A DNA stretch of 48,828 bases. It comes from Parabacteroides sp. Its GTDB lineage: Bacteria; Bacteroidota; Bacteroidia; Bacteroidales; Tannerellaceae. The stretch spans positions 1 through 48,828 of the forward strand of contig JAFUOJ010000005.1 of assembly GCA_017481945.1 (NCBI GenBank), in the 5' to 3' direction. The notes beneath the pieces were generated by a model. That model did no database searches. It was not told the origin of the DNA and worked only from the letters and a program-made list of their open reading frames with translations. Position numbers and translations under genes: made by a program. Every line of letters starts with the position of its first letter. The stretch's first letter is position 1. Of this stretch, positions 1 through 48,828 are shown piece by piece.

Positions 1-2831
1 CCTGCAGGAGCAGCGATTGTTGCGTTGTCTGATGTAAGAACTGTGTTAGCTACTACCTGACCTAAGATGTTGCTTACTACAACTTTCTTACCAGCAGCGC
101 CATTGATTGTTACATTACCTTCACCAGCGATTACTGTTACACCTTCAGCAGCGATTGTTTCGTTTGCTGTAGGAGCTTTTTCAGCCTTTTCAAATTCGAA
201 TGTCAAAGCATTGTTCAAAGCAGTTCTCAAGTTACCTGTTGTGTAATACAATACACCGTTAGATTGTGCTAAGTAACCATAATCAGAACCATCACGATAT
301 TCTACGTATGCTACATTACCTTCTGTACCTTCAACCTTACGCAATGCTACTGTATATTCAGGATTTGCAGCCAATGCTATCTTTGTAGTATCATTAATCT
401 GTAAAGAATCAGAACCAACACGAAGAGCAGGAGCAAAGCTTACAGAATCATTTGCTGCAAGAACATCGTTAGCAGGAGTAGCAAACGCATCAGAGTTCTT
501 CAAATAAGCCATGTAACCAACAGCCTTCAAGCTATCAGATACGATACCTTGCTGAGCTGTACCGATCAAGAATGTAGGACGTACTACATTTGTATCAACT
601 GTGTCAACCCACAATTTGAACCAGTCTGCTTCGTAACCCGGTTTATCCTGTTCAGCTTTCAAGATTGCGTTCTTGTTATCAGCGTTAGCTGTAATAGCCA
701 ATGAAGTATTTTCTGTAGAAGCTACTCTGTAGTGACCTGGTTCTAATGACAAGTATTCAGGAATAACTACATCAATGAATGACCACAAACCGTTCATCTT
801 ATTCAAGTCTGTTACTTGATTGTAAACTTCAGCTGTTGTAGCAGATACAGATACCTGATCCAATACATAACGATTATTAATAGTAGGTTGAGCAGTTGCA
901 GCAGCAGTCAAATCAATACGATTTTCTGCTTTAACCAATATACCTGTATTAGGAGCTGGAACAGCTTCGTTAACTGTCAAAATCTGATATTTACCTTCTT
1001 CATAAGTAGCACGCATCAAATAAGAATCTGCTTTAGAAGCTTCTTTTGTATGTCTTACACGATTCAATGCATCAGAATAACCATCTACATAAAGAGTATC
1101 GTTACCTTCTACATAATACAATTTATAAGAGATAGCTCTCAAAATATCACGACCGATAGAGAATGTATCAACCGGCATTACTTTATAAGCAGCTGCTTTT
1201 TCTTTATCAACAACCTGAACTTTCAACAAAGAGTCTGTCTTATACGGAGTAGCAAGTACATAAGCCAAGTCGTTACCACCCATAATTTCAGTATTGAACT
1301 GCAAATAAACTTCTGTTACATCAGCTTCTTCTGCATCTTCACCAAATCTCTTATATCCTAAATATTCATCTTTAGAATCAAATTTAATCATTGTAATAGT
1401 ATCAATACCTGCAGCACCTACTACTTCATAAGCATTTTCTACTACATTACCATCAGCGTCAAGCACTTCATAGAACTTAACTGATTTAGCGCTGTTATCT
1501 ACCAACGGTTTTGTAGCTTCACGGTTGAAGATATACGGATAATAAGAAGTTTCAGGAACATACCACTGTGCAGCTGGTACTAAGCTCTTATCTTCAAGAT
1601 TCTTAATCCATTCAAAATCTTCCAAGTTCATATTATCGTCAAGAACAGCAACCTTAGCAGAATCCTGAGTTAAACCTTTATAGATATAGTAGTAACCAGC
1701 GTCTACTTGTTTACCCTTACCTTGAACTAAAGTAATTGACGGATTCGGCATATTTTTGCTGAAGCAACCCTGTGCAGCAGTCAAAGCAGTTTCATCATAA
1801 CCAGCGTCATAAGAAGACAATGTAATCCAAGCTGACTCAGGAGCATTAACAACTGATGCAACTTTACTAGCTGTTGATTCAAAAACATCACCAGAAGCAC
1901 TGATTACAGGAACACCCAAAACTTGAATAGCCAATGAATCTTTTACATTCTTCCAAATAGAGAACTTATAGCTAGCCACTACCTTTTTACTCAATGCTGA
2001 ATTCTTATTCAATGTATCCAATGTCAAAACATGTCCACCTAATTTCTGTGTACTATCCAACAAACCAATACGGTTGTAATAAACAGTATCGACATTCAAA
2101 TATTTATCTGAACCATAAACGTTCAAATAATACCAAACATCTGTATTATTACCATTAATACCTTCTGCATGGAACTTACTTTCAATCGCTTTATGAGAAT
2201 TCTGAGCCTGTTCAGTCTGAGAAGTAGCAGAATTATCTGTCAACTTGAACCAGTCTGAATACATAGCATTCAATTCTGCAGCTGTCATCTGTTTCCAACC
2301 TGGGATAGTAGCATAAACATTTACACCATTATCATCAGTCTTTTCCATTTCAACAACGTTTGATGTACCCTGAGTCTGTACTTGATAGTTTTGATAATTG
2401 TAAATGTAACCTAACTTAGCAGGAGTACCAGGAGCTGTTGCTTCAAAGTTCCAACCAAATTTATCAGCTGATACACCAGCAACAACTGTCAAATCCAAAT
2501 AACTACCAGTTGCCTTATTCTGGAATTGATAGTATTTATCATCAGACTTTGTAATAATCCAAATTGCAGAGTCACCTTTTGCTTCTAAAGTAGCACCAGG
2601 AGCAACACAAACTACTGAATCTTTTCCAGCAACTTTTGTCACAGCAAAATAATCATCAACGTTTAGATCAATTGTTACATCTGTAGCACCACCATCTGTG
2701 TGACGAAGATAATAATACTCACCACTAACAATTGAAGACGCAGGGGTTTCTGTTGTAGAGGGGCACTGTGCATATGCACTTGTTCCCATCATCAAAGAAG
2801 CCGCTAAAAGAGTAAAAAACTTCTTGTTCAT
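1..2831 (-). CDS. Large secreted DUF6383-type surface protein, 3' end cut by window edge
   Basis: An uninterrupted minus-strand frame runs from the ATG at 2831 to the window edge, about 943 codons with no stop, so the protein is longer than seen. It opens with a clear Sec signal peptide (MNKKFFTLLAASLMMGTSAYA) and continues as a Thr/Ser/Asp/Ala-rich, beta-type protein with repeated phrases of the kind 'W-Y-Y-L', 'ADWFKL' and 'SDWFKL', suggesting internal duplication. The last visible segment (GVTVIAGEGNVTINGAAGKK, then VVVSNILGQVV) matches my memory of the C-terminal DUF6383 domain and resembles a type A T9SS sorting domain. Expected location is the cell surface or outside the cell; the ligand is unknown. 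A promoter with both boxes lies at 2946-2975. The family call is recognition only; the open frame and signal peptide are directly visible. Confidence 0.82.
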   Translation of the reverse strand, partial: MNKKFFTLLAASLMMGTSAYAQCPSTTETPASSIVSGEYYYLRHTDGGATDVTIDLNVDDYFAVTKVAGKDSVVCVAPGATLEAKGDSAIWIITKSDDKYYQFQNKATGSYLDLTVVAGVSADKFGWNFEATAPGTPAKLGYIYNYQNYQVQTQGTSNVVEMEKTDDNGVNVYATIPGWKQMTAAELNAMYSDWFKLTDNSATSQTEQAQNSHKAIESKFHAEGINGNNTDVWYYLNVYGSDKYLNVDTVYYNRIGLLDSTQKLGGHVLTLDTLNKNSALSKKVVASYKFSIWKNVKDSLAIQVLGVPVISASGDVFESTASKVASVVNAPESAWITLSSYDAGYDETALTAAQGCFSKNMPNPSITLVQGKGKQVDAGYYYIYKGLTQDSAKVAVLDDNMNLEDFEWIKNLEDKSLVPAAQWYVPETSYYPYIFNREATKPLVDNSAKSVKFYEVLDADGNVVENAYEVVGAAGIDTITMIKFDSKDEYLGYKRFGEDAEEADVTEVYLQFNTEIMGGNDLAYVLATPYKTDSLLKVQVVDKEKAAAYKVMPVDTFSIGRDILRAISYKLYYVEGNDTLYVDGYSDALNRVRHTKEASKADSYLMRATYEEGKYQILTVNEAVPAPNTGILVKAENRIDLTAAATAQPTINNRYVLDQVSVSATTAEVYNQVTDLNKMNGLWSFIDVVIPEYLSLEPGHYRVASTENTSLAITANADNKNAILKAEQDKPGYEADWFKLWVDTVDTNVVRPTFLIGTAQQGIVSDSLKAVGYMAYLKNSDAFATPANDVLAANDSVSFAPALRVGSDSLQINDTTKIALAANPEYTVALRKVEGTEGNVAYVEYRDGSDYGYLAQSNGVLYYTTGNLRTALNNALTFEFEKAEKAPTANETIAAEGVTVIAGEGNVTINGAAGKKVVVSNILGQVVANTVLTSDNATIAAPA

Positions 2832-2897
2832 AAATTTAACTTTTTAATTAACAAATTATTTGTAATCACTTAATTTTCAACGATTAACTTAATTTTG

Positions 2898-2929
2898 GTA
2901 TAAAGACCAACGAAAACGAACGTTTATAC
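2898..2929 (-). promoter_or_regulatory. Leader hairpin of the surface-protein gene
   Basis: Arms GTATAAA (2898-2904) and TTTATAC (2923-2929) are exact complements around an 18-nt loop. The loop carries most of the 17-bp repeat that also forms one arm of the upstream terminator. It lies in the transcribed leader, roughly 70-100 nt before the start codon. A regulatory role is inference. Confidence 0.4.
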
Positions 2930-2945
2930 TTGTCATTTTCAACTG

Positions 2946-2975
2946 CAAAAATACATATACTTTTTATTCCTGCAA
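2946..2975 (-). promoter_or_regulatory. Bacteroidetes promoter for the DUF6383 gene
   Basis: On the minus strand TTG (2973-2975) is followed after 19 nt by TATTTTTG (2946-2953), fitting the Bacteroidetes TTG-N19-21-TAnnTTTG promoter. It predicts a leader of about 105 nt before the ATG at 2831. Confidence 0.65.
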
Positions 2976-3077
2976 TTATTTTCTCCAAGAAATTTCTTTT
3001 TCTATATCCTTTCTTATCAATTAAATAGAAAATCGAGGACGAAATTCCTGCTTTTTGATACGAAGCAAAAAACGTCC

Positions 3078-3114
3078 AAAAAAAGACCAACGAAAACGTT
3101 CCTTTTCGTTGGTC
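3078..3114 (-). terminator. Intrinsic terminator after the DUF3987 gene
   Basis: A perfect 12-bp stem, GACCAACGAAAA (3085-3096) with TTTTCGTTGGTC (3103-3114), has a 6-nt loop. On the minus strand it is followed by seven T (3078-3084). It sits about 250 nt after the stop of the 3368-5671 gene and upstream of the promoter of the surface-protein gene. Confidence 0.75.
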
Positions 3115-3341
3115 ATCCTTTTTCCCCTCCTAAGATTTTGAGTATTACCGTTTTAACATTTGATTTAACACTTTTAGATCAACCATTTTAGTGGGTTTTC
3201 AGCTATTTGCGTCAGCAATAGCTAACTAATTGGTGCTTATCGAGTTAAATACTCCTGCGGAGCGATTTCCGAAGGGGTGCTTTTCGCCTTTTTTCGTGCT
3301 TCCCTGCAATCTTGCTGATTTTGAAGGAAAGGATTCGTTAA

Positions 3342-3368
3342 AAAAGTCTCAAAAGTCTCAAAAGTCTC
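3342..3368. repeat. Three tandem copies of AAAAGTCTC (right at the gene's stop codon)
   Basis: Three exact 9-bp copies run 3342-3350, 3351-3359 and 3360-3368, the last base being part of the TAG stop of the DUF3987 gene. The array is inverted relative to 4823-4849, giving a 27-bp inverted repeat with one mismatch, about 1.45 kb apart. Confidence 0.85.
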
Positions 3369-5671
3369 TATGGTATTTCCGGTGCAGTCACTTTTTTCCC
3401 TTCTGTTGTTTTCTGGTAGTAACCAGCTCCTAATGAAACAATTAAGCCCAACTTCTCACATTTATTAACCATCCGAGCAAAGCTGGATTTACAAATACCG
3501 CGGACGCGAGCCTCCTCTAAAAACTCTCCCCATTTGAAAGACTCCGGCATATCAGCAAACAGCTTCTGCTGCGTGTACGGGAACTTATAATGTGCTCGTT
3601 TCTGAGGACGCTTCAAAGTCGTACTCACGACATAAGCATGTTGCAAACAGACAGTCGTAATTGCAAAAGCAGTTTGGAAATCCTCATCACTCACCGTACA
3701 GCTTTTTTCCCGCAAACGCATTTCCCCTTTACGCAGGGCAGTCAAAACCATTGCGATACGGAAGGTCGCCAACCGATAGCGAAAGACAGCAGAGGCTAAG
3801 TCTTCATTATCGAACGCCCGTACCTTATTATATTCTCGATTAAAATAACGGTCTAACCATTTGCGATGAGCGTCTCGAAATTTCACCCAAGTCGGCGAAC
3901 TCTCCAAATGCAAAGCAATATCCAAGACCCGTTGTCCCAACGTATCAAAATAGTCTGCTGCGTCCGGTGTATCATCTGCCGAGGTCAGTTCCCGATAGGG
4001 AGCATTCCCCAATAGCTTATAAATCAGAAGTCGACTGAACGTCCCGTTCTCCGTAGAGGGGACCAACTGTTTAAACATACCATCCGTTCCGGTAACCAAG
4101 AGAGCTAATTTGGGACGAGCAGCTAAACAGGAACCTCCATTTTTGGTATCACTCCCGACCCGTTCATGATGTGCCACCTGATTCAGTAAATAGCCATACC
4201 CTCCGAAATCCTGTCCCATCGTTTGCGTCAAAGCTTCCATCTCTGTTTCAAACATACAGGAGACGTAAGGACTATTGTCCTGCAACAGTTCCATCAAACG
4301 GGCCAATGTAACATAACCAAAAACATTCAGGTTCTTCTGTTTTACCACCTCCGGTTCCTCCAATGTCTCCAGCGGGAGTTTCGGTTCCTTACGCGAAGGA
4401 CGGCGCATTCGTTGTAGATAGAGTTCATATTCCCGTTTCTTCTTTTCATAAGCTTTTACCTCCTGCCGGGATTGTTCGTACACGTAACTTTGCCAAGGAG
4501 CTATCAGCTTATGCATAGATGCCAGACATCCTTTGCCACTTCCGGAAGGTCCAATGACAGCACTGAAGAGACAGGAGAAATATTTTTCCTCTCCCAAAGA
4601 ACCGGTAACATCAGACATAATACTACTTAATAATGTAAGGGCAGACAGGAGCATAATATCCTTTTCATCCCGGCTTCGCGCCTTTTTCAAAATGTCCGTG
4701 AGGATAGGTGGAAGACGGTCATAAATAGCCTCTTCGAAGTGGGGTAAAAGGGATTCATCCAGCTCTATATCAGGAGCTTCAGAGTCTTCATCCTGCAGTA
4801 TCTGTTTTTCAGGAACCCCCTTGAGACTTTTGAGACTATTGAGACTTTTTTCGCCTATAGCAGTGCCATACCGCTGGTAAATATCTTGGACAGTCTTCTC
4901 TATTTCAGCGGTAGAAAAATCTGAACAGGCATACCGTTCCTGACAAGCGGTTATCACCTCTCTCATAGAGAATCCGGCCATATTCAGCTGGGCGGAAAGT
5001 TTGACGAGAAATTGATGGCGGGAACCGTTTAAGAAACTGTTGTTCTCCTCAAATTTCGTCAAATAATGCAGTAAACGACTTTGAGAGTGTCGGGAAGAGG
5101 TTCCGGCAATATGCATTTTCTCCGTTTCTACCTTATTGAATGCGAGAAGATCATAACTGACAAAACAACCCCGATTGGCATCTTTACCGCTCACATCGAC
5201 TTTCACTCCCGGAATATCTTTTTCTATCTGTTGTCGTACCCACTCAAAAGCTTGGGCATGTTGTTCCAATGAGCTATCTACCCTTACAAAAAGTTTCACA
5301 CCGGTCCCGGTAGGACTGATATGTCCGGCTTTCACATAAGGTAACTCCTGTGCTTGCCGGATTACTTCCGAAGGAGGAATCGGACTGTCATCAATATCAA
5401 TACAGAGACATTGACTGTAGTGCACGAAGTGTTCCAAGCGTCTCCCTCCTTTCAAAGCCCCTCCGACCACAAAGAGTGGGAGTTGTTTTTTCAGTGTTTC
5501 AGCTTCTTGTGCTTTTCCTACTTTCACCAAATGACGCAGGCGGGTGATCCGCGAAGCAAATTCAGAACTTTTCACCTTGTCGATGTATTGACTCAAAGTC
5601 ATTGGACTGTTCGTTTCCGGATGGAACAGAGAATCAAAGTAGGTTCCTTCAATTTTTTCTTTTTCTTTCAT
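3368..5671 (-). CDS. BT4734-like / DUF3987 primase-helicase-like protein
   Basis: A protein of about 767 aa. I start it at ATG 5671 (MKEKEKIEGTYF); the longer frame to 5722 would overlap the upstream gene. The N-terminal third (about 45-180) looks like the BT4734/VirE-N domain, followed by a helical PriCT-like segment (about 220-290: FLVKLSAQLNMAGFSMREVI). From about 320 on it resembles DUF3987, with a P-loop-like GPSGSGKG near residue 375. These proteins are found in Bacteroidales mobile and accessory islands and are thought to act on DNA, but no reaction is established. It lies 20 bp after a DUF4248 gene, its usual partner. A KSLNSLKSLK linker is encoded by 9-bp tandem repeats (4823-4849) mirrored just after the stop codon. 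Confidence 0.85.
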   Translation of the reverse strand: MKEKEKIEGTYFDSLFHPETNSPMTLSQYIDKVKSSEFASRITRLRHLVKVGKAQEAETLKKQLPLFVVGGALKGGRRLEHFVHYSQCLCIDIDDSPIPPSEVIRQAQELPYVKAGHISPTGTGVKLFVRVDSSLEQHAQAFEWVRQQIEKDIPGVKVDVSGKDANRGCFVSYDLLAFNKVETEKMHIAGTSSRHSQSRLLHYLTKFEENNSFLNGSRHQFLVKLSAQLNMAGFSMREVITACQERYACSDFSTAEIEKTVQDIYQRYGTAIGEKSLNSLKSLKGVPEKQILQDEDSEAPDIELDESLLPHFEEAIYDRLPPILTDILKKARSRDEKDIMLLSALTLLSSIMSDVTGSLGEEKYFSCLFSAVIGPSGSGKGCLASMHKLIAPWQSYVYEQSRQEVKAYEKKKREYELYLQRMRRPSRKEPKLPLETLEEPEVVKQKNLNVFGYVTLARLMELLQDNSPYVSCMFETEMEALTQTMGQDFGGYGYLLNQVAHHERVGSDTKNGGSCLAARPKLALLVTGTDGMFKQLVPSTENGTFSRLLIYKLLGNAPYRELTSADDTPDAADYFDTLGQRVLDIALHLESSPTWVKFRDAHRKWLDRYFNREYNKVRAFDNEDLASAVFRYRLATFRIAMVLTALRKGEMRLREKSCTVSDEDFQTAFAITTVCLQHAYVVSTTLKRPQKRAHYKFPYTQQKLFADMPESFKWGEFLEEARVRGICKSSFARMVNKCEKLGLIVSLGAGYYQKTTEGKKVTAPEIP
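4823..4849. repeat. Three tandem 9-bp repeats inside the DUF3987 gene, inverted copy of 3342-3368
   Basis: GAGACTTTT, GAGACTATT and GAGACTTTT follow one another without gaps. Read on the coding strand they encode the tripeptides KSL-NSL-KSL in frame. The block is the reverse complement of 3342-3368 with one mismatch in 27. Confidence 0.85.
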
Positions 5672-5691
5672 AAAGTCATTGTTTAATTGAA

Positions 5692-5928
5692 TTAGGGTTC
5701 TCCTAAGTGGTCTACCAAGCAAGCCACCTGTTTAGGAGTATAAAGTTTTTGAAATTTGACCCAACCGGCGGCAATCAGCTTTTCTTTCAACCCCCGTGAG
5801 GTGGCAATCCAGACCCACATGCGTTTGTAGGCCACTTCGGGTGTACAGTCAGGGAAATAGAGTTGGGCAAATTCTGTAACGCCCATCGCCCCTCGAACAG
5901 AGGGAGATTCTTTTTTTTCGTGTTTCAT
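5692..5928 (-). CDS. DUF4248 family small protein
   Basis: A 78-aa protein with the pattern VTEFAQLYFPDCTPEVAYKR, then LKEKLIAAGW and QKLYTPKQVACLVDHLG, which I recognise as DUF4248. The family is small, without membrane segments, and has the look of a compact helical DNA-binding or adaptor protein, though no function is proven. It is typically encoded directly before a BT4734/DUF3987 protein, as here (20 bp apart, same strand), so they probably form one operon. Other usual members of such cassettes (HU-like protein, amidase) are not present downstream. ATG at 5928; no Shine-Dalgarno. Confidence 0.8.
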   Translation of the reverse strand: MKHEKKESPSVRGAMGVTEFAQLYFPDCTPEVAYKRMWVWIATSRGLKEKLIAAGWVKFQKLYTPKQVACLVDHLGEP

Positions 5929-6097
5929 TTCGTTGTTATTTTTGTGTTTTCTTAACCCTTACAAGATACGAATTTATCCTATAAATCGCAAATAATCAGG
6001 AGGTTATTTACAAATATTTTCACTCACTCCTCTAAATAAATTCGCCACTCTTTTTTCTATTTTAACGCTTGACAGTCCACTATCCCCAGATTTCCTT

Positions 6098-6105
6098 TAT
6101 CTTTG
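6098..6105 (+). promoter_or_regulatory. Promoter -7 box for the mlaE operon
   Basis: TATCTTTG fits TAnnTTTG and lies 26 bp before the ATG at 6132. No TTG sits at the standard distance; the nearest (6069-6071) is 26 nt away, so the -33 element is unclear. Confidence 0.5.
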
Positions 6106-6131
6106 CATAGATAATTGAATAGAATTAGAAA

Positions 6132-6881
6132 ATGATGAATAAAGCATTACATCAGGTCGGAGAGTATGTGCTGTTGATGGGGAAGTGTATTTCAGTTCCC
6201 AATCGGTGGAGCATGTTCTTCAAGCAGTTGATTAAAGAGATTTATAAGTTGGGGGTTGACTCCCTGTGGATTGTGGTGATCATTTCCGTATTTATCGGTA
6301 CGGTGATTGCAATTCAGATTTCGTTGAACATCAGTTCTCCTTTGATTCCTAAGTTTACCATCGGATACACCACCCGTGAGATTATCTTGCTGGAGTTCTC
6401 GTCCTCCATCATGTGTTTGATTCTGGCCGGTAAGGTCGGGAGTAACATTGCTTCGGAGATTGGGACCATGCGTGTGACGGAACAGATTGACGCGATGGAA
6501 ATCATGGGGGTAAACTCGGCAAATTTCCTGATTCTGCCGAAGATGGTTGGTATGATGACCTTTATTCCCGTATTGGTAATCTTCAGTATGTTTACCGGTA
6601 TTTTGGGAGGTATAGCCGCCAGCTATTCAACCGGAACGAACATGACACCTGCCTCCTTTGAATATGGGTTGCAGTTCTATTTTACAGAGTTTTATATCTG
6701 GTACTCTATTATCAAGTCAGTAGTATATGCCTTTATTATCTCTTCCATTGCTGCCTATTTCGGTTACAACGTGAAGGGCGGTGCTTTGGAAGTCGGTAAG
6801 GCCAGTACCAATGCGGTAGTGATGAGCAGTATCATGATTCTGCTGGCGGACGTGATTATGACGAACTTAATGTTGACTTAA
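6132..6881 (+). CDS. mlaE: MlaE-family lipid ABC transporter permease
   Basis: 249 aa, the usual length for the MlaE/YrbE permease family. It has an amphipathic N-terminus (about 1-45) and then about five hydrophobic segments, including one near 45-70 (WIVVIISVFIGTVIAIQISL) and the conserved region ILAGKVGSNIASEIGTMRVT (about 97-116), a family hallmark. In Gram-negative bacteria these permeases move phospholipid between inner and outer membranes with an MCE (MlaD) protein. No MCE gene is adjacent here. The ATPase gene follows after one base, so translation is probably coupled. ATG 6132 is followed by a second ATG; either could be used. Confidence 0.9.
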   Translation: MMNKALHQVGEYVLLMGKCISVPNRWSMFFKQLIKEIYKLGVDSLWIVVIISVFIGTVIAIQISLNISSPLIPKFTIGYTTREIILLEFSSSIMCLILAGKVGSNIASEIGTMRVTEQIDAMEIMGVNSANFLILPKMVGMMTFIPVLVIFSMFTGILGGIAASYSTGTNMTPASFEYGLQFYFTEFYIWYSIIKSVVYAFIISSIAAYFGYNVKGGALEVGKASTNAVVMSSIMILLADVIMTNLMLT

Positions 6882-6882
6882 C

Positions 6883-7674
6883 ATGGTAGAGATTAAACAT
6901 ATCATCAAGTCCTTCGAAGGACGAACAGTGCTGAATGATGTCAGTGCCCTTTTTGAAGATGGAAAGACAAACCTGATTATCGGCCGAAGCGGTTCCGGTA
7001 AGACGGTTTTGATTAAGAATATCATTGGATTAATGACTCCGGATTCGGGGGAGATTCTGTATGACGGACGTGATTTGACAGCGATGAACAAGCAGGAGCT
7101 GAACCTGTTACGCCGCGAGATGGGAATGTTATTCCAGGGGTCAGCCCTGTTCGACAGTATGACGGTATTGGAGAACGTAATGTTCCCGTTGGATATGTTT
7201 TCCAATGACACCTACCGAGACCGCTTGAAGCGTGCCCAGTTCTGTTTGGACCGTGTGAACCTGTCCGAGGCCGGTCATCTCTATCCTTCGGAGATCAGTG
7301 GAGGTATGATGAAACGTGCAGCGATTGCCCGAGCCATTGCGTTGAACCCGAAGTATCTGTTCTGTGACGAACCGAACTCCGGTCTGGACCCGAAGACCTC
7401 TTTGATTATCGATGATTTGATTCATGATATTACAGCTGAATACAAGATGACCACAATCATCAATACCCATGACATGAACTCGGTGATGAACATCGGGGAG
7501 AACATCATCTTCATCAAAGAGGGTGTCAAAGAGTGGCAGGGAAACAGTCAGGAGGTTATTACCTCTAAGAATCAGGCTTTGAACGACTTTATCTTTGCTT
7601 CGGATCTGTTCCGTAAGGTGAAGGAGGTAGAGGAGAGCGAAATAAGAGAAAACCAACATACAGAAAAGAAATGA
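6883..7674 (+). CDS. mlaF: MlaF-family ABC transporter ATP-binding protein
   Basis: 263 aa with the complete nucleotide-binding set: Walker A GRSGSGKT (34-41), Q-loop (MGMLFQGSALFD), signature ISGGMMKRAAIARA, Walker B YLFCDEPNSGLDP and the H-loop INTHDMNSV. The ISGGMMKR form of the signature is typical of MlaF rather than of sugar or drug exporters. It powers the permease encoded one base upstream. The C-terminal 40 residues are charged (KVKEVEESEIRENQ) and probably extend beyond the ATPase fold. The stop overlaps the start of the next gene by four bases (ATGA), so the hydrolase belongs to the same operon. Confidence 0.92.
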   Translation: MVEIKHIIKSFEGRTVLNDVSALFEDGKTNLIIGRSGSGKTVLIKNIIGLMTPDSGEILYDGRDLTAMNKQELNLLRREMGMLFQGSALFDSMTVLENVMFPLDMFSNDTYRDRLKRAQFCLDRVNLSEAGHLYPSEISGGMMKRAAIARAIALNPKYLFCDEPNSGLDPKTSLIIDDLIHDITAEYKMTTIINTHDMNSVMNIGENIIFIKEGVKEWQGNSQEVITSKNQALNDFIFASDLFRKVKEVEESEIRENQHTEKK

Positions 7675-8441
7675 AAGTAAAGAGTTTGCTTGTAACAATC
7701 TTGTTAGGCTGTATCGCCTTCCAAGGGATTGCTGCTGAGAAGAAGGGGCAGCGGATAGTCTATATCGGAGACTCCATTACCGATGGTAACTGGGCTTGTC
7801 TGAATGGGAAAAAATCATCTGACCGGAAGCACAAAGAGTGGGATAAGAATCATGTGTTCGGTAGCGGGTATATGTATCTGTGTGCCGCTCACTATACAGC
7901 GACTGAACCGGAGAAGGCGTATGAGTTCTTCAACCGAGGAATTTCGGGTCATGAACTGGTTGATTTGGAACAGCGTTGGCAGGAAGATGTGATCGACATG
8001 AAGCCGGATGTACTTTCTGTACTAGTAGGAATCAATGATGTGCAGACCCATCTGAATCATCATCCCGAAAAACCGTTTGATATTGACGGTTGGGAAAAAC
8101 GTTATCGGAAACTGTTGGACGAGGCGTTACAGGCCAATCCAAACCTGAAGATTGTATTGGGGACTCCATTCCTTTTCCGTGCCGGCGGTTTTGATAAAGA
8201 GAATTATCCGGAAAGAGAAAAGTATGTCTATCAATGTATCGCAGTTGTTGAAAAATTGGCAAAGGAGTACAAGACGGTGTATGTTCCTTTCCATAAAATG
8301 TTCAATGATTTGGTAAAGAAATATCCCAATAATCCGAATACCTATTGGTTGTGGGACGGTTGCCACCCAACTCCGGCAGGACATAGCTATATGTCCAAAT
8401 TGTGGATTAAGTTAGTCAATAAAGCAGGGTATATGAAGTAA
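7671..8441 (+). CDS. Secreted GDSL/SGNH-family hydrolase (esterase/lipase)
   Basis: 256 aa with an N-terminal signal peptide (KSLLVTILLGCIAFQGIAA) and all SGNH blocks: block I GDSIT with nucleophile Ser35, block II NRGISG, block III GIND, and block V DGCHPTPAGH carrying the catalytic Asp and His. Such enzymes hydrolyse acyl or acetyl esters on lipids or polysaccharides in the periplasm or outside. The substrate cannot be read from the sequence; similarity to acetyl-xylan and rhamnogalacturonan esterase types is possible. The start ATG overlaps the mlaF stop by 4 bp, implying a link with lipid transport, or simply shared expression. A strong terminator follows. Confidence 0.88.
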   Translation: MKVKSLLVTILLGCIAFQGIAAEKKGQRIVYIGDSITDGNWACLNGKKSSDRKHKEWDKNHVFGSGYMYLCAAHYTATEPEKAYEFFNRGISGHELVDLEQRWQEDVIDMKPDVLSVLVGINDVQTHLNHHPEKPFDIDGWEKRYRKLLDEALQANPNLKIVLGTPFLFRAGGFDKENYPEREKYVYQCIAVVEKLAKEYKTVYVPFHKMFNDLVKKYPNNPNTYWLWDGCHPTPAGHSYMSKLWIKLVNKAGYMK

Positions 8442-8458
8442 ATCCTATTTATATGCAT

Positions 8459-8494
8459 AAAAAAAGCAGTGAGCGAAGGCTCACTGCTTTTTTT
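8459..8494. terminator. Bidirectional terminator between convergent genes
   Basis: A perfect 16-bp stem (AAAAAAAGCAGTGAGC at 8459-8474, complement at 8479-8494) with a GAAG loop. It has an A run before and a T run after, so it works on both strands and separates the SGNH gene from the convergent M16 protease gene. Confidence 0.9.
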
Positions 8495-8496
8495 GT

Positions 8497-11409
8497 TTAG
8501 TATCCGAAGATTTCCTCTTTAGTAACTCGTTGGATCGGTCCATAAGTAGAAAGACTCTTTAGATCCAAATCCTTTTCATCCCCTAAGACACAGTAGATAT
8601 AAGTACGTCCTTTTACCCACTTTTCTTGGAAGGCTTTCACCTCCGGCAGTGTCATGGTCTGTGCTTTTTCGAACAGTTCCTTGCGGCTGTCGGTTGTCAA
8701 ACCTAAATCCTGAGCATTCAGGTAAGACCAAAGTACATTCTCTTTGGTGATACGGTCTGTACGCAGACGAGAGATCAAAGCCTCTTTTGCTAAGTTGAAA
8801 GCCTTTTCTGATTCCGGCATATTGTTGATGATTTCATCAAAAGCTTTCATGGCATCCGCCATCTTGTCGTTCTGTGTAGCGATGAAGGTACGATAGATAT
8901 ACGGATACTTCAACTTAGACGGAGAGATTAAGTAGGCTCCGGCAGAGTAAGCTAATCCACGTGCTTCACGCATTTCCTGGAATACAATCGCATTCATACC
9001 GCCTCCAAAGTACTCGTTGTACATATCCAAAGTCGGTTGGATAGCAGGGTCAAACTTTTCTCCTCGGTTTGAGATGGCAGAGAAGTAGATCTGCTTTGCG
9101 TCATACTGTGCTAACAAGACCTTGTTGGCTGGAGTCTCTTGCTGTTCAAAAGTTTCAGCTGCCGGAACCGGTTGCAATTGTTCAGGTACGTTATGATACT
9201 GTTTGATGATATCCAAGACTGCTTCCGGTTTTTCCGGTCCGTAATACAGAATCTTGTGTTCGTAAGTATTCATCTTATGGATACGGTCTACCAACTCTTG
9301 CGGATTCATGTTCTGTAATTCTGCCGTTGTCAAGACATGAGTTGTCGGAGACTTCGGTCCCCAGATTGCATATTGCATCAATCGGTTGAAGTTCTGACCT
9401 TGATTCAATTTGGCGTCCACGCGTCTCTTCAGAATGTCATTTGCCAAGTTCGCATACGCTGCCTGGTTAGGTTGAGCGTCTGCCAAGATTTCTTCAAACA
9501 GCGCGATTGCCTTCGGCATGTTTTCCTTCAAACCAATCAAACTGACATAGGTACGGTCAGAACCCGGAGAGACACTGAAGTAGCAAGCCAGACGGTAGAA
9601 TTCTTCGTTGATTTCCTGCAGGCTCTTCTTGGAGGTTCCTAAGTACTTCATGTAATCAAAAGCAGTACCCATTGCCTTGTCGTTGTTGGTTCCCATTTCA
9701 AAGACATAGATCAACGTGAAAAGGTCATTTGAAGTGTTTTCCTTATATAATACCGGGATGTTGGATTTAGCTGTCAATTGCTGTAAATCCTTTTCGTAAT
9801 CCAAGAAGACCGGTTCGATAGGTGCCACCTGAGAAGCCTGGATCTCTTTCAAGAAAGCACTGGAGCTGTCACGATTCATTACGATCGGGGTGATCTGCGG
9901 TTTGTCCATCTTCTTTTCGTTCGGATCTTTACCCTGCTTCTTATAGATCAGCGCATAGTTATCACCAAAATACTTGTTGGCGAAGTCTACGATCTGCTGT
10001 TTCGTGATTTTACTCATACGATCCAAGGAAGCTACTTCGTCTTTCCAATCGATACCATCGATGAAGGCAGAGACAAACATATCCGCACGTCCTGCATTTT
10101 CATCCATACGGTACATCTGTGCCAACTTATAGTTGTTGATACAAGCTTCCAACAGTCCTTCATCAAATTCCCCTTTCTTCAACTTTTCGATTTCAGCCAA
10201 GAAGAGGTCTTTCACTTCATCCAAAGTCTGTCCCTGTTTAGGACGTCCGCTCATCACGAAAGCGTTGTAGTCAGACATACCATACGTTCCGGCATAGCAA
10301 CTCAGTACCTTCTGCTGTTGTACCAAATTCACATCCATCAATCCTGCCTTACCGTTGTTGATGATTTCACCGGTCAGGTTCAACAGGTCTTGCTCCGGAG
10401 AGGCTGCTCCCGGGAACCGCCAACCGATAGTTACGTTTTCAGCGTCCAATCCCAATACCTCTTTTATTACCGGGGTCTTAATAGGAGACTCCTGTGTTAC
10501 CGGTAACTTCGGTAGATTTGGATTCGGTTTCATGTGACCGAAATACTTATCGATTGTCGCAATCATTTGGTCTGGGTCGAAATCACCGGAGAGACAGATT
10601 GCCATGTTGTTAGGAACATACCAGGTTTTGTGGTAATTCTTAATGTTAGTGATAGAGGGGTTCTTTAAGTTTTCCTGTGTTCCCAAGACTGTTTGTGTAC
10701 CATACGGATGGTCTGGGAATAGCGCGCTAAGAACAGCTTCATACACTTTGCGTGCGTCCTGTGTCAAAGACATATTCTTTTCTTCATACACTGTCTCCAA
10801 CTCTGTATGGAAACCACGAATCACATTGTTCTCAAAGCGGTCTGCCTGAATTTTCGCCCAGTTTTCAATCTGATTGGAAGGAATATCTTCCACATAGACA
10901 GTCTGGTCGAAACCGGTATAGGCGTTGGTTCCGTTCGCTCCGATAGCAGCCATCAGTTTGTCGTACTCATTCGGGATTGCCCATTTAGAGGCTTCGTAAG
11001 AGATACTGTCAATCTGATGATAGATTGCTTTTCGCTCTGCTTCGTCAGTTGTCTTGCGATAAACTTCAAATAGTTGTTCGATCTGATCTAACAACGGTTT
11101 CTCCTGTTCGTAGTTCTGTGTTCCGAACTTCTGAGAGCCTTTGAACATCAGGTGCTCAAAGTAGTGTGCCAACCCGGTTGTTTCAGCGGGGTCATTCTTT
11201 CCTCCTACACGTACCGCGATGTACGTTTGAATGCGAGGGGTCTCCTTGTTTACCGTCATGTAGACTTTCAAGCCATTGTCTAAGGTATAGATACGGGCTT
11301 TCAGTGGGTCATTGGGGACCGACTCGTAGGGATACGAGGACATTTTTGTACATGCAGTCGCCAGTAAGAATACTACAGCAAGCTGCACAAACTGAATCAT
11401 TTTACGCAT
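8497..11409 (-). CDS. M16 family zinc metalloprotease, lipoprotein
   Basis: About 970 aa. The ATG at 11409 is chosen because it gives a lipoprotein signal (MRKMIQFVQLAVVFLLATAC, Cys20) and because a promoter -7 box lies just upstream at 11447-11454; a longer frame to 11475 would run through that promoter. The inverted zinc motif HYFEH (His82, Glu85, His86) is in the first M16 domain, with the distal glutamate region ETVYEEKN about 75 residues later. The second half (about 500-970) is an inactive-type M16 repeat containing the R/Y-bearing MREARGLAYSAGAYL region. This is the double-domain pitrilysin/insulinase type, anchored in the envelope and degrading peptides. Monocistronic, with terminators on both sides. 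Confidence 0.93.
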   Translation of the reverse strand: MRKMIQFVQLAVVFLLATACTKMSSYPYESVPNDPLKARIYTLDNGLKVYMTVNKETPRIQTYIAVRVGGKNDPAETTGLAHYFEHLMFKGSQKFGTQNYEQEKPLLDQIEQLFEVYRKTTDEAERKAIYHQIDSISYEASKWAIPNEYDKLMAAIGANGTNAYTGFDQTVYVEDIPSNQIENWAKIQADRFENNVIRGFHTELETVYEEKNMSLTQDARKVYEAVLSALFPDHPYGTQTVLGTQENLKNPSITNIKNYHKTWYVPNNMAICLSGDFDPDQMIATIDKYFGHMKPNPNLPKLPVTQESPIKTPVIKEVLGLDAENVTIGWRFPGAASPEQDLLNLTGEIINNGKAGLMDVNLVQQQKVLSCYAGTYGMSDYNAFVMSGRPKQGQTLDEVKDLFLAEIEKLKKGEFDEGLLEACINNYKLAQMYRMDENAGRADMFVSAFIDGIDWKDEVASLDRMSKITKQQIVDFANKYFGDNYALIYKKQGKDPNEKKMDKPQITPIVMNRDSSSAFLKEIQASQVAPIEPVFLDYEKDLQQLTAKSNIPVLYKENTSNDLFTLIYVFEMGTNNDKAMGTAFDYMKYLGTSKKSLQEINEEFYRLACYFSVSPGSDRTYVSLIGLKENMPKAIALFEEILADAQPNQAAYANLANDILKRRVDAKLNQGQNFNRLMQYAIWGPKSPTTHVLTTAELQNMNPQELVDRIHKMNTYEHKILYYGPEKPEAVLDIIKQYHNVPEQLQPVPAAETFEQQETPANKVLLAQYDAKQIYFSAISNRGEKFDPAIQPTLDMYNEYFGGGMNAIVFQEMREARGLAYSAGAYLISPSKLKYPYIYRTFIATQNDKMADAMKAFDEIINNMPESEKAFNLAKEALISRLRTDRITKENVLWSYLNAQDLGLTTDSRKELFEKAQTMTLPEVKAFQEKWVKGRTYIYCVLGDEKDLDLKSLSTYGPIQRVTKEEIFGY

Positions 11410-11446
11410 CTTGATTTGATTTTGATAAGTTCTTTTAAATGGGGTG

Positions 11447-11454
11447 CAAATATA
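11447..11454 (-). promoter_or_regulatory. Promoter -7 box for the M16 protease gene
   Basis: The minus strand reads TATATTTG, with a TTG 18 nt further upstream (11473-11475). It is about 37 bp before the chosen ATG and argues against the longer reading frame. Confidence 0.55.
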
Positions 11455-11488
11455 TGGATTTTTAAACAAAATCAAGGGATTAGATACT

Positions 11489-11526
11489 AAAAAAGAGATT
11501 GACGAGTAACCGCCAATCTCTTTTAT
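11489..11526 (-). terminator. Terminator after susD
   Basis: Stem AAAAGAGATTG (11491-11501) with CAATCTCTTTT (11514-11524), followed on the minus strand by a T run (11489-11494). It ends the SusCD transcript 25 bp after the susD stop. Confidence 0.8.
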
Positions 11527-11550
11527 TACAAGAATCTACGTTTATAAATA

Positions 11551-13512
11551 TTAGTTTTCGTCCCAGAATGGAGCTTGTACCAATGTTGGGTCTTTATCTA
11601 CTTCATCTTGATAAATAGGCCACCAATAGAATTTACGTTTGTACACGCGAGTGATGTATTGAGTACGAACGAAGAATGCTTTTGGATTATCCGGATCGTC
11701 AGACAGTTCTGTACCATTGAAGTTCATACCGTACATCGGTTGATCCAAAACCTCTTCAGCTTTCTTCCAACGGCGTAAGTCTAAATAACGAATACCGTCT
11801 TCGCAACACAATTCAACACGGCGTTCATGGTAAATTGCTTCACGTACTTCGTCCTGACCGTTCAAAGGTATTTTTTCAAAACCATTGCTGTCAATACCTG
11901 TTCCGTACTGTGGCACGCCTGCTCTTTCACGAATCAAGTTCAAATATTTCAAAATATCTGTATTACCCGGATCGCATTCATTTAAAGCTTCAGCATAGTT
12001 CAAATAAGCTTCACCCAAACGATATAGAATACCCGGTCTGTAAGGGTGTATACCGTTTCTCGTATTCTGTTCCAAAGAAACTCTCTTTCGGTTCAAATAA
12101 CCATTCTGAGGAGCGTCATGAGTAGGACCACCATCGGATTCACCGTACATGAATTTTGTTTCACGACTTGCCTGATGATACCATTGTCTGTTCCACATAA
12201 CAGTCAAATAGAAGCGAGGTTCGCGGTTTACATACATATTATATGTACCGGCAGAAGCTACTGTATTATAAGTACAACCGTCAGCACCAACAGAGTCAAC
12301 TGTTGCTCCCGGACATCCTCTATACAAATTGTATTTAGTCTTACGGACATCAGCTTGAGCAGAGAAGCCACGTTCTGTATACTTAGAAGCCGGGTTGATA
12401 ATCGGAGAACCATAGTTTCCGTTGTATCCTGTAATAGGAATAGAACCATCCTTCATTGAGAATGCGTCTACCAATGTCTGATATACACCTAAACCACCGT
12501 TACCGGAAGCGCCACGAGGAGTACTGTGGCTTTCAAATCTGGTGTAATCGTTACTTGCACAAATAAATAATGCTTCTTTATTCACATCGCCTAACAAGAA
12601 ATGCACATTGTAGCAAGACATGAACGGGTCTATACTTCCGTCAGCATTGTACACACGGATCAAGTCATGACCTGCAGCATGAGCAGCGTCGATCAACTCT
12701 TTACATGCGTCAGCAGCGCGTTTCCATTTGCTTGCGTCGTATGATTGACTGAAACGTTCTTTTCCGTCGTGATTCTTAAATCCCTGATACCATTCATTTC
12801 CGTTTACCAATGGGCTGGCAGCGAAAAGTAACATACGAGCACGTACAGCCAAGCACATGATTGAAGTAGCGCGTCCATAATATTGAGTAGACTTGTTCAA
12901 CCAAGTTTCCGGTAACTTTGTAGAAGTTTCCTTCAACTGATTGTCGATCCAATCGACCATTTCATCAAAAGGCACCTGTCCTCTCATCAAATCCGGATCA
13001 CTTACATTTGCCAATCCGTCAAAGAAAGGAACACTACCATAAGCTTCAATCATCAACCAATAGTAATAAGCGATCAAGAAACGACACTCATTCTTCATGA
13101 TTTCTACATCCTCTTCTGTTACATCCTGTTCCTGTAAGGCATGAACATTTTCAATAAACTGATAAGCTGAACGGATTCTTTGTGGACAATGATTCCATAA
13201 AGACCCACCCCAACCGGAGTTTGTGTACCACTGTCCTACGACGTAGTTCAAAACGTTTCCCCACCACTGGTACCAACGTTGAGATGGGTCCAAATCATCC
13301 CCTAAACAATCATAGCCATAACTATTCATTAATGCCCAAGATGGATCTGGTATCTTATTATATACTCCAGACAACCAGTCTTCCATACGTGTTTTATCCT
13401 CAAATACCATTTCCATGGTCAATGTGTCATCCGGTGCATTGTCAATAAAATCCGAACAATTTGAGAAGAAAAATCCACAAACCAGCAATATTATATATTT
13501 TAATCTTTTCAT
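11551..13512 (-). CDS. susD-like: SusD/RagB-family outer-membrane glycan-binding lipoprotein
   Basis: 653 aa. The lipoprotein signal MKRLKYIILLVCGFFFSNC is followed by Ser-Asp, the acidic follow-on expected of surface-exposed Bacteroidetes lipoproteins. The N-terminal NAPDDTLTMEMVFEDKTRME segment, the helical TPR-like middle and the C-terminal LNYAEALNECDPGNTDILKY, IYHERRVELCCEDGIRYLDL and KRKFYWWPI motifs are typical of RagB/SusD. It binds a glycan and closes over the SusC pore. The gene follows susC by 30 bp. At 653 aa it is on the long side, common in loci aimed at host glycans. Which sugar it binds cannot be read from the sequence. Confidence 0.95.
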   Translation of the reverse strand: MKRLKYIILLVCGFFFSNCSDFIDNAPDDTLTMEMVFEDKTRMEDWLSGVYNKIPDPSWALMNSYGYDCLGDDLDPSQRWYQWWGNVLNYVVGQWYTNSGWGGSLWNHCPQRIRSAYQFIENVHALQEQDVTEEDVEIMKNECRFLIAYYYWLMIEAYGSVPFFDGLANVSDPDLMRGQVPFDEMVDWIDNQLKETSTKLPETWLNKSTQYYGRATSIMCLAVRARMLLFAASPLVNGNEWYQGFKNHDGKERFSQSYDASKWKRAADACKELIDAAHAAGHDLIRVYNADGSIDPFMSCYNVHFLLGDVNKEALFICASNDYTRFESHSTPRGASGNGGLGVYQTLVDAFSMKDGSIPITGYNGNYGSPIINPASKYTERGFSAQADVRKTKYNLYRGCPGATVDSVGADGCTYNTVASAGTYNMYVNREPRFYLTVMWNRQWYHQASRETKFMYGESDGGPTHDAPQNGYLNRKRVSLEQNTRNGIHPYRPGILYRLGEAYLNYAEALNECDPGNTDILKYLNLIRERAGVPQYGTGIDSNGFEKIPLNGQDEVREAIYHERRVELCCEDGIRYLDLRRWKKAEEVLDQPMYGMNFNGTELSDDPDNPKAFFVRTQYITRVYKRKFYWWPIYQDEVDKDPTLVQAPFWDEN

Positions 13513-13542
13513 ATTCTTATTAATTTAAGAGATGGATAATAA

Positions 13543-16500
13543 TTAGAAATCAATATTAAACCCAAAAGAGAACGATTTCATCAATGGATACTTAGCACCA
13601 TTGTTTGTATCAAGTTCCGGATCCCACAAATCAAAAGCAGAGAAAGTAAACAAATTAGAACCTTTCGCATAAATTCTAAAATTAGAAAGTCCAATTTGAT
13701 TTATCCAACGTTTCGGGAAGGTATAACCAATCTCTACGTCTTTCATTCTTAACATACTCATGTTGCGCAACCACCAAGTTGAATTCTGGCTGTTGTTGGT
13801 GTTTGTACCCCAGGTTAAGCGAGGATAGAATACATCCTGACTTGGGTTTTCTGCAGTCCAACGATCGTTGTAGTTTGAGAAGATGTTACCCATTGAACCC
13901 ATTGCTGTACCCGGCAAGAAGTAGTTAGCCACACCACCAATAAAACGGTATGTTCTACCATTACCTTGGAAGAAGATGTTGAAGTCTACGTTTTTATAGC
14001 GGCTTGTTGCACCGAATCCATACACGATTTCCGGATTGTTGGTTCCACCCAAGGCTGTTTCGTCCATTGAGTTGACTGCGTTATCTCCATTTAAATCAAG
14101 GTATTTAATATCACCCGGACGTACTGTGTTAAATGTATGTGCAGGTATTCCTTCTTTAAGGACTAATTCACCCTCTTCATTCGTAACGAAATCGTCTTCA
14201 GTAAACAATCTTTCAGCCACTAAACCAAACAGTTCGTTTACACTGTGTCCTGTACGCTGTCTGTTTGTTCCAATTCTACCCATCGGTTCATCCTGTTCGA
14301 TGATTTCATTATGTGCATAGGTGAAAGTACCTCTGAATCCGATATTAAGATCCTTATTTATAGATTGGTTGTAAACCAAAGAGAGGTCAACACCACCGTT
14401 ATTTACCTTACCGAAGTTCGCCCATGGAGTCTTACGGAATCCGGCTGCAGTAGGAATGTTAGAACGTTGCATGAAGATGTCTCGACGCTGTTCTTTAAAC
14501 CAGTCTACTTGTAAATCCAATACATTGAACAAACCTAATTCCATACCGACGTTCAGCTTTTCAACAGTTTCCCAAGTCAAATCCGTAACACCGATTTCAC
14601 CTTCGAAACGAGAAGAGCGGTTGAAGTCGTTGTTGATACCCCATCTGTAACTACCATCTGTATCAATGGTAGACAAGAAAGCGAAACGACGACCTGACAA
14701 CTGGTCATTACCTGTCAAACCCCAAGAAGCGCGGAACTTAATCTTAGAGAATGTATTTTTGTATTTCTCCATGAATTTTTCTTCAGACAATAAATAACCT
14801 ACTGCTACTGAAGGGAAGAAACCAAATCGATTTCCTGCAGAGAAGTTTTCTGAACCGTTATAACCGAAGTTGAACTCTGCAATGTAACGATTGTCAAAAG
14901 TATAAGAGGCACGGCCTGCATATCCCATACGGCGGTAAGGAACGACTGAACCATCGCTATAATCACGCTGGTTATACAATAACATCGCACTGACAGCATG
15001 CTTTTCATTAAACGTACGGTTATAGGTCAAATTTCCTTCCAGATAGGTCGCTTTATTTCCCCATGAAGCGTCATTGGAGCTATCCAAGAATTCCTGTCCG
15101 TCTGTACCTACTGATAAAACCAACTCTCCGTTTTCATCACGTTGTGTAGTCGGTGTATAATAAGTCGGAGTTCCTGAACGAGTAACCCAAGAGTTTGAAT
15201 ATCTGTCGAAAGAGAAGATACCCTTTATTTTCAATCCCGGAGTGATAAACTTCAAATCCTGTTCCAAAGAGAAAGTTGATTCAATTTTGGAAGAAGAGCT
15301 TGTTTGATATCCGTGCTGTGTCAATCGAGCCCAAGGGTTCTGACGATTCAAAACGCGAACATTACTTCCATCTGAGTATTGAGTCGGATGTACATAAGGA
15401 GGTGTCTGGAATGCGTACGACCAGATATCACTATCACTTGCATCCGGGCTATTCATTTCTTGTAGATAACCACCGATACTAACACCTAAAACTGTAGTTT
15501 TTGTCAAGTTAATATCCACATTTGAACGAATGTTATATTTATTAAGGCGTGTAGAAGAGTCCCATTCTTTGGTTTTGTCACTTTCCAAGATACCTCTTTC
15601 TCCGTAGTAAGAAGCAACTAAAGCATAACGAAGGATGTCACTACCACCTGTTACGGTAATATCTCCACGAGTATTTGAAGCCATATCTTTAGAGACTGCG
15701 TCTAACCAGTTTACGTCCGGATAGAGGTCAGCGTCTGTATGGTTTCTATATCCATTGATCATTTCTTCTGTATAAATCGGATTCGGGTTACCGGCGTCCA
15801 AATAAAGTTCATTCATCAAAGTCAAATAGTCAGCAGATCCGATATAATCCGGCAACTTAGTCGGGCTGGTAAATCCTTGTTCAAAATGAACATCTACTTT
15901 CGGTTTACCTAATTCACCGCGTTTTGTCTTCACGATGATAACACCGTTCGCACCACGAACACCATACACTGCACTGGCTGCTGCGTCCTTCAAAACAGAG
16001 AAAGATTCAATTTCTGCTGCAGAAAGGTCATCCAAGGTACGTTCGATACCGTCCACTAAAACCAACGGACTTGTACCTGTGCTCTGGAAAGAGGAGATAC
16101 CACGAATCCAGAAGTCAGAACCATCAGAACCCGGAGCACCGTTTCTTTGTACTGCAATAACTCCGGCCAACTGACCTGCCAAGTTATTAGATACGGCACG
16201 GTTGGTTCCTTGTTGCAACTGGGCAGGTTCAACAGAGGTAATAGCACCTACAACAGAAGCTTTCTTCTGAGAACCGTAACCTACAACAACGACTTCTTCC
16301 AAACTGTTAGATTCTTCAGACAGGTTTACGTTGATGTTGATCTGATTTCCAACCTGAATTTCTTTGCTTTTAAAACCAATGTAACTGAAAACTAAGACTG
16401 AATTCTTGCTGGGTACTTCCAAGAAGTAATTACCGTTGACGTCTGTAGTTGTACCAATCGTAGTTGATTTGACAGTTACGTTTACGCCCGGTAACGGATT

Positions 16501-16920
16501 CCCTTGTTCATCCCAAACAGAACCGTTGATATTGATACCCTGTTGACGTTTCTGTTGTTCTGAAGCCTTAGACAGAATAATCTGTTTCCCTTTAATCTCG
16601 TAATTGATATTGGTCTCTTTAGCTAAGACTGCCATGATAGACGCAATATCTTCATTTTCTACCTGAATAGTAACTACTTTATCCAATACGTTCAGTAACT
16701 CTTTAGAGTACATGAAGATAAAGCTACTGTTCTTTTCGATGTCGTCAAGTACTTCCTTTACAGTTTTGTTTTCCAATTTAACTGTAAGGGACTTTTCCTG
16801 CACATAGTCTTGACTTATTGCCGATATGGAAGAAATCGGTAATAATGCTAGTACTAAGAAGTAAATCCAAAAGGTGTTTTTCTTTGTTCTATGACAAAAA
16901 ACTAAATCTTTATTCGCCAT
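13543..16920 (-). CDS. susC-like: SusC/RagA-family TonB-dependent receptor with STN domain
   Basis: 1125 aa. Long signal peptide (about 1-38), then an STN domain (about 45-118: KEVLDDIEKNSSFIFMYSKE), a CarboxypepD_reg-like domain (about 128-215: GSVWDEQGNPLPGVNVTVKS), the plug (about 225-335, with YGSQKKASVVGAITSV and VYGVRGANGVIIVKTKRG) and a 22-strand type barrel ending in a phenylalanine-containing terminus (FSFGFNIDF). The STN domain is the part that signals to a FecR anti-sigma factor, and a FecR and an ECF sigma are encoded just upstream. It imports oligosaccharides across the outer membrane with SusD. A plus-strand promoter and terminator across its 5' leader suggest an antisense RNA. 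Confidence 0.95.
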   Translation of the reverse strand: MANKDLVFCHRTKKNTFWIYFLVLALLPISSISAISQDYVQEKSLTVKLENKTVKEVLDDIEKNSSFIFMYSKELLNVLDKVVTIQVENEDIASIMAVLAKETNINYEIKGKQIILSKASEQQKRQQGININGSVWDEQGNPLPGVNVTVKSTTIGTTTDVNGNYFLEVPSKNSVLVFSYIGFKSKEIQVGNQININVNLSEESNSLEEVVVVGYGSQKKASVVGAITSVEPAQLQQGTNRAVSNNLAGQLAGVIAVQRNGAPGSDGSDFWIRGISSFQSTGTSPLVLVDGIERTLDDLSAAEIESFSVLKDAAASAVYGVRGANGVIIVKTKRGELGKPKVDVHFEQGFTSPTKLPDYIGSADYLTLMNELYLDAGNPNPIYTEEMINGYRNHTDADLYPDVNWLDAVSKDMASNTRGDITVTGGSDILRYALVASYYGERGILESDKTKEWDSSTRLNKYNIRSNVDINLTKTTVLGVSIGGYLQEMNSPDASDSDIWSYAFQTPPYVHPTQYSDGSNVRVLNRQNPWARLTQHGYQTSSSSKIESTFSLEQDLKFITPGLKIKGIFSFDRYSNSWVTRSGTPTYYTPTTQRDENGELVLSVGTDGQEFLDSSNDASWGNKATYLEGNLTYNRTFNEKHAVSAMLLYNQRDYSDGSVVPYRRMGYAGRASYTFDNRYIAEFNFGYNGSENFSAGNRFGFFPSVAVGYLLSEEKFMEKYKNTFSKIKFRASWGLTGNDQLSGRRFAFLSTIDTDGSYRWGINNDFNRSSRFEGEIGVTDLTWETVEKLNVGMELGLFNVLDLQVDWFKEQRRDIFMQRSNIPTAAGFRKTPWANFGKVNNGGVDLSLVYNQSINKDLNIGFRGTFTYAHNEIIEQDEPMGRIGTNRQRTGHSVNELFGLVAERLFTEDDFVTNEEGELVLKEGIPAHTFNTVRPGDIKYLDLNGDNAVNSMDETALGGTNNPEIVYGFGATSRYKNVDFNIFFQGNGRTYRFIGGVANYFLPGTAMGSMGNIFSNYNDRWTAENPSQDVFYPRLTWGTNTNNSQNSTWWLRNMSMLRMKDVEIGYTFPKRWINQIGLSNFRIYAKGSNLFTFSAFDLWDPELDTNNGAKYPLMKSFSFGFNIDF

Positions 16921-17013
16921 AACTTTGCTTAGATTTTAAATTAATACTAAAAGTTCTATAGATAGAGTTGTTTCTCATGTCGCCAGAGAGCGCATGCGCT
17001 CTCTGGCATTTTT
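16920..17013 (+). ncRNA. Candidate antisense small RNA opposite the susC 5' leader
   Basis: On the plus strand TAACTTTG (16920-16927) fits the Bacteroidetes -7 box and overlaps the susC start codon. A 26-bp perfect palindrome (16982-17007) followed by six T makes an intrinsic terminator on that strand only. A transcript from about 16934 to 17013, about 80 nt, would be fully antisense to the susC leader. This matches the known arrangement of DonS-type RNAs that repress some Bacteroides PULs. No -33 TTG is at the right distance. No expression evidence. Confidence 0.5.
16982..17013 (+). terminator. Palindromic terminator upstream of susC, active on the plus strand
   Basis: GCCAGAGAGCGCA at 16982-16994 is followed directly by its exact complement (16995-17007) and then ATTTTTT. 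On the minus strand there is no T run after it, so it should not stop the FecR-to-SusC transcript; it can only terminate transcription running away from susC. Confidence 0.7.
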
Positions 17014-17067
17014 TATATAAAAAATGTTTTTCAGTCCATGATATTAATTTTTTAGTGGTACATACAG

Positions 17068-18180
17068 TTACTTTCTCTCTAAATAAATGACACCCTCCTT
17101 ATCGTACGCATAAAGCGGTATCATTGATTTTATGCAATCTATGATATCATTCAAATCATCATGAAGGCTCAGCTTTCCGTACACAACTTCGTCGGATAAA
17201 GAATTGTCACAAACAATCTTCTTTCCGTAGAAGAGACTCAATCGGTCGGTCAGTTCACTCAAGCAATGACCGTCTAAAATCATCACGTCTTCTGTCCAAG
17301 CCTTATAATCACTTGCTTTTACCTTCTTTTTCTCAGCCAACTCATTCCCTTCGATGACAATCATCTCATCAGGAACAATTTTCGTGGTCTGGTTCTGTTG
17401 GTCTTTCACTTCCACAGATCCTTCGAGCAAAACTACTCGGCTAACCGGCATTTGCTTATAAGCGAAGACATTGAAAGAGGTACCCAAAACCTTTACATCA
17501 AAACCGTTTGCGGACACATAAAAGGGGCGCTTTGCGTCTGGCTGTACTTCCAAATAAACTTCGCCTTCCACATAGATTTCTCGTTTCTCTTTGCTGAAGA
17601 CTCTGGGATAAATGACTTTTGTTCCGGCGTTGACCCAAACTTTTGTACCATCAGAGAGCAACAGACGGGAACGTTTCCCTTTGGGGACAATTAGCTGGTC
17701 ATAGAAATTTTTATCCTTGCAATCGCTTTTGACAAGTTTCTCTGAAGCAACTCCTTTTGAATTGACTTTAGCCTGTCCCTCTTTGGTGTACGAAACCTGA
17801 ACATCTGTCTTGGACCAACGTTTTTGAATGTCTGCCATGATCAATGTTACCTCTTCAACCTCTTCTGGTAGTTGTGAATTTTGACTGACTACCCAGTTCT
17901 TGATTGATTCCTGTGAAGGATTCTCTTTCACTTTCAACCAGTAAGTCAAACCAATTGCCATCAAAACAGCGATAGAAGCTGCAACGAGATAAACTTTTCT
18001 TCGTAAGTAAAGCTTATTTCCTTTGTTGGCTTGTATCCGTTGTAAAGTCTTTTCTCGAATTGAATCAACGATAGAAGCTTCTACTTCCGGATTACAATCA
18101 TTCCAAAAGTAGTCTATCTTCTTCTGAATATCTTCGTTCTCTTTTTCGACAAAAGCTTGTATATCGTTTTTATTTTCCAT
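17068..18180 (-). CDS. FecR-family anti-sigma factor
   Basis: 370 aa. A cytoplasmic N-terminal part (1-62) precedes one membrane segment (about 64-85: VYLVAASIAVLMAIGLTYWL). The periplasmic FecR domain (about 155-260) includes KGKRSRLLLSDGTKVWVNAG and VEGEVYLEVQPDAKRPFYV. A C-terminal DUF4974-type domain (about 300-370: LSELTDRLSLFYGKKIV) is thought to contact the STN domain of the receptor. It holds the ECF sigma until SusC reports substrate. It lies between the sigma gene (107 bp before) and susC (147 bp after). Standard length and order for Bacteroidetes. Confidence 0.93.
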   Translation of the reverse strand: MENKNDIQAFVEKENEDIQKKIDYFWNDCNPEVEASIVDSIREKTLQRIQANKGNKLYLRRKVYLVAASIAVLMAIGLTYWLKVKENPSQESIKNWVVSQNSQLPEEVEEVTLIMADIQKRWSKTDVQVSYTKEGQAKVNSKGVASEKLVKSDCKDKNFYDQLIVPKGKRSRLLLSDGTKVWVNAGTKVIYPRVFSKEKREIYVEGEVYLEVQPDAKRPFYVSANGFDVKVLGTSFNVFAYKQMPVSRVVLLEGSVEVKDQQNQTTKIVPDEMIVIEGNELAEKKKVKASDYKAWTEDVMILDGHCLSELTDRLSLFYGKKIVCDNSLSDEVVYGKLSLHDDLNDIIDCIKSMIPLYAYDKEGVIYLERK

Positions 18181-18286
18181 ACGAATGAATGTGTGTATAT
18201 TAATAAGACGCTTTTTCTCAAAAAATCTCCTACTGCAAATTGAAATAAAAAAGAAGATTATGTAAATTTTTTTTCATGTCCCTTTT

Positions 18287-18841
18287 TTACAGGAACAAAG
18301 TGAAGATGGATTTCTTCAGGACAGAAGCTATTTTCTCAATGGCTTTTGCGACGTGGATATTTATTGTTTTTACGGATATACCAAGCATTTCGGCAATCTC
18401 TTTATAAGGGACTTTCTCTATTTTGGCCAATATAAAAACCTCTTTACACTTAGGGGGCAAAGAGGCTATTGCGGAATTGATTTCTTCAATCTCTTGTTTA
18501 CTAATCATTTCCAAATCAGGAGATTGTACGAAGGGGACTTGGTAATCCTCAATCTCCTCAAAAGAGATATTTTTCTCTTGGTTTGACTTCCTTAAATACA
18601 GAATAGCTTGGTTACGAGTCATTGTTAACAGCCAGGCCTTTAAGGATTTAATAGTATCCAACTGGAAGCGGTTGTCCCATACTTTGACAAAAACATCCAT
18701 GACCACTTCTTCCGCTACTTCTCGTACTTCAACATATCCGAGAGCGAAGAAATATAGATCCTTAGCATACAAATCAACAAACCGGCGGAAGGCCTGCTGG
18801 TCTCCCTCCTTAATCGCTTGTATGTCTATTTTGGGATACAT
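18287..18841 (-). CDS. ECF-type RNA polymerase sigma factor
   Basis: 184 aa with sigma region 2 (about 10-80: FRRFVDLYAKDLYFFALGYV and VVMDVFVKVWDNR) and region 4 (about 125-178: LPPKCKEVFILAKIEKVPYK, then EIAEMLGISVKTINIHVAKA as the helix-turn-helix). This is the Bacteroidetes sigma-70 family 1 ECF type that pairs with FecR. It should direct transcription of the downstream SusC/SusD genes when released from the anti-sigma factor. A -7 box (18861-18868) is 20 bp upstream of the ATG. GTG or alternative starts are not needed. Confidence 0.94.
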   Translation of the reverse strand: MYPKIDIQAIKEGDQQAFRRFVDLYAKDLYFFALGYVEVREVAEEVVMDVFVKVWDNRFQLDTIKSLKAWLLTMTRNQAILYLRKSNQEKNISFEEIEDYQVPFVQSPDLEMISKQEIEEINSAIASLPPKCKEVFILAKIEKVPYKEIAEMLGISVKTINIHVAKAIEKIASVLKKSIFTLFL

Positions 18842-18860
18842 ATTTTTATATTTTTGTCCG

Positions 18861-18868
18861 CAAAAATA
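18861..18868 (-). promoter_or_regulatory. Promoter -7 box for the ECF sigma gene
   Basis: The minus strand reads TATTTTTG about 20 bp before the ATG at 18841. No clear -33 TTG; the metK terminator occupies the upstream sequence. Confidence 0.4.
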
Positions 18869-18869
18869 T

Positions 18870-18910
18870 AAAAAAGAGGGTATCTTGATGACTTAGATAC
18901 CCTCTTTTTT
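18870..18910 (-). terminator. Terminator after metK
   Basis: A 15-bp perfect stem (AAAAAAGAGGGTATC at 18870-18884, complement at 18896-18910) with an 11-nt loop, followed on the minus strand by a T-rich tract. It sits 27 bp after the metK stop. Confidence 0.88.
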
Positions 18911-18937
18911 TATTTTAACTTTTAAAACCGTTAGATT

Positions 18938-20224
18938 TTATAAACCAAAAATTTCTTTCACTTTGTCTACATAATCTAATTTCTCCCACGTGAACAGTTC
19001 TACTTCACAAACCGTAGGTTCCGGGTTGTAATGAGATGTAAATGTTTTAGTTACAATCTTCGGCTCACGTCCCATGTGACCATAGGAAGCAGTCTCTGAA
19101 TAGATAGGATTGCGCAGTTTCAAACGCTCTTCGATTGCTTTCGGACGCATATCAAAAAGATTCCATACTTTTTCGGCAATTTCTCCATCAGTCATATTTA
19201 CATTGGCACGTCCGTATGTGTTTACAAAGATATTCATCGGTTTAGCGACTCCAATAGCATAAGAAACCTGTACTAAGATTTCATCTGCAACCCCTGCTGC
19301 TACCAAATTCTTTGCAATATGACGAGCTGCATAAGCGGCTGAACGGTCTACTTTAGATGGGTCTTTCCCTGAGAATGCACCTCCACCGTGTGCTCCTTTT
19401 CCTCCGTATGTATCTACAATAATCTTACGTCCGGTTAAACCTGTATCTCCATGAGGACCTCCGATTACAAACTTTCCGGTTGGGTTCACATGATAAATAA
19501 TGTGTTCGTTGAACAATGCCTGTACATGGGCAGGATATTTTGCTTTCACACGCGGAACTAAGATATTCTTGACGTCTGCCTCAATCTTTTCCTGCATAGC
19601 CTTGTCAGCCTCTTCTTGAGACATTCCTTCAGCCAAGATAAATTCATCATGTTGTGTAGATACTACAATCGTATCAATGCGTAACGGTTTGCCGTTATCA
19701 TTATACTCAATTGTCACCTGACTTTTGGCGTCTGGACGTAAGTAGGGCATTAACTGGCTCTCGTTTTTACGAATCTGCGCTAATTCCCATAACAAACTGT
19801 GTGAAAGGTCTAAAGCTAATGGCATATAATTAGCCGTTTCATTGGTTGCATAACCGAACATCATACCTTGGTCGCCGGCTCCCTGATTATAAGGATCTTC
19901 ACGTTCTACACCACGGTTGATGTCACCACTTTGTTCATGGATTGCAGAAAATACACCGCAGGATTTGGCTTCAAACTGATACTCGCTTTTTGTGTATCCA
20001 ATCTTTTCAATCACACTGCGGGCTACATCCTGAACATCTACATAAGTACTTGATTTTACTTCTCCAGCCAAGACAACCTGTCCGGTTGTAACAAGGGTTT
20101 CGCAAGCAACTTTCGAATTCTTGTCATACGCCAAGAACTCATCCAGCAAAGCATCCGAGATCTGATCGGCTACTTTATCGGGGTGTCCTTCAGACACCGA
20201 TTCGGAGGTGAATAAATAACTCAT
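18938..20224 (-). CDS. metK: S-adenosylmethionine synthase
   Basis: 428 aa from the ATG at 20224 ([20 protein letters not shown]); an ATG six codons earlier is possible but the family starts here. His14, Asp16 and Lys17 of the ATP-binding loop are present, as are [29 protein letters not shown] and [19 protein letters not shown]. The longer (about 428-aa) form with an insertion after GPHGD-preceding strands is usual in Bacteroidetes. It makes SAM from methionine and ATP in the cytosol. Single-gene transcript with a leader of about 205 nt (promoter at 20437-20444), which is long and contains stable hairpins, so cis-regulation by SAM or a metabolite is plausible but unproven. Confidence 0.98.
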
Positions 20225-20430
20225 TATTTCTTTTATGGGCAACTGGGACCGGGCAATGAACCGATGGGAATCCGTTTCCGAACGGATGATTATCCGATTT
20301 CCAATTGACGGTTAATAAATAAATCGAGATTGATGAGGGAGATTATGCTCGCCGAACGGCGGTAAAAAGTGTTGTTTTTTAGCATTTTTTCCTGTGGTTG
20401 CAAGCAATACAAATCTATCCACATCAATTT
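20225..20430 (-). promoter_or_regulatory. Structured 5' leader of metK, candidate regulatory RNA
   Basis: About 205 nt separate the predicted start of transcription from the ATG. Stems seen include ATCCGTT/AACGGAT with a 4-nt loop (20270-20287), and CGCC/GGCG with a GAAC loop (about 20350-20361). Other GC-rich pieces near the gene include GGGCAACTGGGACCGGGCAA (20237-20256). It does not match a SAM-I consensus I know; class unassigned. Confidence 0.4.
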
Positions 20431-20436
20431 CGGCTG

Positions 20437-20444
20437 CAAAAGTA
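20437..20444 (-). promoter_or_regulatory. Promoter -7 box for metK
   Basis: The minus strand reads TACTTTTG, fitting TAnnTTTG. No TTG lies 19-21 nt upstream. It sits between metK and the end of the folK operon. Confidence 0.5.
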
Positions 20445-20480
20445 CAACGAATTATACTTTTATACGATATGATTTATGAT

Positions 20481-20672
20481 TTATTTTTTCTTTTTTGTGT
20501 TACGCAGTGCTTTTTTATATTTAAAGCCGGCTTTCCATTTAGCAGAATCCGAGCCATGCGTTCCGCGTAGAAAGTCAGAAAACTTGATTTTCTTCTCTCC
20601 GGTGTTTTCTTCTTTGGCTTTCTTCTTGAAAACCATACCACCGCCTGTCATTATTTTTTCAATATCATTCAT
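20481..20672 (-). CDS. Small basic protein, conserved-looking, function unknown
   Basis: 63 aa, strongly basic, ending in RNTKKKK, with a lysine-rich middle and the segment KIKFSDFLRGTHGSDSAKWK. There is no signal peptide or membrane segment. I do not recognise a named family. Support for it being real: its ATG overlaps the folK stop by four bases (ATGA), which indicates translational coupling at the end of the ftsX-folK operon. The charge suggests RNA or ribosome binding, but that is only inference. The plus-strand frame over the same bases looks like a shadow. Confidence 0.7.
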   Translation of the reverse strand: MNDIEKIMTGGGMVFKKKAKEENTGEKKIKFSDFLRGTHGSDSAKWKAGFKYKKALRNTKKKK

Positions 20673-21127
20673 AATCGTTCATTTAAATCCATTATACTTT
20701 CTTTGAATATTGGATGTTGTACAAAAGGTGCTATCTCCGCTAACGGCTCCATGACAAACTTACGTTCGTGCATAAGGGGATGGGGGAGTACCAACTCCGG
20801 CGTTTGAAGGACCTCGTCGTCGTAGAGTAAAATATCTATATCAATCATTCGGTCATGATAGGTCCCGTTGCTTTTCTCCGTCCGTCCTAACTCTTTTTCA
20901 ATCTGCTGTGTAACTACTAATAGCTCTTGAGGAGAATAGTCTGTATTTAGCTTTACGGCTGCATTCAGAAACCAGTTGTTTGACTCAAACCCCCAAGGTT
21001 CTGTTTCATAGAAACCGGAAAGGGCGAGAACATCTCCCACCCTTTCAGCTAACAGCGCAGCGGCTGTTATCAGATTGCGGCGCTTATTTCCAATATTGGT
21101 TCCTAACCCCAAATATGTAATAGCCAT
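20669..21127 (-). CDS. folK: 2-amino-4-hydroxy-6-hydroxymethyldihydropteridine pyrophosphokinase
   Basis: 152 aa, full length for HPPK. Family motifs are present: YLGLGTNIGNKRRNL at the N-terminus, SGFYETEPWGFESNNWFLNA, and the catalytic DRMIDIDILLYDD with its metal-binding aspartates, followed by LPHPLMHERKFVMEPLAEIAP. It transfers pyrophosphate from ATP to 6-hydroxymethyl-dihydropterin in folate synthesis. It lies 10 bp after queA in the same direction and overlaps the next small gene by 4 bp. Cytosolic. Confidence 0.97.
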   Translation of the reverse strand: MAITYLGLGTNIGNKRRNLITAAALLAERVGDVLALSGFYETEPWGFESNNWFLNAAVKLNTDYSPQELLVVTQQIEKELGRTEKSNGTYHDRMIDIDILLYDDEVLQTPELVLPHPLMHERKFVMEPLAEIAPFVQHPIFKESIMDLNERL

Positions 21128-21137
21128 AGTTCTTTTT

Positions 21138-22187
21138 TTACAAGATTAGCATGGCATCACCATAGGCACCAAACTTGTATTTTTCTTTCAAAGCGATATC
21201 ATAGGCGTTCATAACCAAATCATATCCACCGAAAGAGGCTGTCATCATCAACAAAGTAGACAGTGGCATGTGGAAGTTGGTAACCATGCTGGTAGCAACA
21301 CTGAAATCATACGGAGGGAAAATGAACTTATTGGTCCAGCCCTCAAACTCCTTCAAATGTCCGTCTGTACTTACAGCTGTTTCGATCGCACGCATGACAG
21401 AGGTACCTACTGCACAAATTTGACGGCCGTTATCTTTCGCTGTGTTTACTGTCTTGACAATGTCTGCATTTACTATCATCTGCTCTGAATCCATCTTGTG
21501 TTTAGTTAAATCTTCCACATCAATTTCGCGGAAGTTCCCTAAGCCAGAGTGTAGTGTCAAATAGGCAAACTGACAGTCTTTTATTTCCAAACGTTTCATC
21601 AATTCACGACTGAAATGAAGTCCGGCAGCCGGTGCAACAACAGCTCCCTCTTCAGTTGCAAATATATTTTGATACCGTTCTTCATCTTCTGGTTCTACTT
21701 CACGTTCGATGTATTTAGGAAGTGGGGTTTCTCCTAAAGCAAACAAAGCTTTCTTAAACTCATCGTGAGTGCCATCATACAAGAAACGCAATGTACGACC
21801 TCGTGAAGTGGTATTGTCAATTACTTCAGCAACCATAGCATCGTCTTCTCCGAAATAAAGTTTGTTACCAATACGGATCTTACGAGCTGGGTCCACTAAA
21901 ACATCCCATAAACGAAACTCTTCGTTCAGTTCCCGCAGCAAGAAAACTTCAATACGAGCTCCTGTCTTTTCCTTGTTTCCATATAAGCGAGCGGGAAATA
22001 CTTTTGTATTATTAAAGATAAACACGTCGTTTTCTCCATAATATCCTAGTATGTCCTTGAATATTTTATGCTCAATATCTCCCGTCTTGCGGTTAATAAC
22101 CATCAATCTGGATTCATCTCTATTCTTTGCAGGATGAAGAGCGATTAACTCCTGTGGTAAATTAAATTTGAATTTAGACAGTTTCAT
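21138..22187 (-). CDS. queA: S-adenosylmethionine:tRNA ribosyltransferase-isomerase
   Basis: 349 aa, the usual length. It contains [36 protein letters not shown], the AAGLHFS segment, [20 protein letters not shown] and the C-terminal [19 protein letters not shown], all QueA hallmarks. It builds epoxyqueuosine on tRNA using the ribosyl group of SAM. It is transcribed with truB upstream (41-bp gap) and folK downstream. SAM use gives a loose link with the neighbouring metK, but the two are separate transcripts. Confidence 0.98.
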
Positions 22188-22228
22188 AATGTAATATCTG
22201 TTTTATTTATTTTTTATCATTCTTGTTA

Positions 22229-22927
22229 TCACATATCCGATGTAATATGTTCTTCTAAAAAAGTATCGATATCCTCTGGAGACATACATTTGTCTAACGT
22301 AATCTCTCCGATACGAGTCCGCTCGAGGGCCGTCAAATGAGCACCTGATTCTAATGCAACCCCAATATCACGTGCTAATGCACGAATGTAGGTACCTTTA
22401 CTACAAACGACCCGAATCTTGATGATCGGTAAGTTACATTCCAATAACTCTATTTCATCAATTACTAAGGTCTTTGATTTTAATTCCACCTCTTCTCCTT
22501 TACGCGCCAGTTCATACGCCCGTTTCCCCTCTATTTTGCAAGCGGAAAAAACGGGGGGTACTTGCTGAATGGTTCCAACAAAAGATTGTAGAACTTTCTC
22601 TACGGCGTCTCGAGTGATGTGTTCTGTAGGATAGACCGCGTCTACCTCTTTTTCCAAATCAAAAGAAGGAGTTGTCTCTCCTAATTTGAGAGTGGCAACG
22701 TATTCTTTGGTTTGGTATTGAAATTCATCAATTCTCTTAGTCGCTTTTCCGGTGCAAACGATCATTACTCCGGTAGCTAAAGGATCCAATGTCCCCGCAT
22801 GCCCGACCTTTATCTTTTTGACTTTTAATTTCCGTGATAGTTTATAACGGAACTTGTTGACTAAGTCAAAAGATGTCCACGTTAAAGGTTTATTAAAGTA
22901 TAATACTTCTCCTGCGATAAAATCCAT
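22229..22927 (-). CDS. truB: tRNA pseudouridine(55) synthase
   Basis: 232 aa, the short TruB form without a long C-terminal PUA extension. The catalytic motif GHAGTLDPLATGVMIVCTGK has the nucleophile Asp48. Other family segments are FNKPLTWTSFDLVNKFR, QVPPVFSACKIEGKRAYELA and VVCSKGTYIRALARDIG. It converts U55 in the T-loop of tRNA to pseudouridine. The start is three bases after the uppP stop, so the two are co-translated; queA follows. This order (ftsX, DUF3098, uppP, truB, queA) is conserved in Bacteroidetes as I know it. Confidence 0.98.
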   Translation of the reverse strand: MDFIAGEVLYFNKPLTWTSFDLVNKFRYKLSRKLKVKKIKVGHAGTLDPLATGVMIVCTGKATKRIDEFQYQTKEYVATLKLGETTPSFDLEKEVDAVYPTEHITRDAVEKVLQSFVGTIQQVPPVFSACKIEGKRAYELARKGEEVELKSKTLVIDEIELLECNLPIIKIRVVCSKGTYIRALARDIGVALESGAHLTALERTRIGEITLDKCMSPEDIDTFLEEHITSDM

Positions 22928-22930
22928 ACC

Positions 22931-23731
22931 TTAATTTAATAATGTACAAGCAATAGTTACCAATCCGGCTATAGCACAATAGATAGCAAAGTAAATCAGT
23001 TTTCCTTTCTTTACAATGTTAATCATCCATTTGCATGCAAGACATCCGGAAATGAATGCTGCTAAAAATCCAACAACTAACGAAAGCGTTGGAATATATC
23101 CAGCGACCTCTTCCCCTTTCAGTGCCTTTAAAATATCTAATAAGGCTTCTCCTAAAATAGGTGGAATCACCATCAGGAAAGAGAATTGTGCCAGTTTTTC
23201 TTTGTTATTACCTAACAATAATCCGGTAGCAATCGTTGTACCCGAACGAGAAAGTCCCGGCATGACCGCACAAGCTTGTGCTAAACCAATGATGAAAGCG
23301 TCTTTTAAAGAAATATTTTCTTTTTGACGCGGTTTGGCATAATAAGAGAATGTCAAAAGAGTAGCAGTCAATAACAGCATACAACCTACAATCAATAATC
23401 CAGATCCGAAGATTTCTTCCACAGTATCCTTAAAGAACAAACCAACAATACCAATAGGGATCATGGAAACAAGAATATTGATTACATAACGAGTCTCTGC
23501 ATTCATTTGGAACTTGAATAGTCCGCGGAATATCCAATCTATCTCTTTCCAAAGAATAACTAAAGTACTGAATACGGTCGCCACATGGACTGTAATCGTA
23601 AAGGCCAAATTTTCCTCTCCTTCGATACCGAACAGAGCAGAACCGATGGCTAAGTGTCCACTACTGCTTACTGGCAGATATTCAGTCAGTCCTTGTATAA
23701 TGCCTAAAATTAAAGCTTCTAACCAACTCAT
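22931..23731 (-). CDS. uppP: Undecaprenyl-diphosphatase (bacitracin resistance protein BacA type)
   Basis: 266 aa polytopic membrane protein with the two family signatures: [13 protein letters not shown] near residue 17-29, with the catalytic Glu/Ser/His set, and PGLSRSGTT in the middle, plus about eight hydrophobic helices. It dephosphorylates undecaprenyl pyrophosphate to recycle the lipid carrier for peptidoglycan and polysaccharide synthesis. Its ATG overlaps the DUF3098 stop by 4 bp and its stop is 3 bp before truB, indicating a tightly packed operon. Confidence 0.98.
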
Positions 23732-23970
23732 TCCGCGATCTCGTTCTTTTTGTTATTTCTGACTATACCCACAATCATTAATACGAAACCGATCAATGTC
23801 ACTACTGGAGCTACCACGATACGGCGACTGCTAAATATTTCCGGGTTGAAGCCGGTTGGGTCTTCTGAACCACCCCCACTCATTAATACAAAACCGATAG
23901 CAATAACGAAAACAGCTATCGCTATTAGTACAAAGTTTTCTTTTCCAAAAGCAAAATCTCTTTTAGCCAT
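23728..23970 (-). CDS. DUF3098 small membrane protein
   Basis: 80 aa with two hydrophobic helices (about 13-31, [20 protein letters not shown], and about 50-69, [20 protein letters not shown]) separated by a short loop containing [16 protein letters not shown]. This loop and the N-terminal [11 protein letters not shown] are characteristic of DUF3098, a family found next to ftsX in Bacteroidetes. Function is unknown; position between FtsX and UppP suggests a role near the division or cell-wall machinery. It lies 4 bp after ftsX and overlaps uppP. Confidence 0.92.
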
Positions 23971-23974
23971 ATAC

Positions 23975-24853
23975 TTATATATAATATAATTTATCTACAT
24001 CCATACGTAAATACTTATTGACCGCAAAGACGGTGGCTACAATTGATAGGGAGATTCCTATTATTAAAATACCTACGTAAGCTATAATCAAAGCCTTTAT
24101 ATCCAATAGCTGAATAAAACCGGATAGTTCATTTTGTAAATAGAACAAAGCCCCAGTCAACATGAGAATGGCAAGAATAGAAGCGAAGAAGCCACTTACC
24201 ACATTATACCAAACAAAAGGACGACGGATGAAACCGGCAGTCGCACCGACTAATTTCATTGTATGGATTAAAAAGCGTTTGGAGTAAATCAATAAGCGTA
24301 TCGTATTCCCAATCAGAACAAAAGAGATAGTCATCAGAACTCCGGCCAAAGCCAATAATATTAAACTGACACGCTTCATGTTATCATTGACCATCTCCAT
24401 CATATCTTTCCGATAAAGTAAATCAGAGACAGAAGTATAGTTCTTAATCCTTTTCTCTATCATCTTTAAGCTATCCGGATTAGCGTATTGCGAATGTAAT
24501 TTAACTTCAATAGAGGCCTGAAGGGGATTAAAGCCTAAGAAAGTTTCAGGATTTTCACCAAGTTCCTCTTCTAATTCTTTGGCAGCTTGTTCTTTTGAAA
24601 TGTATTCAGTTGATTTAATAAAAGGTAAAGCCTTCAAGGTGCGCTGCATTTTCTTTATATCTGCCTCTTTCTGACTATCTTTCAATACGATTGAGAAAGA
24701 AATGTTCTCCTTTACATAAACAGAAAGTTTATTACCCAATAATCCAATCAAAAAGATTAATCCTAAAAGGAATAGTACCAAAGAAATACTTATAATAGAA
24801 GTCAACCGAGAATGAAAAAAAGAAACAGTCCCGACTTTTTTATTTCCAGCCAT
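23975..24853 (-). CDS. ftsX: Cell-division ABC transporter permease-like protein FtsX
   Basis: 292 aa with FtsX topology: one N-terminal membrane helix (about 18-40), an extracytoplasmic domain (about 45-165, containing KEQAAKELEEELGENPETFL), then three C-terminal membrane helices. With FtsE it controls peptidoglycan hydrolases at the septum. ftsE is not next to it, which is usual in this phylum. First gene of a six- or seven-gene operon. A weak -7-like sequence (minus strand TTCTTTTG, 24925-24932) lies about 75 bp upstream of the ATG and deviates from consensus at one base. Confidence 0.95.
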   Translation of the reverse strand: MAGNKKVGTVSFFHSRLTSIISISLVLFLLGLIFLIGLLGNKLSVYVKENISFSIVLKDSQKEADIKKMQRTLKALPFIKSTEYISKEQAAKELEEELGENPETFLGFNPLQASIEVKLHSQYANPDSLKMIEKRIKNYTSVSDLLYRKDMMEMVNDNMKRVSLILLALAGVLMTISFVLIGNTIRLLIYSKRFLIHTMKLVGATAGFIRRPFVWYNVVSGFFASILAILMLTGALFYLQNELSGFIQLLDIKALIIAYVGILIIGISLSIVATVFAVNKYLRMDVDKLYYI

Positions 24854-25002
24854 TAGTTGCTACCTTATTGTTATTAAATAAACCGCCGAGATACATACAG
24901 AGCATACATATCCCAATTTTTCTGCAAAAGAACAAATAAATTACGAAACAGGCACAAGTTTACATTTCTTTAACAAGAAAGTATTCTCAGAATGAAAACT
25001 AA

Positions 25003-25062
25003 ATTCTTCAACAAAAAATAGTAGCTTTTTAAAAGTTTAAGACTATTTTTCTGCTGAAGAAT
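25003..25062 (-). terminator. Terminator after miaB
   Basis: The core stem is AAAAATAGT (25014-25022) with ACTATTTTT (25042-25050), and a longer imperfect outer stem uses ATTCTTCA (25003-25010) with TGAAGAAT (25055-25062). It follows the miaB stop at 25073 and has T-rich sequence on the minus strand. Confidence 0.65.
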
Positions 25063-25072
25063 TTATTTCTAT

Positions 25073-26446
25073 TTACTCCTCTACCGGTTCCCCGAACAGC
25101 GTAGCTGAAGAGGCACGGTTGATGCGGACTTTGATAAACTGCCCCACATGGTAGTTCTTTTTATCAAAGATAACAACCTTGTTTTGACTGGTACGGCCAA
25201 ACAACTGTTCACGTGAACGTTTTGAAAAACCTTCAATCAGGACTTCAAACACTTTTCCTATATCACGCTTGTTGCTCTCCTCGGATAGCTGATTCTGTAA
25301 ATCTATCATACCTTGCAGACGACGAACTTTTTCCTCTTCACTTACAGTATCCGGAAGATGTTTTGAGGCGTATGTACCAGGGCGTTCTGAATATTTAAAC
25401 AAGAATGCACTATCATACCCAACTTCACGCATTAAAGAAAGGGTCTCTTGATAGTCCTCTTCTGTTTCAGAGTGGAAACCACAAAATAAATCTGTTGAGA
25501 TTGCACAATCAGGAATAATCCGACGGATGGCAGCTATTCTATCCAAATACCATTCTCGCGTATATTTTCGATTCATCACTTTCAATATACGAGAGCTACC
25601 GGACTGTGCCGGTAAATGAATCATTTTACAAATATTGTCATGGGCTGCAATCACACGCAACGTATCGTCACTCATATCTTTCGGATGTGAGGTTGTAAAA
25701 CGTACGCGCATTTGTGGTACTTCCTCTGCTACTTTTTCCAGCAGCATGGGGAAAGAAATTTTCTCTCCTGCGCTTTCAAATAAATAGGAGTTAACGTTTT
25801 GTCCCAAAAGAGTCACCTCTTTAAAACCTTTATCACGCATATCACGGATCTCGTTCAATATGCTTTCAATGTCCCGACTGCGTTCCCGTCCACGGGTATA
25901 AGGAACAATACAATAGGTACAGAAATTATTACATCCACGCATAATAGAGACAAAACCTGAGATCTGCATGCCTCCCAGTTTCAAAGGAATGACATCCTTA
26001 TAAGTTTCTTGGGTAGACAATTCGACATTGATTGCCTTTTCTCCCCGCTCAACAGCTCCCACTAAATTAGGTAAGTCCATATAAGAATCAGGACCAACCA
26101 CTAAATCAGCATGATGAACCTTAATTAAATCTTCTTTTACTCGCTCTGCCATACAGCCCAGTACTCCGATAATCAAAGATTTCTTTTTTCTTTTCAATGA
26201 CTGGAAATACTGAAGACGTCCGTAAATTTTTTGTTCAGCATTGTCACGTACAGAGCAGGTATTGACAAAAATAGCGTCAGCCTCTTCTATTTTGTCTGTC
26301 ATAACATATCCATCCATTTGCATGATGGAGGCAACTACTTCACTATCTGCCACATTCATCTGGCAGCCATAAGTTTCGATGAACAACTTTTTTTCTTCAT
26401 TAACAGCAGCGGATTTTAAGTCCACGCCCTTTTCTTGATTTTCCAT
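25073..26446 (-). CDS. miaB: tRNA-2-methylthio-N6-dimethylallyladenosine synthase
   Basis: About 457 aa from ATG 26446 (MENQEKGVDLKSAA); a longer frame to 26521 would include the promoter. It has the MTTase N-terminal domain (YGCQMNVADSEVV), the radical SAM [4Fe-4S] motif CNNFCTYC followed by IVPYTRGRERSR, and a C-terminal TRAM domain (about 390-457). It adds a methylthio group to i6A37 in tRNA using SAM and a second cluster. This is MiaB rather than RimO or MtaB, judged by the YTRGRERSR stretch and TRAM length. Monocistronic, with a promoter -7 box at 26479-26486 and its own terminator. Confidence 0.96.
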   Translation of the reverse strand: MENQEKGVDLKSAAVNEEKKLFIETYGCQMNVADSEVVASIMQMDGYVMTDKIEEADAIFVNTCSVRDNAEQKIYGRLQYFQSLKRKKKSLIIGVLGCMAERVKEDLIKVHHADLVVGPDSYMDLPNLVGAVERGEKAINVELSTQETYKDVIPLKLGGMQISGFVSIMRGCNNFCTYCIVPYTRGRERSRDIESILNEIRDMRDKGFKEVTLLGQNVNSYLFESAGEKISFPMLLEKVAEEVPQMRVRFTTSHPKDMSDDTLRVIAAHDNICKMIHLPAQSGSSRILKVMNRKYTREWYLDRIAAIRRIIPDCAISTDLFCGFHSETEEDYQETLSLMREVGYDSAFLFKYSERPGTYASKHLPDTVSEEEKVRRLQGMIDLQNQLSEESNKRDIGKVFEVLIEGFSKRSREQLFGRTSQNKVVIFDKKNYHVGQFIKVRINRASSATLFGEPVEE

Positions 26447-26478
26447 CTCGTTAATTTGTTTTAAAAATAAACTTTCTG

Positions 26479-26486
26479 CAAAAATA
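26479..26486 (-). promoter_or_regulatory. Promoter -7 box for miaB
   Basis: The minus strand reads TATTTTTG. It lies about 33 bp before the ATG at 26446 and nearly back-to-back with the divergent promoter at 26500-26530. Confidence 0.5.
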
Positions 26487-26499
26487 AATAGAAGAACTC

Positions 26500-26530
26500 T
26501 TGCATAGTTCAAATCTCGCACTTATATTTG
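26500..26530 (+). promoter_or_regulatory. Strong consensus Bacteroidetes promoter with no gene directly after it
   Basis: TTG (26500-26502) is followed after exactly 20 nt by TATATTTG (26523-26530), one of the best matches in the window. The next plus-strand gene (26692) has its own -7 box, and a terminator lies between. Confidence 0.7.
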
Positions 26531-26536
26531 CATTCG

Positions 26537-26613
26537 AAAAACGTAAATTTTTTCATAGTTAAGGTTTTGGTTAAATTGAGTAAGGGGGGCTGTGAAGTTC
26601 CCCTTATTTTTTA
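26537..26613 (+). ncRNA. Candidate small RNA, about 77 nt, divergent from miaB
   Basis: The predicted transcript starts about 7 nt after the promoter at 26500-26530 and ends at an intrinsic terminator (26581-26612). No ATG lies within it, so it should be non-coding. It does not resemble 6S, tmRNA or SRP RNA. Promoter and terminator are visible; expression is inference. Confidence 0.55.
26581..26612 (+). terminator. Terminator of the candidate small RNA
   Basis: TAAGGGG (26581-26587) pairs with CCCCTTA (26600-26606), 12-nt loop, followed by six T (26607-26612). On the plus strand there is no protein gene before it. Confidence 0.7.
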
Positions 26614-26659
26614 TCCTCATATATAAACATCCTTTCTTTCACTTCTAAATAATATTTCC

Positions 26660-26667
26660 TACATTTG
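26660..26667 (+). promoter_or_regulatory. Promoter -7 box for the 135-aa membrane protein gene
   Basis: TACATTTG, 24 bp before the ATG at 26692. No TTG at standard spacing. Confidence 0.45.
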
Positions 26668-26691
26668 AGGGTGCAAAAATAATGAAAGTTT

Positions 26692-27099
26692 ATGGAAGGC
26701 GAAAACATTGGTGATTGGCTCTATTTTATATTCCTAATTATAGCAGGAATCAGTAGCCTATTTAGTTCCAAAAACAAAAAGAAACGTCCGAAGTCGGTTA
26801 GTACGCAACCGGACGAGGAGGAAGAGGTTATTCCCGAAAATACGGAAGGTCCTCAAAAGGGGATTTGGGATATTTTACAAGAGATACAGGAATCACAATC
26901 GGATCCCGTACCTCAACCGGTTGTTACTCCCCAAAAGAAACAGATAAAAAATAGGGAAACGCAACCCAGTTCACATCAAAACCGTTTTACCCATCAGCCT
27001 AAAGAGGAAGAAACGAATTCATTTGATATTGAACTGAATCATGCAGAGGAGTTACGAAAAGCGGTCATTTATGCGGAAATTCTAAACCGTAAGTATTAA
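26692..27099 (+). CDS. Small single-pass membrane protein, unknown function
   Basis: 135 aa. One N-terminal membrane segment (about 9-24, WLYFIFLIIAGISSLF) is followed by a lysine-rich stop-transfer (SSKNKKKRPK), a long charged, disordered middle rich in Glu, Pro and Gln (about 38-110), and a well-formed C-terminal helix (HAEELRKAVIYAEILNRKY) that reads like a conserved tail motif. I recognise this architecture from Bacteroidales genomes but know no function. It has its own promoter box and precedes the CoA-transferase gene, which has a separate one. Probably a cytoplasm-facing anchor for a partner bound by the last helix (inference). Confidence 0.75.
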   Translation: MEGENIGDWLYFIFLIIAGISSLFSSKNKKKRPKSVSTQPDEEEEVIPENTEGPQKGIWDILQEIQESQSDPVPQPVVTPQKKQIKNRETQPSSHQNRFTHQPKEEETNSFDIELNHAEELRKAVIYAEILNRKY

Positions 27100-27116
27100 C
27101 CTATATGCTTTTGTTG

Positions 27117-27124
27117 TATTTTTG
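27117..27124 (+). promoter_or_regulatory. Promoter -7 box for the CoA-transferase gene
   Basis: TATTTTTG, 55 bp before the ATG at 27179. No TTG at standard spacing. Confidence 0.45.
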
Positions 27125-27178
27125 CACCGTAAGATAAATCAAAAATAGAATTAAATATCTAACAACAAGAATAATATC

Positions 27179-28675
27179 ATGGCATTAAAATTTATCACAG
27201 CTGAAGAAGCTGCTTCTTTTGTACATCACAATGACAATGTAGGCTTTAGCGGATTTACTCCTGCCGGATGTCCGAAAGTGGTATCGGGAGCTATCGCAAG
27301 AAAAGCAATCGCAGAACATGAAAAGGGCAATCCTTTCCAGATTGGTATGTTTACCGGTGCTTCAACTGGTGACAAGTTGGATGGAGAATTAGCACGTGCT
27401 AATGCGATTAAATTCCGTACTCCTTATCAATCCAACAAAGATCTACGTGCCTTGTTGAATGCACGTGATACTCACTACTATGATATGCACCTGTCTGAAT
27501 TAGCACAGAGCTTGCGCTATGGCTTTTTAGGAAAAATCGACGTAGCAATTGTGGAAGCTGCCGATGTTACAGAAGAGGGTGAAATTGTTCCAACCAGTGG
27601 TGTAGGTATCCTGCCTACGATCTGTCGTATGGCTGACCGTATCATTGTTGAGTTAAACTGTCGTCACCCGAAAGAGATTCGGGGTATGCATGATATCTAC
27701 GAACCGGCAGATCCTCCTTACCGCCGTGAGATTCCTATCTATACGCCATCTGATCGTATCGGTAGTGACTGTGTAAAAGTGGATCCTGCTAAAATTGTAG
27801 GTGTTGTTAAGACTGATGAGCCTAACGAAGGAGGCAAGTTCACTCCACTGGACGATGTTACAATGGCTATTGGTAAGAATGTAGCTAATTTCTTGGTTAG
27901 CGAAATAAAAGCAGGTCGTCTACCGAAAGAATTTGTTCCTCTACAAAGTGGTGTAGGTAACGTTGCAAATGCCGTTTTAGGTTGTATGGGAGAAAATAAA
28001 GAGATCCCGGCATTCAATGTTTACACTGAAGTAATTCAGGACGCAGTGATTGACTTAATGAAACAGGGTCGTGTAAAATTTGCCAGCGGTTGTTCATTGT
28101 CTGTTAGTAATGAAGTAATCCGTGACATTTATGCGAATTTAGATTTCTTCAAAGATAAGATTCTGCTTCGTCCACAAGAAATATCAAATAACCCAGAAGT
28201 TGCTCGTCGCTTAGGTTTGATCGCTATCAACACTGCTTTAGAGGCTGACATATTCGGAAATATCAATTCAACCCATGTTTCCGGTACACGCATGATGAAT
28301 GGTATTGGTGGTTCCGGTGACTTCACTCGTTCTGCTATGTTGTCTATCTTTACGACACCATCTACTGCAAAAGAGGGCAAAATCAGTGCATTCGTTCCAA
28401 TGGTATCACATTTGGATCATAGTGAGCACTCTGTTAAAATTATCATTACCGAATACGGTGTTGCCGACTTACGAGGCAAATCTCCGATCCAACGCGCACG
28501 CTGTATTATTGATAATTGTGTTCATCCGGACTACAAACCACTGTTGGAAGAATATTTGGCAATGGGTATCAAGGGACATACACCTCAGAACTTAAAATGT
28601 TGCTTTGCTTTCCATGAAGAGTTAGCAGCAAGCGGTGATATGCACAACGTTGATTGGAGTAAATACAATAAATAA
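27179..28675 (+). CDS. Acetyl-CoA hydrolase/transferase family protein, probable succinate:acetate CoA-transferase
   Basis: 498 aa, matching the Cat1/AarC class of CoA-transferases. The conserved YTEVIQDAVIDL segment places the likely catalytic glutamate at Glu284. Other family marks are SGFTPAGCPK near the N-terminus, GIGGSGDFTRSA, and ITEYGVADLRGKSPIQRA with HPDYKPLL at the C-terminus. These enzymes swap CoA between succinate, acetate and propionate via a glutamyl-CoA intermediate. In Bacteroidales they act in succinate and propionate fermentation. Single gene with its own promoter box and a 24-bp terminator. Acyl preference cannot be told from the sequence. Confidence 0.92.
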   Translation: MALKFITAEEAASFVHHNDNVGFSGFTPAGCPKVVSGAIARKAIAEHEKGNPFQIGMFTGASTGDKLDGELARANAIKFRTPYQSNKDLRALLNARDTHYYDMHLSELAQSLRYGFLGKIDVAIVEAADVTEEGEIVPTSGVGILPTICRMADRIIVELNCRHPKEIRGMHDIYEPADPPYRREIPIYTPSDRIGSDCVKVDPAKIVGVVKTDEPNEGGKFTPLDDVTMAIGKNVANFLVSEIKAGRLPKEFVPLQSGVGNVANAVLGCMGENKEIPAFNVYTEVIQDAVIDLMKQGRVKFASGCSLSVSNEVIRDIYANLDFFKDKILLRPQEISNNPEVARRLGLIAINTALEADIFGNINSTHVSGTRMMNGIGGSGDFTRSAMLSIFTTPSTAKEGKISAFVPMVSHLDHSEHSVKIIITEYGVADLRGKSPIQRARCIIDNCVHPDYKPLLEEYLAMGIKGHTPQNLKCCFAFHEELAASGDMHNVDWSKYNK

Positions 28676-28678
28676 TCT

Positions 28679-28731
28679 TATAGACAAAAAGTGGGGCAAA
28701 TCATTGCGATTTGCCCCACTTTTTGTCTATA
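28679..28731. terminator. Bidirectional terminator, 24-bp perfect stem
   Basis: 28679-28702 and 28708-28731 are exact reverse complements with a 5-nt loop. A and T runs sit within both arms. It separates the convergent CoA-transferase and kduD genes. Confidence 0.92.
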
Positions 28732-28740
28732 TACGAATGA

Positions 28741-29535
28741 TTACTTCGGTTGTTTACCAATATAAGCCAAGATACCCCCGTCTACATATAAGACATGACC
28801 ATTCACAAAGTTAGAGGCTTCAGAAGCTAAGAACACAACTGGTCCCATTAAATCCTCCGGAGTTCCCCAACGCGCTGCCGGTGTCTTTGCAACGATAAAG
28901 GCATCGAATGGATGACGAGTGCCATCCGCTTGCGGCTCCCGTAAAGGGGCAGTCTGCGGAGTTGCAATATATCCCGGACCGATACCATTGCATTGGATAT
29001 TATATTCTCCATATTCGGAAGCGATATTACGAGTCAACATCTTTAAACCACCCTTTGCTGCAGCATACGCCGAAACGGTCTCACGACCCAATTCGCTCAT
29101 CATGGAACAAATATTAATAATCTTTCCATGTCCTTTCTTTATCATACCCGGAATTACCGCTTTTGCCATAATAAAAGGAGCTGTCAAGTCTATATCCACA
29201 ACTTGTCGGAAATCCTCTACACTCATTTCAGTCATCGGGATACGTTTGATAATACCTGCGTTATTTACCAAAATATCAATGGTGCCCCATTCCGACTCAA
29301 TATCTGCAACCATTGCTTTTACATCATCTTCCTTTGTCACATCACAGATATACCCTTTTGCCTCAATGCCTAACGCAGCATAATCCGCCAAAGCTTTATC
29401 CATGTGTTCCTGTCCGCGACAGTTAAATGCAATCTTAGCACCCGCTTCAGCCAATGCTTGTGCCATAGCAAAACCAATACCATACGCAGCTCCGGTAACC
29501 AAAGCGACCTTTCCTTCCAATGAAAAATTAACCAT
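28741..29535 (-). CDS. kduD: 2-dehydro-3-deoxy-D-gluconate 5-dehydrogenase (SDR family)
   Basis: 264 aa short-chain dehydrogenase. The cofactor loop TGAAYGIG is at residues 14-21, NNAG at about 91-94, and the catalytic triad Ser144, Tyr157 and Lys161 is complete (YAAAKGG). Assignment to KduD rests on position as last gene of a GH88-kduI-kduD operon and on GPGYIATPQTAPLR, the long substrate loop typical of the family. It interconverts 2,5-diketo-3-deoxygluconate (from KduI) and 2-keto-3-deoxygluconate with NAD(H). A general SDR cannot be excluded from the sequence alone. The gap to kduI is 23 bp. Confidence 0.92.
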   Translation of the reverse strand: MVNFSLEGKVALVTGAAYGIGFAMAQALAEAGAKIAFNCRGQEHMDKALADYAALGIEAKGYICDVTKEDDVKAMVADIESEWGTIDILVNNAGIIKRIPMTEMSVEDFRQVVDIDLTAPFIMAKAVIPGMIKKGHGKIINICSMMSELGRETVSAYAAAKGGLKMLTRNIASEYGEYNIQCNGIGPGYIATPQTAPLREPQADGTRHPFDAFIVAKTPAARWGTPEDLMGPVVFLASEASNFVNGHVLYVDGGILAYIGKQPK

Positions 29536-29558
29536 ACACCTTAATCTTATATGATTCT

Positions 29559-30401
29559 TTACTTCAAATCAGTAATCAAAGAGAAATCTTGATCTCCATA
29601 ATCCAAGTTCTCACCTCCCATACCCCAGATAAAAGTATAGTTATGCGTAGCTGCTGCACTATGGATTGACCATTCAGGAGAAAGAACCGCCTGATCCCCT
29701 TTCATCCAGATATGTCTTGTTTCCTCCACTTCACCCATAAAATGACAAATTGCCTGATCTTCAGGAATCTCAAAATAGAAGTAAGCTTCCATACGACGGC
29801 TATGTACATGTGCCGGCATTGTGTTCCAAACGCTACCCGGCTTCAACTCTGTCATTCCCATTTGTAACTGACAAGTAGGAAGCACTTGGTTCACAATCAT
29901 CTTATTGATATTACGATCATTGGACATTTCCAAAGAACCCATAGCTGCTACAACTGCGTCTGCCTTGGTTACTTTCTTATCTGGATAATTACGATGAGCC
30001 GTAGTTGAATTAAAGTAGAACTTCGCCGGATGTTCAGCGTCTTTACTTTCAAACATAACTTCCCGATCCCCTGAACCTAAATATAAAGCCTCTTTAAAAT
30101 CCAATTCAAAAATAGTATCACCTGCTTTTACAATTCCCGGACCACCTACATTGAAAATTCCCAATTCACGGCGGGTCAAAAAGTAGGGAGCTTTCAAAGG
30201 ATCAATCGCTTCTAAATTCAAAACTTCTCCCACCGGCATAGCTCCACCTACAACCATACGATCGTACATAGAATAAACCATATTTACTTCATTCGCTGTA
30301 AATACTTTTTCTATTAAAAAGTCACGGCGGATACGTTTCGTATCGTAATGCTTTGCATCCTCAGGATGGCAAGCGTAACGTAATTCGTAATTTGTTTTCA
30401 T
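29559..30401 (-). CDS. kduI: 5-dehydro-4-deoxy-D-glucuronate isomerase
   Basis: 280 aa, family length. It is a double cupin; the metal ligands are present as His198, His200 ([13 protein letters not shown]), Glu205 and His247, matching the zinc site known for E. coli KduI with an offset of two. Other hallmarks are [20 protein letters not shown] and [16 protein letters not shown]. It isomerises 5-keto-4-deoxyuronate, released from unsaturated uronides, to 2,5-diketo-3-deoxygluconate. Cytosolic. It starts 3 bp after the GH88 stop, so the two are translated together. Confidence 0.98.
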
Positions 30402-30404
30402 TTC

Positions 30405-31601
30405 TTATCTATTTAATTTCTTAAGTCTCATCAATGCCTCAACATAATAATAATCAGCATAGCTAAGCGGAACGTCCACTTCACTATTTTTAGGCAAATA
30501 GCCGGTTGAATGTTTCAGGACAAAAAGATTATTGGTTCCTACCTCTGCCAAATATTCAGGCGATGATAACGAACGAATCTGCTGTTCTGCATATTCTAAA
30601 TAACTCTTTGCCTCTTCAGATTTATCCAACTGGCTCAATTCAATCAAAGCAGAAGCCATAATAGCTGCAGCCGAAGCGTCTCGTGGTGTATTAGGTATAT
30701 CAGGTGTATCAAAATCCCAATAAGGCATTTTATCTACCGGCATATTCGGATGATTCATCAAATAACGGGCAATGTTCTTTGCCTGTGCCAAATATTCCGG
30801 TTTACCTGTTTCACGAGCCATCATTGTATAACCATAAATCGCCCAAGCCTGTCCACGTGCCCACGCTGATTCATCTGCATACCCTTGGTGTGTCATCTTC
30901 ACATGCGGTTTACCTGTAATCGTATCATACGATACCACATGATAGCAACTATAATCCGAGCGGAAATGATTTGCTAATGTTTTGTTCGCATGAGAAAGAG
31001 CAATATTCTCAAAACGTTTTTCCCCACTGGTTTTAGCAGCCCACATAAGAAGTTCCAAATTCATCATGTTATCAATAATCACCGGATATTGCCACTTGGC
31101 TTTATTGAAGTCCCAAGAACGAATCGCGTCAACAGCCGGTCTATAACGTGTGCAAAGAGAGGAAGCTCCGGTCAACATAATATCCACATAGGCCGGATTC
31201 TTCGTTAAACGATACCCATTTCCATAACTACAATACAACATAAAACCGACATCATGGTTATTAGTCACATGCTGTACATCCTCCAAACGTTCAGTAAAAA
31301 GTTCCGCATACCTCTTCAATTCCGGAGTCGGTTGGTTCTCATACAGATACCAAAGCTCACCGGGAAAGAAACCACTACACCACCAATAACAATCGCTGGT
31401 TTCAAGTTTTCCCTCCTTAACACTCTTCGGAAGACGCCCTTCTTGATGTTCCAATTCCTTAGCCATCAGTAAAGCCTGTTCTGTAGAAACCTTTAAACCA
31501 CGTTCAATCACATCAGCAAGTGGTTCCTCTTGCGGAGTACTATTACAAGACAACAATAAAAGTCCTGTTAGCCATATAGCTGCCCTAAAAAGCTTGTTCA
31601 T
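30405..31601 (-). CDS. GH88 unsaturated glucuronyl hydrolase, lipoprotein
   Basis: 398 aa. The lipoprotein signal MNKLFRAAIWLTGLLLLSC gives Cys19, and the mature part starts NSTPQEEP. The two catalytic aspartates of the family are visible as Asp117 (HDVGFMLY) and Asp177 (IDNMMNLELLMWA), 60 residues apart as in characterised GH88 enzymes; the alpha/alpha barrel motifs WSCG-like YWWCSGFFPGELW and ARGQAWAIYGY are present. It removes 4,5-unsaturated uronic acid from products of polysaccharide lyases acting on glycosaminoglycans or plant and algal uronans. First gene of the operon with kduI and kduD, which metabolise its product. No lyase gene is in the window. Confidence 0.95.
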   Translation of the reverse strand: MNKLFRAAIWLTGLLLLSCNSTPQEEPLADVIERGLKVSTEQALLMAKELEHQEGRLPKSVKEGKLETSDCYWWCSGFFPGELWYLYENQPTPELKRYAELFTERLEDVQHVTNNHDVGFMLYCSYGNGYRLTKNPAYVDIMLTGASSLCTRYRPAVDAIRSWDFNKAKWQYPVIIDNMMNLELLMWAAKTSGEKRFENIALSHANKTLANHFRSDYSCYHVVSYDTITGKPHVKMTHQGYADESAWARGQAWAIYGYTMMARETGKPEYLAQAKNIARYLMNHPNMPVDKMPYWDFDTPDIPNTPRDASAAAIMASALIELSQLDKSEEAKSYLEYAEQQIRSLSSPEYLAEVGTNNLFVLKHSTGYLPKNSEVDVPLSYADYYYVEALMRLKKLNR

Positions 31602-31626
31602 ATATAAAAGATTAGAAAGATTTTCA

Positions 31627-31634
31627 CAAATATA
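31627..31634 (-). promoter_or_regulatory. Promoter -7 box for the GH88-kduI-kduD operon
   Basis: The minus strand reads TATATTTG, 26 bp before the ATG. It is back-to-back with the porin promoter at 31692-31699. Confidence 0.5.
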
Positions 31635-31691
31635 CAGGAAACTATCTTATAAAACAGTAAAATCCTATATAAAAAATTAAAGGAACCATCG

Positions 31692-31699
31692 TATATTTG
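31692..31699 (+). promoter_or_regulatory. Promoter -7 box for the porin gene
   Basis: TATATTTG, 32 bp before the ATG at 31731. The divergent arrangement with the uronide operon would allow shared control. Confidence 0.5.
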
Positions 31700-31730
31700 C
31701 CCGCTCAAACTAATACAATTGATAGTGAAA

Positions 31731-32927
31731 ATGAAACGACTAACTACTTTATGGCTGGTTGGCCTTTTTCTTTGCTCCTCTCTTTTGCAGGCGCAATCTT
31801 TCATTCCGGAACGTGATTCATCAACAGTTTCCCTGTTTGAATACGCCACTAAGATTCCTAAACGGAATAAAGTTTTCAATTTAGATTTAGAAATGCACGG
31901 TTCGTTCAACTCTTTTTTCAACGGAGGTTCATTGGATGAAGCAGCTTTCCGCTTTAACAATATCAAGTTAGAAGCCAGCGGAGAAATAAACGACCGTATC
32001 TTTTACTGGTACAGACAGAATCTCAACCAGGGAAATGAAGGGATGGATTTGGAAAATCTTCCGGAATCTATCGAGTATGCATTGATTGGATATAATATCA
32101 ATGATAAGTTTACTATTACTTTAGGTAAGCAAGACGCTGCTTGGGGAGGCTTTGAATATGACATCAATCCTTTTGAAGTATATGAATACAGTGATATGAA
32201 TGAATACATGTCTTGCTGGTTTACGGGGGTCACTCTGGCGTATCAATTAGCCGACTATCAAGAACTTCGCGTACAGGTAACCGATAATCGTATCGGCAGT
32301 ATGGAAGATGCTTATGGTCTTCTTCCGGAAGGGATTGAAAAACCGAAAGCTCCTCTTTTCTATACTTTTAACTGGAATAGCAGTTACTTCGATGAAGTTT
32401 TGAACTTACGCTACTCTGCTACGGCAGGTGAACAGGCTAAAGGGAAATGGATGTACATGGCTTGGGCAGGTCACAATGTATGTGCCGGTCCTTTTGATGG
32501 TTACTTTGATGTTATGTACACCAGAGCAGCTTTAGATCCATTAGGAATCTTGACAGAATTAGTTCCTGCTGAAGATGAAGAAGCCGGGCCAGTCTGTTTA
32601 CAAAATGTAGAATACCTTTCTTTAGTGGCTGAGCTAAATTATCGTTTCCATCCTAAATGGAACGTTTTCGCAAAAGGAATGTATGAAACTGGTTCTCTTT
32701 ATGATGGAGATGTAGAGGCGGGACTGACTTCCGGGAAATACCGCACTGCTTGGGGATACCAAGCCGGTCTTGAATTTTTCCCAATGGCTGATGATAACCT
32801 ACATTTCTACCTTACCGGAACAGGACGTTCCTACAGTCTGACCGATAGAGCGAAAGAGTTAGGTGCCTCAATAGACAATACCCAACGTCTTTCAGTTGGT
32901 TTCATTTATAAATTGCCGTTATTTTAA
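31731..32927 (+). CDS. Outer-membrane porin-like beta-barrel protein
   Basis: About 398 aa from ATG 31731 (a TTG four codons earlier also opens the frame but the ATG gives a better signal peptide, MKRLTTLWLVGLFLCSSLLQ). The mature protein is built from alternating amphipathic strands (KIPKRNKVFNLDLEMHGSF, GEINDRIFYWYRQ, FTITLGKQDAAWGGFEYD) and ends in an aromatic C-terminus (LSVGFIYKLPLF), the pattern of porins of the OprO/OprP-like class found in Bacteroidales. It should let small solutes cross the outer membrane. It is divergent from the uronide operon, so uptake of unsaturated uronides or disaccharides is a reasonable guess. Its stop codon is inside its terminator hairpin. Confidence 0.8.
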   Translation: MKRLTTLWLVGLFLCSSLLQAQSFIPERDSSTVSLFEYATKIPKRNKVFNLDLEMHGSFNSFFNGGSLDEAAFRFNNIKLEASGEINDRIFYWYRQNLNQGNEGMDLENLPESIEYALIGYNINDKFTITLGKQDAAWGGFEYDINPFEVYEYSDMNEYMSCWFTGVTLAYQLADYQELRVQVTDNRIGSMEDAYGLLPEGIEKPKAPLFYTFNWNSSYFDEVLNLRYSATAGEQAKGKWMYMAWAGHNVCAGPFDGYFDVMYTRAALDPLGILTELVPAEDEEAGPVCLQNVEYLSLVAELNYRFHPKWNVFAKGMYETGSLYDGDVEAGLTSGKYRTAWGYQAGLEFFPMADDNLHFYLTGTGRSYSLTDRAKELGASIDNTQRLSVGFIYKLPLF

Positions 32928-32940
32928 CGGCAATTTTATT
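32910..32940 (+). terminator. Terminator overlapping the porin stop codon
   Basis: AAATTGCCGTTA (32910-32921) pairs with TAACGGCAATTT (32925-32936), 3-nt loop, then TTATTTT. The TAA stop (32925-32927) lies in the second arm. Confidence 0.85.
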
Positions 32941-32991
32941 TTAGCTTCAACTAAAAACTCCTAAATTCGATAAATTCTTAATTATCTTCTG

Positions 32992-32999
32992 TATATTTG
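32992..32999 (+). promoter_or_regulatory. Promoter -7 box for the zeta-like module
   Basis: TATATTTG, 25 bp before the ATG at 33025, so the two genes should be transcribed from their own promoter. Confidence 0.5.
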
Positions 33000-33024
33000 T
33001 AAACAGACAAAAACAGGGAAATTT

Positions 33025-33345
33025 ATGAGCAAATTAACAGACAACCATTTTACTCACTCTTTTATTAACCAAATGCGGACTCGCATTGGGGTTAGTAAAC
33101 ATTTGGACATTAGTAAACAAGAAATTCAAAAGTGCTGGCAATTAGAGATTCCCTATTTATACAAAGATCAAAAAAGAATCCGAAAAACCAACCGTTTCGT
33201 TCGGGCAAATGCTGATGGAAGTGAAGACATCGTAGAACTAACTAATTTAAACCAAGCTATCTATAGTCACGACATCAAATTGAAAAAGATTAAGACCTCT
33301 CGTAGTAAAGGTGAAGGATACTTATTCAATCAAATAACTAAATAA
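33025..33345 (+). CDS. Putative antitoxin partner of a zeta-like toxin
   Basis: 106 aa, basic, no signal peptide or membrane segment. The N-terminus (about 5-40) is helical; the middle reads RIRKTNRFVRANADGSEDIV and the end is lysine-rich (KLKKIKTSRSKGEGYLF). I do not recognise a family. It ends 7 bp before a P-loop gene of zeta-toxin type on the same strand, and small upstream partners of this kind are the usual companions of such kinases, so antitoxin is inferred from position and size only. It could instead be a substrate or effector. Own promoter box at 32992-32999. Confidence 0.55.
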   Translation: MSKLTDNHFTHSFINQMRTRIGVSKHLDISKQEIQKCWQLEIPYLYKDQKRIRKTNRFVRANADGSEDIVELTNLNQAIYSHDIKLKKIKTSRSKGEGYLFNQITK

Positions 33346-33352
33346 ACTACTT

Positions 33353-33988
33353 ATGCCTCCTGTTTTTTACATTATCATGGGGCCCAATGGAGCAGGAAAA
33401 AGTACTTTTGGATTCCAATATACTAATGGAGTTCCAGTATATGACCCAGATCGTAGAAAAATGGAGATACAGAACTATCTATCAAACTTAAATATTTCTC
33501 AACGACAACAGTACTATCCTGCCTATACTTCTGATATGTTTGAAGAGATGTTTGACCTGTTGGTTGATGATTATCAAAAGGAAGAATACAAAGAGTTACG
33601 ACAATGTTGTACAAACGAATTAGCAGATTTTGCTTTAGAAACTCCTTTTGCTGATAATTTTGGATTAAATGAAGTCTGGTATTTCAAGACAATAGGATAC
33701 GCTATTCACGGTATATTTTTTGGTTTAAATACAGTCGAACAAAGTATCACAAACGTAAGTCTACGAGTTCAAAAACAAGGACATGATTTACCTTTACAGT
33801 CTATTCGATGGAATTTCACTCAGTGTTATATTAATATCCAAAAGTATATAGAACTGTTTGATACTATCGTTTTTATGGACGCTCAACACCCTCTTGCCTC
33901 TCCCTCTTTAGTTGCTAAATACCAAAAGAATCAGTTAACCATTTATAATGACCGACCAGAATGGCTTCAACAGCTCTCTACGTTATAG
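33353..33988 (+). CDS. Zeta-toxin-like P-loop kinase
   Basis: 211 aa. Walker A GPNGAGKST is at residues 10-18, followed by YDPD (30-33), the zeta-like ETPF at 96-99 (family form ETTF), and RVQKQGHDLP (138-147) with Arg138, His144 and Arg152 (IRWNF) in the positions of the family's RV-GGH-I-R region. Zeta toxins phosphorylate UDP-N-acetyl sugars and block cell-wall synthesis; other members of this P-loop group have different substrates. The substrate here is unknown. Same operon as the 106-aa gene. The stop is 3 bp from the stop of the convergent GH95 gene, with no clear terminator between. Confidence 0.75.
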   Translation: MPPVFYIIMGPNGAGKSTFGFQYTNGVPVYDPDRRKMEIQNYLSNLNISQRQQYYPAYTSDMFEEMFDLLVDDYQKEEYKELRQCCTNELADFALETPFADNFGLNEVWYFKTIGYAIHGIFFGLNTVEQSITNVSLRVQKQGHDLPLQSIRWNFTQCYINIQKYIELFDTIVFMDAQHPLASPSLVAKYQKNQLTIYNDRPEWLQQLSTL

Positions 33989-33991
33989 AGA

Positions 33992-36433
33992 TCAAAACTC
34001 TAACAACACCTCATCATCCTTTTGCAGGTTCACTGTTAATGTACCACTTACGACGGGTAATGAAGTGGGTTTCTGATTGATGAGAATGCTTAGGTTAGAG
34101 GAATTTTCAGGAAGTTTGATTTGGAAAGTGCCGGGGATAAGGGCTTTTAGTCCAATCTCCGTCACCACTCCTTCCGTCCATTTGGCAGAAACTTCGCCCC
34201 CTCCTTGTACCTTTAATCCTTTAAAACTACCTCTTTTCCACGTAGGAGGTAAAGCAGGAAGCACCTCTATTTTCCCGGTTTGACTCTGTATTAACATCTC
34301 AGCAATGGCAGCACACCCGCCTAAATTACCATCTATTTGAAAAGGTGGATGAGCACAAAACAAGTTGGGGTAAGTACCTCCTCCCTCCTGTTTATTCATC
34401 TGTTTATCTACACATGGGCGTAACAAATCGACCAATAACTTATAAGCATGGGCTCCATCATGCAAACGTGCCCAAAGATTCATCTTCCAAGCCATTGACC
34501 AACCTGTACTTTTATCACCTCGAGCCAACAAAGACTGACGAGCCGCCTCCGCTAATTCAGGAGTCCGTTCCACTGAAATTTCATTTCCAGGATATAATCC
34601 GTAGAGATGAGAAACGTGTCTATGGTGAGGATCAGCCTCTTCATACGGTTTCATCCACTCCATAATCCGTCCGTCCCTTCCAATAGTTGTTGGTTTCAAA
34701 CGGGCACATTTAGCGGTCAACTCCTTTGTAAAGACAGAATCAATACCTAAAATCTGAGCAGCGGCTATTGTATTTGTAAACAGTTCCCGCACAATCTGAT
34801 TATCCATTGTCGAGCCTGCACATACATGAACCACCTTTCCATTCGGCCCCTTATAACCATTTTCCGGCGATGTAGTCGGGGCTGTTACCCAATAATTCGT
34901 ACGCGGATCCTTTACCAACATATCTACAAAAAACAGAGCAGCCCCTTTTAATACCGGATAAACCTCTCTCAAATAGGTAGTATCCTTTGTATAAAGATAA
35001 TGGGTGTACAGGTGTTCACAAAGCCAAGCTGCCGAAGTATTGGTTGCTCCCCACGAAGGATGTTCCCCCGGAGCCGTAAATTCCCAGACATTTCCTAAGA
35101 CATGCGTCACCCATCCCCGCGCATTATAAAAAGATTTTGCCGTCTTTTCCCCGCTGGCCACCTGCTGTTTCGTCCACTCAATCAGAGGTAAATGCAGCTC
35201 GGATAGGTTGGTAACCTCTGCCGGCCATAAATTCATTTGTAAATTAATATTCAGGTGATAGTCTCCATTCCAAGGCGTATGAACCGTATTACACCAAAGC
35301 CCTTGCAAGTTGGGAGGCAGTAATCCGACCCGCGTTGAAGAGATAAGTAAATAACGACCAAACTGGAAATAGAGGGCAGCCAAAGCAGGATCTTCCGAAT
35401 CTTCTTGGAAAGCAGCCAACCGTTCATCTATTTGTAGTTCCTCACGAGGCGAATATCCTAAGTCTAAATTGACCCGATTAAACAGAGTCTGATAGGTTGT
35501 TACATGGGATTTCCGCAAAGATAGATAGTCTTCTCCCTCCACATTGGCAAACAAAGAGGTTATCTTTTCCTCCACATCCTTCTCCCAATAGTCGGTAGCC
35601 ATCCCGACTAATAAGATGGCTTCGGAAGCATTCTGCACCGTAATGGTAGAATCTCCCGGTAAAATGTTTCCGCCTTTCGGTAAAAGGACTCGTACCTGTG
35701 AGGCATAACGCATACCTTTTACAGCCAGTGTATCCACACCGTCCGGCAGTTGGCCTTGCATTAGCAAATCATTTCCAACCGTCTTTACCTCATAATGTTC
35801 CGGCCGATTCATTCCAAAAGAGAAATTCAACCCTCTATCCACGTCTGCCATCAGACGAATAACACCCACATCATGGGCAAACGAAGTAAACACTTCGCGG
35901 GTATAGTTTACTTTCCCTCGTTTAAAAGTAGTCGTAGCAAGCGCATGATCCAGACTCAAAGTCCGCCTATACATAAGCGTTGAGTCCATCGGATTCGGAT
36001 AGTTATAGTTTAGAACTAAGTTTCCTAACAGCTGATAACTTCCATAAGGGAGATTCGCACCCTTCGCTTCTCCACTGCCAGCCCCTTTACAAACAAAGGT
36101 CTGATACATCAACTCCTCCGCCTCATCATTCCGTCCTTCAAAAAGCAACTGGCGAATTGTATTCAGATAATAATAGGCTTGCGGATTATTTGCGTCCTGC
36201 TTACTCCCCGACCAAAGGGAAATTTCATTCAGGACAATCGTCTCTTGCTCAATTCCTCCATCCGGCATTAATCCGATACGACCATTACCTAAAGGGAAAG
36301 AAGCTTCCCATATCTGGGCCGGTTCATCCAGATAATAAGACAACGTCTGGTGTGTTCTTATCTGGGGGACATCACATCCCATCAAAAGAATCAATCCAAA
36401 CAATACATATTTTATCTGTATCCTGTTCCGCAT
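33992..36433 (-). CDS. GH95 alpha-L-fucosidase (or alpha-L-galactosidase), lipoprotein
   Basis: 813 aa. Lipoprotein signal MRNRIQIKYVLFGLILLMGC with Cys20. The N-terminal beta domain (about 30-290) carries WEASFPLGNGRIGLMPDGG, and the (alpha/alpha)6 catalytic domain (about 345-700) carries HLNINLQMNLWPAE with Asn395 and Asn397, Glu524 in TTSPEN and Asp701 in FQIDGNLGG. These correspond to the Asn/Asn/Glu/Asp set of characterised GH95 fucosidases. HRHVSHLYGLYPGNEI is also present. It removes alpha-1,2-linked fucose from host-type glycans, acting in the periplasm or at the surface. It starts 9 bp after the ABC exporter stop. Confidence 0.95.
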   Translation of the reverse strand: MRNRIQIKYVLFGLILLMGCDVPQIRTHQTLSYYLDEPAQIWEASFPLGNGRIGLMPDGGIEQETIVLNEISLWSGSKQDANNPQAYYYLNTIRQLLFEGRNDEAEELMYQTFVCKGAGSGEAKGANLPYGSYQLLGNLVLNYNYPNPMDSTLMYRRTLSLDHALATTTFKRGKVNYTREVFTSFAHDVGVIRLMADVDRGLNFSFGMNRPEHYEVKTVGNDLLMQGQLPDGVDTLAVKGMRYASQVRVLLPKGGNILPGDSTITVQNASEAILLVGMATDYWEKDVEEKITSLFANVEGEDYLSLRKSHVTTYQTLFNRVNLDLGYSPREELQIDERLAAFQEDSEDPALAALYFQFGRYLLISSTRVGLLPPNLQGLWCNTVHTPWNGDYHLNINLQMNLWPAEVTNLSELHLPLIEWTKQQVASGEKTAKSFYNARGWVTHVLGNVWEFTAPGEHPSWGATNTSAAWLCEHLYTHYLYTKDTTYLREVYPVLKGAALFFVDMLVKDPRTNYWVTAPTTSPENGYKGPNGKVVHVCAGSTMDNQIVRELFTNTIAAAQILGIDSVFTKELTAKCARLKPTTIGRDGRIMEWMKPYEEADPHHRHVSHLYGLYPGNEISVERTPELAEAARQSLLARGDKSTGWSMAWKMNLWARLHDGAHAYKLLVDLLRPCVDKQMNKQEGGGTYPNLFCAHPPFQIDGNLGGCAAIAEMLIQSQTGKIEVLPALPPTWKRGSFKGLKVQGGGEVSAKWTEGVVTEIGLKALIPGTFQIKLPENSSNLSILINQKPTSLPVVSGTLTVNLQKDDEVLLEF

Positions 36434-36442
36434 ATTATGCTA

Positions 36443-38290
36443 TTAAAAGCTTTGCATATCACAAAGCCGCTTGTAATATCCATTCAACGCAATCAATTCT
36501 TCATGACGTCCTCGCTCAACAATCTCTCCTTCGTGCATCACACAAATCTCATCGGCATTCCGAATAGTAGACAAACGGTGTGCAATCACAATGGTTGTAC
36601 GGTTACGCATTAAGTTTTCCAACGCCTCTTGTACCAAACGTTCTGACTCCGTATCCAAAGCAGAGGTAGCCTCATCCAAAATCAATATCGGTGGATTCTT
36701 CAAGATGGCGCGAGCAATACTGATACGCTGGCGCTGACCTCCGGACAACTTTCCGCCACGATCACCGATATTCGTATCATATCCCTCCTCACTTGCCATG
36801 ATAAAATCATGCGCATTGGCGATACGAGCTGCCTCTTCTACCTGCGCTAAGGTAGCTCCTTCCACTCCAAAAGCGATGTTATTGAAGAAGGTATCATTAA
36901 AGAGTATCGCCTCTTGATTGACATTTCCCATCAAACCTCGCAAATCATACAGGGTAGATTCCTGGACATCCGTACCGTCAATTGTAATACTTCCCTTGTC
37001 CACATCATAAAAACGCGGCAACAAATCAACCAATGTACTCTTCCCGGAGCCGGATTGTCCCACCAAAGCGACCGTATGCCCTTTAGGAATTGTCAGGTTT
37101 ACCCCTTTCAATATCCAATCTTGCTGATATTTAAACCAAACATCCCGGTAACAAATCTGTTCATTCAAGGCAATCGGTTTCGGATCTGCTGGGTCATTGA
37201 TATTACTTTCTGCCTGTAAAATCTTATCTACACGTTCCATTGAAGCCAACCCTTTCTGGATAGCATACGAAGCTTTACTCAAATCCTTTGCCGGATTGAT
37301 TATACTATAAAAGATTACTAAATAATAAATAAAGGTAGAAGCGTCAATCGGACTGTTAGCACTCAATATCAAAGTACCGCCATACCAAAGCACAATGGCA
37401 ATAGTTGCTGTCCCCAAGAACTCACTCATCGGGTGAGCCATCTGCTGACGGCGATAAATACGATTGGTCAATCGCCTAAAGGTATCGTTACTTTTTTCAA
37501 AACGATCTTGAATCTTCTTCTCCGCATTAAAGGCTTTGATGATACGCAATCCACCCAAAGTCTCCTCAATCTGGCTCATCAGATAGCCCCATTGTTGCTG
37601 TCCTTCAAAGGATTTCCGTTTCAATTTCTTGCCGACCTGCCCCATAATATACCCGGCAATAGGCAAAAGCACAAAGACAAAGATGGTCAATTGCCAACTA
37701 ATCGCAATCATTCCGATCAGGTAAATCAAGATAAGAATCGGGTTCTTAAAGAGCATATCCAACGAACTCATTATAGATGTTTCTATCTCGTTTACATCTC
37801 CCGATACACGGGCAATAATATCTCCCTTGCGTTCTTCGGAGAAAAAGCCTAACGGCAGCTCGGTTATTTTTCGATTAATCTGGTTACGTATGTCGCGAAC
37901 CACCCCGGTTCGAATCGGAATCATCGTGAAAAACGCCATATACATGGTTGCTACTTTCATAAAAGTAGCTGTCACCAAGAACAGGCCTAAGACAACTAAC
38001 GTAAAGGAACCGCCTTGTGTCTCAATCATATTGGAAACAAACCAAAAGAAGTTATTCTTCAAAACTTCCGGTAATACCTTCCAAGATTCCAACGACATGG
38101 GGTTAAACGCCCAATCCATATAGGTATAAGTCTCGTCATTAATCTTAAATAAGATATTCAATATGGGAATAATCAATGCAAAAGAGAAAAGGTTCAGAAT
38201 GGCCGAAAGGAAATTAAAGATGACATTCCACACCATATATTTCTTATAAGGAGGAACAAACCGCCTCAATACGCGCAAAAAATCTTTCAT
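36443..38290 (-). CDS. MsbA-like ABC transporter, fused membrane and ATP-binding domains
   Basis: 615 aa half-transporter: six membrane helices in about 20-340, then the nucleotide-binding domain (about 365-610) with Walker A GQSGSGKST, signature LSGGQRQRISIARAI, Walker B ILILDEATSALD and H-loop IAHRLSTI. It dimerises in the inner membrane and exports lipids, lipopolysaccharide precursors or peptides; MsbA-type lipid flippase is the most likely role in this phylum. GH95 follows at 9 bp, an odd pairing, and the rSAM/lipoprotein locus begins divergently 318 bp away. Peptide export for that locus is possible but speculative. Confidence 0.9.
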   Translation of the reverse strand: MKDFLRVLRRFVPPYKKYMVWNVIFNFLSAILNLFSFALIIPILNILFKINDETYTYMDWAFNPMSLESWKVLPEVLKNNFFWFVSNMIETQGGSFTLVVLGLFLVTATFMKVATMYMAFFTMIPIRTGVVRDIRNQINRKITELPLGFFSEERKGDIIARVSGDVNEIETSIMSSLDMLFKNPILILIYLIGMIAISWQLTIFVFVLLPIAGYIMGQVGKKLKRKSFEGQQQWGYLMSQIEETLGGLRIIKAFNAEKKIQDRFEKSNDTFRRLTNRIYRRQQMAHPMSEFLGTATIAIVLWYGGTLILSANSPIDASTFIYYLVIFYSIINPAKDLSKASYAIQKGLASMERVDKILQAESNINDPADPKPIALNEQICYRDVWFKYQQDWILKGVNLTIPKGHTVALVGQSGSGKSTLVDLLPRFYDVDKGSITIDGTDVQESTLYDLRGLMGNVNQEAILFNDTFFNNIAFGVEGATLAQVEEAARIANAHDFIMASEEGYDTNIGDRGGKLSGGQRQRISIARAILKNPPILILDEATSALDTESERLVQEALENLMRNRTTIVIAHRLSTIRNADEICVMHEGEIVERGRHEELIALNGYYKRLCDMQSF

Positions 38291-38433
38291 GTTCTAATTG
38301 TTAGATTATATTTCGGGCTGCAATTTACTCAATATCCGGCTGATTCCCGACATTCCCTCCTATTTATTTCATTTTTTCCTCGGCACTCCTTTCCCAACAA
38401 CCGCCGATCGCTTTCAAAAAAAGTCTACACTTT

Positions 38434-38507
38434 TCTAAAAGTTTCACCCGATGAAACTCCAAGTTTCTTTCAATGAAACTCCGAGTTTCAAGCGTGAAAC
38501 TTTTAGA
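38434..38507. repeat. Nested palindrome: long arms enclosing two small hairpins
   Basis: Outer arms TCTAAAAGTTTCAC-like, exact for CTAAAAGTTTCAC (38435-38447) against GTGAAACTTTTAG (38494-38506). Inside are two near-identical 15-nt hairpins, GAAACT-CCA-AGTTTC (38453-38467) and GAAACT-CCG-AGTTTC (38475-38489). The whole can fold as a four-way cross in DNA or RNA. Confidence 0.8.
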
Positions 38508-38554
38508 GCGATAAAAAAGCGTTAAAAATAAACTCGGCATGCAGCAAAAAAATC

Positions 38555-38562
38555 TATATTTG
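38555..38562 (+). promoter_or_regulatory. Promoter -7 box for the lipoprotein/rSAM locus
   Basis: TATATTTG, 46 bp before the ATG at 38609. No TTG at standard spacing. Confidence 0.5.
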
Positions 38563-38608
38563 TATCTATCCAAATGAAAAGCATTTACAAATTTAATTCT
38601 ATGGAGCT

Positions 38609-39454
38609 ATGAACAGTTTTTACATTCGTTTTTTGAAGAGAATCAATCAGCTATTATTTGGTTTATTAGCGATGTTAGGTTTCGCTTGTTCGGATGATGA
38701 ACAGAATAATCACATTATTTGTGAATATGGAACACCGTATGCTACGTTTGAAGTAAAAGGGAAAGTCGTAGACAAAGCGGGGAAACCGATTCCGAATATA
38801 CAGATTCGGACCAATATGGAAGACGAAGAAAAGGCTTCTTATTATACACTACATACAGATACAATAACCACTCAGTCGGACGGGACCTTTGAATGGAAAA
38901 CGACCGACTACCTACTAAAGTCTACTCAATACAGGCTTATTTCCGAGGATATTGACGAGGAAAATAATGGAGGGACCTTTGCGTCTGATACCTCTTTTAT
39001 TGATTTTAAGGGCACAGAACTTGTTGGAGCGGATAGTTGGTTCTTAGGAAAAGCGACAAAAGAGATGACTATTACCCTGCAAGACTATGTAGACACCCAT
39101 ACAGAACCGTACGCAAAATACACCATTTATGGGCAAGTCACAAACCAAAACAACAATCCAATGCCAGGAATTTTCATCCTTACCGATCCGGCATACAAGC
39201 CGAATACGGGAGATGATCCTGCGAATTACCTCGCCATAACAGACATATACGGTCGTTATGCTTTTACTTGTGAGTTAGAATCTCCTGCGGAACATCTTAT
39301 TTACACAAAGCCTCACAGTAGTTATGAGAAAGGGATATACACAATTGTCAATGATACTATTAGCGTAAACTTTGCGGATATCGAATTGACCGGCGGTAAA
39401 GGTTTGCTAAAAGGCAAAGGCAGTAAGGAGGTAAATTTTCGACTGAAAATATGA
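38609..39454 (+). CDS. Radical SAM-associated putative lipoprotein
   Basis: 281 aa. A lipoprotein signal with Cys27 (GLLAMLGFACSDDEQ) is followed almost at once by the motif C38-EYGTPYA, which I know as the signature of a lipoprotein family always found next to a dedicated radical SAM/SPASM enzyme, present here 53 bp downstream. After it come two similar beta-rich modules of carboxypeptidase-regulatory type: about 44-145 (VKGKVVDKAGKPIPNIQI, SDGTFEWKT) and about 160-260 (IYGQVTNQNNNPMPGIFI, DIYGRYAFT). The second begins EPYAKYTIYG, echoing the first (TPYATFEVKG), so the protein looks internally duplicated. Likely exported and anchored; function and any modification are unknown. Confidence 0.88.
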   Translation: MNSFYIRFLKRINQLLFGLLAMLGFACSDDEQNNHIICEYGTPYATFEVKGKVVDKAGKPIPNIQIRTNMEDEEKASYYTLHTDTITTQSDGTFEWKTTDYLLKSTQYRLISEDIDEENNGGTFASDTSFIDFKGTELVGADSWFLGKATKEMTITLQDYVDTHTEPYAKYTIYGQVTNQNNNPMPGIFILTDPAYKPNTGDDPANYLAITDIYGRYAFTCELESPAEHLIYTKPHSSYEKGIYTIVNDTISVNFADIELTGGKGLLKGKGSKEVNFRLKI

Positions 39455-39494
39455 ATAAATGCTCCGGATATTAAGCTGAAAGTTAAAATAACGG

Positions 39495-39500
39495 AAGGAG
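39495..39500 (+). promoter_or_regulatory. Shine-Dalgarno sequence before the rSAM gene
   Basis: AAGGAG lies 7 nt before the ATG at 39508. Such a clear ribosome-binding sequence is unusual among the genes of this window. Confidence 0.6.
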
Positions 39501-39507
39501 AATAACC

Positions 39508-40581
39508 ATGAACAAAAAGCCGACTTTTAAGAAACGACTGGTATTAGAACTGTTTCGAAAAATCAAAAAGAACCGAACAAAGATACATGAACTGCGTACC
39601 CTCTTTTGGGAATGTACGCTACGCTGCAACGTCTCCTGCCGTCATTGCGGAAGCGATTGCCACGTTTCTACCTCCATACCTGATATGCCTGTTGAAGATT
39701 TCCTAAAAGTAATAGATGACATTACGCCTTATGTAGAGCCCAACAAAGTACTTGTTATCTTCACCGGAGGCGAAGCTTTGGTTAGGAAAGACATAGAGAA
39801 GTGCGGCTTAGAACTCTATCGTCGTGGTTATCCTTGGGGAATTGTTTCCAACGGTTACCTGATGACTCGCGAACGATTAGACAGCTTGTTGGCAGCCGGT
39901 CTACATTCTGCAACCATTAGTTTGGATGGTTTCGAGGAGGCACACAACTGGTTACGCCGCAATCTCCGAAGCTATGAAAAGGCGTTGAATGCAGTAAAAA
40001 TGCTGACAAAGGAGAAAGAAATCGTCTGGGATGTCGTGACATGCGTCAATCAAAAGAACTTCAAAGATTTGGTTCGTTTCAAGAATTATTTGGTAGAGTT
40101 AGGAGTAAAACGTTGGCGAATCTTCACAATCTTCCCGGTAGGACGTGCCAGCAGTGAAGCAGAGTTGCAACTAAACAACGAACAGTTCACGTGGGTACTC
40201 AACTTTATCCGGGCTTGTCGCCAAGAGAGAAAGATACATACCAGCTACGGTTGCGAAGGATTTTTAGGGAATTATGAGGCAGAGGTTCGAGATTCTCTCT
40301 TTCAATGTAATGCAGGATTGAATACTGCTTCCATATTAGCTGACGGTTCTATCTCCGGTTGTCCCAGTATCCGAACGAACTTTCACCAAGGTAATATCTA
40401 CAAAGATCGTTTCATTGATGTCTGGAACAACGAATTCAAACCCTATCGAGACCGCAGTTGGACAAAGAAAGGCGAGTGTGCCGACTGCAAAATGTTCCGT
40501 TATTGCGAAGGGAACGGCATGCACCTCTACGACGACAATGGGAATCTGTTGGTTTGTCATTACAAAAGGATTGTGGATTAG
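39508..40581 (+). CDS. Radical SAM/SPASM enzyme of the rSAM/lipoprotein system
   Basis: 357 aa. The SAM-cluster motif is CNVSCRHC (Cys40, Cys44, Cys47), followed by the GGE-type TGGEA (86-90). A C-terminal SPASM domain has Cys267, Cys285, Cys324, Cys327, Cys333 and Cys350 (GECADCKMFRYCEGNGMH) to hold extra Fe-S clusters. Enzymes of this build modify peptides; paired with the EYGTP lipoprotein, the natural inference is that it acts on that lipoprotein or a product of it. I recall the pair as NCBI families TIGR04133 and TIGR04134. Cytoplasmic, so any modification must precede export. A Shine-Dalgarno sequence (39495-39500) supports the start. Confidence 0.9.
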   Translation: MNKKPTFKKRLVLELFRKIKKNRTKIHELRTLFWECTLRCNVSCRHCGSDCHVSTSIPDMPVEDFLKVIDDITPYVEPNKVLVIFTGGEALVRKDIEKCGLELYRRGYPWGIVSNGYLMTRERLDSLLAAGLHSATISLDGFEEAHNWLRRNLRSYEKALNAVKMLTKEKEIVWDVVTCVNQKNFKDLVRFKNYLVELGVKRWRIFTIFPVGRASSEAELQLNNEQFTWVLNFIRACRQERKIHTSYGCEGFLGNYEAEVRDSLFQCNAGLNTASILADGSISGCPSIRTNFHQGNIYKDRFIDVWNNEFKPYRDRSWTKKGECADCKMFRYCEGNGMHLYDDNGNLLVCHYKRIVD

Positions 40582-40627
40582 AAAATCTTTTCTACCTTTA
40601 TCCACATAATTCAAAAACAAATTAAAC

Positions 40628-42391
40628 ATGAGAAACACTATTATCTTATCGTTTTTATTAGCCGTAAGCCCTCTCTGTTTTGCACAGCAGGCAGAGAAGT
40701 ATCCTTTAGGGCAGTACGAAGAATTGACTGACACAAAACCACATGACAGTGATGAAGTGTGGGATCAGTTAAAGGTAGCAACCCAGTTAAGTTGGGGAAC
40801 AACGGACATCCGTTACAAGAAATTAGACATTCCTGATGTACAGAAAACAACACGTATCCAGTTGAAAGCTTGGAAAGGGGAACGAGTAAATGCACAGGCT
40901 GTTCTATGGACAAAGGCTGATTTGGAAGAAGCAACTATCACTGTTAGCGAACTGAAAAGCGGTTCTTCCGTCATTCCTGCGTCAGCTATTACGACAAACT
41001 TCGTTCGCTACGTCATGACAGATGAGCTGAACAAAGATAAAAAAGGGGCTTGTAGTAAACGTCCAAACAAGGCAGAATGGGACTCTTCTATTGTAGCTGA
41101 TGTATTAGACATTGTAAAAATACAGGATATCAAAGCTCGTACGACCCGCCCTATTTGGTTAAATGTGTGGGTTCCTTCGGATACACGTGCAGGGAAATAT
41201 AAAGGGACGTTGACAGTTTCCGGTAAGAATTTCCAGGCGATGAACCTGCAATTTGAAATCCAAGTGTTAAACCGTACATTGCCAAATCCAAAAGAATGGG
41301 TGCTTCATTTGGACTTGTGGCAGAATCCATACGCAGTAGCCCGCTATTATCAAGTGCCTCTTTGGAGCAAAGAACACTTTGACGCTATGCGTCCAATCAT
41401 GAAAATGTTGGCAAATGCTGGGCAACGCGCAATCACAACAAGCATTATGCACAAACCTTGGGCAGGACAAACAGAGGATCATTTTGATAGTATGGTCTTC
41501 CGTATGAAGAAATTAGACGGAACTTGGGAATATGATTATACGGTATTTGACAAGTGGGTTGAGTTCATGATGAACGAAATTGGTATTGACGAAATGATTA
41601 GTTGTTATACCCTGATTCCTTGGGCTTTGACATTTGATTACTATGATCAGGCAACCAATCGCGTACAATTTGTCAATACAAAACCGGGAGAAGCTGCCTA
41701 TACTGAGTATTGGGGAACTTTCTTAAAAGACTTCTCTCGCCATTTACGTCAAAAGGGTTGGTTTGAAAAGACTGCTATTTCTATGGACGAACGCCCCATG
41801 GAGGCCATGCGCGAAGCGATTAAAGTGATTAAAGATGCAGACCCTGAATTTAAAATCACTTTGGCTGGTAACTACCATCCGGAAATTCAAGAAGATCTAT
41901 ATTACATTGCTATTCCTTACGGACACAAATATCCGGAAGATGTAAAAGCTGAACGTAAACGCAAAGGACAGTATAGTTGTGTCTATACTTGCTGTGCAGA
42001 AGCATTCCCAAATACATTTACTTTCTCCGATCCGGCAGAAGCAACTTGGACTCCTTTACATGCTTTGGCTGGCGGATATGATGGATATTTACGTTGGGCT
42101 GTTCAAAGTTGGGTAGCCGATCCTTTGCGTGATTCACGCTTCCGTACATGGGCGGCAGGTGATACTTACAGTATCTATCCGGGACCTCGCAGCAGTATTC
42201 GTTTTGAACGTCTAATTGAAGGACTTCAAGATTGCGAAAAAGTCCGTATCCTTCGCGAAGGACTAAAAGGCAGCAAACTTGAAAAGCTAAACAAAGCAGT
42301 CTCCATGTTTACTCCGGAAGGTGTCGAACAAACCCAAAAGTCCGCAAGCGAAATGGTAAACGAATTGAATTCGTTACTGAATTCGTTGTAA
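40628..42391 (+). CDS. GH123-like hydrolase (DUF4091 family)
   Basis: 587 aa with a cleavable signal peptide (MRNTIILSFLLAVSPLCFAQ). The N-terminal beta domain (about 50-215) is followed by a TIM-barrel-like domain (about 225-540). The acid pair Asp387-Glu388 (ISMDERPMEAM) matches the Asp-Glu dyad of GH123 N-acetyl-beta-galactosaminidases, which use substrate-assisted catalysis; ITTSIMHKPWAGQTED and GYDGYLRWAVQSW also fit. Expected in the periplasm, acting on GalNAc-containing glycans. It lies 46 bp after the rSAM gene on the same strand and may share its transcript. Whether it belongs functionally to the rSAM system is unknown. Activity should be called tentative. Confidence 0.8.
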   Translation: MRNTIILSFLLAVSPLCFAQQAEKYPLGQYEELTDTKPHDSDEVWDQLKVATQLSWGTTDIRYKKLDIPDVQKTTRIQLKAWKGERVNAQAVLWTKADLEEATITVSELKSGSSVIPASAITTNFVRYVMTDELNKDKKGACSKRPNKAEWDSSIVADVLDIVKIQDIKARTTRPIWLNVWVPSDTRAGKYKGTLTVSGKNFQAMNLQFEIQVLNRTLPNPKEWVLHLDLWQNPYAVARYYQVPLWSKEHFDAMRPIMKMLANAGQRAITTSIMHKPWAGQTEDHFDSMVFRMKKLDGTWEYDYTVFDKWVEFMMNEIGIDEMISCYTLIPWALTFDYYDQATNRVQFVNTKPGEAAYTEYWGTFLKDFSRHLRQKGWFEKTAISMDERPMEAMREAIKVIKDADPEFKITLAGNYHPEIQEDLYYIAIPYGHKYPEDVKAERKRKGQYSCVYTCCAEAFPNTFTFSDPAEATWTPLHALAGGYDGYLRWAVQSWVADPLRDSRFRTWAAGDTYSIYPGPRSSIRFERLIEGLQDCEKVRILREGLKGSKLEKLNKAVSMFTPEGVEQTQKSASEMVNELNSLLNSL

Positions 42392-42392
42392 A

Positions 42393-42447
42393 AAAGATAA
42401 GATTCAAAAGGCGAGAACCATTTTCTCGCCTTTTGAATCTTATCTTT
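42393..42447. terminator. Bidirectional terminator, 25-bp perfect stem
   Basis: 42393-42417 and 42423-42447 are exact reverse complements around CCATT. It ends the GH123-like gene and the convergent small membrane gene. Confidence 0.9.
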
Positions 42448-42464
42448 ATAATAGCACTATTCTT

Positions 42465-42722
42465 CTATTTTCTCTTGTCTCTTTTGCTTAAAAATATCCC
42501 AAAAGAATCTATTATCTTTTTTCCAAAAATAGTTACAGCCATAATTATTCCCATAGGCCATGCCATCCATAAAACAGATCGAAACGCATAAGGAGCGTCT
42601 ATAGCCCTTAATTCATTTTTCAATTTACCCAAATGACCTACTGCAATTACCCATAACACAAAAACTAATACAACCTTCGTAAAAAAGAACAATTTTTTCA
42701 ATACAATATTTACTTTTCCCAC
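42465..42722 (-). CDS. Small membrane protein, hypothetical
   Basis: 85 aa with two hydrophobic helices (about 10-28, FFFTKVVLVFVLWVIAVGHL, and about 50-65, VLWMAWPMGIIMAVTIFG) and a basic C-terminus (FLSKRDKRK). No family recognised. The start is GTG at 42722; a later start is possible. It lies alone between a strong bidirectional terminator and a palindrome-rich gap. Hydrophobic content and positive-inside tail support a real protein, but nothing shows function. A frame-shifted alternative on the same strand (42625-42807) is less convincing. Confidence 0.5.
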   Translation of the reverse strand: MGKVNIVLKKLFFFTKVVLVFVLWVIAVGHLGKLKNELRAIDAPYAFRSVLWMAWPMGIIMAVTIFGKKIIDSFGIFLSKRDKRK

Positions 42723-42960
42723 CTGTCCCCTCCGGTCGGTATTTATAAAAAGAAAAGCGTAGGAGCCATCCCATTATCTTGATGAGTTGAAATTGTCCAG
42801 ATTTCAAAGCAAGATAATATCGAAACGCTTCTACGTTACTTCTTCTAATACATTACAAAGGAAATATTTTCAAGTGAAGAAACAAAAAGATTCAAAATCA
42901 TTTTTCTAAAATTTCCCTCTTTCCCACCTGTAACCTGCAATTTAAAAAGTTGGAAATGGC

Positions 42961-43175
42961 TTTTCACCGCTGCAAAATGGTTTTTAAGACTCTAAAAATC
43001 GTTTTGCAGTAGTGAAAACTCACTTTTAGGGTTTTAAAAGACAACTTTCAACACTGCAAACTCATTTCTAAGACCCTAAAAACGAACTTACAGTGGTGTA
43101 AAGCCATTTTTAGGTTTTTAAAAGGCAACTTGCAGCACTTTTTAGGACTTTCCCAAAGTTCAAAAGTGGGGTTGC
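42961..43175. repeat. Tandem array of imperfect palindromes
   Basis: Unit 1 (42961-43018) has 17-nt arms matching at 15 positions, TTTTCAC-CG-CTGCAAAA and its complement with TA in place of CG, plus an inner TTTTTA/TAAAAA pair. Unit 2 (43052-43095) repeats CACTG...CAGTG around ACCCTAAAAACG. Units 3 and 4 (about 43097-43175) carry the same words GTG...CAC, TTTTTAGG and GCAACTTGCAGCAC in degraded form. Confidence 0.7.
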
Positions 43176-43192
43176 AACACTTCAATAGGGGG

Positions 43193-43236
43193 AAAAAGAA
43201 AAGGTCAGCCACTCTGCACCCGAGATAACTGACCTT
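43193..43236 (-). terminator. Terminator of the der operon
   Basis: AAGGTCAG (43201-43208) pairs with CTGACCTT (43229-43236) with a 20-nt loop. On the minus strand T-rich sequence follows (43193-43200). It lies 26 bp after the der stop. Confidence 0.7.
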
Positions 43237-43261
43237 ATTTCTATCTTAAACCAATATTATC

Positions 43262-44575
43262 TTACTTTTCGCGAATAAATATATTTATCGGTGTCCCTGT
43301 GAAGTTCCAATTCTCGCGAATCTTGTTTTCAAGGAAACGTTTGTAAGGATCTTTAATCCATTGCGGCAGATTACAGAAGAATACAAACGACGGAACGGAA
43401 CCGGCTGGCAGCTGTGTGATATATTTAATCTTAATATACTTGCCTTTCCATGCTGGCGGTGGATAGTTTTCAATGATTGGCAACATCGTCTCGTTTAACT
43501 TAGCGGTAGAAACACGACGTTGACGATTTTCATATACCATCTTAGCCGTTTCCAACACCTTCAAAATACGCTGTTTTGTCAAAGCAGATATGAACAAAAT
43601 AGGGAAGTCGGTAAACGGAGCCAAACGTTCACGAATGGCATTCGTATAAGAATCAATCACAGCCTGACTTTTTTCTTCAACTAAATCCCACTTGTTCACA
43701 CAAACCACTAAGCCCTTTTTATTCTTCTGAACCAAAGAGAAGATGTTCAAATCCTGGCTTTCAATTCCACGAGTAGCGTCCAACATCAAGACACAAACAT
43801 CTGAATTTTCAATCGCACGGATAGAACGAATTACAGAATAATATTCCAAATCTTCATTCACCTTTCCCTTTTTACGGATTCCGGCAGTATCAACCAAATA
43901 GAAGTTTAAACCAAACTTATTGTATTTCGTGTAGATAGAATCACGAGTTGTTCCGGCAATATCTGTCACAATGTGGCGATCTTCACCCATGAAAGCATTG
44001 ATCAAAGAAGATTTACCTGCATTCGGACGACCGATAATAGCAATACGAGGCAACTCCTCTTCCAATTCTTCTACTTTTTCTTCCGGAAGCGTTGCAACAA
44101 TCTTATCTAATAAATCCCCCGTACAAGAACCATTAATAGCAGAGATACAGAAAGGATCTCCCAATCCGAATGAATAGAACTCAGCAGAAGCAGGGTGTAA
44201 ATCGAAGTTATCTGCTTTATTGGCTACGACAATCACAGGTTTCTTATGACGACGCAAAATACCTGCCACTTCGTTATCCAAATCTGTCATACCACTTACG
44301 ACATCTACAACAAACAGAATCACGTCTGCCTCTTCCAAGGCAATCTTTACCTGTTTATTAATCTCTCCTTCAAAAATATCATCCGAATTAACAACCCATC
44401 CTCCGGTGTCAATCAATGAAAATTCCTTACCGACCCATTCCACTTTACCGTACTGGCGGTCGCGCGTAGTACCTGCCTCTTCATTAACAATCGCCTGGCG
44501 CGTTTGTGTCAAACGGTTGAACAACGTGGACTTTCCTACGTTGGGTCTACCAACTATTGCAACAATATTTCCCAT
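43262..44575 (-). CDS. der: GTPase Der (EngA), ribosome assembly
   Basis: 437 aa with two consecutive GTPase domains and a C-terminal KH-like domain. G1 motifs are GRPNVGKST (residues 8-16) and GRPNAGKSS (about 181-189); G3 DTGG and DTAG; G4 NKAD and NKWD. The KH-like tail (about 350-437) includes [20 protein letters not shown]. It binds the 50S subunit and is essential for its maturation. It follows era by 32 bp and closes the DUF177-rpmF-fabH-era-der operon; a terminator comes after. Typical length. Confidence 0.98.
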
Positions 44576-44607
44576 AAAACAACTTATTCTACTGTCGGTG
44601 CTGTTAA

Positions 44608-45501
44608 TTAATCCAACTGATAACCGAAATTCTTCAACATTTTATCTCGGTTACGCCAATCTTTTTCAACTTTCACAAACATTTCTAAGAATACCTTCTT
44701 CTCAAAGAAACGTTCAATATCTTTACGAGCCATAGCACCCACCTTTTTTAATGCTTGGCCACGATGCCCGATGATGATTCCTTTTTGGGAATCGCGTTCA
44801 ACAACAATGAGCGCTTTGATGTGAATCATGTCAGCATCTTCCTTAAACAGCTCGACAACGACTTCAACCGCATACGGTATTTCTTTCTGATAATACAGAA
44901 GGATTTTCTCACGAATAATTTCTGTCACAAAGAAACGAGCCGGTTTATCGGTTAGCGCATCTTTTTCAAAATAGGGAGGAGATTCAGGCATTAGCTCTTC
45001 TACCCTACGTTTTAAATAGTCTATATTAAAATTTGAAAGAGCGGAGATTGGAATAATCTCTGCCTTCGGTAAAAGTTCTTTCCACTCAGAAACCAACTTT
45101 TCCAAATCTGCCTGCGTGGTTGTATCAATCTTATTAATCAATAACAAGATAGGACAATCCATCCGCTGCACTTTCAAAAGGAACTCTTCGTTCTTATCAA
45201 TCTTTTCTACAACGTCTGTTACATAAAGAAGGACATCTGCATCTCCTAATGCAGATTCTGAGAAATTAAGCATGGACTCTTGCAACTTATAATTGGGTTG
45301 CAGAACTCCCGGTGTATCGGAATACACAATCTGCATATTGTCAGTATTCACAATCCCCATAATACGATGACGAGTAGTTTGCGCTTTCGAAGTAATAATC
45401 GAAATACGTTCACCTACCAAACGGTTCATCAACGTTGATTTTCCGACATTGGGATTCCCGACGATATTGACAAAGCCCGATTTATGCTTACTTTCCATCA
45501 T
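44608..45501 (-). CDS. era: GTPase Era, ribosome assembly
   Basis: About 297 aa from ATG 45501 ([15 protein letters not shown]); the first residues of the longer frame to 45546 overlap fabH and are not needed. It has G1 GNPNVGKST, the effector [11 protein letters not shown]3 DTPGV, G4 NKID, and a C-terminal KH domain (about 205-297) with [15 protein letters not shown]. It binds 16S rRNA near its 3' end in 30S assembly. Its start codon overlaps the fabH stop (14 bases shared), so translation is probably coupled. der follows. Confidence 0.97.
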
Positions 45502-46486
45502 ATCCCCATTTAAGATAAACAGCTCCCCAAGTAAATCCGGCACCAAATGCTGCCAAAATCAAATTATCTCCTTTTTTCAATTGGTTCTCCCATTCCCACA
45601 AACACAAAGGAATCGTACCGGCACTGGTATTACCATATTTCTGGATATTAATCATGACTTTGTCCATATCTACACCCAAACGTTTAGCTGTTGCGTCAAT
45701 AATACGCAAATTCGCCTGATGAGGGACAATCCATGCAATATCGTCATGAGTCAAATGATTTCGTTCCGCTACTTCAGCAGCTGCGTCAGCCATATAGGAT
45801 ACAGCATACTTAAAGACATACTTACCATCTTGATATACGAAATGTTCCCGATTATCCACCGTCTCATGAGAAGGAGGATAAGCTGAACCACCTGATTTCA
45901 TAATCAAATGGGAATATCCTATACCATCCGTACGAAGAACCGTATCCATAATTCCCAATTCCTCTGTTGTCGGTTCAAGCAATACGGCACCACAACCATC
46001 TCCGAAAAGCGGGCATGTCGTACGATCTGTATAATCTGTAATAGCTGTCATCTTATCACCGGCTACAACAACAACCTTTTTATAACGACCTGAACGGATA
46101 TAATTTGCACCTGTTTCCAACGCATACAAAAATCCGGCACAAGCCCCCTGCAAATCAAAAGTCATTGCATTTTTACATCCGGTATGGTAAGCAATAATAG
46201 AAGCTGTGGTAGGGAAGTGATGATCCGGAGTGGTAGAAGCCAATAATAACACTTCAATATCTTCCGGATTTACATTTGTTTTTTCGAGTAACTGCTTCAC
46301 AGCTCGTATACCCATATAAGAGGTTCCCAACCCCTCTCCTTTTAAAATTCGGCGTTCTTTGATGCCGACACGCGTCATAATCCATTCGTCAGTCGTATCA
46401 ACCATCTTTGAGATATCCTCATTCGTCAATATATCCTCAGGAACATAACCTCCAACGCCTGTTATAACCGCATTAATCTTTTCCAT
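45488..46486 (-). CDS. fabH: Beta-ketoacyl-[acyl-carrier-protein] synthase III
   Basis: 332 aa, family length. The catalytic triad is complete: Cys116 (GACAGF), His256 (VPHQANLRI) and Asn286 (YGNTSAG). Other marks are [16 protein letters not shown] and [12 protein letters not shown]. It condenses acetyl-CoA (or a branched primer) with malonyl-ACP to start fatty-acid synthesis in the cytosol. plsX, which lies between rpmF and fabH in many bacteria, is absent here, as is usual in this phylum. A hairpin (46521-46554) sits between rpmF and this gene. Confidence 0.98.
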
Positions 46487-46520
46487 AAATTCTAAAAATA
46501 AAAAGGACTATTCATCCCAA

Positions 46521-46554
46521 TTAAAAAAAAGCCCTAAAAAGTTATTTTAGGGCT
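46521..46554 (-). terminator. Internal hairpin with T run between rpmF and fabH
   Basis: AGCCCTAAAA (46530-46539) pairs with TTTTAGGGCT (46545-46554), 5-nt loop, followed on the minus strand by eight T (46523-46530). It lies within the operon, so it may be a partial terminator that lowers fabH-era-der expression relative to L32. Confidence 0.7.
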
Positions 46555-46592
46555 ATTTCTTCGTTTACCAGAACAACTCAGAAATGATAAAC

Positions 46593-46778
46593 TTAAACTG
46601 CTGCTTCTTTTTCGATAGCTAATTTACCTCTGTAGTAACCGCATTCGCCGCATACAGTGTGATAAATGTGCCATGCGCCACAATTCGGGCAGATAGCCAT
46701 TGTCGGAGCTACAGCCTTGTCATGAGTTCTTCTCTTGGCTGTTCTTGTCTTACCTTGTCTTCTTTTAGGATGTGCCAT
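46593..46778 (-). CDS. rpmF: 50S ribosomal protein L32
   Basis: 61 aa. The N-terminus MAHPKRRQGKTRTAKRRTHD is the usual basic L32 start, and the zinc ribbon CPNCGAWHIYHTVCGECG has two CXXC pairs, so this is the zinc-binding form. It is part of the large ribosomal subunit. It lies 12 bp after the DUF177 gene, its common partner, and is followed by a hairpin before fabH. Confidence 0.98.
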   Translation of the reverse strand: MAHPKRRQGKTRTAKRRTHDKAVAPTMAICPNCGAWHIYHTVCGECGYYRGKLAIEKEAAV

Positions 46779-46790
46779 GTTTTTATTTAT

Positions 46791-47357
46791 TTAATTGTTA
46801 TCATTCTCAAGTAATCCTTTCAGACCATCCCATCTCGGATCCGTTGTAATCTCTGGTTTAACCTCACCTTCCGTGTCGTCATCCTCATATTCATCCTCCA
46901 TGCTTCTGGCAGTATGCTTTTTTAATTTAGAGGACATAGCCTTATTACATTTTCCCGGAGCATGTACATGCTTCATCGGTACAGCCAATGCTATAAATTC
47001 ATACAAGAACCAAGCTAAATTAATAGCCCCTTCATCTTCCGGTACAACGACCACTTCATCACTTTCTTCGGTATATTCTCTACCAAACTTTACTATCAAG
47101 CGATTCTGTGTTTCAATAGGAACCTCTACATCATCCAAACATCTGTCACATGGAACCCATACGACACCTTGTATCTGAAAGTTCATTTCAAACATCATGG
47201 AGGAACGTTTTACAGAGAGAGAAACATTTACTTTTCCTTTCTGGACCTGATCTCCATCGATGTCCACAAAAAACTTATTCTCCAGTAAGTATTCAAATTC
47301 ATGCACTCCCGGAGTGAGATTTTTCAAATCTATATTGTATAAATTAAACTTTCCCAA
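46791..47357 (-). CDS. DUF177 (YceD-like) protein, linked to L32
   Basis: 188 aa. The start is TTG at 47357 (MGKFNLYNIDLKNL), because an in-frame stop lies just upstream and no ATG comes before residue 50; this matches how the family begins. The core motif VPCDRCLDDVEVPIETQNRL identifies DUF177. An acidic tail (MEDEYEDDDTEGE) follows. In other bacteria YceD-type proteins work in 23S rRNA processing or ribosome biogenesis alongside rpmF; that is family knowledge, not shown here. Promoter at 47380-47411 drives the whole operon. Confidence 0.9.
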   Translation of the reverse strand: MGKFNLYNIDLKNLTPGVHEFEYLLENKFFVDIDGDQVQKGKVNVSLSVKRSSMMFEMNFQIQGVVWVPCDRCLDDVEVPIETQNRLIVKFGREYTEESDEVVVVPEDEGAINLAWFLYEFIALAVPMKHVHAPGKCNKAMSSKLKKHTARSMEDEYEDDDTEGEVKPEITTDPRWDGLKGLLENDNN

Positions 47358-47379
47358 AGCCTTTTATGTAAAAACCTTG

Positions 47380-47411
47380 CAAAGGTACGAAAAAACTAAG
47401 TACAAATGCAA
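47380..47411 (-). promoter_or_regulatory. Promoter of the DUF177-rpmF-fabH-era-der operon
   Basis: On the minus strand TTG (47409-47411) is followed after 21 nt by TACCTTTG (47380-47387). Both boxes and spacing fit, 23 bp before the TTG start codon. Confidence 0.65.
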
Positions 47412-47444
47412 TATCTGCATAATTATTTTTTGCTATCAAAAGAA

Positions 47445-48599
47445 TTAACTTTTACATTTTCTAAGTTCTATACGGAAAGTGGTTCCTTTTCCTAATTCTG
47501 AATTTTTCACAAAGATCTTTCCACCATGATAAGACTCTATAATTCGTTTTACCAAAGACAAACCTAACCCCCATCCACGTTTTTTGGTTGTATATCCGGG
47601 ATGAAAAACAGTCTTAAATTTAGATTTCGCGATGCCCTTACCGGTATCCGTTACATCTATACGCACCAACTTATCTCGCTCTTCCACCTGAAAAGTAATT
47701 TCACCCTGTCCTTCCATAGCATCCACTGCGTTCTTCGTCAGATTCTCAATAACCCAAGCAAACAGAGAGTCATTCATTAATACAAATACAGGAGTGGCTG
47801 TTAAATGGGTATAAATTTTCACCTTTGAAGAGATACGTGTACTCATATAACCTAAAGCCGTACGAATCGAATCATTTATATCAACCGGAATCGGATCCGG
47901 ATTAGAACCAATCTTTGAAAAACGCTCTGCAATTGTCTCCAACCGCTTCACATCTTTCTCCATCTCATTCAATAAAGAGGTATCTATCTCCTTTGTCCGT
48001 AAATATTCCAACCAAGCAATCAAAGATGAGATCGGTGTTCCTAATTGATGGGCAGTTTCCTTAGATAGCCCTACCCATACTTTATTCTGTTCGGCCCTCT
48101 TTGTACTTGCCAATGCCAAAAAAGCAATAGCGATAAAGACAAAAACAACTGCAAGCTGAGCAAAAGGGAAAACTAACAATCGCTTCAAAATAATCGAATC
48201 ATCATAATAGACATATTGGAAGGTCCCATCCTCCATATCGATAGCAATTGTATTCTTACTTTTCAATTCTTGAACTTTCGCTTGAGGGAATCTCTCTACT
48301 TCATTATCCGATAGATCTATATTCTTAAAAAACAAAACACTGTCTTGCTCATTGCATAAAACAACCGGGATCGTAGTATTTCCCTGCAAAATTTTCAAGA
48401 CTAATGACATATCAACAGCAGCGTCTTTACTTGCAGTCAGACGTGTAGCCTCTGCCCATACCTCCATTTTATGGCGTTCCTCGTGTGCTAAATCTTTTAT
48501 CAACATATCAGAAATCACCCACGAAGCTATTGCGATAAGAATAGCTGTAAAAATAAAAAGGAATTTCAGCCGTTGGCGGGAATCATAAATACTCTTCAT
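47445..48599 (-). CDS. Sensor histidine kinase, no adjacent response regulator
   Basis: 384 aa. Two membrane helices (about 11-31 and 141-165) enclose a 110-residue extracytoplasmic sensor. The H-box is SKETAHQLGTPISSL with His184, the N-box NLTKNAVDAM, the G1 box DTGKG and the G2 box GWGLGLSL, so the ATPase core is complete. The HQLGTP form of the H-box is common in Bacteroidetes kinases. No response regulator gene is adjacent, so its partner is elsewhere. It lies immediately downstream of an rRNA operon. Signal unknown. Own transcript after the rRNA terminator; no convincing promoter box seen. Confidence 0.92.
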   Translation of the reverse strand: MKSIYDSRQRLKFLFIFTAILIAIASWVISDMLIKDLAHEERHKMEVWAEATRLTASKDAAVDMSLVLKILQGNTTIPVVLCNEQDSVLFFKNIDLSDNEVERFPQAKVQELKSKNTIAIDMEDGTFQYVYYDDSIILKRLLVFPFAQLAVVFVFIAIAFLALASTKRAEQNKVWVGLSKETAHQLGTPISSLIAWLEYLRTKEIDTSLLNEMEKDVKRLETIAERFSKIGSNPDPIPVDINDSIRTALGYMSTRISSKVKIYTHLTATPVFVLMNDSLFAWVIENLTKNAVDAMEGQGEITFQVEERDKLVRIDVTDTGKGIAKSKFKTVFHPGYTTKKRGWGLGLSLVKRIIESYHGGKIFVKNSELGKGTTFRIELRKCKS

Positions 48600-48663
48600 A
48601 AAAATGTTTACAAATCAACAATTTTATAAACGGGAAAAAACGGGAAATAGTATAATCGTATCC

Positions 48664-48702
48664 ACAAAAAAAGGAGTCAGTCAAATCTTTGACTAACTCC
48701 TT
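48664..48702 (-). terminator. Terminator of the rRNA operon
   Basis: AAGGAGTCAGTCAAA (48671-48685) pairs with the segment 48688-48702 with one mismatch; on the minus strand a run of seven T follows (48665-48671). It sits about 25 bp beyond the 5S rRNA 3' end. Confidence 0.85.
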
Positions 48703-48725
48703 CTTCTCTTCTTTCGTCTTTCTCG

Positions 48726-48828
<103 letters not shown>

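Follow-up and report, generated by a model that had tools for sequence, protein, structure and literature searches.

A radical SAM/SPASM enzyme of Parabacteroides and its relatives is paired with lipoproteins carrying a conserved X-Y-G-x-P motif: a possible splicease-like system

Introduction

The closest described systems are the spliceases, and we take the TIGR04103 family to be the PlpX spliceases, with PlpXY of Pleurocapsa as their example. At a Nostoc locus of the PlpX family the Nif11 precursor ends in IALYGLPPELF. According to excerpts of the published work, PlpXY naturally acts on MYG and LYG with a splice tag that contains LYGLP (PMC10533398), and the splice-site motif of spliceases is XYG (PMC10373908).

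A related group is formed by the peptide radical SAM systems with a GDL motif/DUF1843 (TIGR03913), the enzymes of which match Nostoc PlpX to 47-48% over about 90%. SPASM enzymes that act on whole exported proteins are also already known, for example the sulfatase-maturating anSME, which makes formylglycine from Cys or Ser.

NCBIfam further lists the pair TIGR04133 (rSAM_w_lipo) and TIGR04134 (lipo_with_rSAM), and the names of both models give no function or motif. Neither the two accessions nor the wordings of the family names were mentioned in the literature searched. The terms "lipoprotein", "splice" and "TIGR04133" are absent from the excerpted text of a Bacteroidales RiPP-mining paper (PMC10352776), as is "lipoprotein" from those portions of the splicease literature that were searched for it. 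To the NCBIfam pair we add here a target motif, a variable set of carriers including short lipopeptides, and a link to the spliceases.

Results

The window, i.e. the whole stretch of 48,828 nucleotides of Parabacteroides sp. DNA that was analysed, contains three open reading frames which lie head to tail on the plus strand, as the original prediction had it (Table 1). It had also recognised the first two as a known radical SAM/lipoprotein pair, and both proteins indeed score over the NCBIfam cut-offs: the lipoprotein is a member of TIGR04134 with 167.6 bits (cut-off 39.8) and the enzyme a member of TIGR04133 with 601.3 bits (cut-off 425). The gene order matches an annotated record of P. distasonis. 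TIGR04133 (E <= 1e-60) is present in 39 of the 40 genomes with an over-cut-off TIGR04134 compared to 69 out of 295 sampled genomes of the window's order overall, which is nearly a quarter (hypergeometric 1.5e-28), and the named relatives include Parabacteroides and Bacteroides. The two families are paired, and the objection that their homologues might be found mostly apart fails because they occur together.

Table 1. Features of the lipoprotein/radical SAM locus, in positions of the window
Feature	Position	Strand	Basis
Substrate lipoprotein (proposed), TIGR04134, two tandem Ig/CarboxypepD_reg-like domains, 281 aa	38609..39454	+	Profile matches and AlphaFold model
Lipoprotein signal peptide up to lipobox Cys27 (LGFAC), proposed double role as leader peptide	38609..38689	+	Conservation and predicted helix 3-25
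Codon of Cys38, not conserved	38720..38722	+	C in 23 of 178 rows
X-Y-G-x-P motif E39-Y40-G41-T42-P43, proposed splice site	38723..38737	+	Conserved in profile-gathered rows
Radical SAM/SPASM enzyme, TIGR04133, proposed splicease, 357 aa	39508..40581	+	Profiles, trees, model and structural kin
GH123-family hydrolase with export signal, 587 aa, lineage-specific neighbour	40628..42391	+	Pfam PF13320 and PF22680, neighbourhood counts
Terminator-like hairpin, 20 pairs, after GH123	42397..42443	+	Terminator-like site scan compared to shuffles

The lipid anchor of the window lipoprotein is likely C27, which directly follows the predicted signal helix, and not C38. The original prediction had regarded C38 as anchor and target residue; its column contains C 23, A 54, D 31 and V 27 times in 178 rows. 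The motif starts 12 residues past C27, and the linker in front of it (residues 29-38) is of low confidence in an AlphaFold model with a mean pLDDT of 88.4. Profile searches reveal two tandem domains of the TIGR04134 type, the second of which has HTEP in place of the YGTP of the first; ten residues further along, this second domain holds an IYG that lacks the Pro. A search by sequence against solved structures gave no match for the lipoprotein. In the structure search most of the 50 matches listed were pilins, adhesins or intradiol dioxygenases, with a query TM below 0.3, and the modelled fold appears to be a general beta-sandwich that indicates no function.

The signal peptide is better conserved than the mature lipoprotein in 54 out of 61 relatives. 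The same comparison in three neighbouring exported families gave 0 out of 18, 0 out of 15 and 0 out of 6, while one must keep in mind that these control families consist of closer relatives (mature identity 0.58-0.77 compared to 0.29). Nif11 and NHLP profiles found no match on the window precursor, and the lipoprotein signal peptide occupies the leader position. We infer that its conservation is as would be expected for a leader peptide.

To describe the motif we used 178 domain rows gathered by profile and not by motif pattern, 7 of 185 having been dropped with too few letters at the motif. Y40 is conserved in 168, G41 in 168 and P43 in 167 rows. The C38-Y-G-T-P stretch formerly named as target can be kept as the likely target region next to the anchor as far as Y, G and P are concerned, but not with regard to C38.

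The motif is also found beyond the TIGR04134 rows. In the order scan, which comprises 83 TIGR04133 matches besides the window's own, an exported neighbour with XYG was detected by script at 67 loci and at 74 if 7 found by eye are added (one neighbour counted as exported is cut by the contig end); the usual form is X-Y-G-x-P. In the contig set the script detected such a neighbour at 69 out of 81 TIGR04133 loci, and 5 more were found by eye. The same script gave 3 out of 83 and 5 out of 81, respectively, on the opposite strand, and 1 out of 199 and 3 out of 744 signal-bearing ORFs on the same strand more than 2 kb away. No XYG exported neighbour was seen in the order scan at three loci within the cut-off (L100, L101, L156) and at three divergent loci below it (L098, L103, L110), the latter probably being something other than TIGR04133 systems, nor in the contig set at L014, L032, L041 and L063.

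The carriers range from Ig-like lipoproteins and unrelated lipoproteins to lipopeptides of 51-85 residues. At 14 of the 67 scripted loci no motif carrier reaches the TIGR04134-like profile; at least eight of these look unrelated to TIGR04134 (L088, L096, L099, L104, L107, L108, L111, L160), and in the remaining ones the carriers are short or divergent. The motif may include the lipobox Cys itself, follow about 13 or dozens of residues on, or lie near the C terminus, with up to 3 copies per carrier. X-Y-G(-x-P) is conserved and independent of the carrier protein. A full-length lipoprotein partner, earlier thought to be unusual, is one end of this range, and the short lipopeptides carry the same motif.

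At 195 YGxP sites the residue X is E 96, M 30, C 30, K 16, V 11, A 5, L 5, S 1 and N 1 times; Q also occurs at neighbour XYG sites, and the CYGxP subgroup comprises 28 substrates in the order scan. On the enzyme tree X requires 16 changes compared to 37.4 when shuffled, which could be plain inheritance. M as X is not clustered on this tree (8 changes for 8 rows).

The radical SAM motif CxxxCxxC of the window enzyme (C40, C44, C47) is invariant in 47 aligned sequences. The cluster cysteines had been regarded as complete, and this holds for the radical SAM motif; of the seven SPASM cysteines of the Nostoc PlpX-family enzyme six are present and the partner of Nostoc C329 is absent, which the invariant C249 may replace. 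In the structure search the model (mean pLDDT 91.9) matched SPASM maturases of many chemistries (SuiB, ChlB and, among the top matches, anSME), viperins and others, and this comparison of a predicted fold picks no single chemistry.

The enzyme reaches 110.2 bits against TIGR04103 and is not filed as a member because the cut-off is 725; the TIGR04053, NirJ2 and AhbD models score slightly above TIGR04103 by plain similarity. Our trees, with haem-type families outside the sampling, join TIGR04133 with the PlpX/GDL enzymes at 96/95 (32 rows) and, in a second tree, from which L098 and L103 as well as PqqE, MftC and Indioceanicola, whose rows are long, had been removed, at 100/99 (27 rows). A grouping of TIGR04133 with TIGR04053 is rejected (AU p 0.0006), and with it TIGR04053 as nearest kin despite its higher plain HMM score. 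The combination of CxxxCxxCGS and [GA]C[PTLS][SN] occurs in 5 out of 5 rows on the PlpX/GDL side, 16 out of 18 TIGR04133 rows and 0 out of 9 others. By these sequence comparisons the TIGR04133 enzyme groups with PlpX-type enzymes.

Discussion

We propose that TIGR04133 is a splicease-like peptide-editing enzyme with the lipoprotein as its substrate, and assign this reading a probability of roughly 60%. Like PlpXY, the system has an X-Y-G-x-P target, a SPASM enzyme and possibly several sites per substrate, and the enzymes have the CGS and GC[PTLS][SN] signatures in common and a sister position in the trees. It differs in that lipoprotein signal peptides replace the Nif11/NHLP leaders, so that the product would stay anchored to the membrane, and in that PlpX works together with PlpY, whereas no PlpY partner was seen for TIGR04133, and the enzyme stays under the TIGR04103 cut-off. 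A search with one query, which could miss a diverged partner, found no PlpY-like ORF among the loci retrieved, the best match outside Nostoc having an E of 0.54, and inspection by eye found none among plus-strand ORFs of at least 35 aa at 38400-40760; on the basis of this one-query search a PlpY homologue was rejected. The GDL-type enzymes lie in the clade that joins TIGR04133 and some of their peptides carry PYG, but unlike the window lipoprotein these peptides are short and without lipoprotein signal, and YG is not in every copy: 2 out of 3 GDL-type peptides of Aureibacter lack it, though GDL enzymes are nearer to PlpX than TIGR04133 is. From the proposed reaction anSME differs by another motif and by involving no tyramine loss.

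The same motif might instead be altered by another radical reaction without tyramine loss, such as a crosslink at the Tyr ring or beta-carbon (cyclophane, ether) or an epimerisation. The fold shared with SPASM peptide maturases of many outcomes, the conservation of both Tyr and Pro and the score under the PlpX-family cut-off are in agreement with this. We nevertheless consider it unlikely: the Gly after Tyr is as conserved as Tyr and X may be E, M, C, K, V, A, L or Q, which fits XYG splicing, Pro43 is the sole other fixed partner residue in the motif, and the tree places the enzyme with PlpX and not with TIGR04053.

The third gene encodes a GH123-like hydrolase as had been predicted, with 380.8 bits for GH123_cat (gathering cut-off 23.1) and a GH123 N-terminal domain. 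It could be argued that the motif is modified and that GH123 is a working third member of a glycan-foraging module in Parabacteroides, since 46 bases separate the genes and the sole strong terminator-like hairpin follows GH123. Terminator-like sites on both strands numbered 6 compared to 3.7 expected from shuffles, 4 of the 6 being due to this hairpin, and the only other plus-strand site among those listed (40672-40697, 9 pairs) lies within the GH123 gene; in the window GH123 is probably co-transcribed with the pair. Of the 22 contig loci named Parabacteroides, 13 have GH123 as the next gene, 4 have it at a distance of 1.5-4.9 kb, and in 5 it was not seen. Among the remaining contig loci it is next in 1 of 51, and in the order scan none of the 79 loci from other genera has it. 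These counts leave out 8 contig loci and 2 loci of the order scan for which the DNA downstream was too short. GH123 is mainly a Parabacteroides neighbour of the pair; of the two roles originally considered that of neighbour stands, a general third member is not supported by these counts, and a working module we regard as improbable.

In 0.42 Mb of the window's own genome, YGxP occurs within the first 60 residues of 1 out of 52 lipoprotein-like ORFs, the window lipoprotein itself (a second ORF has it just past residue 60, and 7 out of 52 have it anywhere), and together with the strand controls this led us to reject YGxP as a general lipoprotein feature. Least probable of all is that YGxP serves in sorting or docking and the enzyme acts on another product of the same operon, for although a motif adjoining the anchor in many members would suit localisation, it is not general among lipoproteins, stands at many positions in up to 3 copies and accompanies the enzyme even with an unrelated carrier.

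For the splicease-like reading the following course can be envisaged. The enzyme would bind the nascent prolipoprotein in the cytosol, probably via the conserved signal peptide as leader, and would work at E39-Y40-G41 just past the lipobox. Tyramine, the remnant of the tyrosine, would be excised from XYG (about -135.07 Da), leaving a reactive keto group. The edited protein would then be exported, lipidated on C27 and displayed at the surface with the reactive ketone next to its anchor. Signal-peptide recognition, chemistry, surface display and biological role are what we infer from the comparisons above. According to excerpts of reviews, alpha-ketoamides are described for peptides with protease-inhibiting activity, and the most likely use of the displayed ketoamide would be the covalent, reversible capture of proteases, e.g. 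their inhibition.

Tentatively, and with slightly less than even confidence, TIGR04133 systems as a whole may be regarded as lipid-anchored spliceotides, in which the signal peptide is the RiPP leader and the product stays on the surface. In CYGxP the lipidated Cys would become an alpha-keto-beta-amino acid, i.e. an anchor with a backbone electrophile, the carriers, from lipopeptides of 51 residues up to Ig-like lipoproteins of 280, would be covalent warheads displayed on the surface, and X would set their target specificity. If TIGR04133 is a splicease, these bacteria show reactive alpha-ketoamides on their surface, an export signal can double as RiPP leader, and a gene pair that is common but lacks an explanation can be tested as a system for protein editing. 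The variation of X fits splicease sites, which are likewise variable in X.

Enzyme–lipoprotein pairing and locus organization

Among 295 genomes of the window's order, the radical SAM/SPASM family TIGR04133 and the lipoprotein family TIGR04134 were found together, as originally predicted. TIGR04133 occurs in 69 genomes at E <= 1e-60 (61 above the cut-off) and over-cut-off TIGR04134 in 40, of which 39 also possess TIGR04133 (exception: genome G227; hypergeometric 1.5e-28). In the window both genes are followed head to tail by a GH123 gene, with spacers of 53 and 46 bases. The terminator scan gave no terminator-like site between the three genes (one weak site lies within GH123) and a hairpin after the third, and on this basis a single transcript is likely. 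Nearest named relatives are Parabacteroides (86% to P. distasonis for the radical SAM protein); an annotated P. distasonis record has the identical gene order and names the third gene DUF4091.

Features of the window and of further loci
Feature	Position	Strand	Evidence
Lipoprotein, 281 aa	38609-39454	+	NCBIfam TIGR04134, 167.6 bits (cut-off 39.8)
Radical SAM/SPASM protein, 357 aa	39508-40581	+	NCBIfam TIGR04133, 601.3 bits (cut-off 425)
GH123 hydrolase, 587 aa	40628-42391	+	Pfam GH123_cat, 380.8 bits
Terminator-like hairpin, 20 pairs, directly 3' of GH123 gene	42397-42443		Terminator scan
Consecutive genes for a sigma factor, FecR, a TonB-receptor plug, SusD and an M16 peptidase	8497-18841	-	
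S-adenosylmethionine synthetase gene	18938-20242	-	
SAM-II riboswitch	20369-20428	-	Rfam RF01726, 57 bits
5S rRNA, cut by window end	48727-48828	-	Rfam, 74.7 bits
Two motif lipoproteins (genome G129)	L125, 3145-4219		
Enzyme and five XYG-bearing exported proteins (G129)	L127, 4879-7015		
Lipoprotein and TIGR04133 enzyme (Treponema saccharophilum plasmid)	L129, 4797-7089		
DUF1843/GDL peptides beside PlpX-like enzymes	L201, 1787-2242; L202, 1653-2366		

The suggestion that GH123 is a general third member was not borne out. Among the 22 Parabacteroides-named loci of a collection of relatives' contigs, GH123 directly follows the pair in 13, lies further off in 4 and is not seen in 5. It follows in 1 of 51 other loci of this collection (a Tannerella) and in none of the 79 loci that the order scan gave for other genera; of two other order-scan genomes of the same genus, one has it next and one further off. 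GH123 is a lineage-specific passenger or helper and no core part.

The motif and its relation to the enzyme

The lipid anchor of the window lipoprotein is most likely C27 (LGFAC), right behind the signal helix predicted for residues 3-25, rather than C38 as first proposed. Its mature N terminus, CSDDEQ, looks similar to the acidic signal for surface export in lipoproteins of Bacteroidota. In the predicted model a low-confidence linker (29-38) leads to the motif E39-Y40-G41-T42-P43, followed by the first strand (44-54). The second domain has HTEP in place of the YGTP of the first, and the fold is therefore independent of the motif; an IYG without Pro lies ten residues further on.

TIGR04134-like domains were gathered by a profile covering the motif columns, without a motif pattern, and 178 rows were kept (7 of 185 had too few letters at the motif). 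Tyr at Y40 and Gly at G41 each occur in 168 rows and Pro at P43 in 167. The C38 column holds A 54, D 31, V 27 and C 23, and the E39 column E 100, C 29 and M 20.

Apart from the window's own, the order scan yielded 83 TIGR04133 matches, and the surroundings of each were searched for a same-strand neighbor within 2 kb of at most 450 aa with a loose export-signal pattern and YGxP. The script found one at 67 of 83 loci; the motif carrier is TIGR04134-like by profile in 53 of these, and in 14 none is. On the opposite strand the same script passed 3 of 83 loci, and more than 2 kb away on the same strand YGxP occurs in 1 of 199 signal-bearing ORFs. By eye, an exported or contig-cut neighbor with XYG (X being the residue before Tyr) was seen in 7 of the 16 misses (L121, L124, L153, L157, L159, L166, L167), leading to 74 of 83. 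At L123, YGxP lies 2.4 kb off and a lipoprotein-like ORF with CYAPAP adjoins; L094 and L151 are at contig ends. Neither script nor eye found an XYG exported neighbor at L100, L101 and L156, nor at L098, L103 and L110, which are divergent and below the TIGR04133 cut-off. The latter branch, with a truncated SPASM region in two of three (those aligned), probably has a different function.

The contig collection (80 loci, the best 80 of 312 relatives) gave a similar picture: the script accepts 69 of its 81 enzyme genes, compared to 5 of 81 on the opposite strand and YGxP in 3 of 744 ORFs farther away, and five were added by eye (L037 with its front cut, L039, L050, L068, L069). By script and eye, L014, L032, L041 and L063 have no motif neighbor; L018 and L031 have less than 500 bases of upstream DNA, and L033 has a TIGR04134-like ORF without its front part. 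Both sets overlap, four enzymes being identical over the last 300 residues. As background, 127,541 aa of ORFs taken from the window's own genome contain 21 YGxP sites; among 52 lipoprotein-like ORFs in 0.42 Mb of this genome the motif is in the first 60 residues of one (the window's own) and anywhere in seven. The motif tracks the enzyme rather than the lipoprotein family.

Carriers are strikingly diverse and include Ig-like lipoproteins of one or two domains; lipoproteins whose X is the lipobox Cys (QACYGTP; 28 order-scan substrates, of which 25 have a hydrophobic stretch immediately ahead of it and lack any other Cys in the preceding 12 residues); charged lipoproteins with VYGSPE repeats that, judged from sequence by eye, look coiled-coil; proteins whose signal peptide ends in AQ-YG; and 51-85-residue lipopeptides, hardly extending beyond signal peptide and one motif. 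Two or three motifs occur in 24 of 168 YGxP substrates (both sets pooled), and one carrier has three KYG[VI]P.

In genome G129, contig L125 carries motif lipoproteins with no enzyme within the 10 kb examined, and the enzyme with its adjoining XYG-bearing proteins is on a second contig (L127), an arrangement with substrates in trans to an enzyme. At L129 an SCYGMP lipoprotein and the enzyme lie beside an Mpi-type DNA invertase gene. The system has spread beyond Bacteroidota, and this pair is possibly phase-variable.

Signal peptide and X residue

Measured against the window protein, 54 of 61 lipoprotein relatives retain the signal peptide better than the mature part (means 0.38 vs 0.29); its recurrent core is N-x2-L-x-GLL-x-LLGF-x2-C. 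Three neighboring exported families gave 0 of 18 (GH123), 0 of 15 (GH95) and 0 of 6 (porin), a comparison weakened by their closer relationship (mature means 0.77, 0.72 and 0.58). The conservation would fit recognition by a cytosolic enzyme before export. On the enzyme tree of the 67 order-scan loci, the commonest X needs 16 changes; shuffling gives 37.4, and none of 200 shuffles comes down to 16. C, E, K and V form clusters, but M, with 8 changes for 8 rows, does not. This pattern fits co-evolution and is also compatible with plain inheritance.

Probable kinship to spliceases

Natural PlpXY sites are described as MYG and LYG; splice tags that have been tested include the sequence PLYGLPI (PMC10533398). 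The splice-site motif is given as XYG, with several sites per precursor possible (PMC10373908); PlpX is placed in IPR026482, its partner being the truncated RRE protein PlpY (PMC11002830). A locus on a Nostoc plasmid bears the annotation "nif11-class peptide radical SAM maturase 3"; its Nif11 precursor ends in IALYGLPPELF, and a 71-aa protein adjoins. We take this annotation to denote TIGR04103 and IPR026482. XYGxP is thus common to PlpX-type and TIGR04133 systems.

In enzyme trees of the available SPASM families, haem-type families left out, TIGR04133 and the PlpX/GDL group fall on one side of a branch with support 96/95 (32 rows), or 100/99 with 27 rows after long or divergent rows were dropped. 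A topology joining TIGR04133 to TIGR04053 was rejected (p 0.0006). Scored with a TIGR04133 profile, Agathobacter, Aureibacter, Nostoc PlpX and Azospirillum GDL come out above the nine other outgroup rows; Tropicibacter, of the PlpX/GDL clade, falls just under one of the nine. Both CxxxCxxCGS and [GA]C[PTLS][SN] are present in 5 of 5 PlpX/GDL-side rows and in 16 of 18 TIGR04133 rows, the two exceptions, L098 and L103, being divergent; none of the 9 other outgroup rows has them. Counter-evidence comes from plain NCBIfam similarity, by which the TIGR04053, NirJ2 and AhbD models score slightly over TIGR04103 for the window enzyme (110 bits for TIGR04103, 725 required).

Close to the N terminus, most copies of the DUF1843/GDL peptides at L201 and L202 have PYG or, in degenerate form, MYA/LYA, which suggests a possible Tyr target in this family too.

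Proposed function

Pairing, motif, carrier independence and phylogenetic grouping are direct observations of this study. In the proposed mechanism the signal peptide would act as leader, tyramine would be excised at E39-Y40-G41 (about -135.07 Da), and the modified lipoprotein would be displayed at the surface. Protease inhibition is reported for spliceotide ketoamides (PMC10373908, PMC11117315), and a Glu-ketoamide on the cell surface might capture proteases with a preference for Glu. This protease trap is less apt for CYG and QYG members, where X would be the first mature residue; general covalent capture or attachment would be an alternative role.

The TIGR04133/TIGR04134 pair is an already named family and splicease chemistry is also known, being described as widespread with 939 predicted systems cited (PMC10533398). 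The family names of the pair were not found in the literature searched, Scott et al. 2022 lying outside this search. The new element would be a splicease-like system with lipoprotein substrates.

Elsewhere in the window, the SAM-II riboswitch lies about 126 bases upstream of the S-adenosylmethionine synthetase gene, and the gene row from sigma factor to M16 peptidase is a regulated uptake locus ending in a peptidase, perhaps serving peptides rather than glycans.
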